From Caulobacter sp. (GTDB lineage: Bacteria > Pseudomonadota > Alphaproteobacteria > Caulobacterales > Caulobacteraceae): a DNA stretch of 46,555 bases. A program made the position numbers and the translations under genes. Below, piece after piece: positions 1 to 46,555 of this stretch. Every line of letters begins with the position of its first letter. Positions within the stretch are counted from its first letter, which is position 1. The notes under the pieces were generated by a model. The model was not told where the DNA came from. It saw only the letters and a list, made by a program, of their open reading frames with translations, and did no database searches. The stretch covers positions 1-46,555 of the forward strand of contig JAMFTA010000027.1 in the NCBI GenBank assembly GCA_026225565.1, read 5' to 3'.

Positions 1-833
1 ACGCCAATCTGAAGCCCGAAGTGGCCGACACCTATACAGCCGGGCTGGTGCTGACCCCGCGCTACCTGCGGGGCCTGTTGGTTTCGGTCGACTACTTCAA
101 CATCGATGTGGAGGATCTGATCAGCGCCATCCCCGCGCGCCTGATCTATTCCCAGTGCCTGAACGGCGGCAGCGCCTTCTATTGCGACATGATCAAGCGC
201 GACACCGTGGGGAGCCTGGCCAGCACCACCGGCTATATCTCCGACGCCAACGTCAACACCGGCTTTCTGAAGACCTCCGGCATCGATGCAGCGGCCGCCT
301 ATCAACTGGACCTCGCCGCCCTCGGCGCCGCCGGCTGGGGCGGGCTGGCGTTCGATTTCAACGGAACCTGGGTGGAGAAACGTCAGGTCTCCCCGGTGCT
401 CAGACAGGTGGCCTATGACTGCGCCGGCCTCTATGGCCCCACCTGCGGCGCCCGGCGCCCCAGTGGCAGCATAACCTGCGCCAGTTGGCAGACCCCGTGG
501 AAGGCGGTCTTGTCGGTTAACTGGCGCTATATCGCCGGCTCCAAGGTCGACATCAACGCCGGCCCGGTTTTCTCCAGCGCCACCGGCGGCAAGACCGATA
601 TCGCAGACGCCACAATCCCCGCCTATAGCTACATCGATCTGACGGGAACCCTCGCTGTGACCGACAAGATCGTGCTCAGGTTTGGCGTCAATAATCTCTT
701 CGACAAGGACCCGCCGATCGTCGACAACTTCAACCTCAGCGTCAACGCCCAGTACGGCAACGGCAACACCTTCCCCGCGCTCTACGACACGCTTGGCCGC
801 ACCATATTCATGGGACTGAATGCAAGATTCTGA
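1..833 (+). CDS. TonB-dependent receptor, C-terminal part (5' end outside window)
   Basis: The frame is open from base 3 and the start lies upstream of the window. The visible 276 residues are the end of an outer-membrane beta-barrel. They open with NLKPEVADTYTAGLV, the late-barrel motif of TonB-dependent receptors. Near the end they contain FGVNNLFDKDPP, and the chain closes on GRTIFMGLNARF with the terminal phenylalanine expected of outer-membrane barrels. Such receptors import scarce substrates using TonB-ExbBD energy. Four cysteines in the visible part could form extracellular-loop disulfides. The stop overlaps the start of the metallophosphatase gene by 14 bases, so the two are probably co-transcribed and a phosphorylated or nucleotide-like ligand is possible. 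The ligand itself cannot be inferred from this fragment. Confidence 0.93.
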   Translation, partial: ANLKPEVADTYTAGLVLTPRYLRGLLVSVDYFNIDVEDLISAIPARLIYSQCLNGGSAFYCDMIKRDTVGSLASTTGYISDANVNTGFLKTSGIDAAAAYQLDLAALGAAGWGGLAFDFNGTWVEKRQVSPVLRQVAYDCAGLYGPTCGARRPSGSITCASWQTPWKAVLSVNWRYIAGSKVDINAGPVFSSATGGKTDIADATIPAYSYIDLTGTLAVTDKIVLRFGVNNLFDKDPPIVDNFNLSVNAQYGNGNTFPALYDTLGRTIFMGLNARF

Positions 834-2346
834 TCATCGGCTATCGCTGGGCCGCGCCAGACTAGCCCTCGTCGCAGCCTTATCCCTGACGGCGGCCTTG
901 GCGACGGCGATGGGGGCGGCGGCCGAGACCCAAGACCTGGTCATCCTTCACGACAACGACCTACACGGTCATCTGCACTCCTTCTGCTATGTGGAGACCG
1001 GGGTGCGCTCGACTGAGGCGTGTGGGGTCGGGGGCGCCGCGCGGCGGGCGACGCTCATCGCCATCCTTCGCCGCAAGGCGAGGGCGCCGGTGCTGCTGAT
1101 CGACGCCGGCGACACCAGCACGCGCGGACCCCTGGCCACCCGATACGAGGGGCTGGACGAAGTCGCCGCCATGAACGCCCTCGGCTATGACATGGCGGCC
1201 GTGGGCAACAACGAGTTCAAGCTGCGCGACGGCCTGGACAAAGGGGACGCGCCGGCCGCCCAGGCAGCGCTGCAGCGGCTGATCGCAGGCTCTAAATTCC
1301 CTTGGCTCTGCGCCAATGTCACCGACGACAACGGCCAACTGCTGGCAGGGGTGAAGCCCTTTGTCGTGCGCAAGGTCGGACGGCTCAGGATCGCCTTCCT
1401 TGGCCTCACCACCCTGAAATCGGCGCATTACGCCCAGACCAAGGGCCTGCATTTCCAAGATCCCGTCGAGGCGGCGGCGGTCTGGATTCCCAAGGCCCGC
1501 GCCGAGGCCGACGTGGTGATCGCGGTGACCCACCTGGGCGTCGACGGGGACCAGAGGTTGGCCCACCAGACCCATGGTCTTTCCGCCATCGTCGGCGGCG
1601 ATTCCCACACCTTCCTCTATCAAGAGCTGAACGAGCCGGACCTCGACGGCAAGCGCGTCCCCATCGTGCAGGACGGGGAATTCGGCGCCAACCTCGGCGA
1701 ACTGAAGCTGCGGTTTTCACGCAGCGGCGACGGCCCGTGGATGCTGGCCGATAGCAACGACCGGCTGGTTCCGGTCAATCAGACCGTCCGGCCAAACCCG
1801 AGGGTCGCCGCGATGGTGGAAGGCTACACGGCGCCGCTGGAGGTGCGGGTGGGCGCGCTCCCGCAAATCGCCGCCGACGCGGAGGGGCGCAAGCGCCAAA
1901 CAGCGGACGTGCTCGCCGCCGCTTGGCGATCCGCAACCGGCGCCGATGTGGGCGTCGAGCCCGATGAGGCGCCCTACGACGCCTTCCGCACTCTCGTGGT
2001 GACGCGATACCAGGTGCGAGCGATCCTGCCCTTCCACGAAGACGTCATAACCGCACCCCTGACCGGCGCAGCCTTGCAGGCGCTGCTCGCCGCCAATCCG
2101 CGCCCCTTCGTGGGTGCCTTGCACTTGACGCTTCGGACGGAGGATATCGATCCTGCCCGAACCTACAACGTGGCCATGGTCAACGCCGTCACCGAGCTTT
2201 TGGGGATCGCGGGCGCCCACGACAGCGGTGTGGAGACCCGCGCCGCTCTGGAGCGGTTCGTGGCGGGGACGGGCGCTGCAGGCCCAACGGCAACTGATCT
2301 TCGGCCAGGCGCAGGAGTCCCCTCACCTTCCCAGGTTGGGCCATAA
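820..2346 (+). CDS. Exported 5'-nucleotidase-type metallophosphatase with altered active-site motifs
   Basis: The 508-residue protein has a hydrophobic export signal at about residues 12-36 and probably works in the periplasm. The calcineurin-like fold is marked by D47-x-H49 in HDNDLHGHL, DAGD at 95-98 and THLG with H238. A C-terminal 5'-nucleotidase domain follows (about 340-480). Family members hydrolyse nucleotides or related phosphoesters with two metals. Two motifs are unusual. The GNHEFD block, which holds the catalytic His-Asp dyad in UshA, is GNNEFK here (residues 129-134). The GGHSH block is GGDSH (259-263). Activity may therefore be changed or lost. The ATG at 820 lies inside the upstream receptor gene, which suggests translational coupling. 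No membrane anchor is seen after the signal. Confidence 0.88.
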   Translation: MQDSDHRLSLGRARLALVAALSLTAALATAMGAAAETQDLVILHDNDLHGHLHSFCYVETGVRSTEACGVGGAARRATLIAILRRKARAPVLLIDAGDTSTRGPLATRYEGLDEVAAMNALGYDMAAVGNNEFKLRDGLDKGDAPAAQAALQRLIAGSKFPWLCANVTDDNGQLLAGVKPFVVRKVGRLRIAFLGLTTLKSAHYAQTKGLHFQDPVEAAAVWIPKARAEADVVIAVTHLGVDGDQRLAHQTHGLSAIVGGDSHTFLYQELNEPDLDGKRVPIVQDGEFGANLGELKLRFSRSGDGPWMLADSNDRLVPVNQTVRPNPRVAAMVEGYTAPLEVRVGALPQIAADAEGRKRQTADVLAAAWRSATGADVGVEPDEAPYDAFRTLVVTRYQVRAILPFHEDVITAPLTGAALQALLAANPRPFVGALHLTLRTEDIDPARTYNVAMVNAVTELLGIAGAHDSGVETRAALERFVAGTGAAGPTATDLRPGAGVPSPSQVGP

Positions 2347-2644
2347 GGGTGCGCCACTCAGCCAGCGCAGTTGAGCCGTTGGCTTTGTAAGGCTCTCGGG
2401 TGAGGCGGCGCCGACCATGCTGGCCGTCATCCGATGCAATTACGCTGACAGAGCCTTGCGGGACGTGCTACTTTGAGTGGATGAAGCCTGTCATCGGGCC
2501 GTCAATCAGGACTTCGCTAACGACTTGGCCGGCCCGCCGCAAGGCGCCGTAGCGGCCGGCACATCGAAGCAGTTCCGAACTGGAAAGCGGTCGCCCAGCT
2601 TACCCACCCCCTTCGCCCTATGGCGCAAAACAGAAACGGAAGCC
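2347..2644. other. Non-coding stretch between metallophosphatase and globin
   Basis: This is about 300 bases without a convincing gene. The globin reading frame stays open through its last part but lacks a good upstream start signal there. No strong promoter, hairpin or FNR/NsrR-like palindrome stood out by eye. Confidence 0.5.
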
Positions 2645-3079
2645 ATGACCAAGCCGCTTTCCGCCGAGACGATCGCAATCGTCAAGTCGACCGCGCCAGC
2701 CTTGCAACAGCACGGACTGGCGATCACCCAGCGCATGTACGAGCGCCTGTTTGTCGATCCGGAGATCAAGGCCTTGTTCGACCAGGCTGCCCAGGCCTCC
2801 GGCGAGCAGCCCCGCCGGCTGGCCGGAGCCATCCTCGCCTTCGCCCAGAACGTCGATAAGCTCGACGTTCTCGGCCCGGCGATCGAGCGGATCGCCGCGC
2901 GCCATGTGGAGACTCATATCAAACCGGCCCATTACCCGGCGGTCGCGAACGCGCTGCTCCCTGCGATCAAGGACGTCCTTGGCGATGCGGCGACGCCTGA
3001 GGTGCTCAGCGCCTGGGGCGAAGCCTATTGGTTTTTGGCCGACGTGCTCATCGCGCGCGAGACCGAGATCTACGCCTAA
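2645..3079 (+). CDS. Single-domain bacterial globin
   Basis: The 144-residue protein resembles the globin domain of Vitreoscilla haemoglobin and flavohaemoglobins. It has the N-terminal helix LSAETIAIVKSTAPALQQHG, an F-helix region with RHVETHIKPAHYP supplying the proximal histidine, and a C-terminal helix with WGEAYWFLADVLI. The length is that of a lone globin; no FAD/NAD reductase domain follows. Members bind oxygen or nitric oxide in the cytoplasm and often serve in NO detoxification or oxygen supply. The frame is open further upstream, but the ATG at 2645 is chosen because ACGGAAG lies just before it and family N-termini begin here. It is the last plus-strand gene before an unrelated convergent gene, and no partner is apparent. 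Confidence 0.93.
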   Translation: MTKPLSAETIAIVKSTAPALQQHGLAITQRMYERLFVDPEIKALFDQAAQASGEQPRRLAGAILAFAQNVDKLDVLGPAIERIAARHVETHIKPAHYPAVANALLPAIKDVLGDAATPEVLSAWGEAYWFLADVLIARETEIYA

Positions 3080-3259
3080 TCCTTCCGGGCAGCCCGCCGC
3101 CTGCAACGTCGCGCAGCGCAAAGCGCCTAAGCCTCACAGCGGCGCCGTCAGTCCAACGACAAATTCAGCGGAGCTTCGCAGAGCCGGATCGCTTGCCCAC
3201 CCTCTTGATTGAACGGATGATCCAGCGGGCGCGGCGAGGCCCAGGCCACTGCCGACGGC

Positions 3260-5725
3260 TTAGGGCTGCGCGGCGGTCGCTGATGGCGGCGACCGTTTGC
3301 GGGGCGGCAGGCTGATCCGATCGATGGCCTGGGGATCGTCACGCAGTTTCAGATATAGCAGGCGGCCTATGGGGCTTGGGGTGGGGATCGCCGCCCCCGG
3401 AAAGCCTTCGGGAACGGCGATGGCGGCGTGGAAGCTGGGCTCGCTCGACACGGCGCCGATCAGGAATAGCTTGGATCCCGTCAGTTCGCAGGGCTGGGCG
3501 GCCCCTTCGCGGCACTTCAGCTCGCGCAGGATGGGAAGGCGGACCAGGGTGGCCAGCGGCTGCCATTCCCCCGCCACGCCGCCGACGACGATCCTGAACT
3601 GTAGCGGTCCGAAGGCCGAGGCGCCCAGGGCCTTGGCGGGGTCTAGGGTGGCGACAGCGACCTGGGCGTCTTCGAAGGTCAGGCCGTTTTCCGTCGAGAG
3701 GCTCGTGGAGGCTGCGCCATTGGCGGCGGCGACCTCGATCGTCTCGCGGGTCGAGAAGCGTGGGGGCCGTTGTGCACGGACGGAGAAGGTCAGTCGATCG
3801 GCTTGCGCCAGGGCCGCCGGGTCGGTCAGCTTGATCGCGATGGCGCCCCCCTGGCTCGCCGGGTCGGGCGCGGCCGGCTGAACGCTCTTGCCGATCAGGG
3901 CGACGCTAGGCCGAAAGGCCGCGATTTCGCTCTTCAGGTTGAGGGTGCGTCCGTCCTTCAGCGCGATCCTGACGGGAAGGGTCTTGCCGGCCTTCAGCGT
4001 TTCGGCGCCCGCCTCGTCGGTGGTGATCAGGGACAGCTCGTCGCCGTCTGCGTTCGATGTCAGGGCGTTCGGCTGGAACGCGATTCCGCCGAGGCTGAGG
4101 CTAACCACTTCGTCCAGGCGCCTGCCCTTCAGAACGCCAGAAAGGTCGCCGGCATGAAAGGTGAAATTGTCGAGATGGCCGGCCTGGGCGAAGGTCTGTA
4201 CCGGGATCGAACTGGGTTCCTTGATCCCGTACTGCCCGATCAGCAAGCTGATGCTCCCGGGCTGGGCCTCGGCGAGGGGTACGGTGACATTAAGCCTGTC
4301 GGGCGCCTCGATTTTCCACACCAGCGGCTTGGCCTCGCCCGACGGCGGCTGCAAGGCGATGCTCTCGATGCAGGCGGCGTCCCGGCCCTGCAAATGAACG
4401 GTGTCGTCGCGGCCGACGACCAGCGCCTGTTGATCGCCATCGGCGAGCCGCCAGGGCTCGGGGTGGGGGTTCTGCAGGCGATATTCGGGGCCATCGAATT
4501 GGGTGAAGCCCCAGTACCCCGTGAGCGAGCCGTCTATCACCTCGCCGAACTTCGTCGCGTCGTAACCCTTGGCGTCGATCACCAACCCGCCCTTTTCCGC
4601 ATCCGCGTGGGCCGGCAGATCGATGGTCTGGCCGCCTTTATTCCGTATCCGGAAGATGATGTCGTGGGCGTACTGAGTGGAGTAGACCAAGGGCGCGCCG
4701 TCCAGATGCAGGACCAGGTCCGAGCGCGCGGCGCAATAGGCTTCCTTGGGGTCCACGGGCTGAAGCGGCGGCGCCTGGGACTGCTCCACGGCTGGCAGGG
4801 CGGCGACGATCACCGAGAGCGGATTGTGAAACGACGGCGGGGTGTTGAGCAGCAGCGACAGCTTGTCGTCGTGCAGGGTCGCGATGGCGGGAATGTATTG
4901 GTATTGCGCCGTCTGGAAGGAATCCATGATGCGGGCGATGTCCGACACGGCGGCGATATAGGGGCTGTAGTAGCCATAGCCGGCCTGGGGCGCGGCGCTG
5001 AGTTCCAGGGCGAGGTCGGCGGGGGAGCCGGATGTGAGGGTTTCGACGATGGAGGTGCTGTGCCCATCGTTGAGCACAAGCCCGTCCGGCCCATGCATCA
5101 GGCAGGCGGCCTGCAGATCCGGCGTCTTCTGGAAGCAATCGTCGTTGAGCTTGATGGTCAGGCTGCGGGCCAGGAGGGGCGAGACGGTTTTCAGCCAGTC
5201 TGGATCGGCCGGATTGCCCTTGCGGACCACCGAGAGGAAGGCGTCCAGCCGCGAGCGGTCCAAGGTCGCCTGGTTGAGGTCCTGGGAGGCGCGGACAAAG
5301 GCGCCGGGGCGCCCGCGAACGGCGCCGATCAAGGTCTTAAGGTCGCCATTTGTGTGGGGGGCGAGGAAGACGATCACCTGCTGGGCGTCGGCCGGCACGG
5401 TGATGTTTAGCCCATTGCGGCCGGTGTGGTTCCACGTCTGGGCGCTATAAAACCATTTGGAGGGCGGAGGATTGGTCGCCCCGCGGAGGAAGGCGGCGAC
5501 CAGCAGATACTGCACCGATTGGGTCGCTGGCAGATCGGCCTTGATCCACAATTGGTCCCCGGGCGAAAGGTTGGGAGCCTGCGACACCGGCAGCGTGACG
5601 CCGCCATGGGTCACCCTGACGCTCAGGGACGGGCCCGCCAGGTCGAACGGCGGCGGATCGGCGGCGGCCATGGCGGGCGCCGCCCAGCACAGCAACAGGC
5701 AGCAAAGAAACGAACGCAGAGCCAT
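3260..5725 (-). CDS. Large exported protein of unknown function (821 aa)
   Basis: A clear Sec signal peptide (MALRSFLCCLLLCWAAPAMA, cut after AMA) indicates export. I do not recognise the family. The mature part is rich in proline, glycine and short hydrophobic beta-type segments. The region around residues 520-610 (DLSGVLKGRRLDEVVSLSLGG and following) resembles the immunoglobulin-like or IPT/TIG repeats of surface proteins. Several cysteines are spread through the middle (CFQKTPDLQAAC, CIES), so disulfides are possible. No catalytic motif or membrane anchor was found after the signal. It converges with the globin gene and is divergent from the ABC exporter gene at 6049. The ATG at 5725 is chosen because the signal peptide starts exactly there and CGGAAGA precedes it. 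Function is unknown. Confidence 0.85.
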   Translation of the reverse strand: MALRSFLCCLLLCWAAPAMAAADPPPFDLAGPSLSVRVTHGGVTLPVSQAPNLSPGDQLWIKADLPATQSVQYLLVAAFLRGATNPPPSKWFYSAQTWNHTGRNGLNITVPADAQQVIVFLAPHTNGDLKTLIGAVRGRPGAFVRASQDLNQATLDRSRLDAFLSVVRKGNPADPDWLKTVSPLLARSLTIKLNDDCFQKTPDLQAACLMHGPDGLVLNDGHSTSIVETLTSGSPADLALELSAAPQAGYGYYSPYIAAVSDIARIMDSFQTAQYQYIPAIATLHDDKLSLLLNTPPSFHNPLSVIVAALPAVEQSQAPPLQPVDPKEAYCAARSDLVLHLDGAPLVYSTQYAHDIIFRIRNKGGQTIDLPAHADAEKGGLVIDAKGYDATKFGEVIDGSLTGYWGFTQFDGPEYRLQNPHPEPWRLADGDQQALVVGRDDTVHLQGRDAACIESIALQPPSGEAKPLVWKIEAPDRLNVTVPLAEAQPGSISLLIGQYGIKEPSSIPVQTFAQAGHLDNFTFHAGDLSGVLKGRRLDEVVSLSLGGIAFQPNALTSNADGDELSLITTDEAGAETLKAGKTLPVRIALKDGRTLNLKSEIAAFRPSVALIGKSVQPAAPDPASQGGAIAIKLTDPAALAQADRLTFSVRAQRPPRFSTRETIEVAAANGAASTSLSTENGLTFEDAQVAVATLDPAKALGASAFGPLQFRIVVGGVAGEWQPLATLVRLPILRELKCREGAAQPCELTGSKLFLIGAVSSEPSFHAAIAVPEGFPGAAIPTPSPIGRLLYLKLRDDPQAIDRISLPPRKRSPPSATAAQP

Positions 5726-6048
5726 GGATCTTCCGGCTAATCAGACGAGCGGCCCGGATCGCCGTCCTGGCGCGTTGGATGCGCCACGCACAAGGACGGC
5801 AATACGACTCACAAGCCAAATCCTAGCGGCGGTTTATGGCCACAACGTGCTGCACAGCGACACGCCACAAAAAAAGGCGCCGCCAAAAGGCCGTGCACCA
5901 ATCTATCGGTGATCTTATTTCGGCCTTAGGAAGAACAATTTTCATGCGATGATTGGGATTGAAGGTTAGCTCTTGATCGCGGCTAAGTTCGTGGCGGGAC
6001 CCAAAGCTTCACTGGCGCCGTCTCCCCGCGGCTCTGTGATGGGATGCT
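5726..6048. other. Divergent intergenic region, exported protein / ABC exporter
   Basis: This is about 320 bases that must hold promoters for both flanking divergent genes. It contains a notable A-run (about 5869-5876) and an AT-richer stretch at 5925-5960, which is where a promoter for the ABC gene could lie. No clear inverted repeat or small gene was found. Confidence 0.45.
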
Positions 6049-7860
6049 ATGAGAGAACTCACCCTCCCCCCAAAGGTCGGCGAAAAAGGCCTGCTCGATC
6101 GCTACCTCTCCAGCCCCCTTCAGTTCATCGCCCATTATGTGGCCCAGCGGCCGGGGCCCTTTTGGTTTCTACTCACCCTTGCCGTCAGCGCATCATGCTG
6201 CGCCGTGGCGGCTCAATACGCGATGAAGCTGCTGATCGACGCCATGGCGGCCAAGCCGCCGATGCTGTCGCAGGTCTATCTGGCGCTCGGCGGTTTCCTG
6301 GTCCTGATCGCAGCGGAGAGCGGGTTTTGGCGGATAGCCGGCTGGACCGGCGCGCGGACGACGATCGGGGTGGGGGTCGATATGCGCCTAGATCTCTTCG
6401 CCCATTTGGCGGGCCATTCCATCCGCTATTTCTCCGAGCAGCCGGCGGGGTCGCTGGGCCAGCGCATTACCTCCACCGCCGGGGCGTTCGGGGCCCTTAC
6501 CAACCGGCTGGTCTGGGATGTGGCGCCACCCCTGATCAGCCTGATCGGCGCCCTGATCATCTTCTCCGCGCTCGACCCGAGTATGACGGCGGTGTTGTGC
6601 GCCTTCGTGGGCGTCACCATTGCAGCCCTGGTGATCTTTGGCTTGCGGGGACGCGAGCTCCACCGCCACTACGCGCGCGAGGCCAGCGTCGTCGGCGGCG
6701 AGCTGATGGACGTGATCAGCAATATCTACGCGGTGAAGAGCTTTTCCGCCCGCCAACGGGAACGCTCGCGCCTGGCGAGCGCCTTTTGCCAAGAGGCCGG
6801 CGCCCAGAACCTGAGCGCCCTACACAATGAGATGCTGCGCCTGGTCAACGATCTGGCCATCGTCGCCATGGCGGGCGGGACCTTGGCCTGGGCCGTGCAT
6901 CTTTGGATGCTCGGCCGTGTCACCGCCGGCGACGTGGTTTTGGTCAGCGCCCTCACCTTTCGCCTGCTGCACGGCGCACGCGATATGGCGCTGGCTCTGA
7001 TCGACATGGGTCAGCATTACATCTTCATCGAAGAGACCCTGGCGGTGATCGGAACGCCCCACACGGTCGTCGATCCAGCAACCCCGCGCTCGCCGACCCC
7101 GCGCGGGGGCTCGGTTGTGTTCGATCGCGTGAGCTTCGCCTATCAGCCGGGTGTCCCGGTGCTGAACGGCGTCTCCCTGGAAATTCCCGCCGGCCAACGC
7201 GTGGGCCTCGTGGGCGCTTCGGGCGCGGGCAAGACCACGATGCTGCATCTGGTGCAGCGTCTCTATGATGCCGACTGCGGCCGGGTGCTGGTGGATGGCG
7301 ACCCGGTGACCCATCTGCAGCAGGATCATTTGCGCGACAAGATCGCGGTGGTTCCTCAAGACACCATGCTGTTTCACCGCTCGGTAATGGAAAACATCCG
7401 CTTCGGTCGTCCTGGCGCCCCTGACGAGGAGGTGTTCGCCGCCGCCCAGGCCGCCCAATGCCACGACTTCATCGCCGAACTGGCGAATGGCTACGACACC
7501 CTGGTGGGCGAGCGCGGCGCCAAGCTGTCGGGCGGCCAACGTCAGCGAGTGGGCATCGCGCGGGCCTTCCTGAAGAACTCGCCGATCCTGGTGTTCGACG
7601 AGGCGACTTCGGCCCTAGATCCGCTGTCGGAACAGGGCGTGCATAAGGCGATGGCGCGGCTGATGGAGGGGCGCACCGTCCTGGCCATCGCCCACCGGCT
7701 ATCGACCCTGGCCGGGCTCGACCGGATCCTGGTGATGGAGGACGGGCGGATCGTCGAGGACGGCTCCCTGGCCGAGTTGAAGGCCGGCGGGGGCCTCTTC
7801 TCCAAGCTCTGGCAGATGCAGATGCAGCCCAGCGCCCATGCTGTCGCCCTCTATTCCTGA
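6049..7860 (+). CDS. ABC exporter, fused permease and ATPase
   Basis: The 603-residue protein has an N-terminal six-helix transmembrane domain (about residues 35-325) and a C-terminal nucleotide-binding domain, as in MsbA/HlyB-type exporters that act as homodimers. Visible ATPase motifs are the Walker A GASGAGKTT (about 389), a Q-loop in VVPQDTM, the signature LSGGQRQRVG (about 493), the Walker B ILVFDEATSAL (about 512) and the H-loop AHRLST (about 548). All catalytic residues look intact. Its substrate is unknown; lipids, peptides and drugs are all exported by relatives. It stands alone on the plus strand, with the large exported protein divergent on one side and the serine hydrolase operon converging on the other. 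Confidence 0.93.
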   Translation: MRELTLPPKVGEKGLLDRYLSSPLQFIAHYVAQRPGPFWFLLTLAVSASCCAVAAQYAMKLLIDAMAAKPPMLSQVYLALGGFLVLIAAESGFWRIAGWTGARTTIGVGVDMRLDLFAHLAGHSIRYFSEQPAGSLGQRITSTAGAFGALTNRLVWDVAPPLISLIGALIIFSALDPSMTAVLCAFVGVTIAALVIFGLRGRELHRHYAREASVVGGELMDVISNIYAVKSFSARQRERSRLASAFCQEAGAQNLSALHNEMLRLVNDLAIVAMAGGTLAWAVHLWMLGRVTAGDVVLVSALTFRLLHGARDMALALIDMGQHYIFIEETLAVIGTPHTVVDPATPRSPTPRGGSVVFDRVSFAYQPGVPVLNGVSLEIPAGQRVGLVGASGAGKTTMLHLVQRLYDADCGRVLVDGDPVTHLQQDHLRDKIAVVPQDTMLFHRSVMENIRFGRPGAPDEEVFAAAQAAQCHDFIAELANGYDTLVGERGAKLSGGQRQRVGIARAFLKNSPILVFDEATSALDPLSEQGVHKAMARLMEGRTVLAIAHRLSTLAGLDRILVMEDGRIVEDGSLAELKAGGGLFSKLWQMQMQPSAHAVALYS

Positions 7861-7920
7861 CGGCTCGGCATCCTCTGTGGGCGAGGGATCAACGGGAGAC
7901 AGCCGAGTTCGGGGCCATCG

Positions 7921-9885
7921 TCAATATTGACTACTGACTCCGATCAAATGGTAGGCGAGAGCAATCCACACCATCATTCCAAAAGCAGCCGCTAGGAGGA
8001 GCGCATAGACCTTGGCGAACCAACTTGCAGCCTCTTTGAAGACCATCGCCAGATTCCAACCCGCCGCCCCAAGGCCTCCGACGAACGCCAGTAGCGCTGT
8101 GAGCTGCGCCGCGTGAAGGAGGATGTCCACATCCGCCCCGTTTGTGGCGGAGATGATGTCCAGCACCGCACACCAAAGCCCGACCGCCACAAGACCGAGG
8201 GCCGCGCAAAGCCGCACAAGCCGATAGGCGGTGGCGCGCGGGCCCGTTAGCGGGAAGGCCTTGCCACAGCGCCAGCGCACCAGGGCCACCCCCGGCCATA
8301 GCAGGGCGGTCAGGATCAGCAACACCATCGCCGCGAGCGCCAACGGCGTCTCCAGGCCGGTGGCGGCCAGGCCGGATGGGCGCAGGTAGATGAAAATCGG
8401 CGCTGCGGAGTCAGAGCTCCAGCGCACGACCTTGCCGTTCGCGACCGTGGCCTCGATACGATCATGGCCGCCGAGCTCCTGCCACAGGAAAGGTTTGATC
8501 TCGTAGAACTTTTCCTGCTGACCCGCGGGGGCCGCGGAGATGGTTCCGTCGGCGTTGGCGGTCACGACGGTTGGACTGACCAGTTTGACCAGGGACACAA
8601 AGGTCGAGTCGGAGCGGCGGGTGCTGATATAGGCCCCCGCGATCATCGCGGCGTGCGCCTTGGCGACAGCTGGATCGAGGCGGCCCAGGGAAGGCGGCGC
8701 TCCGGGGAAGTAGCGGTCGGCAAATCCGTCGAACAGGCTATTGCGAAGAAATTCGCCCAAGCCATCCTTGCCGCGCGCGTTAACGGAGACGAACAGGCCG
8801 ACGTGATCGTCGAGGAACAGGCTGAGATCGCTGTGGAAGTAGTTCAAATCCCCGGCATGGGCGATCACCCGATGGCCGTTGATGTTCTGCTGGTAGAAGC
8901 CCAGCGCATTGCCGTCCAGATCCGGAAAGGACTTGATGATGCTCGTCTGCATCGTTTGAGCGGTTTGCGCCTGCAGGATTTGGCCGTTCCCGTAGCGCCC
9001 CAGTTGCAGATGGGCGATCATGAAATGCGCCATGTCGTCGCCAGTGGCGGAGAGCCCGCCCGCCGGCGACACGTCGACGATTTCGAAGCCTGCGCCCGGC
9101 TTATCCCAGGTGTCGTAGCCCGCCGACATATGCGGTTGCATCGCCAGGGGGAGCGGCTGTTGGAAGGTGGAATGGCCCATGTCCAGGGGCAAGAAGATGT
9201 GCTGCGCGATATAGTCATCGAACGACTGTCCCGAGACCCGCTGGACGATATAGCCCGCCAGAGCCGCGCCATAGTTGGAGTAGCCGGGCCCGTCCTGGGG
9301 ATCGAAGATGCGCGGGGGCACATAGCGCTTCAGCACCTCGCCCAGCGGCGGCGGGGGCGCGCCGAAGCTGACCAGGTCCTTGGCCGTTTCCGAGAAGCCG
9401 CCCCGGTGCGTCATCAATTGGCGCATGGTGACGGGAAGGCCGTTGCGGGCCGGGGTCTTGAAATCCAGATAGGCGTTGACGTCCGCATCCAGATTGATCT
9501 TGCCCTCCTCGACCAACTGCATCACCGCCGTCCAGGTGAAGAGTTTGGAAGTCGAGCCTGGCCGAAACAGGGTGGAGCGGGGATCGACCGGCGTGCGCTT
9601 CTCGTAGTCCGCGTAGCCATAGCCCTTTTCGAGCAGCACCTGGCCGTCCTTGACCACCACGACGACCGCGCCGGGGGTCTGCGCCGTATTGAGGGCGGTC
9701 GGCACGAGACCGTCGAGCCAGGCTTCCAAATCGGGCGCGGTCAATGGGTGGGCTGGCGTGGACACGGCGCCAGGCGCCGGGATCGCGGCGGCGGCGGACG
9801 ACGGACTAAGCCAACCGGCGCTCAAGAGAAGGCCGGCGGCAATCAGCAGGCCCTTGGCGGGACTCGGCGTGGTCTTGATGAACAT
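7921..9885 (-). CDS. Serine hydrolase of the class C beta-lactamase/CubicO type with C-terminal membrane helices
   Basis: A signal peptide is followed by a beta-lactamase-fold domain. The motifs are SxxK in FRPGSTSKLFTW (S111/K114 from the ATG start), YxN in GYSNYG (Y202/N204) and HAG (about residue 343) in place of KTG. This pattern is usual for D-alanyl-D-alanine peptidases, D-aminopeptidases and esterases of the family. After about residue 500 there are roughly four hydrophobic segments, which would anchor the enzyme in the inner membrane with its active site in the periplasm. The gene is the last of a minus-strand set with a dipeptide epimerase and a TonB receptor, which favours a peptide or peptidoglycan-fragment substrate. 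ATG at 9885 is preferred; a GTG at 9894 would add three residues. Confidence 0.87.
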   Translation of the reverse strand: MFIKTTPSPAKGLLIAAGLLLSAGWLSPSSAAAAIPAPGAVSTPAHPLTAPDLEAWLDGLVPTALNTAQTPGAVVVVVKDGQVLLEKGYGYADYEKRTPVDPRSTLFRPGSTSKLFTWTAVMQLVEEGKINLDADVNAYLDFKTPARNGLPVTMRQLMTHRGGFSETAKDLVSFGAPPPPLGEVLKRYVPPRIFDPQDGPGYSNYGAALAGYIVQRVSGQSFDDYIAQHIFLPLDMGHSTFQQPLPLAMQPHMSAGYDTWDKPGAGFEIVDVSPAGGLSATGDDMAHFMIAHLQLGRYGNGQILQAQTAQTMQTSIIKSFPDLDGNALGFYQQNINGHRVIAHAGDLNYFHSDLSLFLDDHVGLFVSVNARGKDGLGEFLRNSLFDGFADRYFPGAPPSLGRLDPAVAKAHAAMIAGAYISTRRSDSTFVSLVKLVSPTVVTANADGTISAAPAGQQEKFYEIKPFLWQELGGHDRIEATVANGKVVRWSSDSAAPIFIYLRPSGLAATGLETPLALAAMVLLILTALLWPGVALVRWRCGKAFPLTGPRATAYRLVRLCAALGLVAVGLWCAVLDIISATNGADVDILLHAAQLTALLAFVGGLGAAGWNLAMVFKEAASWFAKVYALLLAAAFGMMVWIALAYHLIGVSSQY

Positions 9886-9897
9886 CGCTCTCACACT

Positions 9898-9927
9898 CTT
9901 TTCTGTCGCGGGCTTTTCTGTCGCGGG
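9898..9927. repeat. Perfect tandem duplication, 2 x 15 bp
   Basis: CTTTTCTGTCGCGGG occurs twice with no gap (9898-9912 and 9913-9927), in the short gap between the epimerase stop and the serine hydrolase start. On the coding strand it lies just before the hydrolase start and so could change the spacing of the upstream leader. It looks like a recent slippage duplication. Confidence 0.9.
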
Positions 9928-9936
9928 CGGCGGAAT

Positions 9937-10920
9937 CTAGGCGGCTGCGCCCCAAAGGGCCTCGGGGCACCAGAGTTCGCCGTGGTCGTAAAGCGCGGGA
10001 ACATCCCGGTCGCCGCTGAGGAACATGGGTCCGTCCAGGTCGACAAAATCGCAGAGCTGGCCCAGGACGAAGGCCGGGGCCATGGAGAGGGAGGTGCCTG
10101 ACATGCAGCCCACCATCACCTTGAACCCCAGCCGCTTGGCCTCTCGCGCCATCGCCAACCCCTCGGTGAGACCGCCGCATTTATCCAGCTTGATGTTGAC
10201 CACGTCATAGAGCCCCACCAGCCCCTGCATGTCCGCGAGGCTTTGCAGACTTTCATCCGCAGCCAGCGGAATGGGAGACTTAAGGCCCTTGAGCGATCCG
10301 TCCTGCCCTACCGGGACAGGTTGTTCGATCAAGGCGACGCCGGCCTGGACCATCTCGGGCAGCAACTGTTCCAGCGAGGATCGGCTGAAGCCCTGGTTGG
10401 CGTCCACGCCGAGCCAGACGTCCGGCCTGGCCGCCCGCACCGCACGCACGCACGCGGCGGCGTCCTGGTCGGTCAGCTTCAGCTTGATCGCTTGCGCCTG
10501 GGTGTAGGCGCGGGCGGTGCGGGCCATCTCATCGGGCGTACCGGCGCCGACGGTGAAGGTGGTTTTAAGGGGGATCGGCGAGGGTGCGCCCGCCGCCCTC
10601 CACACCGGCGTCCCCGTGCGCTTGGCGTCCAGATCCCACAGGGCTGCGTCGATGGCGTTTCGCGCGCCGCCGGCTGGGAGAAGGTCCCGCAAAGCGTCCC
10701 GGTCGAGCCCGCGCTCGATCTGGAGTCGCACCGCCTCGATCTGCTGGGTCATGCTCTCAGGCGTTTCACGGTGATAGTAGACCCCGCCGGCTTCACCCCG
10801 ACCGACTGCGTCGCCGTCCTGCAAGGTCGCGACCAGCACTTCGGCGTGGGTGAAGACATAGTCGGTGATGCGGAAAGGCTCGGCGTAAGCCCAACGTTCG
10901 CTATGCAATTTAAGATACAT
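9937..10920 (-). CDS. Dipeptide epimerase (L-Ala-D/L-Glu epimerase-like, enolase superfamily)
   Basis: The 327-residue protein belongs to the muconate-lactonizing-enzyme branch of the enolase superfamily. Two active-site lysine segments are visible: KLK in AIKLKLTD (K146/K148) and IKLDK in VNIKLDKCGG (about 244-247). The metal ligands are D173 (GVDANQGF), E199 (IEQPV) and D222 (ADES). IKLDKCGGLTE and VGCMSGTSLSMAPA are typical of dipeptide epimerases, which interconvert L-Ala-D-Glu and L-Ala-L-Glu or similar dipeptides. The frame is open back to about 11238 inside the receptor gene, but MYLKLHSERW at 10920 is the natural N-terminus and sits seven bases after the receptor stop. Co-transcription with a receptor and a serine hydrolase supports a role in using peptidoglycan-derived or mixed-chirality dipeptides. 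Confidence 0.9.
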   Translation of the reverse strand: MYLKLHSERWAYAEPFRITDYVFTHAEVLVATLQDGDAVGRGEAGGVYYHRETPESMTQQIEAVRLQIERGLDRDALRDLLPAGGARNAIDAALWDLDAKRTGTPVWRAAGAPSPIPLKTTFTVGAGTPDEMARTARAYTQAQAIKLKLTDQDAAACVRAVRAARPDVWLGVDANQGFSRSSLEQLLPEMVQAGVALIEQPVPVGQDGSLKGLKSPIPLAADESLQSLADMQGLVGLYDVVNIKLDKCGGLTEGLAMAREAKRLGFKVMVGCMSGTSLSMAPAFVLGQLCDFVDLDGPMFLSGDRDVPALYDHGELWCPEALWGAAA

Positions 10921-10927
10921 GGGGCGC

Positions 10928-13159
10928 TCAAAAGGACCTGTCGATGCTGACGCCCACCGTGCGCGGCTGCAGCACCGGCGCCTTGATGTCGATGGGCGAG
11001 CCGATGGCGTCGTTGAAGTAACTGGAGGCGGACAGATAGGCCCGCCGGTCGGTGAGATTCTTGGCGAACAGGGAAAGGGTCCACCCTTTGCTGCGCACGC
11101 CGAGATGGAGGTCCAAAACCCCGTAAGCCTTAGCCGGATAGCCGGCGGGCCCTCCATTTTCGATTTCCCCCTCAGGCGCCGAAAACTCCGAGCCGGTGTA
11201 GCGCCATCCACCCCCGGCGAATCCGCGCCATGTGTCATTCAGCGCCACCGCGTACTCCCCGGTCAGCGCGCCGCTCCACGAAGGAACACCGGGCAGGCGG
11301 GCGCCCTTCACTGTGCCAAGGGAGGCGACGTCGCTGGTCAGGACGGCGTCGGTGTAGGTCAGGTTGGCGCCGAGAGTCAGACCGGGCAGGGGCGAAAGGG
11401 TCCCATTGAAATCGAACCCCTCGCTGCGCGCCGCGCCCGCATTCTCGATGGCGCTTTCCGCGCCGATGGTCACGCCAACCTGGATCTTGCTCCAGTCGAT
11501 GTAGAAGGCCGATAGATCCACTGTTGCGCGTCCGTCCAGGAAGGTGGACTTCACCCCGGCCTGATAATCCACCAGCGTCGAGGAGTTGAATTGCGACGGC
11601 ACGGTCTCGCCCGACCGGACGATATTGGGCCCGCCGGGCTGATAGCCGCTGGCGATGCGGGCATAGACCAGGATGTGCTTGGTGAAGTGGAAGCTCGGAC
11701 TGATTGCGTAGGTCGTGACGCCCTCGGAGGACTTTCCAGGCAGGGTCACGACCGCCCCCGCAGGATCGGCGGGGTTTAGGAGCGCGCCGCCCGCGGTCTG
11801 CAGAAAGCTCTGCTGGTTGTGGGCGTAACGCAGGCCGGCGGGGACCTCGAACCGGTCAGTCAGGTGATAGGTGGCGTGGCCAAAAAGGGCGTATTCCTCA
11901 TAGAGGCTCGGGAGATTCACATATTCCAGCGGGTTCAGCGCCGGCTCCCGCACGCCGCTGGCGTCATAGGCGTTGAAGACTTCGTAGTTGGAGCCGCGCT
12001 CATGAGTGTAGAAGCCGCCGACCAGCCACTCCAGCGCCTGCCCATCGGGCGAGGCGAGGCGGACCTCCTGGGAGAACTTCTCCAGGCGATAGCGTTCATC
12101 GAAGTCCGACTGCCCCGGCCCCGGACCGCCGAAGGCGCCCAGATAGACGCCGATATAGTCGGTAAGATCCTCCATGATGCTGTTCTTGAATCGCTGATAG
12201 CTCGACACCGAGGTCAGGTTGGCCCAATGCAGGTTCCAATTGACCGTGGCGTCGTAAAGCTGGAGTTCCTGGGTGTAGGGTTCGCTGCGAGTGTTGATGT
12301 TCGAAAGACTTCCACCGAACGGGCGCCCTGTCGTCTGCTCTAACGCTACGATCGACTGGCTATCGGCGTGGCTTCGCTGGTAGAGGGCGGATAGGGCGAT
12401 GGACACATCGGGGGTCGCCTTCCAAAGGGCGGCGATGCGGCCGCCGCCTTGATTGAGGGCGTTGTCCCCCTTCTTGCCGGTGGTGGCGTTGTCGATGAAG
12501 CCAGGGGTGGCTTGATCGTAGACGGAGGCGCGGATCGCCAATTTATCATCGATGATGGGGATATTCACCGCGCCGCGAAGGCCGCCGCCAGCGCCGCCGC
12601 CGTTCTGAACCCCAAAGAGATCGCCCCCCATCCGACCGGAGAATTGGGTCAGATTTGGCGAGGCCAGGTCGTATTTGATCAGGCCGCCCATGGTGCTGGC
12701 GCCATAGAGGGTGCCCTGCGGCCCGTGCAGCACCTCCACACGATCAAGATCGTAGGGCATGAGGTCGATGGCCAAGCCATTGCCGCCCTGGAAGCTGCTG
12801 CTCGATCCGATGGGTGTGTCGTTCAAATAGATGCCGACCTCTGAGGCTGAGCCGATAGGGCCGATGCCATCCAAGGCGATGGTCGTCTCTCCGGGCGCGC
12901 CGTTGCTGGTGATCGCCAGGCCCGGCACGTAACCCGCCCAATCGATCAGCTGGGTGGACTGCATACGTTCCAAGTCTCCGCCGGAGAGCACGCTGATCTG
13001 AAGGGGAACGTCTTGCAGCTTTTGCGTCCGCTTCTGTGCCGTAACCACCACTTCGGGCGGGCTTGTGGAATCGGCGGCGGCGTGCGCCGCCAATGGAAAA
13101 ATGACGGCGCTCGCCAGCACGGCGGAGCTCAGAAGGTCCCAGCGCAGCTTGGATGTCAT
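10928..13159 (-). CDS. TonB-dependent outer-membrane receptor
   Basis: From the ATG at 13159 the protein has 743 residues. A signal peptide (MTSKLRWDLLSSAVLASAVI, ending near AHAAADS) is followed by the plug domain (PEVVVTAQKRTQKLQDVPLQ, then LERMQSTQLIDWAGYVPG and RVEVLHGPQGTLYGASTMGG). A long barrel ends in LQPRTVGVSIDRSF with terminal Phe. The SPPEVVVTAQ stretch probably contains the TonB box. The frame extends to a GTG at 13201, but the ATG at 13159 is preferred: GGGGGGA precedes it and the signal peptide begins there. It heads the operon with the dipeptide epimerase and serine hydrolase, so its ligand may be a peptide or muropeptide. This ligand is inferred from neighbours only. Confidence 0.94.
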   Translation of the reverse strand: MTSKLRWDLLSSAVLASAVIFPLAAHAAADSTSPPEVVVTAQKRTQKLQDVPLQISVLSGGDLERMQSTQLIDWAGYVPGLAITSNGAPGETTIALDGIGPIGSASEVGIYLNDTPIGSSSSFQGGNGLAIDLMPYDLDRVEVLHGPQGTLYGASTMGGLIKYDLASPNLTQFSGRMGGDLFGVQNGGGAGGGLRGAVNIPIIDDKLAIRASVYDQATPGFIDNATTGKKGDNALNQGGGRIAALWKATPDVSIALSALYQRSHADSQSIVALEQTTGRPFGGSLSNINTRSEPYTQELQLYDATVNWNLHWANLTSVSSYQRFKNSIMEDLTDYIGVYLGAFGGPGPGQSDFDERYRLEKFSQEVRLASPDGQALEWLVGGFYTHERGSNYEVFNAYDASGVREPALNPLEYVNLPSLYEEYALFGHATYHLTDRFEVPAGLRYAHNQQSFLQTAGGALLNPADPAGAVVTLPGKSSEGVTTYAISPSFHFTKHILVYARIASGYQPGGPNIVRSGETVPSQFNSSTLVDYQAGVKSTFLDGRATVDLSAFYIDWSKIQVGVTIGAESAIENAGAARSEGFDFNGTLSPLPGLTLGANLTYTDAVLTSDVASLGTVKGARLPGVPSWSGALTGEYAVALNDTWRGFAGGGWRYTGSEFSAPEGEIENGGPAGYPAKAYGVLDLHLGVRSKGWTLSLFAKNLTDRRAYLSASSYFNDAIGSPIDIKAPVLQPRTVGVSIDRSF

Positions 13160-13205
13160 GACATGTCCCCCCGCAAAAGGCCGCCCGCTGGCGGTCGACA
13201 CAAAA

Positions 13206-13240
13206 ATGATATTGATATTTCACTAACACGACAATATGTT
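13206..13240. promoter_or_regulatory. Overlapping divergent sigma70-type promoters with possible regulator site
   Basis: On the plus strand TTGATA (13212-13217) and TATGTT (13235-13240) are 17 bases apart and face the RpiR-type regulator. On the minus strand TTGTCG (13234-13229) and TATCAT (13211-13206) are also 17 apart and face the TonB receptor operon. The two share nearly the same DNA. An imperfect inverted repeat at 13207-13222 (TGATAT, TATTTCA as outer parts) covers the minus -10 and plus -35 and could be the regulator's operator. Confidence 0.6.
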
Positions 13241-13350
13241 ATTTGAATACCATTCTACGCACGGCGCCGGCCCTCGCACAGAGGGTGGCTTGGCTAAAGG
13301 TTCGGAAGCGGCGAGGGTCTGGCGGACGCAGGCCGTCGATGGGGTGCCCA

Positions 13351-14199
13351 ATGCTACGCATTGAAAAGACGATCAAAGACGACTGGAAGAGCTACACGCC
13401 CTCCGAGCAGAAGCTTGCCAGCTTCTTCCTCAGTCGCCTCCACGACCTGCCGTTCGAAACCGCCGCCTCCATCGGCAAGCAGGTGGCGGTCAGTCCAATG
13501 ACGGTGGGACGCTTCATTAAAAAGCTCGGCTACGCCGACTTGCGGGACATCAAGGACGAGTTACGCGGCCAGGGGGGCGACGGGGCCAGGGCCGAAGCCT
13601 CGACGGCGACCTTCGTCCCCGCGCCTTTGAAGGCGAAGATCAAGGGGCTGACGGACGTCTACAAGATTCCGCAGACGGCGGAATGGCCGGCCATCGTCTC
13701 GCTGATCGCCTCGGCGCCGTTGGTGCATGTGGCGAGTTTTCATGTGGGGCGCTTCATGGGACTGGGGTTCGCCACGGCCCTGCAGAACCTTCGCCCGCGC
13801 GTCTATGTTTCCGACGGCGGCGATGGCGCCTACGCCGATGTCCTGCTCAACCCGGAACCGGGCGCCTGCCTGATCCTGATCGATTTTCGTCGCTACTCGC
13901 GCCATTTCCGGCTGCTCGCCGAAGAGGCGGCGGCGCGCAACATACGCACCGTGATCCTGACCGATGTCTACTGCCACTGGGCAAGGGCCATAACCCCGGA
14001 TGTGCTGATGATCGAAACGGATTTCGGCATCAGAAGCCTCAGCATGGCGCAGCTTTTGTTCGAACTGCTGCTCGCAGCCATCGCCGACCAGCTCAAAGAC
14101 GCCGACGCTCGTGTCGAGGCGGCCCACCAACTGCGCAAGAACTTCATCGGCTTCGCCGAACCCGAAGAGACAAGGCCCCGCGATAAGACCCTCAAATGA
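13351..14199 (+). CDS. RpiR-family transcriptional regulator (HTH plus SIS domain)
   Basis: The 282-residue protein begins MLRIEKTIKDDWKSYTPSEQKLASFFL, the canonical start of RpiR-family regulators. The HTH follows at about residues 30-60 (IGKQVAVSPMTVGRFIKKLGY). A SIS sugar-isomerase domain comes next, here with VHVASFHVGRFMGLGFATAL and ILIDFRRYSRHFRLLAEEAAARN. Family members such as MurR sense phosphosugars or related ligands. The frame is open back to a TTG at 13243; ATG 13351 is chosen from the family N-terminus. It lies between the divergent receptor/epimerase/hydrolase operon and the POT carrier gene, so it most likely controls both. The ligand is unknown. Confidence 0.88.
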   Translation: MLRIEKTIKDDWKSYTPSEQKLASFFLSRLHDLPFETAASIGKQVAVSPMTVGRFIKKLGYADLRDIKDELRGQGGDGARAEASTATFVPAPLKAKIKGLTDVYKIPQTAEWPAIVSLIASAPLVHVASFHVGRFMGLGFATALQNLRPRVYVSDGGDGAYADVLLNPEPGACLILIDFRRYSRHFRLLAEEAAARNIRTVILTDVYCHWARAITPDVLMIETDFGIRSLSMAQLLFELLLAAIADQLKDADARVEAAHQLRKNFIGFAEPEETRPRDKTLK

Positions 14200-14236
14200 G
14201 CTCTGTCCAAGGGGCGCCGTTCCCGAAAGAATGCCG

Positions 14237-15613
14237 ATGTCACAGATGAATTCGCGCCCCGCTGGGGCGTCGGCGCGGCGTCCCCAAGACTGGTTCGGAC
14301 AGCCTCGCGGCCTGACGGTCCTGTTCCTGACCGAAACCTGGACGCAGTTTTCCTTCTTCGGTATGCGGACCCTGCTGGTCTACTACATGACCAAGCAGCT
14401 GATGATCACTCAAGAAAGATCGTCGTTGATCTATGGCGGTTACGCCGCCGCCGTTTATCTGACGCCGATCTTTGGCGGCGTGATCGCCGACCGGCTTATC
14501 GGCAAACGCAACGCCGTCATCATCGGCGCCCTATTGATGGCGTTTGGCCACTTCATGATGGCCTTCGAAGGCCTGTTTTTCTTCGCCCTCGCCGCCATCG
14601 CCATCGGCAACGGGTTTTTTCTGCCGAGCCTCTCCAGCCAGATCAATTCCCTCTATTCCCAGGGCGATCCCCGGCTCGCCTCCGCCTACAACGTCTATTA
14701 CGTCGGCATAAACCTCGGCGCATTCCTGGCTCCCTTTGTGTGCGGAACCCTGGGGGAGGTCTTTGGCTGGCACTGGGGGTTCACCGCCGCCGGCGCCGGA
14801 ATGCTGATCGGACTTTTCACCTATCTGGCCGGCCTGCGTTATCTGCCCACCGAGACGCGCCAGCCCAAGGCGCTTCGCACCAAGGCCGCAGGCGAGGATC
14901 ATCGCCGCCGGTTTTTGCTGTTGTTCGGAATCATGGCTGTGGTGATCGTTTTTCGGGGGGCCTACGAGCAGGAGGGAAACACCATCGCCTTGTGGGCGGA
15001 CGTGGGCGTCGATCGGCATGTCACCTCCCAATGGTCTGTGCCGCTGACCTGGTTTCAGGCGCTCAACCCGCTGCTGATCTTCATCCTTACTCCCCTGTTC
15101 GTCGGCTATTGGACGCGGCTCGCCAAGCAGGGGCGCGAACCGTCTTCGGTCAGGAAAATGGTGGTCGGCGCGGTCATTGTCGGCCTTTCCTATGTTCTGA
15201 TCGCGGTGGTCTCCGCCTTTGCGGATGCAGCGCACACACGGTCGAGCTGGATATGGCTGACGATATTCTTCATCGCCATGACCGCCGGCGAACTCTTCAT
15301 CCTTCCAGTCGGACTTGGCCTTTTCGGACGACTGGCGCCGCCGGGTTTCGAGGCGACGGCCATCGCCACCTGGTTCTTCGCCGGTTTTGCCGGCAATCTT
15401 CTCGCTGGCGGCCTTGGAACCCTATGGTCAACCCTTTCCCAGCCGGTCTTCTTTGCGATTGTCGCCGCGACGGCCTTGGTCGCTGCGGCTCTGCTCACCG
15501 TATTTCTGTCCGCCGGAAAGAAAGCTGAGCAGGCGCTGGCGACGGGCGTCCTCGATCCAACCGAGCCGCAAGGATTGGCGCGCGCGAATTGCGATCCTAG
15601 CCCCGCCCCTTGA
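14237..15613 (+). CDS. POT/PTR-family peptide transporter
   Basis: The 458-residue membrane protein has about 12 helices. Family signatures are strong: GGYAAAVYLTPIFGGVIADR, then YNVYYVGINLGAFLAPFVCG. POT carriers import di- and tripeptides with protons through the inner membrane. The helix-1 ExxERF motif, which couples proton and peptide in the family, reads ETWTQF here (E33 kept, second Glu to Thr, Arg to Gln). That may change coupling or specificity. The start at 14237 is preferred because GAAAGA lies six bases upstream; ATG at 14231 directly abuts that site. It follows the RpiR-type regulator by 37 bases and is probably co-transcribed. It is a natural inner-membrane partner for the nearby TonB receptor and dipeptide epimerase. 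Confidence 0.9.
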   Translation: MSQMNSRPAGASARRPQDWFGQPRGLTVLFLTETWTQFSFFGMRTLLVYYMTKQLMITQERSSLIYGGYAAAVYLTPIFGGVIADRLIGKRNAVIIGALLMAFGHFMMAFEGLFFFALAAIAIGNGFFLPSLSSQINSLYSQGDPRLASAYNVYYVGINLGAFLAPFVCGTLGEVFGWHWGFTAAGAGMLIGLFTYLAGLRYLPTETRQPKALRTKAAGEDHRRRFLLLFGIMAVVIVFRGAYEQEGNTIALWADVGVDRHVTSQWSVPLTWFQALNPLLIFILTPLFVGYWTRLAKQGREPSSVRKMVVGAVIVGLSYVLIAVVSAFADAAHTRSSWIWLTIFFIAMTAGELFILPVGLGLFGRLAPPGFEATAIATWFFAGFAGNLLAGGLGTLWSTLSQPVFFAIVAATALVAAALLTVFLSAGKKAEQALATGVLDPTEPQGLARANCDPSPAP

Positions 15614-15753
15614 TATGCGTAAGCGAACGAGCGCATCGCGGGGTACCACCTGCCTGGAGCAACCTTGAGCGTCGGGCTTCCTACCGAGTGGCTACAGTCG
15701 CCCCTCGCCCAGTGGATTTGCGCGGGCGAAGCCTTGCTCCATCTCTGGGGCTG

Positions 15754-16458
15754 TCAACGCCGCTCCGCCTTGCCTTCGATCCCCGCTCGATGATCGCGGA
15801 TGCCAAGTTCGAGAAGCCGCGCTTGGGCTTTAAGAAGATTGTGGACGTGCGCCACAGGAACCTCGATCGAAAGGCTGCGAAAATTGACGTCGGTGGTCAC
15901 CGTGACGAGACGCTCAATACTGGTGAGCAGCACCGTGGCCATGCCCGCCGCCGCCGAGCGTGCAACCGAGGGATCGCCGCCCATCTGTTTGACCAGAAGC
16001 TGCATGAGCGGCTGCGAAACCCGAATGCGGTATTCGCGCATCCGCACGTCGTTGGCGTCGGCCAAGCTGTTTCGCAGGTGAAGTATGCGTGTGTGGCGCT
16101 CCCAGAAGGCGTGATAGGATTCGACGAACTTGAAACACTGGGCGTTCAGCTGCGCATCGGGCCAATGCTCACGCAAATGCGCGACATAGGAGGCGTCGGC
16201 CGATGCCATGATCGGCTCCAGTATCGCTAGCAGCAGTTCGATCAGATCGCTGAAATAGAGATAGAGGGTGCTCATGCCGAGCGATGCTTCACGCGCGACG
16301 GCGCTCAGCGATAGGGCGCTGTCGATCGGCTCGGCGAGAAGGCGTTGGGTGGCCGCCAGGATTCGCTCACGCGTGCCGCGCCCCTTACTTCCAAGCCGCT
16401 GCCCGTCCAGATTATGGCTGAGGAGCGGCTTGTCCGACTTCGGCGCCGCGTGGGCCAT
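15754..16458 (-). CDS. TetR-family transcriptional regulator
   Basis: The 234-residue protein has an N-terminal TetR HTH at about residues 28-75 (GTRERILAATQRLLAEP, then LSAVAREASLGMSTLYLYFSDL). An all-helical ligand domain follows. A basic N-terminal tail (MAHAAPKSDK and following) precedes the HTH. The ATG at 16458 has a strong ribosome site, AAGGAGAGG. It lies downstream of, and in the same orientation as, the indolepyruvate oxidoreductase operon, with about 215 bases between, so it may have its own promoter. It marks the border between the peptide-use region and the oxygenase cluster. Its target and ligand are unknown. Confidence 0.9.
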   Translation of the reverse strand: MAHAAPKSDKPLLSHNLDGQRLGSKGRGTRERILAATQRLLAEPIDSALSLSAVAREASLGMSTLYLYFSDLIELLLAILEPIMASADASYVAHLREHWPDAQLNAQCFKFVESYHAFWERHTRILHLRNSLADANDVRMREYRIRVSQPLMQLLVKQMGGDPSVARSAAAGMATVLLTSIERLVTVTTDVNFRSLSIEVPVAHVHNLLKAQARLLELGIRDHRAGIEGKAERR

Positions 16459-16674
16459 AAGAAACCTCTCCTTGAACCGTCACCCGCGCCCTTCGCGGAT
16501 CATGGACGGTCGCGCGCGGATTATCTTCGCACCCTTGCCCATCGCAGGCTTCGGCGAACGCCGACATGGCACGACGCCAAGTTAGGGTCGAGACGCCCGC
16601 CGCCCTGTAGAGCCAGGACGCCATCTCATCGCCGTCCCGATATAGTCACGAGCCGGCGGCATAGGCGCCCGGTC

Positions 16675-18933
16675 TCAGACCGCCGTCGCCATCGCTCGCT
16701 TGGGCGAAGACCCCGCGCCAGCGCCCGGCGCATCCTCATAGGCCCGTTGCAACTGAGCGACCCGCTCCTTGTAAGCCTCCACGCCCGCGTCCTTGATCGG
16801 CCCATAGCCCGCGATCAACGATGCAGCGCCGGCCAGTTCAACCGCGATAGGCAAGGTGCGAGCCGTCACCGTCTCGGCGAGCCTCAGAACGAGATCTTGG
16901 TATTCCCCGATCAGACGGCGTTCCATCCGCCGCTCTGCGGTATAGCCGAAGAAATCGAGCGGGCCGCCGCGCAGCCCCTTCAGCCGACTGGTCAGCTTGA
17001 GGATCGGGAGAAACCAGGCGCCAAACTCGATCTTGGCCGGACGCCCGGTCTTGGCGTCCTTGCGGAAGGCCAGCAGCGGCGGCGCCAGGTTGAGGGCGAT
17101 CTTGAAATCGCCGTCGAACTGGCTTTCCAGCGATTGGCGGAACGCGGGCAGACTATAGAGGCGTGCGATCTCGTACTCGTCCTTGTAGGCCATCAGTCGC
17201 GATAGCTGATTGGCCACGTTCATCAGGAACATCTCTGTGTCCGCGACGCCGCGCGCGCTCAGCCGTTCGGCGACCTGCGCGATGAAGCTCCGGTGGCGCT
17301 CGGCATAGGCTTGGTTCTGGTAGGCGGTCAGGTGGCGACCGCGGCTGTCCAGCATCTCGACAAGTGTCCGCGGCTCGGGCGAGTCCGAGCCGGTTAGGCC
17401 CGCGAACGCCAGCAGCTCGTCCGGGAATTGCGCCGCGACGCGGCCCAGGGTCAGGGCCTGCAGGTTGGCCTTCACCGCCGTGCCGTTCAGCTTCACCGCT
17501 TCTTCGATGGCCTCCAGGCCGACGGGCAAAAGACTTTTCTGAGCCGCGAAGCCGACCATCATCAAGTTGGTAAAAATTGTGTCGCCCAAGAGCTTGGCGG
17601 CCAGGGCGTTAGCCTTGACCAGGGCGATATTGCCCTTAGCGACCCGTTGCTGGATGGCCGGAAGGAAGGTGGAGGGGCGAAGATCGAGATCCTGCCTGGT
17701 CTGGAACTCGCCGGTCGGCACGACATCCTCGTTGGCGATCACCTGGGTTTCCGGGCGCACGGTCTTGGCCACGTCCGGTCCCGAGGCGACGATCAGGTCG
17801 CAGGCGATCAGCAGGTCGGTCTGGCCGACGCCGAGCCGGGCGCTCGGGATCTGGTCGGCCCGGGCGCTGAAGCGGACGTGGCTCATCACCCCGCCCCCCT
17901 TCTGGGCCATGCCGGTCATGTCGAGCACCTTGGCGCTCTTGTCCTCGATGTGCGCGGCCATGCCCAAGATCGCGCCCACGGTCAGCACCCCCGTGCCGCC
18001 GATGCCGGTGACCAACATCGAATAGCTGTCGCTGACATCCACCACCTGTGGCTCCGGCAGCTTGGCGATCCAGGGCGCCAGGGCGGTCAGATCGAGCGCG
18101 CGCTTGGCCAAGGTGGCGCCCCGCACGCTCACGAACGACGGGCAGAAGCCTTTGACGCAACTATAGTCCTTGTTGCAGTTGGACTGATCGATCACCCGCT
18201 TGCGGCCGAATTCGGTTTCCAGCGGCTGAATGCTGACGCAGTTGGACTGGCGCGAGCAATCGCCGCAGCCTTCGCAGACCGCAGAATTGATGAACAATCG
18301 AAGATCGGGATCGGGATAGTCGCCGCGCTTGCGGCGGCGGCGTTTCTCGTTGGCGCAGGTCTGCTCGTAGACGATGGCGGTAACGCCCGATATGTCGCGC
18401 AATTCGCGCTGAACCTCGTCCAGATGGTCGCGGTGGAGGATACGCACGCCCTTGGGCAGCCTGCCGCCGCCGAACTTCTCGGGCTCGTCGCTGACCACCA
18501 CCACGGGCTTAACGCGTTCGGCCAGAAGTTCATTGACGATCAAGTCGACCGTTATGCCGCCTTCCAGCGGCTGGCCGCCGGTCATGGCGACAGCGTCATT
18601 GTAGAGGATCTTGAAGGTGACGTTCGTGTCGGAGGCCACGGCGGCGCGGATCGCCAGTATGCCTGAATGGGTATAGGTGCCGTCGCCCATGTTGGAAAAG
18701 GCGTGCTTGGTCTCGACGAAGCGTTGCGCCGCCACCCAGGGCATCCCTTCGGCGCCCATGCCGACGACATTCATCGTCTTGCGCTCGGGCATGAAGGCGG
18801 CGAGGCCGTGGCAGCCGGTCGCTCCCATGGCGAAGCTGCCCTCAGGCACCACCGTGCTGGAATTATGGGGGCAACCCGAACAAAAATAGGCGGGGCGGAT
18901 CGCCGTCGCCGGCGCGATCTCTGCTCTCTCCAT
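16675..18933 (-). CDS. Indolepyruvate:ferredoxin oxidoreductase, C-terminal part (TPP, Fe-S and gamma domains)
   Basis: The protein (about 752 residues) begins at the thiamine-diphosphate domain, with YFCSGCPHNSSTVVPEG and GMGAEGMPW. A cysteine-rich Fe-S segment follows (CEGCGDCSRQSNC and SNCNKDYSCVKGFCP). Next comes the gamma-type domain (LVTGIGGTGVLTVGAILGMAAH) and a C-terminal domain with RLIGEYQDLVLRLAETV. In proteobacteria these parts are normally fused behind the pyrimidine-binding part in one chain of about 1150 residues. Here the first 403 residues are in a separate upstream frame. Together the enzyme oxidatively decarboxylates aryl-pyruvates to aryl-acetyl-CoA, passing electrons to ferredoxin. 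The start is ATG 18933, with GTG 18936 adjacent, directly after the upstream TAG and without an obvious ribosome site. That fits coupling or a frameshift. Confidence 0.9.
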   Translation of the reverse strand: MERAEIAPATAIRPAYFCSGCPHNSSTVVPEGSFAMGATGCHGLAAFMPERKTMNVVGMGAEGMPWVAAQRFVETKHAFSNMGDGTYTHSGILAIRAAVASDTNVTFKILYNDAVAMTGGQPLEGGITVDLIVNELLAERVKPVVVVSDEPEKFGGGRLPKGVRILHRDHLDEVQRELRDISGVTAIVYEQTCANEKRRRRKRGDYPDPDLRLFINSAVCEGCGDCSRQSNCVSIQPLETEFGRKRVIDQSNCNKDYSCVKGFCPSFVSVRGATLAKRALDLTALAPWIAKLPEPQVVDVSDSYSMLVTGIGGTGVLTVGAILGMAAHIEDKSAKVLDMTGMAQKGGGVMSHVRFSARADQIPSARLGVGQTDLLIACDLIVASGPDVAKTVRPETQVIANEDVVPTGEFQTRQDLDLRPSTFLPAIQQRVAKGNIALVKANALAAKLLGDTIFTNLMMVGFAAQKSLLPVGLEAIEEAVKLNGTAVKANLQALTLGRVAAQFPDELLAFAGLTGSDSPEPRTLVEMLDSRGRHLTAYQNQAYAERHRSFIAQVAERLSARGVADTEMFLMNVANQLSRLMAYKDEYEIARLYSLPAFRQSLESQFDGDFKIALNLAPPLLAFRKDAKTGRPAKIEFGAWFLPILKLTSRLKGLRGGPLDFFGYTAERRMERRLIGEYQDLVLRLAETVTARTLPIAVELAGAASLIAGYGPIKDAGVEAYKERVAQLQRAYEDAPGAGAGSSPKRAMATAV

Positions 18934-18938
18934 CACGC

Positions 18939-20150
18939 CTAAGGCGTCCGCACGGCGGCGCTCAACACGCCCAGTCCGTCGAGCCGCTGGACAATAGCGC
19001 GCCGAACCATCGCCGGGTCCAACACGCCGTCCAGGGGAAACAGCGCCCGCCCTTGCGCGTCCCGCTTGCCGAGGATCGTCGGACGATCGCCCGCCATCCC
19101 GTAAAGCTCATTCGCGAGCTGCTCCTCGATCACCGGGCGCTTTTCCTCCACCACCAACAATTCGCGGCTGCCGGCGCATACGCCGCGGACGAAATCCTGA
19201 TCGAGAGGCCACGTCATGCCCAGCTTGACGAGGCTGACCCCAAGGGCGCGGCACTGCACCTCGTCCAGCCCGAGATCGCTCAGCGCCTGGCGGACATCCA
19301 GGTAGGACTTGCCTGCGGTGATGATCGTCAGGTTGCGGCGTTCGGCGCCAATGACGACGCGATTCAGCCCGTTGGCCCGGGCAAAGAGCACGGCCGCCGG
19401 CAACCTCGCGTTCACCACCAGCGATTCCTGCTGCAGAGCCGGCAAGCTGCGACGTAGATTGCGATCGGGGCCGCCCGTTATATCCGGTCGAACGATCGAG
19501 ATCGCCGGCAGGGTCACCGACGATGTGAGATCGAGCGTGTCAGTGACAGTCTTGAGCCCCACGTAAAGGCCGCTGAACCGGGACAGCTCCCAGCCCAACT
19601 GACCATATTCGAGAATCTCGTCGGTCGTGGAAGGCGCCAGGATCGGGATGAAGCCGGCGATCAGCGTGTGCTCGGATTGATGGGCCGAAGCTGACGACTT
19701 GGCGGCGTGGTCGTCGCCCGCCACCACCAGCACGCCGCCGTGGATCGCCGTGCCTTCGAAGTTGGCGAGCTTGAGCGCCTCGCAGGCCCGATCGACGCCC
19801 AGGCCTTTGGCGTACCACATGGCGAACACGCCCTGGAATTTCGACTTGCCGAACCACTGCAGCTGCTGGGCGCCGCGCAGGCTGGTGGCCGCCAGCTCTT
19901 CATTGAGGCCCGGCTCGAAATGGATGTCGTAGGCTTGCAGCCGTTTGCTCGACGCCCAGAGCTGGGCATCGAGCGTAGTGATCGGCGAACCCCGATAGCC
20001 GGTGATATAGCCACCGGTGACCAGGCCCGCCGCCCGGTCGCGGCGCGCCTGATCGAGAGGCAGACGCACCAGCGCCTGCATCGATGACAGGAATATCTGG
20101 CCCGTCCGCTGCTCGTAGCGGTCATCAAGCGTCAAGACAGTTTTGGTCAC
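18939..20150 (-). CDS. Indolepyruvate:ferredoxin oxidoreductase, N-terminal part (pyrimidine-binding and middle domains)
   Basis: The 403-residue protein matches the first third of the fused bacterial enzyme. LTLDDRYEQRTGQIFLSSMQ and GGYITGYRGSPITTLDAQLW form the pyrimidine-binding domain. GVLVVAGDDHAAKSSASAHQSE and the transketolase-like middle domain (LTIITAGKSYLDVRQALSDLG) follow. It ends in the linker just before the thiamine domain. The stop TAG is two bases from the start of the next gene, in a different frame. Combined length (about 1156) equals that of the usual single-chain enzyme. It follows the Rieske oxygenase gene by 29 bases in a four-gene minus-strand operon (amidohydrolase, oxygenase, two oxidoreductase parts). 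Either a genuine gene split or a one-base frameshift in the linker would explain the arrangement. Confidence 0.9.
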   Translation of the reverse strand: MTKTVLTLDDRYEQRTGQIFLSSMQALVRLPLDQARRDRAAGLVTGGYITGYRGSPITTLDAQLWASSKRLQAYDIHFEPGLNEELAATSLRGAQQLQWFGKSKFQGVFAMWYAKGLGVDRACEALKLANFEGTAIHGGVLVVAGDDHAAKSSASAHQSEHTLIAGFIPILAPSTTDEILEYGQLGWELSRFSGLYVGLKTVTDTLDLTSSVTLPAISIVRPDITGGPDRNLRRSLPALQQESLVVNARLPAAVLFARANGLNRVVIGAERRNLTIITAGKSYLDVRQALSDLGLDEVQCRALGVSLVKLGMTWPLDQDFVRGVCAGSRELLVVEEKRPVIEEQLANELYGMAGDRPTILGKRDAQGRALFPLDGVLDPAMVRRAIVQRLDGLGVLSAAVRTP

Positions 20151-20179
20151 GGGCGCGCTCCGGCCAACGGACGCGCCGT

Positions 20180-21607
20180 CTAGCCCACCTTCGGACGTTG
20201 CCAGTTCGGCCGCTTGGGCTCCATGGCCATATACTTGTCCACGGCCTTCTCGAAGTGACGGATGCGGATCTCCTGGTAGTTGCCCAGGGTCAGTCCGTGC
20301 TTGGCGCTGGCCTCCAGCCCCTCTTGCTGGGCGTAGAGATTGTCGGTGTCCTGATCGAGAATCCGGCCAAAGCCTGGGTCCATGCCCTCCGCCTCGGTGA
20401 AGGACTGGCCGTCGGTGAGCACCACCGGTTCGGCCGGAGCCGGGCGGGGGCCGTCCAGCGGGACCGGACGCATGAACATCACCTCGTAGATGCAGCGGCG
20501 ATGGTCGCGGGGATCGGGCCGGAAGCGATAGACCATCGGCAGGGAGATGCCCGGAAAGACATAGGTGTTGGGGAAGACGGTATAGGAGAAGCAGTCGAGG
20601 ATTTCCGAATCCGAGATCTTGCTCAGATCGCTGTTGGTCGCCTGCTCGAACATGCCGCGGAACATGTCCGCCATGGCCTGCCGGGCGGTCCCCTCCCCGA
20701 CGGTCGGCCGTTCCCCGGCCAGCATACTGCCATCGCCGACCGTGAACTGGTCCAGGATGTCCTGCTCGCTGTACTGACCCTCCAGGTGGGGGCTGCAGAC
20801 GCCGAGTGGCGAGATGAAGCGGTTCACGTGCTCGCCATAAACGTCGTACTGCGAGTTGGCGTCGGCGTTGGACGGCGCCACCTGCGGATGGGTCTCGATG
20901 ACGTGATAGGCCTCCAGAAAGGCCTCGACCGTCAGCTTCCAGTTGGCCGGGAAGGCTTTCTGGACATGGACGTGGATGTAGCGGTCTTCGAGCTTCCAGG
21001 CCTTGAAATGGGCCAGCGCCTCCTCACCGAGGTAGTCCTCCAGGGTCGGCGCGTCGGCATCCATATTGACCCACACAAAGCCCCCGAGCGTCTGGACCCG
21101 CGCCTGGGGCAGCTTGAAGGTCTCGGGATCGGCGTGCGGGAAGTCCCAGTTGCAGACGATCCGCTTGTTGCTCCCGTCCAGGTTCCAGCTCCAGCCGTGG
21201 AAGGGGCATTGGAACTCGGCCGCGCTGCCCTCGGTGCCCGACGGGCGCAGCTTGGTGCCGCGATGGAGGCAGGCGTTGAAATAGGCCCGGATATCGTCCT
21301 TGGCGACGCGGGTGACGATGAACGAATAGGAGCCCAGATCGTAGACATAGTAGTCGCCGACATTGGGGATGTGCTCCTCGCGGCAGGCGAATTGCCAGGT
21401 CCGCGTCCAAAGGCGCTCCATCTCCCCCTTGGCGTAGGCGGGGTCGATATAGCGGTCGGTCGAGATGTCTTCGTCGCCGAGGAACTCATACGACTCCGAA
21501 CGCACCCAGCCCGGCGCGACCACCTTGTCCTTGGCGATGATTTCCTGCGTGCTCAAGGCCGGGCAGCGGGCCTCCCCGGACTCCAGCTTACCAACCTGGA
21601 TGTTCAT
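20180..21607 (-). CDS. Rieske non-haem iron oxygenase, alpha subunit
   Basis: The 475-residue protein has a Rieske [2Fe-2S] domain with CLHRG (C113, H115) and CPFHGW (C134, H137). A catalytic domain holds mononuclear iron ligands H235 and H240 in EAYHVIETH, and probably D338 in SEILDCFSYTVFPN. These enzymes add oxygen to aromatic rings or other C-H bonds with electrons from a ferredoxin/reductase. The bridging residue between the Rieske and iron centres, Asp in naphthalene dioxygenase, is Glu here (E232), as in carnitine oxygenase CntA. No beta subunit gene is adjacent, so an alpha-only trimer is likely. It lies between the amidohydrolase and indolepyruvate oxidoreductase genes, in one probable operon. 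The substrate is unknown. Confidence 0.92.
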   Translation of the reverse strand: MNIQVGKLESGEARCPALSTQEIIAKDKVVAPGWVRSESYEFLGDEDISTDRYIDPAYAKGEMERLWTRTWQFACREEHIPNVGDYYVYDLGSYSFIVTRVAKDDIRAYFNACLHRGTKLRPSGTEGSAAEFQCPFHGWSWNLDGSNKRIVCNWDFPHADPETFKLPQARVQTLGGFVWVNMDADAPTLEDYLGEEALAHFKAWKLEDRYIHVHVQKAFPANWKLTVEAFLEAYHVIETHPQVAPSNADANSQYDVYGEHVNRFISPLGVCSPHLEGQYSEQDILDQFTVGDGSMLAGERPTVGEGTARQAMADMFRGMFEQATNSDLSKISDSEILDCFSYTVFPNTYVFPGISLPMVYRFRPDPRDHRRCIYEVMFMRPVPLDGPRPAPAEPVVLTDGQSFTEAEGMDPGFGRILDQDTDNLYAQQEGLEASAKHGLTLGNYQEIRIRHFEKAVDKYMAMEPKRPNWQRPKVG

Positions 21608-21634
21608 CTCTGGTCTCCGATTCCCAAAACGTGG

Positions 21635-22909
21635 TCACGCCGCCGCGCTGCGCCGTTCGGCGCTGGTGTCGTTCTTGTAGAGTTGACCGTCCTTCATGAT
21701 CATCGCCAGCCGGGTCTTGTCGGTCAGGATGTTCAAGTTCTTCAGCGGGTCGCCGTTGACCAGCAGCAGGTCAGCCAGCGCGCCTTCGCTGATCGTGCCC
21801 AGGTCGCCGCCGTCGCGCATGGCCAAGCCGCCGTTGCGCGTGGCGCAGAGCAGCGCCCCTTCCGGGGTGTAGCCATAGTAATCGACGAAGAACTGCAGGT
21901 CGCGGGCGTTGGTGCCCTGCGCGCTCCAGGTGAAGCCGTAGTCGCCGCCGATCAGGTGGCGGATGCCGCGCTTGCGCAGTTCGGTGTGGGTCTTGGCGGA
22001 GGCTTCGAGCAGGACGTCGATGCCCATATAGCCGCCGACCTCGGCCGACAGGCCAGCGCCCGCCGCCTCGTTGTTCATGATGGTGTGGAACAGGCTGACC
22101 GTCGGGACCACGAAGATGCGATCCTTGGCGGCCTCCAGCATGTCGAGGGTTTCTTCGTCGGAATATTCGCAGTGGAACAGAACGTCGACGCCCGCGCGCA
22201 GGCAGTTTTGAGTGCCGGCGATCGAGCGCGTATGGGCGTTCACCTTGCGGCCGAAGCTGTGGGCCGTCTCCACCGCCATGCGAATCTCGTCCAGCGACAT
22301 GGGCGTCGTGTTCGCGGGGGTGTTCGGGTAGAAGGGGTCGCCCGACACGTCGAGCTTGATATTGTCGCAGCCTTCACGGCAGCAAAGCCGAACGGCCTTA
22401 CGCATTTCTTCGGGTCCATCGACGACGATCGAAGGCCCGTTGCGCGGGTTGTGCAGCCTAGTCTCGTCGCCCATACCGCCCGTGACGGTGATCTCCAACG
22501 ATCCCGCGCGGATGCGGGGACCCGGCAGGCGGCCGGCGTCGACCTCATTACGCACCGCAACATCCAGGCGCAGCTTGGCGGCGGAAGCGCCATAGGCGCT
22601 GGTGAAACCATGATCCAGGAGCACCTTAGCCACGCGCGCCGTGAGCAGCGTGTGCTCTTCAGGCGGCGGCGCGATAAGGTCTTCGGTCGAGCCGACCGCC
22701 TCGAACGACAAGTGCGCGTGGCCTTCGGTCATGCCAGGCATGAGCGTCATGCCCGCGCCGTCGATGACATCGCAATCCGTCCGCCCGAGCTGCCCCGGCG
22801 TGCGCGACACCGCACGAATCCGGTTTCCCTCGACAAGGACGTCGCCAGGGAAGGCGCCGCCGCCGCTTGCATCCCAAACCTTCGCGCCGGCGATCAGGGT
22901 GTTGCCCAT
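21635..22909 (-). CDS. Amidohydrolase-superfamily metal-dependent hydrolase
   Basis: The 424-residue protein has the usual composite beta-sandwich at both ends around a TIM barrel. Metal and catalytic residues are all visible: HAH (H64, H66), the likely carboxylated lysine K185 in DNIKLDVSG, H226 in VNAHTRS, H246 in LFHCEY and D323 in GGDYGFTW. The set resembles imidazolonepropionase/prolidase-like members that hydrolyse cyclic amides, lactams or related C-N bonds, but substrate cannot be assigned. ATG 22909 is chosen because AGAGGA lies eight bases upstream; an in-frame ATG at 22927 would place that site inside the gene. It heads the operon with a Rieske oxygenase and the indolepyruvate oxidoreductase, so it may process a ring-oxidised intermediate. 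Confidence 0.9.
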   Translation of the reverse strand: MGNTLIAGAKVWDASGGGAFPGDVLVEGNRIRAVSRTPGQLGRTDCDVIDGAGMTLMPGMTEGHAHLSFEAVGSTEDLIAPPPEEHTLLTARVAKVLLDHGFTSAYGASAAKLRLDVAVRNEVDAGRLPGPRIRAGSLEITVTGGMGDETRLHNPRNGPSIVVDGPEEMRKAVRLCCREGCDNIKLDVSGDPFYPNTPANTTPMSLDEIRMAVETAHSFGRKVNAHTRSIAGTQNCLRAGVDVLFHCEYSDEETLDMLEAAKDRIFVVPTVSLFHTIMNNEAAGAGLSAEVGGYMGIDVLLEASAKTHTELRKRGIRHLIGGDYGFTWSAQGTNARDLQFFVDYYGYTPEGALLCATRNGGLAMRDGGDLGTISEGALADLLLVNGDPLKNLNILTDKTRLAMIMKDGQLYKNDTSAERRSAAA

Positions 22910-23121
22910 TGGATCGTTCCTCTCCATCCGCGTATCGACGAACCGGCCTTAGAATACCGCCTCGCGCCTCTGCTTCTGAATGATCGGACATGCACCCGCA
23001 TTTGTCTGCGTCTGCTAGCGCCGCGCCCCGCCGTTGTCTGGCGCGGACAAGTTCGCCATCGTTAGCCGCCTGGACCCCACCCACGACCGGGAGGATGAGG
23101 GCGGCAAGATGGCGATAGTCG
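22910..23121. promoter_or_regulatory. Divergent intergenic region with an inverted repeat
   Basis: This region separates the divergent amidohydrolase operon and VOC gene. TTGTC at 23035-23039 and GACAA at 23047-23051 form an inverted repeat with a seven-base centre, a plausible operator. A similar TTTGTC half lies at 23003-23008. No classical promoter hexamers were obvious. Confidence 0.4.
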
Positions 23122-23595
23122 ATGATCAGAGGCATCCACCACGTAGGCGTCCATGTCCGCGATCTGGACCGGATGATCGCATTCTACCGTGACGCCTTCG
23201 GATTCGAAACGGTCGGCGACGAGTACCAATGGCGTGACGAGCCGATCATCGACCAGATCATCAACGTGCCGGGCTCGGCCGCGCGCACGATCATGATGCG
23301 CGCCGGCAGCTGCTATATCGAGCTCTTTCAGTTCCTTGCGCCCGAGCCCACCTCCACGAAACCGCTCGATCCCTATGACAAGGGCTACACCCACTTCTGC
23401 GTCGACGTCACCGACATCGAACAGGAATATAAGCGGCTGAAGGGGCTGGGCATGACCTTCGGCTCGCCGCACCCGGTCGACGCCGGCCATGTGAAATCAG
23501 TCTATGGCCGCGATCCCGAAGGCAATGTCATCGAAATTCAGGAGACCGCCACGGCCTGCGCTTTCCGGCTGGACAAGCTGCCGGCGCTGGCGTGA
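23122..23595 (+). CDS. VOC (glyoxalase/dioxygenase superfamily) protein
   Basis: The 157-residue protein has two beta-alpha-beta-beta-beta modules of the vicinal-oxygen-chelate fold. These are IRGIHHVGVHVRDLDRMIAFY at the start and YTHFCVDVTDIEQEYKRLKG in the second half. Candidate metal ligands are H7, E67, H91 and E138 (GNVIEIQE), the spacing seen in methylmalonyl-CoA epimerase and glyoxalase-like members. It could therefore be an epimerase, isomerase or small dioxygenase; sequence alone does not decide. It is transcribed divergently from the amidohydrolase/Rieske operon and converges on the ferredoxin gene. It is likely part of the same catabolic set. The ATG at 23122 matches the fold's N-terminus, although the ribosome site is weak. 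Confidence 0.9.
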   Translation: MIRGIHHVGVHVRDLDRMIAFYRDAFGFETVGDEYQWRDEPIIDQIINVPGSAARTIMMRAGSCYIELFQFLAPEPTSTKPLDPYDKGYTHFCVDVTDIEQEYKRLKGLGMTFGSPHPVDAGHVKSVYGRDPEGNVIEIQETATACAFRLDKLPALA

Positions 23596-23608
23596 ATCCG
23601 GCGCCTCT

Positions 23609-23633
23609 GACCGCGACGACATAGGTCGCCGTC
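23609..23633. terminator. Hairpin between convergent genes
   Basis: GAC-C-GCGAC and GTCGC-C-GTC can pair as an eight-base-pair stem with one C-C mismatch and a seven-base loop. It sits in the 37-base gap between the convergent VOC and ferredoxin genes. There is no T-run, so it is only a possible terminator. Confidence 0.35.
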
Positions 23634-23962
23634 TAGTATATCGGCGCGACCGTGACCTTCAGCCCGTCGAGCGCATCGCTCAGCTTGATCTGACATGCAA
23701 GTCGGCTGTTGCTCAGCTGAACCTCGGAAACCATGTCGAGCATTGCGGCCTCGATATCGTCGGGCGGGCCGACGCGATCCTCCCATTGGGGATCCACATA
23801 GACGTGACATGTGGCGCAGGCGCAGGCGCCGCCGCAATCGGCGAGGATGCCCTCGACGCCGTTGGCCCGGCCGACTTCCATCAGCGATTGGTTGGGCGCG
23901 ACCCCCGTGATGGTCCTCACCGTTCCATTGTCTTCGACGAACGTCACCGTCAGGCTGCTCAT
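23633..23962 (-). CDS. Adrenodoxin-type [2Fe-2S] ferredoxin
   Basis: The 109-residue protein has the cluster motif C43-x5-C49-x2-C52 in CGGACACATC and the fourth ligand C90 in RLACQI. C47 lies within the motif and is extra. The acidic stretch around PDDIEAAMLDMVSE is the partner-binding surface of adrenodoxin/putidaredoxin-type ferredoxins, which deliver electrons from an FAD reductase to a cytochrome P450. It is the last gene of a minus-strand set with an SDR, a P450 and a second SDR, so its natural partner is probably the P450 at 24933-26246. It could also serve the Rieske oxygenases. No cognate reductase gene is in the window. Confidence 0.94.
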   Translation of the reverse strand: MSSLTVTFVEDNGTVRTITGVAPNQSLMEVGRANGVEGILADCGGACACATCHVYVDPQWEDRVGPPDDIEAAMLDMVSEVQLSNSRLACQIKLSDALDGLKVTVAPIY

Positions 23963-24044
23963 GGCGCCCAGTCTCCTTTACCGCACAGCCTCGACGGCCG
24001 CGTCCATCGTTCCAGCCCCGTTTGCGCAGGCGTCGGCCTTGGCA

Positions 24045-24884
24045 TTATTCAGCCAAAGCCTTGGCTTGCGCGGCAAGCAGCTCTTCGAGATGATTCACCG
24101 AGTCCCCAGCGGAAATACCGCCGTCAACCGGCAGGATGGCGCCCGTGATCTGCGCCGCTCGCTCGCCTGCCAGGAACAGCGCAGCCTGGGCTACATCCTC
24201 AGGCACGCCGTCCCGCTTATAAGGCTTGTTGGAATCCCAGATGGGAGCCATGGCCCTTTCCACCCGCTCAGCCGCCTCGGCCGAGACCTGCGATGTGGTC
24301 ATCGAACGGATCGGCGTGCGGATATGGCCTGGGGCCATGCAGTTCACACGGATGCGGTGCTTGGCCAGATCGATGGCCAGGGACTTGGTGAGGTGGATCA
24401 CCGCCGCCTTCGAGGCGCGATAGCTCATCAGCGCTTGGCCCGCCATAATCCCCGCGATCGACGCATTGTTGAGAATGACGCCGCCGCCGTTCTTGGCCAT
24501 GTGCCGACCGGCCCGTTGGGCTCCGATCATCACCCCATAAAGGTTGATGCCGATGACCTTGTGGAAATCCTCGAGGTCGTCGTCGAGGAATTGCGGGTGC
24601 CGTCCGCCGGAGATCCCGGCGTTGTTGAACATGATGTGCAATCCGCCGAACCGCTCCACCGCCAGATCGACCGCCGCCTGAATCTCATCGGGCTTGGAGA
24701 CATCCACGCGCTGGAACAGGGCCGCCTCGCCCAGGGCGTCGGCCAGAGCCTTGCCGCCCGCCTCATCGACATCGGCGATGACGACCTTGGCGCCTTCGGC
24801 GACGAAGGTCTCGACCGTCGCTCGGCCGATGCCGCCCGCCCCGCCCGTGACGATGGCGACCTTGCCCAATAATTCCTGACCCAA
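24045..24884 (-). CDS. Short-chain dehydrogenase/reductase
   Basis: This classical SDR has about 279 residues. The cofactor-binding motif is TGGAGGIG near the N-terminus, with an acidic residue after beta-2 (IADVDE) that favours NAD over NADP. NNAG follows, then catalytic Ser in NNASIAG and YxxxK in SYRASKAA. It oxidises or reduces a hydroxyl/keto group in the cytoplasm. Compared with typical SDRs it has a longer C-terminal tail (HLEELLAAQAKALAE). A GTG at 24896 opens the longest frame, but a TTG at 24884 has GGTGGAG six bases upstream and gives the usual N-terminus, so it is preferred. It lies between the ferredoxin and P450 genes, and so may oxidise the P450 product. Confidence 0.92.
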   Translation of the reverse strand: MGQELLGKVAIVTGGAGGIGRATVETFVAEGAKVVIADVDEAGGKALADALGEAALFQRVDVSKPDEIQAAVDLAVERFGGLHIMFNNAGISGGRHPQFLDDDLEDFHKVIGINLYGVMIGAQRAGRHMAKNGGGVILNNASIAGIMAGQALMSYRASKAAVIHLTKSLAIDLAKHRIRVNCMAPGHIRTPIRSMTTSQVSAEAAERVERAMAPIWDSNKPYKRDGVPEDVAQAALFLAGERAAQITGAILPVDGGISAGDSVNHLEELLAAQAKALAE

Positions 24885-24932
24885 TGAAATCTCCACCTAT
24901 TCGTTACAGTCGCCGCAGCGCTCGCCTCATGC

Positions 24933-26246
24933 CTATCGGCGCTTGAACGTGATCGGCAGCCGCTCGATCGAATGGGTCGCGACCGTGGGCAAGTAGGTGA
25001 TTTGGTCGATGGGAATCGCCAGCTTGATGTCGTCGAGCCGCTTGACTACCTCGCGCGCCGCCACGCGGATCTCCATCCGGGCGAGCGACAGACCGATGCA
25101 CCGATGCGGACCGCCGCCGAAAGCGAGGTGCCGTCCGAGGTTGCTCCGATTGAGATCGAAGTTGCGGGGGCAGGTAAATTCGTTTTCATCGTCATTGCCC
25201 GAGGCGTACATCAGCAGCATGTGCGCGCCCTTGGGCAGGAGCTTGCCGCCGACCTCCACTTCGCGGGTGGTCATGCGCGACAAGCCGCGGACCGGCGGCT
25301 CGATGCGCAGGAGTTCTTCCACGAAGCGCGACAGCAGGCGTTCGTCATCCACCGAATCCTGCAGCAGTTTGGCGACGTCGGGCTGGGTGGCGAGGATGAA
25401 CATCAGGTTGGTCATGGCCGTCGCCGTGGTCTCGTTGCCCGCAATCAGCAGGGCGCGGACCAGCGACACCACCTCAGCAAAAGTCAGCTTGGGATTTTCG
25501 GGATCCTCTGTCGTGGCGTGGACCAAGTCCGAGATCATGTCTTCGCCAGGCTCCGCCTCGCGCAACTTGATCCGCTCGATCAGGTAATTCTGCAGCTCGC
25601 AGATTTCCTCGGCGTTCGCGATCATCTGTTCGCGGTTCTGCATCCGCCCGATCTGGGCGGTGACCGCCAGAGACCAGCGCTGGATCTTGTCGGCGTAGGT
25701 GGCGTCGAGGCCCAGCTGCTGGCAGATCACACGGATGGTGACGGGCACTGAGAAGTCCTTGACCGCATCGGCCTGCCCCTTGTCAGCGAAACTTTCGATG
25801 ACGTCGGCGACGATGGCCTCGATGTCCGGCTCCAGCAGCTTGACCCGGTGGGCCGAGAAGGCGTGGTCCATCAGCTTGCGAATGCGCGTGTGATAGGGGG
25901 GATCGGTCATGATCGCGTCGGGGAAGAAGCCGCCGCCGTCGCGGATCAGGATCTCCTTGAATTCCGCCGCGAAGCCCTTGGCGTACTGCTCGCTATAACC
26001 GTGCTCGACCGAGAAGGTGATCGGATCGCGCTGGACGGTCTGGATGTCCGCGAACCGCGAGACGAGGTACATGCCGAGCTTCTCGTCATAGTGGATCGGA
26101 TCCTCGGCCCGCATCGCATCGTAATACGGCTTGGGGCGGGCGGATATTTCCGGGTCGGTCAACGACACCCGCGCGAGCAGCGAAGCATCGCCGCCGCCCA
26201 TGGGACAGATCGCCGCCTGTTCCGTCTCGAGACCTGCCGAAGCCAT
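24933..26246 (-). CDS. Cytochrome P450
   Basis: The 437-residue soluble bacterial P450 has the I-helix AGNETTATA with the acid-alcohol pair Glu-Thr, an ExxR motif in VEELLRIEPP, and the haem-binding loop FGGGPHRCIG with its cysteine ligand. It inserts one oxygen atom into its substrate, using electrons from a ferredoxin such as the adrenodoxin-type protein two genes downstream. The start has AGGAGAGAG well placed upstream. It belongs to a set SDR - P450 - SDR - ferredoxin, read leftward and divergent from the AraC-type regulator at 27498. Similar P450 plus ferredoxin plus SDR sets hydroxylate terpenoids, steroids or phenolics in related bacteria. The substrate here is unknown. Confidence 0.94.
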   Translation of the reverse strand: MASAGLETEQAAICPMGGGDASLLARVSLTDPEISARPKPYYDAMRAEDPIHYDEKLGMYLVSRFADIQTVQRDPITFSVEHGYSEQYAKGFAAEFKEILIRDGGGFFPDAIMTDPPYHTRIRKLMDHAFSAHRVKLLEPDIEAIVADVIESFADKGQADAVKDFSVPVTIRVICQQLGLDATYADKIQRWSLAVTAQIGRMQNREQMIANAEEICELQNYLIERIKLREAEPGEDMISDLVHATTEDPENPKLTFAEVVSLVRALLIAGNETTATAMTNLMFILATQPDVAKLLQDSVDDERLLSRFVEELLRIEPPVRGLSRMTTREVEVGGKLLPKGAHMLLMYASGNDDENEFTCPRNFDLNRSNLGRHLAFGGGPHRCIGLSLARMEIRVAAREVVKRLDDIKLAIPIDQITYLPTVATHSIERLPITFKRR

Positions 26247-26295
26247 GGTTTCTCTCTCCTGTTTGTCGCAGCCGCCCGACCGTGTTCAGCAGGCC

Positions 26296-27132
26296 TCAGG
26301 CGGTCGCATTGACGTATGGCGCGCGCTCGGCCATCAGCGCCGCCTCGGTAAGATATTTGGTGGTGGTCCAGCCGCCATCGATGGCGATGGTCTGGCCGTT
26401 GATGTAGCCGCCTTGGTCCGAAACCAGGAAGTAAACGGCATTCGCCACATCCTCGACCGTGCCTTCCCGATTGAAGGGCGTCATCTCATGGTTCAGTCGC
26501 TGGAACGGCGCCGCGTCCCAATAGTCCTTGGTCATATCGGTATTGATCACACCCGGCGCCACCAGGTTGGACCGGATGCCCTTGGCGCCATATTGCGCCG
26601 CCAGGGTCTGGGTCAGGCCGATGAGTCCCGCCTTGACGGCGCAATAGGCGCCGCCGTCCAAGCCGCCGATCAGGCCGAAGGTCGATCCCACATTGACGAT
26701 CGCCGATCCGGCGCCCATCGCGCCGAGGGCTGCGCGGCAAAAACGGAAGGGCGCCTTCAGGCTGACCTCGATTATTTCGTTGAGCGTCTCATCGTCGGTC
26801 AGATGCACCGGCGCCCACTTGCCCGCCCCGGCGTTGTTCACCAGGCAGTCAAGCCGACCAAACCGATCGATCGCCAACTTCACCGCCTGTTCGGGAACCC
26901 CCAGGGTGGCGACGTCGGCGGCAAGCGTTGCGACCTCGGCGATCCCCGATAGGGCGGCGACCAATCCGTCGAGCGCTTCCTGACGACGCGACACGGCCAC
27001 GATGCGAAAACCGCCCTCCGCGAAGCGCCGGGCGATCGCCGCGCCGATCCCTGCGCTGGCGCCGGTGATGATGACCACCGGTTTGTCGAAACGATCTCCC
27101 GCCGCACCGTTTCCAGACTTCATTTCGCCCAT
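26296..27132 (-). CDS. Short-chain dehydrogenase/reductase
   Basis: The SDR has about 278 residues, with TGASAGIG in the nucleotide-binding loop, VAVSRR after beta-2 (basic, which suggests NADP preference), CLVNNAG, and catalytic Ser and YxxxK in GSTFGL and AYCAVKAG. The C-terminal VSDQGGYINGQTIAIDGGW is canonical. It probably handles a hydroxyl or carbonyl group formed by the adjacent P450. The open frame runs to 27492 but the family N-terminus fixes the start near 27132 (MGEMKSG) or 27123 (MKSG). It is the first gene of the leftward set and lies opposite the AraC regulator across a 365-base divergent region. Confidence 0.92.
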   Translation of the reverse strand: MGEMKSGNGAAGDRFDKPVVIITGASAGIGAAIARRFAEGGFRIVAVSRRQEALDGLVAALSGIAEVATLAADVATLGVPEQAVKLAIDRFGRLDCLVNNAGAGKWAPVHLTDDETLNEIIEVSLKAPFRFCRAALGAMGAGSAIVNVGSTFGLIGGLDGGAYCAVKAGLIGLTQTLAAQYGAKGIRSNLVAPGVINTDMTKDYWDAAPFQRLNHEMTPFNREGTVEDVANAVYFLVSDQGGYINGQTIAIDGGWTTTKYLTEAALMAERAPYVNATA

Positions 27133-27497
27133 TTCACGTCTGCTCACTGCAATCGATCCGCATCCTTGTTGGCGATCAAACAGCCACTGAAATCCGTAGC
27201 GGGTTGCGGGACCGCCCTGCGAACCCCGCCTGTCTAGCGCCTCTCTCTCACCCTGCACCAACAGAAACGCCGAGATGCCGGGGCGTTCGCCGTCCTGATC
27301 AAATCCGATGGCGATATGCGGCAAACAGGCGGCTCCCGCCGCGCCGTCGCCAGCGCAGCGGGCATGTGGCCAAATCGCCGCTGGCGTTTCATCGTCACGG
27401 CGATGCGATGGACTCAAAACACCTGGCCAAAACGCCCGGCGTGGTATCCTTTCGCCAGCAGTTGCCGTAAGAGCACGCCAAGGAAGAGACACCCCAA
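27133..27497. promoter_or_regulatory. Divergent region with paired direct repeats, candidate AraC-type sites
   Basis: This is 365 bases without a gene between the leftward SDR/P450 set and the AraC-type regulator. It contains TGGCCAAATCGCC (27367-27379) and TGGCCAAAACGCC (27424-27436). They match at 12 of 13 positions, have the same orientation, and are 57 bases apart. AraC-family dimers bind such direct repeats, so these are candidate operators. AAGGAAGAG (about 27479) is the ribosome site for the regulator. Confidence 0.5.
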
Positions 27498-28475
27498 ATG
27501 CCTATATTGGCTTTCGATATGACGACCGCGAACCATGAGGTCAGGCGTCATGAATTTCGCGGCAAGAACAACGTCGATTACTACGATGGCGATCTGACGC
27601 CGCTGTCTGCACGGGATGTGGACATGCGGATCGAAAAGAGCCTTGCCGGCGAATATTCGATCTACAAGCTCACGTCCCAGTCCGGGCTCGCCTTCCGCCG
27701 GTCTTGGTCACACATTCGGAACGATAAGACGAATGTCACCGTGTTCTGGTTCGTGCGGGAAGGGTGCATCACGGTATCGCACGGAGGGGGCAGGTATTCC
27801 ATCAACCCCCATGAATGCGCGATCACGCGCTCTTCTAGGCCCTTCTACATGGAATTGACCCCCGATGGGAACGATCACTTCGAAGCCATGCACGTGGTGG
27901 TGCCCTCACACAAACTCCACTCGCTGATCAGCGAGACCCTTGAAGTCGGACGCCCGTTTCCGAGCGCGACGGGAGACGTGCTCCTGGCTGAACGAATCTT
28001 CACGCTGTTGTTCGAGGACGATGAGCAAATCGATCCGGAGGTCGCCGAACAATTGGTCCAGGCGCTTCTGAATGGCTTGGCAAAGTCGATCGCGCGCATC
28101 ACGGGCGATATGGCGCCGCGCAATTCGATCGGCGACAAACGCGTTTCCGATATCACGCGATACATCAACCAGCACTTCTCCAACTCGGACCTGAATGCAA
28201 AGATGGTGGCGGAGAGCTGCGGCATCTCACACCGATATCTCTGTCACGTTCTCAAAAACGCCGGCCTGTCCTTTTCCAACCTCGTCTGGGAGCGACGGAT
28301 CGAGACCGCCCACGGTTGGTTGAAGGACGAGCGGATGCGGCACCATTCGATCTGCGAGCTCGCCTATCTCGCAGGCTTCAAGAGCAGCGCGCATTTCAGC
28401 CGGATGTTCAAGAAGTGCTACGACGTGGCTCCGCGCGAGTTTCGGAACCTGCACGCTGCTGGCGGCGGCGCTTAG
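27498..28475 (+). CDS. AraC/XylS-family transcriptional regulator
   Basis: The 325-residue protein has an N-terminal cupin-like sensor region, with RSWSHIRNDKTNVTVFWFVREG and ECAITRSSRPFYMEL, as in regulators of aromatic catabolism. The double HTH at about residues 215-320 starts DITRYINQHFSNSDLNAKMVAESCGISHRYLCHVL and ends with LAYLAGFKSSAHFSRMFKKCYDVAPREFR, the AraC signature. Such proteins usually activate an adjacent operon when an aromatic or other inducer is bound. The divergent SDR/P450/SDR/ferredoxin set is the likely target. It converges on the Rieske ferredoxin gene with only four bases between stops. Confidence 0.94.
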   Translation: MPILAFDMTTANHEVRRHEFRGKNNVDYYDGDLTPLSARDVDMRIEKSLAGEYSIYKLTSQSGLAFRRSWSHIRNDKTNVTVFWFVREGCITVSHGGGRYSINPHECAITRSSRPFYMELTPDGNDHFEAMHVVVPSHKLHSLISETLEVGRPFPSATGDVLLAERIFTLLFEDDEQIDPEVAEQLVQALLNGLAKSIARITGDMAPRNSIGDKRVSDITRYINQHFSNSDLNAKMVAESCGISHRYLCHVLKNAGLSFSNLVWERRIETAHGWLKDERMRHHSICELAYLAGFKSSAHFSRMFKKCYDVAPREFRNLHAAGGGA

Positions 28476-28479
28476 GCGG

Positions 28480-28794
28480 TCACGCCTCGACCTCGATCCA
28501 ATCGTCGACGACGCGCACGGCGTAGACGGCGATCGGCCGGGTGGCGGGCGGATTCTTCGCGTTGCCGGTCGCCAGGTCGAACCGCGCGCCGTGGATGGGA
28601 CAGGCGATCCAGCCATTGCCCATGCGGCCGTCTTCTAGCTTTTCGTGGGCGTGCGAGCAGATGTTCGAGACCGCGTGGATTCGTCCGTTCGAATTACAAA
28701 GCAGGACCGACTTTCCCGAAATGTCGACGACCAGCTTGGCGCCGGCGGCAAGCGCGCTTGCCCTGACCACGCGAGTAAACGATTCTGAACTCAT
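28480..28794 (-). CDS. Rieske-type [2Fe-2S] ferredoxin
   Basis: The 104-residue protein has a Rieske motif with C46-x-H48 (ICSHAH) and C65-x2-H68 (CPIHGARFD). It has the fold and length of the small ferredoxin components of three-component ring-hydroxylating dioxygenases (BphF-like). It carries electrons from a reductase to an oxygenase alpha subunit. Two such alpha subunits are in this window (20180 and 41884), but neither is adjacent, so the pairing is unresolved. It stands alone on the minus strand between the AraC regulator and a small hypothetical gene. Confidence 0.93.
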   Translation of the reverse strand: MSSESFTRVVRASALAAGAKLVVDISGKSVLLCNSNGRIHAVSNICSHAHEKLEDGRMGNGWIACPIHGARFDLATGNAKNPPATRPIAVYAVRVVDDWIEVEA

Positions 28795-29109
28795 CTCGTA
28801 TCTGCGTGCTCCTGAGCGCCGAACGGGTCCTGCGCATTGACCGCCTTGTTTCCTTCGCCGTCCCTTAGCGATCTGGACGAAGGAGGCAAGCTCCTAACAC
28901 GGGTCGGGCCCTCTCGGATGACGGCGCGCGCACTCGACTTTGACTGGCTAGGCGGGCTGGCGCCGTCGGCGCGGGAACCGACCTAGGCCTTGTGTGCATC
29001 CCTTTTTGCCGCAGATTGCATCGGGTCGTAGGACGGCTTGCCGTCCGCCATATCGGAGCCTAGCCAGAATTCAAAGACACGCACCAAGGCCAATTCAGGT
29101 GGAGGATCG
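28795..29109. other. Intergenic region, no gene seen
   Basis: This is about 315 bases between the Rieske ferredoxin start and the small gene at 29110. It must carry promoters in both directions. A short minus-strand reading frame overlaps its right end but lacks a credible start signal. No repeat or hairpin stood out. Confidence 0.45.
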
Positions 29110-29334
29110 ATGCCTCGCGAGCCCCAGAACCCAGCGCACGGCAAGGGCGATCGATTGGCCAAGCTCACGCGCGCGCCTTCGAACGCCGATGTCGGGCAGA
29201 TGGATATAGGCATCGCCCTGTCGATCTACGGCAAGGGGCCCGAGGGCGAGTTGATTGCGCTCAACGAGGCCAGCGATCCGTCCGCCGCTCTCGACGCGAT
29301 GTCGGAATTCGATGCTTGGCCAACGAGCCAGTAA
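29110..29334 (+). CDS. Small hypothetical protein (74 aa)
   Basis: The reading frame begins at an ATG five bases after GGTGGAGG, a strong ribosome site. This is the main reason to accept it. The protein is hydrophilic (MPREPQNPAHGKGDRLAKLT at the start, ending DAMSEFDAWPTSQ), without signal, membrane helix, cysteines or a recognised motif. It precedes the HyuB/HyuA pair by about 106 bases in the same direction and may share their transcript. Family and function are unknown. It might be a small accessory component of the hydantoinase/carboxylase-type enzyme, but nothing in the sequence shows this. Confidence 0.6.
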   Translation: MPREPQNPAHGKGDRLAKLTRAPSNADVGQMDIGIALSIYGKGPEGELIALNEASDPSAALDAMSEFDAWPTSQ

Positions 29335-29440
29335 CTGCGATCTTCGCACCTCATGACGGCTCAGCCGGCCTGAGGAAATGGCCGAACGCCCTTCGGCGAG
29401 ACGTCAGCCGCCTCGACATACACGTGAAAGGATCTGCGCC

Positions 29441-31255
29441 ATGTCCTTCGAACTGAACAAGAAACTCTCCGCCAAGCGGGAACCGCTGCCGACCTCGGTC
29501 AACATCGATCCGGTCACCGCCAGCATCATTCGCGGCGGCCTTGAGACGGTGTGCTTCGAGGCGGCGACCTTCCTGGGTCGAGCGGCGTCGTCGCCGATCA
29601 TCAACCAGTCCAACGAGCGCAACGCCGCCGTCATCGACGCCCAGGGCCGCCTGGCCGCGGTCTCGATCGGCACCCCGCACTTGACCTTCGTATCCCAACT
29701 GACCGTGCGATACGGGCTGGGCCTCTTCGACGAATACGATTGGGGTCCGGGGGATGTCTTCGTAGGCAACGATCCAGACTATGGCGGCGGCCACCTGCCC
29801 GATTACAACGTCTATGCGCCAGTGTTCGACGACGCTGGCGAGCTGGTCATGATCCAGGCGTTGCAGGCGCACCAGGGCGACACCGGCGGCAAGGACCCGG
29901 GCGGCTTCACGCTTGAAGCGACCGACATCTTCACCGAAGGCCTGGCGATCCCCTGCCTCAAGCTGGTCCATCGCGGAGAGAAGCGCCGGGACACCATCAA
30001 GCTGCTTGAACGCAACAACCGCTTCCCCTCCTTCGCGGGCGACCTCGCGGCCATGATCGGCGGCGTGCAGCATTCGGCGAAGCTGCTTCAGGAGCTAATC
30101 CGCAAATGGGGTACAGATTCGGTCCGCGCGGCGATCAACTACAACATCGACGATACGGAAAAGCGCTTCCGTGACGAGGTGGCCAAATGGCGGGATGGGA
30201 AATATTCCGCAGACGTTCTGATCGATCACGACACCTTGGGAACCAAGGATATCAAAGTCCATGTCACCTGCACGGTGGCGGGAGATCAGCTGACGGTGGA
30301 CCTCACCGGCACCGATGACCGCCCCAATCTGGTGGGGGTGTGGAACACCTTCGCCAATAGCCGCGGCTATATCATGACCCAGATCGCCGCATCGATCGAC
30401 CCCGCCATCGTGAAGAACGAGGGCCTGTTTCACGGGGTCGAGATGATCATTCCGGAAGGCACCATAGCCCATCCGCCGATCAATAAGCCTGCGGCGTTGG
30501 GATCCTTCCACCCGGCCTGCGAAATCACCGAAGCGGTTTGCTTAGCGCTGTCGCAGGTGGCGCCGGCGCGTTCGGCGCCGCAGGTCTATAAGATCGGAAT
30601 GCCCAACGCCGTGATCGGCTTCGACAAGACTGGGCAGATGTGGATGGATCAGGGGGTCGACGCTCGGACCATGGACGTATCCGCCGTTCAGGGCATCGAC
30701 GGCTGGGGCTCGTGCCCCGTAGCCCTGGGCGCCCTGCTTCTGGCCGAGGCGGAAGACGCCGAAAGCCGGTTCCCCATCATCAATCTGAACCGTGAAATGA
30801 CCATGGACTCCGAGGGCGCGGGCCGCTGGCGCGGACAACCCGGCAGCCTCAACGTCAAGAAGGTCATGGAACCGACCATGGCCATGGCCTGGATGGTCTC
30901 GTCGGATCACCCCATGAGCGGCCTATTGGGCGGAGACCCCGCCAGTCCCTATGGCAACCACTTCGAGGTCGGCACTCCGAACGAATACAAGATCGAACTG
31001 ACCGCGCGGGCGCAACTGCCGGCCGGCGCCGTGATCGCCTATCAGCACGGCGGCGGCGGCGGGTTCGAGCCGGCCATCCTGCGCGACCCGGAAGCGGTCA
31101 AGGAAGACGCCCTCGACGAGATCGTCAGCATCTCTCGCGCGCGGACTAAGTACGGCGTCGCCTTTACCGGAAGCGTAGAAGAGTACGACCTCGCGGTCGA
31201 TGTCGCAGCAACCGAGGCGCTAAGACAAAACATGCGCGCGACTGCGGCGGCTTAA
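29441..31255 (+). CDS. HyuB: hydantoinase B/oxoprolinase-type subunit
   Basis: The 604-residue protein is of the hydantoinase B / acetone-carboxylase alpha family. Typical segments are NIDPVTASIIRGGLETVCFEA, GDVFVGNDPDYGGGHLPDYN, LGSFHPACEITEAV and the C-terminal glycine loop HGGGGGFEPAI. With HyuA it forms an ATP-dependent enzyme. Known members open hydantoin or 5-oxoproline rings, or carboxylate acetone and acetophenone. The ATG at 29441 is chosen because AAAGGA lies upstream and the protein begins like its relatives. The frame is open to 29378. It ends 10 bases before HyuA, so the two are co-expressed. In an oxygenase cluster, a carboxylase or cyclic-amide hydrolase role is equally conceivable. 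Confidence 0.92.
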   Translation: MSFELNKKLSAKREPLPTSVNIDPVTASIIRGGLETVCFEAATFLGRAASSPIINQSNERNAAVIDAQGRLAAVSIGTPHLTFVSQLTVRYGLGLFDEYDWGPGDVFVGNDPDYGGGHLPDYNVYAPVFDDAGELVMIQALQAHQGDTGGKDPGGFTLEATDIFTEGLAIPCLKLVHRGEKRRDTIKLLERNNRFPSFAGDLAAMIGGVQHSAKLLQELIRKWGTDSVRAAINYNIDDTEKRFRDEVAKWRDGKYSADVLIDHDTLGTKDIKVHVTCTVAGDQLTVDLTGTDDRPNLVGVWNTFANSRGYIMTQIAASIDPAIVKNEGLFHGVEMIIPEGTIAHPPINKPAALGSFHPACEITEAVCLALSQVAPARSAPQVYKIGMPNAVIGFDKTGQMWMDQGVDARTMDVSAVQGIDGWGSCPVALGALLLAEAEDAESRFPIINLNREMTMDSEGAGRWRGQPGSLNVKKVMEPTMAMAWMVSSDHPMSGLLGGDPASPYGNHFEVGTPNEYKIELTARAQLPAGAVIAYQHGGGGGFEPAILRDPEAVKEDALDEIVSISRARTKYGVAFTGSVEEYDLAVDVAATEALRQNMRATAAA

Positions 31256-31265
31256 GGGGAGATAG

Positions 31266-33350
31266 ATGGGTTATCGCGTTGGAATTGATATTGGTGGAAC
31301 GTTTACTGATTTCGCACTCCTCAGCGGGTCAAAGGTAACCCTTCATAAGAATCTGAGCACGCCCCAGGACCGGTCGCTCGGCGTCATGACCGGCCTTGAA
31401 AGACTCGCGGAGATCGAGGGCCTGTCGTTGAGCGACTTCCTCGCCCAGTGCGACGCCATCGTCCACGGGACCACCGTGGCGGACAATACTCTGATCGAGA
31501 TGAACGGCGCCATCACCGGCCTCATCACGACGGAGGGTTTTCGCGACGAAATGGAATATCGCCGCGGCTTTAAGGAAAGCATCTGGGACGTCCGGCTGGA
31601 GCCGCCCCCGCAGATCACGCCGCGCCGCCGCCGTCTGACCGTGCCGGAGCGGATCCTCCATGACGGCTCGGTCTATAAGGCGCTGGACGAGGATGCGGTG
31701 AGGGCCTGCTGCCAAAGACTGAAGAAGCAGAATGTCGAGTCGGTGGCGATCTCGCTGATCTTCTCCTTCGTGAATTCGGCGCACGAGAAGCGGGTGGCGC
31801 AGATCGTCGCCGAGGAGATGCCCGGCGTACACATCTCCAAGTCGCACGAAGTTCTGCCGCGCGCGCCGGAATACGACCGCACCAGCACCACTGTGGTCAA
31901 CGCCTATGTCGCCCCGCGGGTGACGTCCTATCTGGAAGCGCTCGTCTCGCGGGTAAAAGCCGCCGGCTACCCGAACCAGCTCATGGTCATGCAGGCCAGC
32001 GGCGGGGTGATGACCAAGGAATACATCGAAGGCTCGCCCATTCGGGTGCTGGCCTCCGGGCCCGCCGGGGGCGTGATCGGGTCCGCCCACGTCGGCGTGG
32101 CCAAGGGCTATCCCAACATCCTGTGCGTGGACATGGGCGGCACGTCCTACGACATTTCCGTCGTGCTGAAGGGCGCCGCGCCGGCGGAGGCCGGCTGGAA
32201 CATGCACCACCGCTATCTGGTGGGCGTGCCCATGGTGAAGGTCGAGACGCTGGGGGCCGGCGGAGGTTCGATCTGTCACGTCCACAACGGCGCTCTCCAG
32301 GTCGGGCCCGCGTCGGCGGGTTCTGAGCCAGGGCCGATCTGCTACGGCCGGGGCGGCCAACAGCCGACAATCACCGATGCGTTGTTGATGCTGGGCATCC
32401 TGTCGGCCGACTCCGACTTCGCCGGCGGCGGCTTCTCGCTCAGCAAGGTTGGCGTCGAAGCGGCGTTCCAAAAGCTCGCCGACCAGATGGGCTATAGCGC
32501 CGAGGATGCGGCGTTCGACTGCTGGCGGGTGGTCAACGCCAACATGTCCCAGGGCGTTCGGCGCATCACCGCGGGGAAGGGCATCGATCCTAAGGACATG
32601 GTCATGCTGGCCTACGGCGGCAACGGACCGGCCTTCGCCGCCGTCCAGGCGGAAGACCTGGGCATCGAACGGGTTCTCGTGCCCAAGGCCTCACCGACCT
32701 TTTCGGCCCTGGGCACCCTGGTCGCGGACCCGCGTATCGACGAGGAGCGGTCCTATGTCGCGCCGGCCGACGATCTCGATATCGAAAAGCTGAAATCGCT
32801 CTGGAGCGATCTGGGCGCGCGGGCGGAGAAGTACTTCACCGACGCGAACTTCCAGGCCGACCAGGTGACCGCCCACTACCAGGTCAATATGCGCTATCCG
32901 GGCCAGAACTGGGCGCTCACCTTTGATCTTCAGGAAAACAAGGGCCTGCGGGATCTATCGTTCGTGGACGCCGCCCTGGGCGCAAAAGCCATAGAGGCGT
33001 TCAACGAACGTCATACGGCCGAGTATGGCCACGTGCGCGAGGGCGAGGTTCCGGAGATCACCGGCGTGCGACTGGCCACCTCTGTCGCGACGGCGTCGCC
33101 CGTCGTCACCAAGGGCTTCGCCGCGCCTAAGGCGAAGCCTAAGGTGGCGAAGACACGGCGCGCCAATCTTGGCCACGGCTATCAGCAAACCGATATCTTT
33201 CTTGGCCGGGATCTTGTGCCCGGCGACGAGATTTCGGGTCCGGCGATCATCGAGGAAAGCTTCACCACCATCGTGGTCTACCCCGGCTGGAAACTGAATG
33301 TCGACGACGCTGGCGACTATGAGATGACCCGCGTGCAGCCCCAATCCTGA
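31266..33350 (+). CDS. HyuA: hydantoinase A/oxoprolinase-type ATPase subunit
   Basis: The 694-residue protein belongs to the ASKHA-fold hydantoinase A family. The phosphate-binding loop is GIDIGGTFTDFALL at the N-terminus, a second loop is CVDMGGTSYDISVV, and GPAGGVIGSAHVG lies between them. The C-terminal domain (GHGYQQTDIFLGRDLVPGDEISGPAIIEE) is also typical. It phosphorylates or activates the substrate at the expense of ATP, for conversion together with HyuB. GGGGAGATAG gives a good ribosome site. The amidohydrolase of this window is not adjacent, but could in principle act on a related amide. The true substrate is not known. Confidence 0.93.
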   Translation: MGYRVGIDIGGTFTDFALLSGSKVTLHKNLSTPQDRSLGVMTGLERLAEIEGLSLSDFLAQCDAIVHGTTVADNTLIEMNGAITGLITTEGFRDEMEYRRGFKESIWDVRLEPPPQITPRRRRLTVPERILHDGSVYKALDEDAVRACCQRLKKQNVESVAISLIFSFVNSAHEKRVAQIVAEEMPGVHISKSHEVLPRAPEYDRTSTTVVNAYVAPRVTSYLEALVSRVKAAGYPNQLMVMQASGGVMTKEYIEGSPIRVLASGPAGGVIGSAHVGVAKGYPNILCVDMGGTSYDISVVLKGAAPAEAGWNMHHRYLVGVPMVKVETLGAGGGSICHVHNGALQVGPASAGSEPGPICYGRGGQQPTITDALLMLGILSADSDFAGGGFSLSKVGVEAAFQKLADQMGYSAEDAAFDCWRVVNANMSQGVRRITAGKGIDPKDMVMLAYGGNGPAFAAVQAEDLGIERVLVPKASPTFSALGTLVADPRIDEERSYVAPADDLDIEKLKSLWSDLGARAEKYFTDANFQADQVTAHYQVNMRYPGQNWALTFDLQENKGLRDLSFVDAALGAKAIEAFNERHTAEYGHVREGEVPEITGVRLATSVATASPVVTKGFAAPKAKPKVAKTRRANLGHGYQQTDIFLGRDLVPGDEISGPAIIEESFTTIVVYPGWKLNVDDAGDYEMTRVQPQS

Positions 33351-33364
33351 GAAGGCGGACGCGC

Positions 33365-33386
33365 CTGGCGCGCCATGGCGCGCCAG
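33365..33386. terminator. Perfect 22-bp palindrome between convergent genes
   Basis: The left half is CTGGCGCGCCA and the right half is its exact reverse complement, centred on ATGCAT-free sequence between 33375 and 33376. As RNA it can fold into a nine-base-pair GC stem with a four-base loop. It lies in the 57-base gap between the convergent HyuA and phosphotransferase genes. A short TTT follows on the plus side. A bidirectional terminator is the likeliest role; a protein-binding site is possible. Confidence 0.6.
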
Positions 33387-33407
33387 TTTGCGAAATGAAA
33401 GCGGCGA

Positions 33408-34718
33408 TCAGGGTTGGGAGACTGCGTTCACCCTCAAGAACCGATCCAGGGTTGCGCCGAAATCGCAGGTTCGCCACAGGGTGAGAAAATTGATCATCAT
33501 GTGGAGCTGGGTGCGTGCGGCCTCGTTTTGGCTAAAGCGAGGATCGCGGCGGCTGGTGATCGTGGGAAGCTCGGGGATGTGCTTTTCGACGAATGCGGGG
33601 GCGTCCATCAGCCAGGCCAGCCCCATCGTCGCTACGAACAGCTGCAGATGAAGCTTTAGCGTCGAGAGATCGAGGGCCTGGCCGCCGTGAGCGTGGTATT
33701 CCATCGCGAACAGGGCCAGCAGCGTATCGAGATGACTGTCCAGAAACGCCGGTTCGGCGGCGCTCAAGGCGCCCCATAGGGCCAGCGCGACGTTCATCTG
33801 TCCGACCCGCCCCCAATCCAACAGTCCGCAATGAAGTTCGCCGGATGGATCCCGCCAAAACCAGGCGTTGTCGACATTGGCGTTCCAATGACACAGGGCG
33901 ATGAGATCGGCGTCGGCGTACAGGAAACGCTTGATGGCGCCCTCGTGGTCGAGGAAGCGCAGAGCCTGCTGCGAAAACTCCAATATGAATTGCGCGGACG
34001 CCAGCCGCTCAGGCGCCAGCCGCGGGTAGCGCGCGGCGAACGCTGAGAAGCGCGATACGCGATTGAGGATCTGCCGAGCGTCGTAGCGGATCGGATCGCT
34101 GGCGATGGCGGCGTCCGCATCGAAGGGGAATTGCTCGGCGATGCTTCCGGCGAGGCGCCCCGCCTTGTGGGCGCCGGCAAGCCTGGCGATCGCGCGTACA
34201 AGCGCCCGATAGTGCTCCAGCGGCGCCGGCATTTCGTCGTCCAAGCACTTATCGTAGTGGCGCTCGACCGCTCCCTTGCCAAAGGGGATGCGCTCGGTGA
34301 TCAGGATGCCGCCGCCGGACGGACGATAATAGTCCGCGAAGAGGCAGGTTGGGACTGCGATGGGAAAGTCCGATGCTTGCGACAAGGCCGCGAACCGCAC
34401 CTCCGCCTCCATCTGTTCCTTTCCCCGGTCGCGTATAGGATCGTCAAGGTCGCGCGAGAACTTGACGAACAGATCTCGGGGCGGGCCGGGGGTCTGGTTT
34501 CGATACTCCACCGAGAGCCACAGTTTTCGACCGGTGCTGCCGCCCGGGCATTCCTCGAATTCGGTGATCCGCGCCACCCGGTCATCCGCCGCCAACGCGC
34601 CGCCACGCCGAAACGCCCCTGTCAAAAAAGCTTCGCCACCCTCGCGAAGGGCCTCGATGGTCACGGGTATGTCCAGGCCGGTGATGTCGCCCCGAACCCA
34701 GGTCGGGTCCTGGGTCAC
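33408..34718 (-). CDS. Kinase-fold phosphotransferase with altered catalytic loop
   Basis: The 436-residue protein resembles the aminoglycoside-phosphotransferase/choline-kinase/ecdysteroid-kinase-like group. The N-lobe lysine is in LFVKFSRD (K86). The metal-binding Asp is in GLLDWGRVGQ (D301). The catalytic loop, usually HxDxxxxN, reads HWNANVDN (H277-N284), so the catalytic Asp is Asn. This could mean low or absent phosphotransfer, or a different base. The GTG at 34718 overlaps the aldo/keto reductase stop as GTGA, a usual coupling, so it is preferred to the upstream in-frame start at 34760. It is the last of three leftward genes (crotonase, aldo/keto reductase, phosphotransferase). Similar kinase-fold proteins often accompany acyl-CoA catabolic genes; their role is unclear. 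Confidence 0.85.
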   Translation of the reverse strand: MTQDPTWVRGDITGLDIPVTIEALREGGEAFLTGAFRRGGALAADDRVARITEFEECPGGSTGRKLWLSVEYRNQTPGPPRDLFVKFSRDLDDPIRDRGKEQMEAEVRFAALSQASDFPIAVPTCLFADYYRPSGGGILITERIPFGKGAVERHYDKCLDDEMPAPLEHYRALVRAIARLAGAHKAGRLAGSIAEQFPFDADAAIASDPIRYDARQILNRVSRFSAFAARYPRLAPERLASAQFILEFSQQALRFLDHEGAIKRFLYADADLIALCHWNANVDNAWFWRDPSGELHCGLLDWGRVGQMNVALALWGALSAAEPAFLDSHLDTLLALFAMEYHAHGGQALDLSTLKLHLQLFVATMGLAWLMDAPAFVEKHIPELPTITSRRDPRFSQNEAARTQLHMMINFLTLWRTCDFGATLDRFLRVNAVSQP

Positions 34719-35746
34719 CGCTCCAAAGCCCGGGCCACCTTGCGATCCGGGGCGACCCACTGGGAGGTGGCGTAGATCGGCGCTATGGCGGTCGCCGCGT
34801 TCAGTTCGGCGACCTCGGTGTCCGTCAAAGTCAGGCTGGCGGCGCCGAGGTTATCCTCCAGCTGATGCAGCTTGGTGGCGCCTAGCAACACGCTGGTGAC
34901 GCCTTTTTGCGCCAGGAGCCAAGCGATCGCCACCTGCGCGACACTGGCGGATCGTCCCTCGGCGAGGCGGCGCAGGATCGCCACCACTTCAAAGCCCTTA
35001 TCCTTGTCGAACTGCAGCATGTCGAAGTTGGAAAAGCGGTTTTCGGGCTTGGCAAGGTCTTCGCGGCTGTAGGCGCCGCTCAGAAAGCCGAATGCGAGCG
35101 GACTCCACGTGGTCATCCCCAGGCCATAGCGCTGCATCATCGCCAGCATGTCGCGCTCCACATCGCGGCCCAGCAGGGAATAGTACATCTGGCCGTGGGT
35201 GAACTGTGCCAGGCCATTGGCCCTTTGAAGCTCGATCGCTGCAGCAGCCTTCCACGCGGACCAGTTGGAAAAGCCGATATAGCGCACCTTGCCCGAACGG
35301 ACGACGGCGTCGAACGCCTCCACCGTTTCCTCAAGCGGCGTATAGGGGTCTTCCCGATGGGCCACGTAGAAGTCGATCCAGTCGGTGCCCAGCCGCTTAA
35401 GACTTTGATCGACCGACCACAGGATGTGGCGCCTGGACAAGCCGGCGCGGATCAACTCCCGATCGCCGCCCCCGCGATTGCCGACCTTGGTGGTGATCAC
35501 GACCCTGTCCCGGTGCGGTTTCAACGCTGCGCCGAGCAGGGTCTCAGATTCACCGTCGGCGTAGACGTCCGCCGTATCGAAGAAGTTCACCCCGGCGTCG
35601 AGCGCTCGTCCGATCAATTGATCGGCGAGCGCCCCACCCACCTTATAGACCGAACTGAGGGTCTGGTTGCCTTGAGTGAAGGTCAAGGCGCCAAAGCCAA
35701 GCCGCGAGACGGCCAGGCCGGTATTGCCCAGGATGGCGTATTGCAC
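34715..35746 (-). CDS. Aldo/keto reductase
   Basis: The 343-residue TIM-barrel reductase has the full catalytic tetrad: D57 and Y62 in DTADVYADGESE, K87 in ITTKVGN and H130 in YVAHRED. It resembles the Kv-beta-like/YajO-type bacterial group. It uses NADPH to reduce aldehydes or ketones, or the reverse. It begins nine bases after the crotonase stop and overlaps the phosphotransferase start by four bases, so the three are one operon. It probably acts on a carbonyl in the same pathway; the substrate is unknown. Confidence 0.94.
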   Translation of the reverse strand: MQYAILGNTGLAVSRLGFGALTFTQGNQTLSSVYKVGGALADQLIGRALDAGVNFFDTADVYADGESETLLGAALKPHRDRVVITTKVGNRGGGDRELIRAGLSRRHILWSVDQSLKRLGTDWIDFYVAHREDPYTPLEETVEAFDAVVRSGKVRYIGFSNWSAWKAAAAIELQRANGLAQFTHGQMYYSLLGRDVERDMLAMMQRYGLGMTTWSPLAFGFLSGAYSREDLAKPENRFSNFDMLQFDKDKGFEVVAILRRLAEGRSASVAQVAIAWLLAQKGVTSVLLGATKLHQLEDNLGAASLTLTDTEVAELNAATAIAPIYATSQWVAPDRKVARALER

Positions 35747-35755
35747 GTGGGCGTC

Positions 35756-36724
35756 CTAGGTCTTCGCCTTGCGACCGCTCTTGCTCAGTCGGAAGTCGGG
35801 CGGGAACTGGCTGTCGTTGTCCTTGACGGCATTGTTGACGCCTTTCTGGAAGGTGTCGTCGCCCAGCGTCAATTCATCGCCATCGTTCTTCACCAGCGGA
35901 AGCATCGACTCCATCCAGCCTGTCAGGATGCTGCCCATATATTCGCCCTGCTGCTGCTTCATCACCTCGAAGAAGGTCTTCTGCATGAAGACCACATCGG
36001 TCGGCCGGGTCTTGGTGCAGGCCATCGCATACTTCTCCACCTCGGCTTCGAGCTGGTCGCGGGGCACGACGCTGTTGATGAAGTTGCAGTCGTACATTTC
36101 ACTGGCGGTGAAGGGCCGGCCGGTGAACACCATCTCCTGGAATTTGCGGATGCCCATGGTCTGCGCCCATTGCCACATGCGCGGACCCCAACCGACGTAG
36201 CGGAACGCAGGGTGGCCGAACAGGGCGTCATCCGAGGAAATAACCAGGTCTGCGTCGCCCGCCTGGTAGAAATGCCAGCCGTAGCAATAGCCCTTCACCT
36301 CGACGATGCTGATCTTTTTGAAATCTTGCAGGCTGCGGCAGCCGTAGTTGGAATTGGCGTTGAGCTGGGTCAGCGACGCGAGATACCGATAAGAATCCTT
36401 GGGCGGATATTTGACATCCTCGTCCTCGCCGATCTCGAATTCGCGAAGGAGCGAGACTTCGGCGGTTTCCGACAACATTTCGGCCTGCTCGGGCAGGTCC
36501 GCCCCACCGCCCAAATTGTTGCCGACGCCGCGGATCACCAGCACCTTCACGTCATCGTCGATATTCGCCCGATGCAGCAGCTTGGAGTAGCGCAGCCGCG
36601 CGGCGATGGTCGGCGCATTCAGATGGTCCGGGCGATTGAAGGTGATCGTCGCGATCTTCGTCTTCGGATTCTTCTCGTAGAGGATGATCTCCTCCGCCGA
36701 GGGACGCTCTGCTGCTTCGGCCAT
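35756..36724 (-). CDS. Crotonase-family protein (enoyl-CoA hydratase/isomerase-like)
   Basis: The protein has about 322 residues. The crotonase fold is visible in IATITFNRPDHLNA, the first oxyanion-hole block VRGVGNNLGGGADL (71-77) and a second block KGYCYGWHFYQAGDADLVISS (144 on). The second block is unusual: GYCYGWHF replaces the common GxAxGGG. The two catalytic Glu positions of classic hydratases are not recognisable in FRYVGWGPRMWQW. It may therefore be an isomerase, a thioesterase-like hydrolase or a C-C bond hydrolase of this fold. An insert (about 85-130) also makes it longer than usual. The start is set at ATG 36724, with AAGGGA six bases upstream; the open frame to 37177 runs through the GntR gene and is rejected. 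First gene of the crotonase/AKR/phosphotransferase operon. Confidence 0.88.
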   Translation of the reverse strand: MAEAAERPSAEEIILYEKNPKTKIATITFNRPDHLNAPTIAARLRYSKLLHRANIDDDVKVLVIRGVGNNLGGGADLPEQAEMLSETAEVSLLREFEIGEDEDVKYPPKDSYRYLASLTQLNANSNYGCRSLQDFKKISIVEVKGYCYGWHFYQAGDADLVISSDDALFGHPAFRYVGWGPRMWQWAQTMGIRKFQEMVFTGRPFTASEMYDCNFINSVVPRDQLEAEVEKYAMACTKTRPTDVVFMQKTFFEVMKQQQGEYMGSILTGWMESMLPLVKNDGDELTLGDDTFQKGVNNAVKDNDSQFPPDFRLSKSGRKAKT

Positions 36725-36811
36725 GGTCATTCCCTTTTCAACCTGTGGATTGGCGGCCTTTCCGCCACCGTCGAAACCGACTAGTAACGCTTCGACATTT
36801 GATGGAACACG

Positions 36812-36824
36812 ATTGTGGAACAAT
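36812..36824. promoter_or_regulatory. Candidate GntR-type operator at the regulator start
   Basis: ATTGTGGAACAAT is an inverted repeat (ATTGT and ACAAT around GGA), the shape bound by FadR/VanR-type GntR regulators. It covers the GTG start codon at 36815 of the GntR gene itself and lies about 90 bases upstream of the divergent crotonase start. Autoregulation and control of both directions is plausible. Confidence 0.5.
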
Positions 36825-37507
36825 TTATCGCAAATAGCCGCCCCGGCGATGTTGCTGGGGCGGAGGAGGCCAGGGGTCCTGGCGCCTCCCGCTTGGTGTC
36901 TCGCGGCATCATGCAGGCGATGGAGGTGCAGCACCTCGTTCCCGGTCAAAGGCTGGTGGAGACCGATCTCGCCGCGAGATATGGCGTCGGCCGCAACGCC
37001 GTGCGCGAGGCGGTGCAATGGTTGGCGGCGCACGGGGTGATCGACCTGACGCGACATCGATCCGCCGCGATCCGGCGGCTCGACCCGCTGGAGGTTATGG
37101 ATGTGCTCGACGTCGCCGAGGCGATGATCGGCCTGATCGCCGAAACGGCGGCGACACGGTACGGCGCGGCGGAGCATCGCTCATTGCTGGAGGGCGCCTT
37201 GGCCGAGGTCGAACGCGGCGCGGCCGGCGGCGCTCCCGGAGCCTTTAGCCGGGGCCGTCGCCATTTCTATCGTGCGCTGATCGAAATCGGCGGAAACTCC
37301 GAGCTGAAACGGCTGTTTCCAGCCTTCGGCATCCACGTCCTGCACGCCCAATATCGCTCGCCGGGGCTGGAGAGACTTCGCCTACGCGAGTTCCAGGCGA
37401 TGGCGGCGGCCGTCTCCAGCAACGATCCCGATCGGGCCGGAGCGATCGCGCGCGACCACGTGGGGCAAATCCGGGCTGTCATCCTGGACACCCTGGAAGG
37501 CGGTTGA
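36815..37507 (+). CDS. GntR-family regulator with FCD-type ligand domain
   Basis: The 230-residue protein has a winged HTH at about residues 25-90 (LVPGQRLVETDLAARYGVGRNAVREAVQWLAAHGVIDL). The all-helical FCD domain follows. FCD metal ligands are partly lost: the usual D-x-x-F-H reads RRHFY, although a late His (RDHVGQI) is kept. The ligand pocket may therefore bind without metal. It is divergent from the crotonase/AKR/phosphotransferase operon, which is the likely target. The GTG at 36815 has no strong ribosome site and lies inside a palindrome, so a start a little downstream cannot be excluded. It converges on the CoA-transferase gene at 37540. Confidence 0.88.
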   Translation: MEQFIANSRPGDVAGAEEARGPGASRLVSRGIMQAMEVQHLVPGQRLVETDLAARYGVGRNAVREAVQWLAAHGVIDLTRHRSAAIRRLDPLEVMDVLDVAEAMIGLIAETAATRYGAAEHRSLLEGALAEVERGAAGGAPGAFSRGRRHFYRALIEIGGNSELKRLFPAFGIHVLHAQYRSPGLERLRLREFQAMAAAVSSNDPDRAGAIARDHVGQIRAVILDTLEGG

Positions 37508-37508
37508 G

Positions 37509-37538
37509 GGCGCCCTCCCCTCCCGCCTGACGGGCGCC
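37509..37538. terminator. GC hairpin between convergent genes
   Basis: GGCGCCC (37509-37515) and GGGCGCC (37532-37538) can pair around a 16-base loop in the gap between the convergent GntR and CoA-transferase genes. No T-run follows. It is a weak candidate terminator. Confidence 0.35.
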
Positions 37539-37539
37539 G

Positions 37540-38745
37540 CTATCGGGTGACGCCCGCCTCCTTCAGCCGCTGCTGCTCAGCTTGGGACAGGCCCAGGATA
37601 TCGCCGAACACATAGGCGTTATGCTGACCGAGCTTGGGCGCGCCGTCAGTGATTTCCGCGGCTTCAGTCATCCGCCAAGCCGGTCCGACAATGGTCCGCT
37701 CCTCGCCCGTCGGATCGGTCACAGGGCGGTAAAAGCCACGGCCCCATAGATGCCCATCGGCAATCAGATCGATCGAAGAGGCGCTTTTCGCCGCCGCGAC
37801 GCCGGCCGCCTGGAGCTTGCCCGCCAACGATTCAGCGTCATTGGCGCCCGTCCATTGAGAAATCAAATCGTCGAGCTCAAGCTCATTGGCCTTACGGTCT
37901 GCGAGGGTGCGAAAGCGCAGATCTTCGGCCAGGGCGGGCGGGCCCATGATCTCGGCGAGCGCGCGCCATGCAGCGTCCGAAGACACGGCGATAGAAATCC
38001 AATCCCCATGGGCGCAACGAAAGACCCCATGGGGCGCCATCTCCGCATGACGATTGCCGTCAGCGCCTCCGATCCGGCCGTTGAGGCTGAAGTCCATGAC
38101 GTTGTCGCCAACCATGCTGGTCATCGTTTCCACCGCCGACACGTCGATGAACTGGCCCTCGCCGCTCCGACGGCGATGGATCAGGGCGACGAGGGCTGCA
38201 TAGGCCGCAGCGGTTCCGAAGGTGGAGTCGGCATAGCGCACGTTCATGCCGGAAGGCGGTTCGCCCTCATAGCCGACAAGGGCGCTGAGGCCGCCCAAGG
38301 CGACGAAGCAGGGCGCATAGCCGGTCTGATAGGCCAAGGGCCCGTCGTTTCCGTACATGCCCATCGACACGAATATGATGTCCGGCTTCACCGCCTTCAC
38401 CGCCTCATAGCCGAGGCCCAGCCGATCGATCGCCCCGGGCCGGAGATTCTCGATCAGGATGTCGCTCTCCGCGATCAGGTCCTTAAGCAAGGCGATCCCC
38501 TCCTTGGACTTCATATCGATCTGCGCGCTTAATTTCTGCGGGTTTACCGCCATGAAGCCCGGCGCCTTATCGAAGTCCGCTACGCCGAAGGTGCGCGTGA
38601 CATCCAGTGAGCCGTGACTTTCGATGCGGATCACCTCCGCGCCCAGGAAGGCAAGCTGTTTGCCGGCGTAGGGTCCGGCCCACACCTTGGTGAGCTCGAC
38701 CACCCGCACACCCTGCAAGGGACCGCCGCGTCGGTGATTTGTCAT
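37540..38745 (-). CDS. CaiB/BaiF family (class III) CoA-transferase, catalytic Asp present
   Basis: The 401-residue protein has the family start GVRVVELTKVWAGPYAGKQLAFLGAEVIRIES, then ILIENLRPGAIDRLGLGYE and TGYAPCFVALGGLSALVGYEG. The active-site Asp is D173 in VRYADSTFGTAA, followed by SGEGQFIDVSAVE. These enzymes move CoA between acids through a mixed-anhydride intermediate, activating a carboxylic acid without ATP. It starts 19 bases after the stop of a second CaiB/BaiF gene. The pair probably forms a heteromeric enzyme like benzylsuccinate CoA-transferase BbsEF. It may activate a ring-opened or side-chain acid of the pathway. Confidence 0.94.
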   Translation of the reverse strand: MTNHRRGGPLQGVRVVELTKVWAGPYAGKQLAFLGAEVIRIESHGSLDVTRTFGVADFDKAPGFMAVNPQKLSAQIDMKSKEGIALLKDLIAESDILIENLRPGAIDRLGLGYEAVKAVKPDIIFVSMGMYGNDGPLAYQTGYAPCFVALGGLSALVGYEGEPPSGMNVRYADSTFGTAAAYAALVALIHRRRSGEGQFIDVSAVETMTSMVGDNVMDFSLNGRIGGADGNRHAEMAPHGVFRCAHGDWISIAVSSDAAWRALAEIMGPPALAEDLRFRTLADRKANELELDDLISQWTGANDAESLAGKLQAAGVAAAKSASSIDLIADGHLWGRGFYRPVTDPTGEERTIVGPAWRMTEAAEITDGAPKLGQHNAYVFGDILGLSQAEQQRLKEAGVTR

Positions 38746-38764
38746 CTGTCGTCTCCCTTGGCGT

Positions 38765-39946
38765 TCAGGCCGACGCGCCGGCGGGGTCGGCGAAGACGTC
38801 CGCGCTGTGTTGGCCGAGCAGCGGCGCCGGCCGCTCGATGCGGGCGGGCGTTCGACTGAGCTTGTAGGGGGTCGTGGGATAGAGCGCGCGGCCGAGCACC
38901 GGATGTTCGACCTCGGCGAAGAAGGCGCGGTGCTTGAATTGGGCGCAGTCCCTGAGGTCTTTTGCGTCGTTGACCGCCACGAGCGTTAGCCCGAGCGTCT
39001 GCGCCGCGGCGGCGGCCTCGTTCTTGTCCTGCGTTTTCAGCCATTCGCCCAGATAGTGGCGACACTCGGCGATGCGATCGGGCGTTAAGCCTTTTTCGAG
39101 CCAGTTGTCGGGGAAGGCCTTCATCCATTCGGGATCGCCGAGGAGCTCGCGCACGGCCTTCCAGTGCGCAGGGGCCGACATCCAGACGTAGACATAGCCC
39201 TGGCGGCAGGCAAAGATTCCCGCCGGGCCGCCGAGGTCGAACCGCCTGCGGCTGATATCGACATCCATGTCGCCGGCGACCATCTGACCCAGGACGTAAT
39301 CGACGCGCGAGGCCATCACCTCCTGTTTCGAAATGTCGATCGCCCGCCCCCGGCCGGTCTCCTCGCGGCCGTAGAGACTGGCGGCGACGCACATGGCCGC
39401 CTCCATCCCCGCCTCATAGCTGGCGAGGAAACGCCCCGCGCCCTTGAGGGGCGGCCGATCGGGATCGGCGCCGCTCGGGGTGTGATACCCCCAACCGCTG
39501 CTCTGGATCACCGTCAGATCCTCGGCATGGGCCCGCTCGGCAGGCGCCGACTGACCGAATGGCGTGATCGCGCAGAGCACCAGCTTGGGGTATCGCCGCT
39601 CGATGTCGGCAAGGTCCAGCCCCAAGGTATTCAGCCAACCTGGAGCATGATCGTCGATCACCGCGTCGGCATGGGCCAGCAGCCTGGACAGCATCTCCAA
39701 GCCGCTAGGCGATTCCAGGTCGATCGCCACGGAACGCTTGTTGGTGTTCAGATAGGCGAACAGGCCGCTACGCTCCGGACCGGCGTCATCATCCAGAAAG
39801 GGGCCCATGTTTCGGGTCGGACTGCCGCTGCCGGGCCGTTCGATCTTAACCACCTCGGCGCCGAAATCGGCCAGCAACTTGCCGCAGTATTCGCCCGCCA
39901 CCCCCTCTGACAGCTCGACGATCCTGAAATGGCTCAAGGCGGACAT
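38765..39946 (-). CDS. CaiB/BaiF family CoA-transferase-like subunit, catalytic Asp replaced
   Basis: The 393-residue protein shows FRIVELSEGVAGEYCGKLLADFGAEVVKIE at the N-terminus, then DAVIDDHAPGWLNTLGL and TGRGRAIDISKQEVM. It is clearly a class III CoA-transferase fold. Aligned with its neighbour, the catalytic Asp position falls on Ser (S176 in GRFLASYEAG), with a Glu two residues on. It is probably a non-catalytic or CoA-binding partner for the downstream CaiB/BaiF protein. It is the first gene of the pair and is divergent from the KstD-like flavoprotein gene. Confidence 0.9.
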   Translation of the reverse strand: MSALSHFRIVELSEGVAGEYCGKLLADFGAEVVKIERPGSGSPTRNMGPFLDDDAGPERSGLFAYLNTNKRSVAIDLESPSGLEMLSRLLAHADAVIDDHAPGWLNTLGLDLADIERRYPKLVLCAITPFGQSAPAERAHAEDLTVIQSSGWGYHTPSGADPDRPPLKGAGRFLASYEAGMEAAMCVAASLYGREETGRGRAIDISKQEVMASRVDYVLGQMVAGDMDVDISRRRFDLGGPAGIFACRQGYVYVWMSAPAHWKAVRELLGDPEWMKAFPDNWLEKGLTPDRIAECRHYLGEWLKTQDKNEAAAAAQTLGLTLVAVNDAKDLRDCAQFKHRAFFAEVEHPVLGRALYPTTPYKLSRTPARIERPAPLLGQHSADVFADPAGASA

Positions 39947-40007
39947 GGAAGTTCCCGAGTTAGGCGCGAGGGCCGGCCTGCCGAACCGACATAACCCTCC
40001 CTACACT

Positions 40008-40021
40008 GGGACATTTGTCCC
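40008..40021. promoter_or_regulatory. Inverted repeat in divergent promoter region
   Basis: GGGACATTTGTCCC has perfect six-base arms around TT. It lies between the divergent CoA-transferase pair and the KstD-like gene, about 60 and 118 bases from their starts. A second short palindrome, AATTGACAATT (40116-40126), lies just before the KstD-like start. Both are candidate operators for a regulator of this region. Confidence 0.45.
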
Positions 40022-40138
40022 CGATAGCAGCCTGAACAGTCGCATCGAGCATTTGCGACCGCTGGACGTCCACGCGGGGTCGAAGCCCTCAAGGTCGGCC
40101 GCTAGCGTAGGGGTGAATTGACAATTGCGGGAACTAGC

Positions 40139-41869
40139 ATGGCAGAGACGCATGACGTGATCGTGGTGGGCTCGGGTTCCGCCGGCATGACGGCGGCGTT
40201 GCGCGCGCGCGATCTCGGCCTGGACGTGCTCATCGTCGAGAAGGCGCACAAATACGGCGGCACCTCAGCCACCTCGGGCGGCGTGGCCTGGATTCCGAAC
40301 CACGGCTTGGGCGGCGGCGGCGACACCCGCGAAGAGACGCTGACCTACCTCCATGCCGTGACGGAAGGGCCCCTCGATAGCGAGCGGCTGGAAGCCTATG
40401 TCGACACAGGTGCGGAGATGCTGCGCTATCTCGGCGAACTGGGCATCAACTTCATGCCCATGCCGTGGCCGGACTATTTCTCCGAATCGCCGGGCGCGCG
40501 GGCCGACCGCTCGCTGGTTCTCTCAATGTGGGATGGGGCGAAGCTGGGCGAGGACTTCACGCTGATGCGCGAACAATATCCGCGCTTCAAGCTGTTCAAT
40601 CGTTATGCCATGAACCTGGAGGAGACCTTCACCATCGCCGCGCGGTCGAAGGGGTGGAAGCGCGCGCTCGCCCGCGTCGTCGGGCGCTACTGGGCCGACC
40701 GAAGCACGCGCAAGATCACCCAAAGGGATCGTTGGCTCACCTCGGGCGCCGCGCTGATGGGACCGCTCAGGGAGCAGCTCCTGGCCAAGGGCGTGGAGAT
40801 CCGTCTAGAGACCAAGCTCGACAAGCTCCTCCATGCCGACGGTCGGGTCACCGGCGTGCGCGTCAGCAAATTCGGGACGGCCCACGATATCGAAGCGCGC
40901 CACGGGGTGGTGATCTGCGCCGGCGGCTTCGAGTGGAGCCAGGCGCTCCGCGACCGCTTCTACCCCGTTAAGACATCGATCTGGTGGGGCAGCACCCCCC
41001 AGGGCGCCAACGCCGGAGAGGCGTTGATCGCCGCAGAGGAAATCGGCGCCAGCACTCAATATACCGATGCCGGCTGGTGGGCGCCGACGATGATCATGCC
41101 CAGCCGCAGCGCCTCCAACTTCGAGGAGACCCACCAAGCCGTGTTCGACGTGGGCCGCCCCTATAGCGTCTGCGTGAACCGCAATGGCGATCGCTTCGTC
41201 AATGAAAGCTGCAGCTACGATCTGTTCGGCAAGGCCATGGTCGACGATCAGCTGAAGACCGGCGCCAACACGCCGTGCTGGCTGGTGTTCGACAAGACCT
41301 TCCGCGCCAAGTTCACCGCGGGCGGCTTCCTGCCTTCGGCGATCATGCCGGACGGGGCGATCCCGGTGGACTGGTGGGGCCACTATATCTTCAAGGCGCA
41401 GAGCATCGCAGAGCTCGCCAAGGCGATCGACCTGGACCCCGCCAAGCTGACAGGCGTGGTCGAACGCATGAACAGCTACGCCAACAAGGGCGAGGACCCT
41501 GAGTTTGCACGCGGCTCCAGCGGGTACGATCGCGGCTTTGGCGATCCGACGGTCAAACCCAATCCCTGCCTCGGCGCGATCGAGAAAGCGCCCTATTACG
41601 CGGTGCCGATCAATCTCGGCGACCTTGGCACCAAGGGCGGCCTGAAATGCGACGCCAAGGGCCGGGTGCTGGATGGTGGGGATCAGCCCATCGCCGGCCT
41701 CTACGCCGCCGGAAACGCCGCCGGCAGCCCGTTCGGGCTTTGCTATCCCGGCGCAGGCGCGACGATCGGACCGGCAATGGTGTTCGGCTACATCGCCGCC
41801 AACGAAATCGCCAAGCGCGCCACGAACGCCGATCTCAGCGGAAAGACCACCAAGACGGCGCTCGGGTAG
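40139..41869 (+). CDS. FAD-dependent dehydrogenase, 3-ketosteroid 1-dehydrogenase (KstD)-like
   Basis: The 576-residue flavoprotein begins with the FAD-binding VIVVGSGSAGMTAALRARD and KYGGTSATSGGVAW. Residues equal to the KstD catalytic set can be placed: Y113 (WPDYFSES), Y360 (FVNESCSY), Y536 and G540 (CYPGAGATIGPAM). The GLYAAGN...YPGAGATIGPAMVFGY end is characteristic of 3-oxosteroid 1-dehydrogenases and close relatives. These introduce a double bond next to a ring ketone. A steroid-like or other cyclic ketone substrate is thus likely, but relatives with non-steroid substrates exist. Start ATG 40139 follows GGGAA; the frame extends to 40118. It is divergent from the CoA-transferase pair and converges on a Rieske oxygenase, with 14 bases between. 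Confidence 0.9.
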   Translation: MAETHDVIVVGSGSAGMTAALRARDLGLDVLIVEKAHKYGGTSATSGGVAWIPNHGLGGGGDTREETLTYLHAVTEGPLDSERLEAYVDTGAEMLRYLGELGINFMPMPWPDYFSESPGARADRSLVLSMWDGAKLGEDFTLMREQYPRFKLFNRYAMNLEETFTIAARSKGWKRALARVVGRYWADRSTRKITQRDRWLTSGAALMGPLREQLLAKGVEIRLETKLDKLLHADGRVTGVRVSKFGTAHDIEARHGVVICAGGFEWSQALRDRFYPVKTSIWWGSTPQGANAGEALIAAEEIGASTQYTDAGWWAPTMIMPSRSASNFEETHQAVFDVGRPYSVCVNRNGDRFVNESCSYDLFGKAMVDDQLKTGANTPCWLVFDKTFRAKFTAGGFLPSAIMPDGAIPVDWWGHYIFKAQSIAELAKAIDLDPAKLTGVVERMNSYANKGEDPEFARGSSGYDRGFGDPTVKPNPCLGAIEKAPYYAVPINLGDLGTKGGLKCDAKGRVLDGGDQPIAGLYAAGNAAGSPFGLCYPGAGATIGPAMVFGYIAANEIAKRATNADLSGKTTKTALG

Positions 41870-41883
41870 CGCGCCCGCAGCCC

Positions 41884-43221
41884 TCAGTCGAGCGGTCGCG
41901 GCGCGCCCGTTTCCATATATTCGGCGAGCACGCGGTGGAAGTTGGTCACCCCGCGCTCCTGCACCGGATTGGGCCGGGGGCCGGGGAAACCGCGCGATTT
42001 CACCCCTTGCTGCACCGCGCCCATATTGGCGAAGTCCTGGCCGAGCACCTTGCGCCACGCCGCCTCGTCCTCGATCGGGGTGTAGCGGTTTTCGGGCTTG
42101 GGCTCCTGACCCTCGGGAAAGCGCTCGATGACATAGACCTCGAAGATGCAGCTGTCCGGATTGAAGCCGTCCGGCCTGGCGCGATAGCAAAGGGCGAAGG
42201 TCGGCCCCTGGATCACCACCGTATTGGGGAAGATGTGCCACACGGTGCCCGCCTTGGAGAAGTGCGCCGGATCGATCTTAGGCCACATCACCCCCCGCGC
42301 GGCGTCGGCCTTGGCGGCCTGCATCATCAGGTGGGCCTGGACCTGCATCGGCGGCGTGTCCGCGGGCAACTCATCGACAAGCCGAGCGGCGGCGTCAACG
42401 ATGGTCTGGGTGGTGGTGGCGTTGACCTCTTCCCAAAGCTGGCCGAGCACATCGGCCAGGGCGACCCGCATGTCGGGCGCGTCGCCGGTCCCGCCCGAGG
42501 CGCCGCCAAAGCCCTTCTGCGCACCTGGCCCGAACACGGTATGTTTGCCGTGGGCCTGGCTCCAAGTCGACTTGACGCCGTACTTGGTGAGTTGCGGGTG
42601 GGTGCCGGGGACGTGGTAGCCCTCGACGAAGGCCTCGATGGCGATCTTCCAATTGCAGGGGAAGTTTAGCCACTGGCGCCAGCGATAGCGCATCTTGTCC
42701 AATTCGAACGGATCGAGCATGTCCGCGGCGACGCCGAGATAGGTCCGCAGCGGTTCGGCCTCCGGGTCCATGTTGATGAACACCCAGCCGCCCCAGCTAT
42801 CGACCTTGACCTGCTTCATGCGCAGATTGTCGTCGGTGAGCGCGCCCTCCCACTCCTCGCGCGCCAGGGCCTCCACATTTTCACCCTCAAGGCTCCACTT
42901 CCAGCCATGGAACCTGCAGACGAAGCGCTTGGTATGGCCGCAGCCTTGGGCCAGCCGACGACCGCGGTGGAGGCAGACATTATAGTAGGCCGCGATGCGG
43001 TCGGCTGAGACGCGCACGACGATGATCGACTCATCGAGGATTTCATAGGTTACATAGTCGCCAACCTTGGGTATCTCCTCGGCGCGACACGCCACCTGCC
43101 AAACCTTGGCCCAGAGCTTTTCGTCCTCGGCGCGGGCGTAGGCCTGCGAGACGTAGGGCTCGATCCCGATCACCACGGGCCGGTCGGTGATCTCGCGGCC
43201 GATCTTGTTCAAGACGGTCAT
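41884..43221 (-). CDS. Rieske non-haem iron oxygenase, alpha subunit (second)
   Basis: The 445-residue protein has Rieske ligands C83/H85 (CLHRG) and C102/H105 in CRFHGW, where Arg replaces the usual Pro. The catalytic iron site has H203 and H208 in EGYHVPGTH. The residue bridging the two centres is Glu (E200), as in the other Rieske oxygenase of this window. An Asp ligand lies later but is not securely placed by eye. It shares the general layout of the first enzyme but is clearly diverged from it, so the two probably act at different steps. No beta subunit is adjacent. It lies about 120 bases downstream of a P450 gene in the same direction. Confidence 0.92.
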   Translation of the reverse strand: MTVLNKIGREITDRPVVIGIEPYVSQAYARAEDEKLWAKVWQVACRAEEIPKVGDYVTYEILDESIIVVRVSADRIAAYYNVCLHRGRRLAQGCGHTKRFVCRFHGWKWSLEGENVEALAREEWEGALTDDNLRMKQVKVDSWGGWVFINMDPEAEPLRTYLGVAADMLDPFELDKMRYRWRQWLNFPCNWKIAIEAFVEGYHVPGTHPQLTKYGVKSTWSQAHGKHTVFGPGAQKGFGGASGGTGDAPDMRVALADVLGQLWEEVNATTTQTIVDAAARLVDELPADTPPMQVQAHLMMQAAKADAARGVMWPKIDPAHFSKAGTVWHIFPNTVVIQGPTFALCYRARPDGFNPDSCIFEVYVIERFPEGQEPKPENRYTPIEDEAAWRKVLGQDFANMGAVQQGVKSRGFPGPRPNPVQERGVTNFHRVLAEYMETGAPRPLD

Positions 43222-43341
43222 TGCAGAACCTCCTCTTCCATAATTTCACGCTGGCGGCGGTCAGCCAGGCTTGGCTGCGGTCTCGAACGCTGGCGCTCCC
43301 AGTCATCCCCTCATGAGGCGATTGCTGGACGAAGGCAGAGT

Positions 43342-44538
43342 TCAGACGACGTCGCAAGAGACGATGGCGTTACGTAACTCGTAGCTCATCAGCGGTGCAT
43401 TCCAGGTCATGTCCGGGCGCCGCTTCAAGCGCAGACCGGGCACTCTCATCAACCGGTCGACGAAGACACGGGTCTCGCTGAGCGCCACCTGCGAGCCGGG
43501 GCAGTGATGGGCGCCGTCGCCAAAGCTCATGAAAGAGCCGTTTTGCTTCTGACGCTTCGCCCGGTCCGGGTCCAGCACATAGGGACAAGGTCCGACCACC
43601 GACTCGTCGCTGTTGACGGATCTGAGATCGACCGCAAACCTCGATCCCGCCGCCACCGGGCCCTCCGACGTCGCCGTAATATCCTCGGCGACATTGCGGT
43701 GAAGCAGAGCGGCGATCGGTTCGAGGCGGAGAATCTCTTGCAGGATGGCGAGCTGCCCCTGCTCATCGGCGGCGAGGAAGCGTTCGCGGAGGTCAGGCCG
43801 GTCGAACAGATGCCAAGCCACCATGACGATGAACTCCCGGGTCGTCACCATGCCGGCGGTGGCGTAGGTCATGCATTCGATCATGATCGCGCGGTCGGAA
43901 TATCCTCGGTCCAGCGTCTGGGAGATGATGTCGTCACGCCGCTCGATGCGTCGCGCCTGCACGGCCGGTCGCACGTCCTTGACGTAGAATTGATAGCCGC
44001 ACCACGCCCGTTGCGCCTTGTTGAGCAGGCGGCCGAGGCCCTTGACGGTGGTGAAGGAGTGCTTGAGCAGCGCAGCAATCCGGGGCGCCATCTTGCGCTG
44101 GTCGCTATCGGTCAAGCCCACGATGACCGATGCGACCGACACCGCCAATTCGAAGCTGATGTCGTCAAGTTGCGCCTCGCCGCGGGCCTGCAGCCGCGCC
44201 AGCAGTTCGTCGGTGGTGCGTTCCATCACTTGACGGTAGCGGGTCGAGATCGCCTTGGGCGTGAAGAAGGGCACGATGGCGGCGCGCCGGCGCCGGTGCG
44301 TCTCCCCATCGAGATAGAAGACAGGCACATGTTCTGGATTGCCCACGTCGATCTGCTCGGCGCCCGCCCCAGCCTGTTTGGCGTTCGGGCTGCGCAAGAT
44401 GTCTCTTGCGAAAGCGAAGCTGCCGATAAGTTGGGCGCCCGCCTCGGCCTGCACATACTGCGCGGCGAGCCGAGCGGACTTTCGGTCGTCGCGACTTGGG
44501 TCGAAGGGACAGGATGCATCGATTTGCGTAGTGACCAC
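43342..44538 (-). CDS. Cytochrome P450 with atypical I-helix
   Basis: The P450 has about 398 residues, with an ExxR motif in QEILRLEP and the haem loop [12 protein letters not shown] with its cysteine ligand. The I-helix motif is AGMVTT: the threonine is kept but the acidic residue before it is Val. That pair normally helps proton delivery to oxygen, so chemistry may differ. N-terminal [18 protein letters not shown] is the C-helix region. The GTG at 44538 is chosen because GGGAGAG lies five bases upstream; the frame runs to 44577, overlapping the divergent TetR gene. It is probably controlled by that TetR and followed by the second Rieske oxygenase. Confidence 0.9.
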
Positions 44539-44559
44539 GTTTCTCTCCCACGTTAGATT

Positions 44560-44576
44560 TGATACACAATGGATCA
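44560..44576. promoter_or_regulatory. Imperfect palindrome over the TetR start, candidate operator
   Basis: TGATACACAATGGATCA pairs at six of eight positions about its centre. It lies between the divergent P450 and TetR genes and covers the TetR start codon at 44569. The TetR gene has no ribosome site, so a leaderless transcript starting at or near the ATG is possible. Binding here could repress both directions. Confidence 0.45.
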
Positions 44577-45144
44577 TAACTCTTCGACTTTGCCTCCGTC
44601 AACGCGCAGGGACCCGCGCGTTGAACGATCGCGGGCCGCGCTTCGCGACGCCTTGCTGACGCTGCTCGAGGATGCGCCGTTCGACAGGATCACCATTCGG
44701 CAGGTCAGCGCCCGCGCCGGAGCGGGCTACGCCACATTCTTTCGCCATTATCCCGACAAGCACGCCTTGTTGAACGATCTCGCGGCGGACGAAATCGGCG
44801 AATTGCTCAACCGCGCCCTGCCTGTCGTCTTTGCGGCCGACACGCGCACCGCGTCCCTGGCCCTCTGCACCTATGTCTATGAGCGGCGCCGACTCTGGGC
44901 CGCTCTGCTGACCGGCGGGGCCGCCGGCGTGATGCGCGAGCAATTCATCCGCCAGGCGCGCTTGATTGCGCCCGAAAGAGCGGAACCGAGGGGGTGGCTG
45001 CCAATGGATCTGAGAGTCGTGTTCGGCGTGTCAGGCGTGATCGAGATCATGGTGTGGTGGCTGCGCGATCAGGATCACCTTTCGGTCGATCACGTGGCGG
45101 AGATTCTCGACCGCCTGGTGATCACGCCCACCGTAACAGGCTGA
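44569..45144 (+). CDS. TetR-family transcriptional regulator
   Basis: The 191-residue protein has a TetR HTH at about residues 18-68 (VERSRAALRDALLTLLEDAP, then ITIRQVSARAGAGYATFFRHYPDK). A helical ligand domain follows. It is divergent from the P450 at 43342-44538, with only 30 bases between starts, and most likely represses it. A strong intrinsic terminator follows. The ligand is presumably a pathway compound but cannot be inferred. Confidence 0.92.
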   Translation: MDHNSSTLPPSTRRDPRVERSRAALRDALLTLLEDAPFDRITIRQVSARAGAGYATFFRHYPDKHALLNDLAADEIGELLNRALPVVFAADTRTASLALCTYVYERRRLWAALLTGGAAGVMREQFIRQARLIAPERAEPRGWLPMDLRVVFGVSGVIEIMVWWLRDQDHLSVDHVAEILDRLVITPTVTG

Positions 45145-45171
45145 TTCCGCCGCTTCCGCCGGATTCTCAAT

Positions 45172-45195
45172 AAACCGAGATCGTCTCGGTTTTTC
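45172..45195 (+). terminator. Intrinsic terminator after the TetR gene
   Basis: AAACCGAGA (45172-45180) and TCTCGGTTT (45184-45192) pair perfectly around TCG. The descending arm runs into five T residues (45190-45194). This is a textbook rho-independent terminator 27 bases after the TetR stop. Confidence 0.85.
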
Positions 45196-45275
45196 TTGAC
45201 GTGACCGCTCGATCGCGCGAGTTTCCGTTAAATGCCGACGGCGGGCCTTCGGAAAAAAATATTTGGAGGAGAACG

Positions 45276-46082
45276 ATGTCTAGCGTTCTTGACGGCAACA
45301 AAGCGAAGATCGCCCGGCGGGTCATCGAGGTGCTCGAATTTTTCGACGAGCGCAATCGCCGCGCGACGGTGATGGATATCGTTCGCCGGTACAATCGGCC
45401 CCAATCGAGCACATCCGAACTGCTCGCGAGCCTCGTTCAACTCGGCGTGCTCTACAGCGAGCCAGGATCGCGCTCCTATACGCTCACCCCACGCGCAGCG
45501 ATCTTAGGATCTCTCTCTCAGCCTCGCCTTGTGCGCGACGGCGGCCTTTGGGCGCTGATCGATCGATTGGTGGCCCAGACCGGCCTCGGGATCGCCCTGC
45601 TTGGCATGGTCGGCCTCAACGTTCAGGTCTTCCGCTGGACGGAGGGCTCGAAATATCTGCCCCGCGATCTGGGCGACCTGAGAAACGGCGCACAGGATCT
45701 GCTTTGCGCTTCCGCTTCAGGACAATTGCTTCTGTCCACCATCAAGGGGGAGCGTCGTGCGGGCGTGATCCGCCGTCTGAACGCCGAAGCACCCAAGGAC
45801 CGCAAGTTCAACTATCCGGAGATGATCCAGCAGGTTCAGGACTTGGGGCGACAAGGCTATTGCATCGGGCCGGGCGGGTTCGCAGGCGCGACAGAGATGG
45901 CCGCAGTCCTCGTACCGACCGACCCGGGGGAGCGTCCAATGGTCTTGAGCTTTGTCTACGAGCCCACCGGGGATATAGATCCGCAGGCCTTGGTCGAATT
46001 GCTGCAAAAATCGGTGCAGCGATGCGTGGCCCAGCCAATGACCAACCGCACCGAGCCAGCAGCGATATCGAGCGCGGCTTGA
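45276..46082 (+). CDS. IclR-type transcriptional regulator
   Basis: The 268-residue protein has an N-terminal winged HTH (RRVIEVLEFFDERNRRATVMDIV, then NRPQSSTSELLASLVQLGVL, GSRSYTLTPRAAIL). The C-terminal region resembles the IclR effector domain (LRNGAQDLLCASASGQLLLS, GGFAGATEMAAVLVP). IclR proteins control aromatic and other catabolic genes. The ATG at 45276 follows GGAGGAG and is preferred to the earlier in-frame start at 45201. It is followed in the same direction by a MaoC-type gene about 210 bases on, and so may control the genes beyond the window edge. Confidence 0.88.
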   Translation: MSSVLDGNKAKIARRVIEVLEFFDERNRRATVMDIVRRYNRPQSSTSELLASLVQLGVLYSEPGSRSYTLTPRAAILGSLSQPRLVRDGGLWALIDRLVAQTGLGIALLGMVGLNVQVFRWTEGSKYLPRDLGDLRNGAQDLLCASASGQLLLSTIKGERRAGVIRRLNAEAPKDRKFNYPEMIQQVQDLGRQGYCIGPGGFAGATEMAAVLVPTDPGERPMVLSFVYEPTGDIDPQALVELLQKSVQRCVAQPMTNRTEPAAISSAA

Positions 46083-46293
46083 TAGACGGTTAAATTCTGT
46101 TTTTTCAATAGGTTATCGCCAATCGCCACTGCCGATCTCGGCCGACTGGCGAGGTCGATGGTTCAATAGTTCGGGTAGGCGCGCAGCGTATGACCCGTAT
46201 AAGATCTGGATTTCCCGCCGTCGCCACTGGCGGCTTCAACGATAAGCTGAGGGCGGCTGCACGTCCTCGTATGCACCTAGCTGGAGAGTTTCA
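46083..46293. other. Intergenic region before MaoC-type gene
   Basis: The 211 bases hold no gene. A T-run (46102-46107) soon after the IclR stop has no clear stem before it. TATAAG at about 46198 could be a -10 element for the MaoC-type gene, but its -35 is unclear. Confidence 0.35.
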
Positions 46294-46555
46294 ATGTCGG
46301 ATGTCGCCATCGTCGAGAGCACGGCCGAGCTGGACACCAGCGACGTCGACAAGTGGGTCGGCAAGCCCGTCATTTTTGCGGAAATGTGGGATAGCTGCAA
46401 TGCGACCGATATCCGCCGATGGGTGCAGGCGCTGGACTATCCCAATCCCATCCACTGGGATGAGGAGTTCGCCAAGAAGTCCAAGTTCGGCGGCATCGTG
46501 GCGCCTCAGTCCTTCACCGTCGCCATGGACTACGGTCATGGCTGCCACCCGGCCT
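46294..46555 (+). CDS. MaoC-like (FAS1-type) dehydratase domain protein, 5' part only
   Basis: The gene starts at ATG 46294, six bases after GGAGAG, and runs off the window after 87 codons. The visible protein (MSDVAIVESTAELDTSDVDK at the start) contains WVQALDYPNPIHWDEEFAKKSKFGGIVAPQSFTVAMDYG. This matches the N-terminal hot-dog domain of MaoC-type enoyl-CoA hydratases (the PNPIHxDxxxA pattern and G-IVAPQ). These hydrate enoyl-CoA intermediates in beta-oxidation-like routes, and two-gene heteromers are common in steroid side-chain degradation. This fits the CoA-transferase and crotonase genes nearby. A second hydratase subunit may follow outside the window. Confidence 0.88.
   Translation, partial: MSDVAIVESTAELDTSDVDKWVGKPVIFAEMWDSCNATDIRRWVQALDYPNPIHWDEEFAKKSKFGGIVAPQSFTVAMDYGHGCHPA

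Follow-up and report, generated by a model that had tools for sequence, protein, structure and literature searches.

The window analysed here is a 46,555-nucleotide stretch from Caulobacter sp. (contig JAMFTA010000027.1), in which positions 7921-15613 hold genes for a TonB-dependent receptor, an enolase-superfamily epimerase (EPI), a membrane-anchored S12 serine hydrolase (SH), an RpiR-family regulator and a POT carrier. All five genes named in the initial annotation are open frames at the places given there, and each matches its stated Pfam family above cut-off. The genes form two divergent units. The minus-strand unit comprises the receptor (10928-13201; PF00593 118.6 bits, PF07715 63.5 bits), most likely starting at the ATG at 13159, the enolase-superfamily dipeptide epimerase / N-acyl amino acid racemase-like enzyme EPI (9937-10920) and SH (7921-9894). 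The start of EPI, previously placed at 11238, is corrected to 10920, 7 nt past the receptor stop codon. The plus-strand unit consists of the regulator (13351-14199), whose start is most likely the ATG at 13351 as judged by comparison with a related locus, L003, and the POT carrier (14231-15613), which starts at about 14231.

The regulator scores marginally above the Pfam cut-offs, both for HTH_6 (29.2 versus 28.3 bits) and for SIS (26.9 versus 25 bits), and no solved-structure match was found for it. It reaches 148.6 bits on the SapR model (NF046014, cut-off 500 bits), a Burkholderia regulator name that gives no functional lead. Its homologue in L003 scores 416 bits, and L003 is the only locus in which it clearly recurs. 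An imperfect inverted repeat with 14-nt arms (13201-13245) lies between the divergent units, and the corresponding intergenic region of L003 shares the 16-base element TGATATNNCACTAACA (13213-13228, plus strand). Both coincide with positions 13206-13240, where RpiR binding had been proposed earlier. A candidate RpiR operator at about 13201-13245 is only suggested, because 13 of 500 shuffles reach the same similarity as the shared element.

Conservation of the neighbourhood

Relatives of the module were sampled as 80 loci out of 431 confirmed stretches, of which 47 have full flanks, and they occur in records titled Alphaproteobacteria, Gammaproteobacteria and Verrucomicrobia. SH lies near the epimerase in 38 of the 47 full-flank loci, the TonB receptor in 28 and the POT carrier in 24, these counts not being independent, as several loci are near-duplicate Sphingopyxis or same-genome copies. 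Many loci miss parts, and all three genes are present together in just 17/47. Further recurring neighbours are DgcN (42/47), an Amidohydro_3 gene (24/47), which we take to encode an N-acyl-D-amino-acid-deacylase-like amidohydrolase, and a second S12 hydrolase (19/47).

Twenty further regions yielded four of module type (L113-L116) and 16 on the housekeeping/DgcA side. None of 13 housekeeping epimerase loci taken from the latter as controls has the SH/POT/TonB-receptor neighbourhood. The remaining three were left out since they carry some module genes, namely a TonB receptor and an SH-like gene in L118, a TonB receptor, POT, S12b and DgcN in L120, and Amidohydro_3, DgcN and an RpiR-like gene in L127; with these included, 13/16 are clean. 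In L003 the five genes are all retained and arranged as here, with an EPI homologue of 65% identity and, directly before it, a TonB-receptor homologue scoring 1073 bits. Judged from these neighbourhoods, the five-gene grouping is co-inherited above chance, because SH, POT and TonB receptor recur near epimerase relatives and not near the housekeeping controls, and because L003 keeps all five.

The epimerase

EPI scores 97.6 bits on PF13378 and 34.3 bits on PF02746, and its AlphaFold model (pLDDT 94.8) has the enolase-superfamily fold, with 4gfi as the closest structure (Z 47.1, 324 residues, rmsd 1.4). The enzyme carries the marks of the dipeptide epimerase group, being a KxK motif, an opposite lysine, three acidic metal ligands and a C-terminal DxD; the residues K146, K148, D173, E199, D222, K244 and D294xD296 are kept in EPI and in 91/91 module sequences. 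DxD was set aside as a dipeptide sign; it is found in every homologue, including the DgcN-linked ones.

The initial annotation read the locus as a module for peptidoglycan fragments or other D-amino-acid peptides, running from the outer membrane to cytoplasmic epimerisation of dipeptides such as L-Ala-D-Glu. That EPI is an L-Ala-D/L-Glu epimerase serving peptidoglycan fragments draws on its closest solved homologues, which are 4gfi, from Agrobacterium tumefaciens, and the Escherichia coli L-Ala-D/L-Glu epimerase YcjG (1jpd). Fold, lysines, metal ligands and DxD are the same in these two enzymes, in Bacillus subtilis YkfB (1jpm) and in EPI, so that all catalytic residues are kept. However, EPI differs from the YcjG/YkfB type in the 20s-loop arginine, in the 50s loop and in its gene neighbours, and it scores 245.3 bits against the cut-off of 343 bits of the L-Ala-D/L-Glu epimerase model NF011708. 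Position 20 is Asp in EPI and Gly in most of the module clade, and the aligned residue of 1jpd and 4gfi is Arg; this Arg is found in 15/16 housekeeping/DgcA-side relatives and in 0/91 module epimerases. We take this arginine to be the residue that meets the Glu side chain in L-Ala-D/L-Glu epimerases. Arg17, present in 85/91 module epimerases, might stand in for it. The 50s loop is likewise replaced clade-wide, being of GVYY type in module epimerases versus PYAR type in L-Ala-D/L-Glu epimerases. The same genome holds, elsewhere, a separate housekeeping-type epimerase (C74), an AmpG-type permease and AnmK, and a role of the module in the cell's own peptidoglycan recycling was set aside on these grounds. 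Muropeptide enzymes are absent from the annotated neighbour families that recur in the cluster, which are instead S12 hydrolases, Amidohydro_3 and DgcN. Taken together, a peptidoglycan-fragment module with an L-Ala-D/L-Glu epimerase is unlikely. The broader part of the earlier reading, an outer-membrane-to-cytoplasm module for D-residue peptides, is upheld by the co-inheritance, the intact epimerase and the D-peptidase-like S12 hydrolase.

Somewhat less probable still is that EPI racemises N-acetyl- or other N-acyl-D-amino acids in the manner of DgcA, its substrate being an N-acylated amino acid and not a dipeptide. DgcA (NF042940) is its best NCBIfam model, the cut-off being narrowly missed at 391.7 versus 400 bits, and DgcN, which acts on acidic D-amino acids, accompanies the epimerase in 63 of all 80 loci. 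DgcN-DgcA is presented as a D-Glu route in the cited accounts (PMC12363236, PMC10845958). However, DgcN (PF07755, NF041892) has no match in this 98.4% complete assembly, nor was it found in six neighbouring-branch genomes (L003, L007, L010, L012, L041 and L074). The epimerases of L120 and L127, which are paired with DgcN and lie outside the module clade, retain Arg20, whereas the module enzymes do not. The DgcA model also discriminates poorly, because the paralogue C74 passes it with 471 bits in a genome without DgcN.

Position 272 of the module sequences is Asn in 73/91, Cys in 17/91 and Thr in 1/91. Each of the 7 sequences from DgcN-free branches has Cys272; across loci with and without DgcN, the counts are 59 and 14 for Asn and 5 and 12 for Cys. 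The sequences are related, and no conclusion was drawn on position 272 as a DgcN-linked marker. A reading of the DgcN-free branches as basal within the module clade was also set aside, the node supports being mixed (0.96 for the window with L003, 0.99 for L041/L012/L007/L010, 0.51 for the node above).

On its residues and model scores, EPI probably represents a third class beside the L-Ala-D/L-Glu epimerases and DgcA, and its dipeptide is therefore probably other than L-Ala-D-Glu.

The membrane hydrolase and the POT carrier

SH scores 202 bits on PF00144 and shows the marks of peptidase family S12, SxxK, YxN and HxG in a beta-lactamase fold. Its motifs (SxxK, S114-K117; YSN, Y205-N207; HAG, H346-G348) are invariant across 30 homologues, middle letters excepted. 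In the AlphaFold model (pLDDT 86), a catalytic domain of approximately residues 50-400 is followed by four C-terminal membrane helices (515-647). Four such helices are found in 63/69 SH sequences and three in 4/69; the remaining two have no helices and are truncated copies of the window gene. This order of an S12 domain and C-terminal membrane helices is that of ClbP (7mdf) and of the Lip3 DL-peptidase (9sn1, known by its PDB title). The model matches 9sn1 over residues 50 to 657 (Z 37.2, 471 aligned, rmsd 4.4), and the overlap with Lip3 and ClbP extends into the membrane part at approximately 20% identity. ClbP differs in having three membrane helices, according to the cited source (PMC9889268), compared to four in SH. 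Other structure matches are 2qmi, D-amino acid amidase, R61 DD-peptidase and alkaline D-peptidase. The structural alignment lists (VIA-align) merely re-rank Foldseek matches, and the absence of a family from them is uninformative. S12 proteins of this fold also comprise esterases and beta-lactamases; class C beta-lactamase models matched far below cut-off, and a reading of SH as a resistance gene was set aside. SH is likely a periplasmic membrane-anchored D- or DL-peptidase, as predicted from its motifs and model.

The likeness to Lip3 and ClbP over the full length could point to defence or competition, with SH as the enzyme that destroys peptide antibiotics containing D-residues, or lipopeptides, and the rest of the genes salvaging the fragments; ClbP is described as a D-amino peptidase of natural products (PMC9889268). 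This is improbable, as the cluster is dominated by uptake and catabolic genes, and no efflux or biosynthesis genes are among the annotated recurring neighbour families. Unlike for Lip3 and ClbP, no natural-product biosynthesis genes were seen beside SH. A microcystin-type function was set aside: the mlr cluster of sphingomonads resembles the module in serving a D-residue peptide with peptidases and a presumed oligopeptide carrier, but its four genes, as given in the cited source (PMC12474180), include neither epimerase nor TonB receptor, whereas an M81/MlrC-like protein is found in just 4/80 module loci and not in this module.

The carrier belongs to the POT/PTR2 family (PF00854, 176.4 versus 27 bits; TIGR00924, 282.3 versus 130.2 bits), as does PepTSt (4aps), but lacks the marks of canonical POT symporters, having ETWTQ at the ExxER site and Leu at the Lys126 position. 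Residue positions are given in what we take to be PepTSt numbering. Neither Arg26 of ExxER nor Lys126 is kept in any of the 39 module POTs, whereas all four ExxER/Lys126 residues are present in 31/31 control POTs, which come from the loci of each genome's best Pfam match and are hence canonical by selection. Arg33, Asn156 and the TM7 and TM10 glutamates are kept in most or all module POTs when aligned with PepTSt. The carrier does not fit the DtpC type either, which has Q/NxxEY on TM1 compared to ExxTQ here; where the module POTs align with the stretch around DtpC Asp392, their most frequent residues do not include Asp. Since residues kept by canonical carriers are lost, this subfamily may not carry ordinary dipeptides, or its proton coupling may not be of the usual kind.

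A proposed route for D-amino-acid peptides

Gene content and order, conservation, catalytic residues, altered specificity loops and the absence of DgcN point, with a probability of roughly 0.55, to an inducible uptake-and-use module for short D-amino-acid peptides with a third-class epimerase, the source more likely being general or non-ribosomal D-peptides than the cell wall. From these we infer substrates, transport direction and regulation as follows. The TonB receptor would bring oligopeptides into the periplasm, where the membrane-anchored S12 hydrolase would cut them beside D-residues, and the atypical POT carrier would import the short pieces. Cytoplasmic EPI would then act on L-Xaa-D-Yaa dipeptides, converting the D-residue at their C-terminus to the L-form, after which ordinary dipeptidases could finish the degradation. 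RpiR would control both divergent units from about 13201-13245.

More tentatively, the module may be a dedicated D-peptide catabolic system of Proteobacteria and Verrucomicrobia, in which two co-adapted undescribed subfamilies (the third-class epimerase and a D-peptide POT without Arg26/Lys126) work with a TonB receptor and a DL-peptidase resembling Lip3; most lineages would also have gained DgcN, which this genome's branch lacks. Automatic models come near to labelling these epimerases as L-Ala-D/L-Glu epimerase or DgcA, and such labels may mislead across the clade. The module POT subfamily would offer a test of which parts of ExxER/Lys126 peptide transport needs. D-amino-acid peptides persist in dissolved organic matter and form part of antibiotics, and the conserved, recognisable cluster could serve as a marker for bacteria living on them.

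Layout and conservation of the module

The five genes at 7921-15613 lie in an assembly of 3.69 Mb and 242 contigs and form two divergent units, with the family assignment of all five upheld by Pfam. The minus-strand unit consists of a TonB receptor gene (10928-13201), the gene for an enolase-superfamily dipeptide epimerase-like enzyme (EPI, 9937-10920), which starts 7 nt past the receptor stop, and, 42 nt beyond it, that for a membrane-anchored S12 serine hydrolase (SH, 7921-9894). The plus-strand unit comprises an RpiR regulator (13351-14199) and a PTR2-family peptide carrier (POT, about 14231-15613).

When genome contigs were searched with EPI, 431 stretches were confirmed and 80 of them retained; the neighbours of these loci were clustered and scored for likeness to the genes of the window and to families that recur. 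Among the 47 of the 80 loci with 10 kb on either side, SH is found in 38, the TonB receptor in 28 and POT in 24, while DgcN of the D-glutamate pathway occurs in 42. Other recurring neighbours are a membrane protein unmatched in Pfam (31/47), an XRE-cupin regulator (29/47), an Amidohydro_3 protein (24/47) and an additional S12 hydrolase (19/47). SH, POT and the TonB receptor occur jointly in 17 of the 47 loci, and 30 loci hold three or all four of the set SH, POT, TonB receptor and DgcN. None of these recurring neighbours was found at the 13 housekeeping-type epimerase loci of relatives used as controls, from which three others (L118, L120 and L127) were excluded. In a Caulobacteraceae MAG, POT-RpiR diverges from TonB receptor-EPI-SH as in the window (locus L003). 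A close EPI (E <= 1e-95) is present in 13 of 398 genomes of the order, the window's own included, and several of these are likewise accompanied by TonB receptor, SH and DgcN. The module is real, conserved and functionally coherent.

The MAG SZAS-87 holds five epimerase loci (L014, L020, L038, L064 and L067) and 11 DgcN matches, a large gene expansion. Elsewhere in the window, the product of a minus-strand gene (3260-5725) is 821 aa long, has a signal-like start and matches neither Pfam nor NCBIfam, and a Rieske ring-hydroxylating oxygenase alpha subunit adjoins an amidohydrolase (20180-22927, minus strand). A hydantoinase B and A gene pair of the oxoprolinase family (29378-33350, plus strand) is possibly a further locus for amide or cyclic-amide use.

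Specificity of the epimerase

The enolase-type catalytic residues are all present in EPI, as is the DxD motif, and the closest superpositions of its model are with 4gfi and the E. coli L-Ala-D/L-Glu epimerase 1jpd. Its score falls far short of the threshold set for L-Ala-D/L-Glu epimerases and slightly short of that for DgcA. In a tree of 107 sequences, the module enzymes form a single clade of 91. Position 20 is Arg in 1jpd and 4gfi, a residue that we take, from the YkfB literature, to bind the Glu side chain. This Arg occurs in 15 of 16 housekeeping or DgcA-side sequences but in none of the 91 clade members, which carry Gly (86), Asp (2, the window's among them), Ser (2) or Asn (1). Module enzymes have a GVYY-like 50s loop, whereas that of most other sequences is PYAR-like. 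The two DgcN-paired epimerases outside the clade, L120 and L127, both retain the Arg. The module epimerases are thus likely a third specificity class. However, Arg17, conserved in 85 of the 91, might pair with an acidic side chain instead and cautions against over-reading the loss at position 20.

DgcN was not found in the window's genome, nor in those of L003, L007, L010, L012, L041 and L074, which lie near the window in the epimerase tree, nor in that of L046; it is present in 8 of 14 genomes checked. A module that lacks DgcN is thus possible, and this speaks weakly for a dipeptide rather than an N-acetylated compound as the EPI substrate.

The initial annotation had proposed use of peptidoglycan fragments or D-amino-acid peptides, with dipeptides such as L-Ala-D-Glu; D-residue peptide use was right in kind, the named substrate probably wrong. 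The peptidoglycan reading is countered by the presence, elsewhere in the genome, of a housekeeping-type epimerase (contig C74), of AnmK and of an AmpG-family permease (365.7 bits against a cut-off of 350 for TIGR00901, presumably the AmpG model), although the module may additionally accept wall-derived peptides. No description of this cluster was found in the literature on the gene combination, dipeptide epimerase specificity and DgcN/DgcA, of which coverage was partial, so that prior publication is possible.

Hydrolase, candidate operator and carrier

SH carries SxxK, YxN and HxG motifs. In 67 of 69 SH sequences the C-terminal part contains three or four membrane segments, and the remaining two are cut copies. 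Its model matches 2qmi, the IS11 esterase, the Lip3 DL-peptidase 9sn1, D-amino acid amidase, the R61 DD-peptidase and ClbP. Among the 50 matches listed, only 9sn1 (model residues 50-657) and full-length ClbP entries (52-619 for 7mdf) reach the membrane part. The top matches of a 30-sequence SH profile are 2qmi, 4gdn, 9sn1 and alkaline D-peptidase. Since esterases occur in the same match lists as D-peptidases, a predicted D-peptidase is the likeliest reading of SH, short of proof.

An imperfect inverted repeat (13201-13245) lies between the divergent units, as does TGATATNNCACTAACA, which recurs in the corresponding L003 region and occurs once in the genome at up to one mismatch. The similarity between window and L003 was reached by 13 of 500 shuffles, a fair test because the pattern was derived from the comparison itself. 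The orientation of TGATATNNCACTAACA relative to the genes is opposite in the two loci, which is compatible with a candidate operator.

In PepTSt numbering, Glu22, Glu25, Arg26 and Lys126 are all present in the 31 control POTs. Arg26 and Lys126 are absent from all 39 module POTs; Glu25 is kept in 36, the window carrier having lost it, and Glu22 in 14. As described in the DtpC paper, the ExxER Arg makes contact both with Glu and with the C-terminus of the peptide, and its loss in this atypical POT accompanies altered, side-chain-based selectivity; the DtpC motif is likewise missing from the module POTs. Given the altered ExxER and Lys126 residues, the module carriers plausibly transport peptides that contain D-residues or are unusual in other ways, and it is doubtful that they act as ordinary di-/tripeptide symporters. 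A canonical POT is present elsewhere in the window's genome (contig C77). The same genome holds a second POT in divergent arrangement, with an S15-type peptidase immediately after it (locus L181, contig C142, 8372-11979). The POT subfamily without Arg26 and Lys126, consisting of the window carrier (14231-15613) and 38 others, may interest transporter biologists apart from the cluster.
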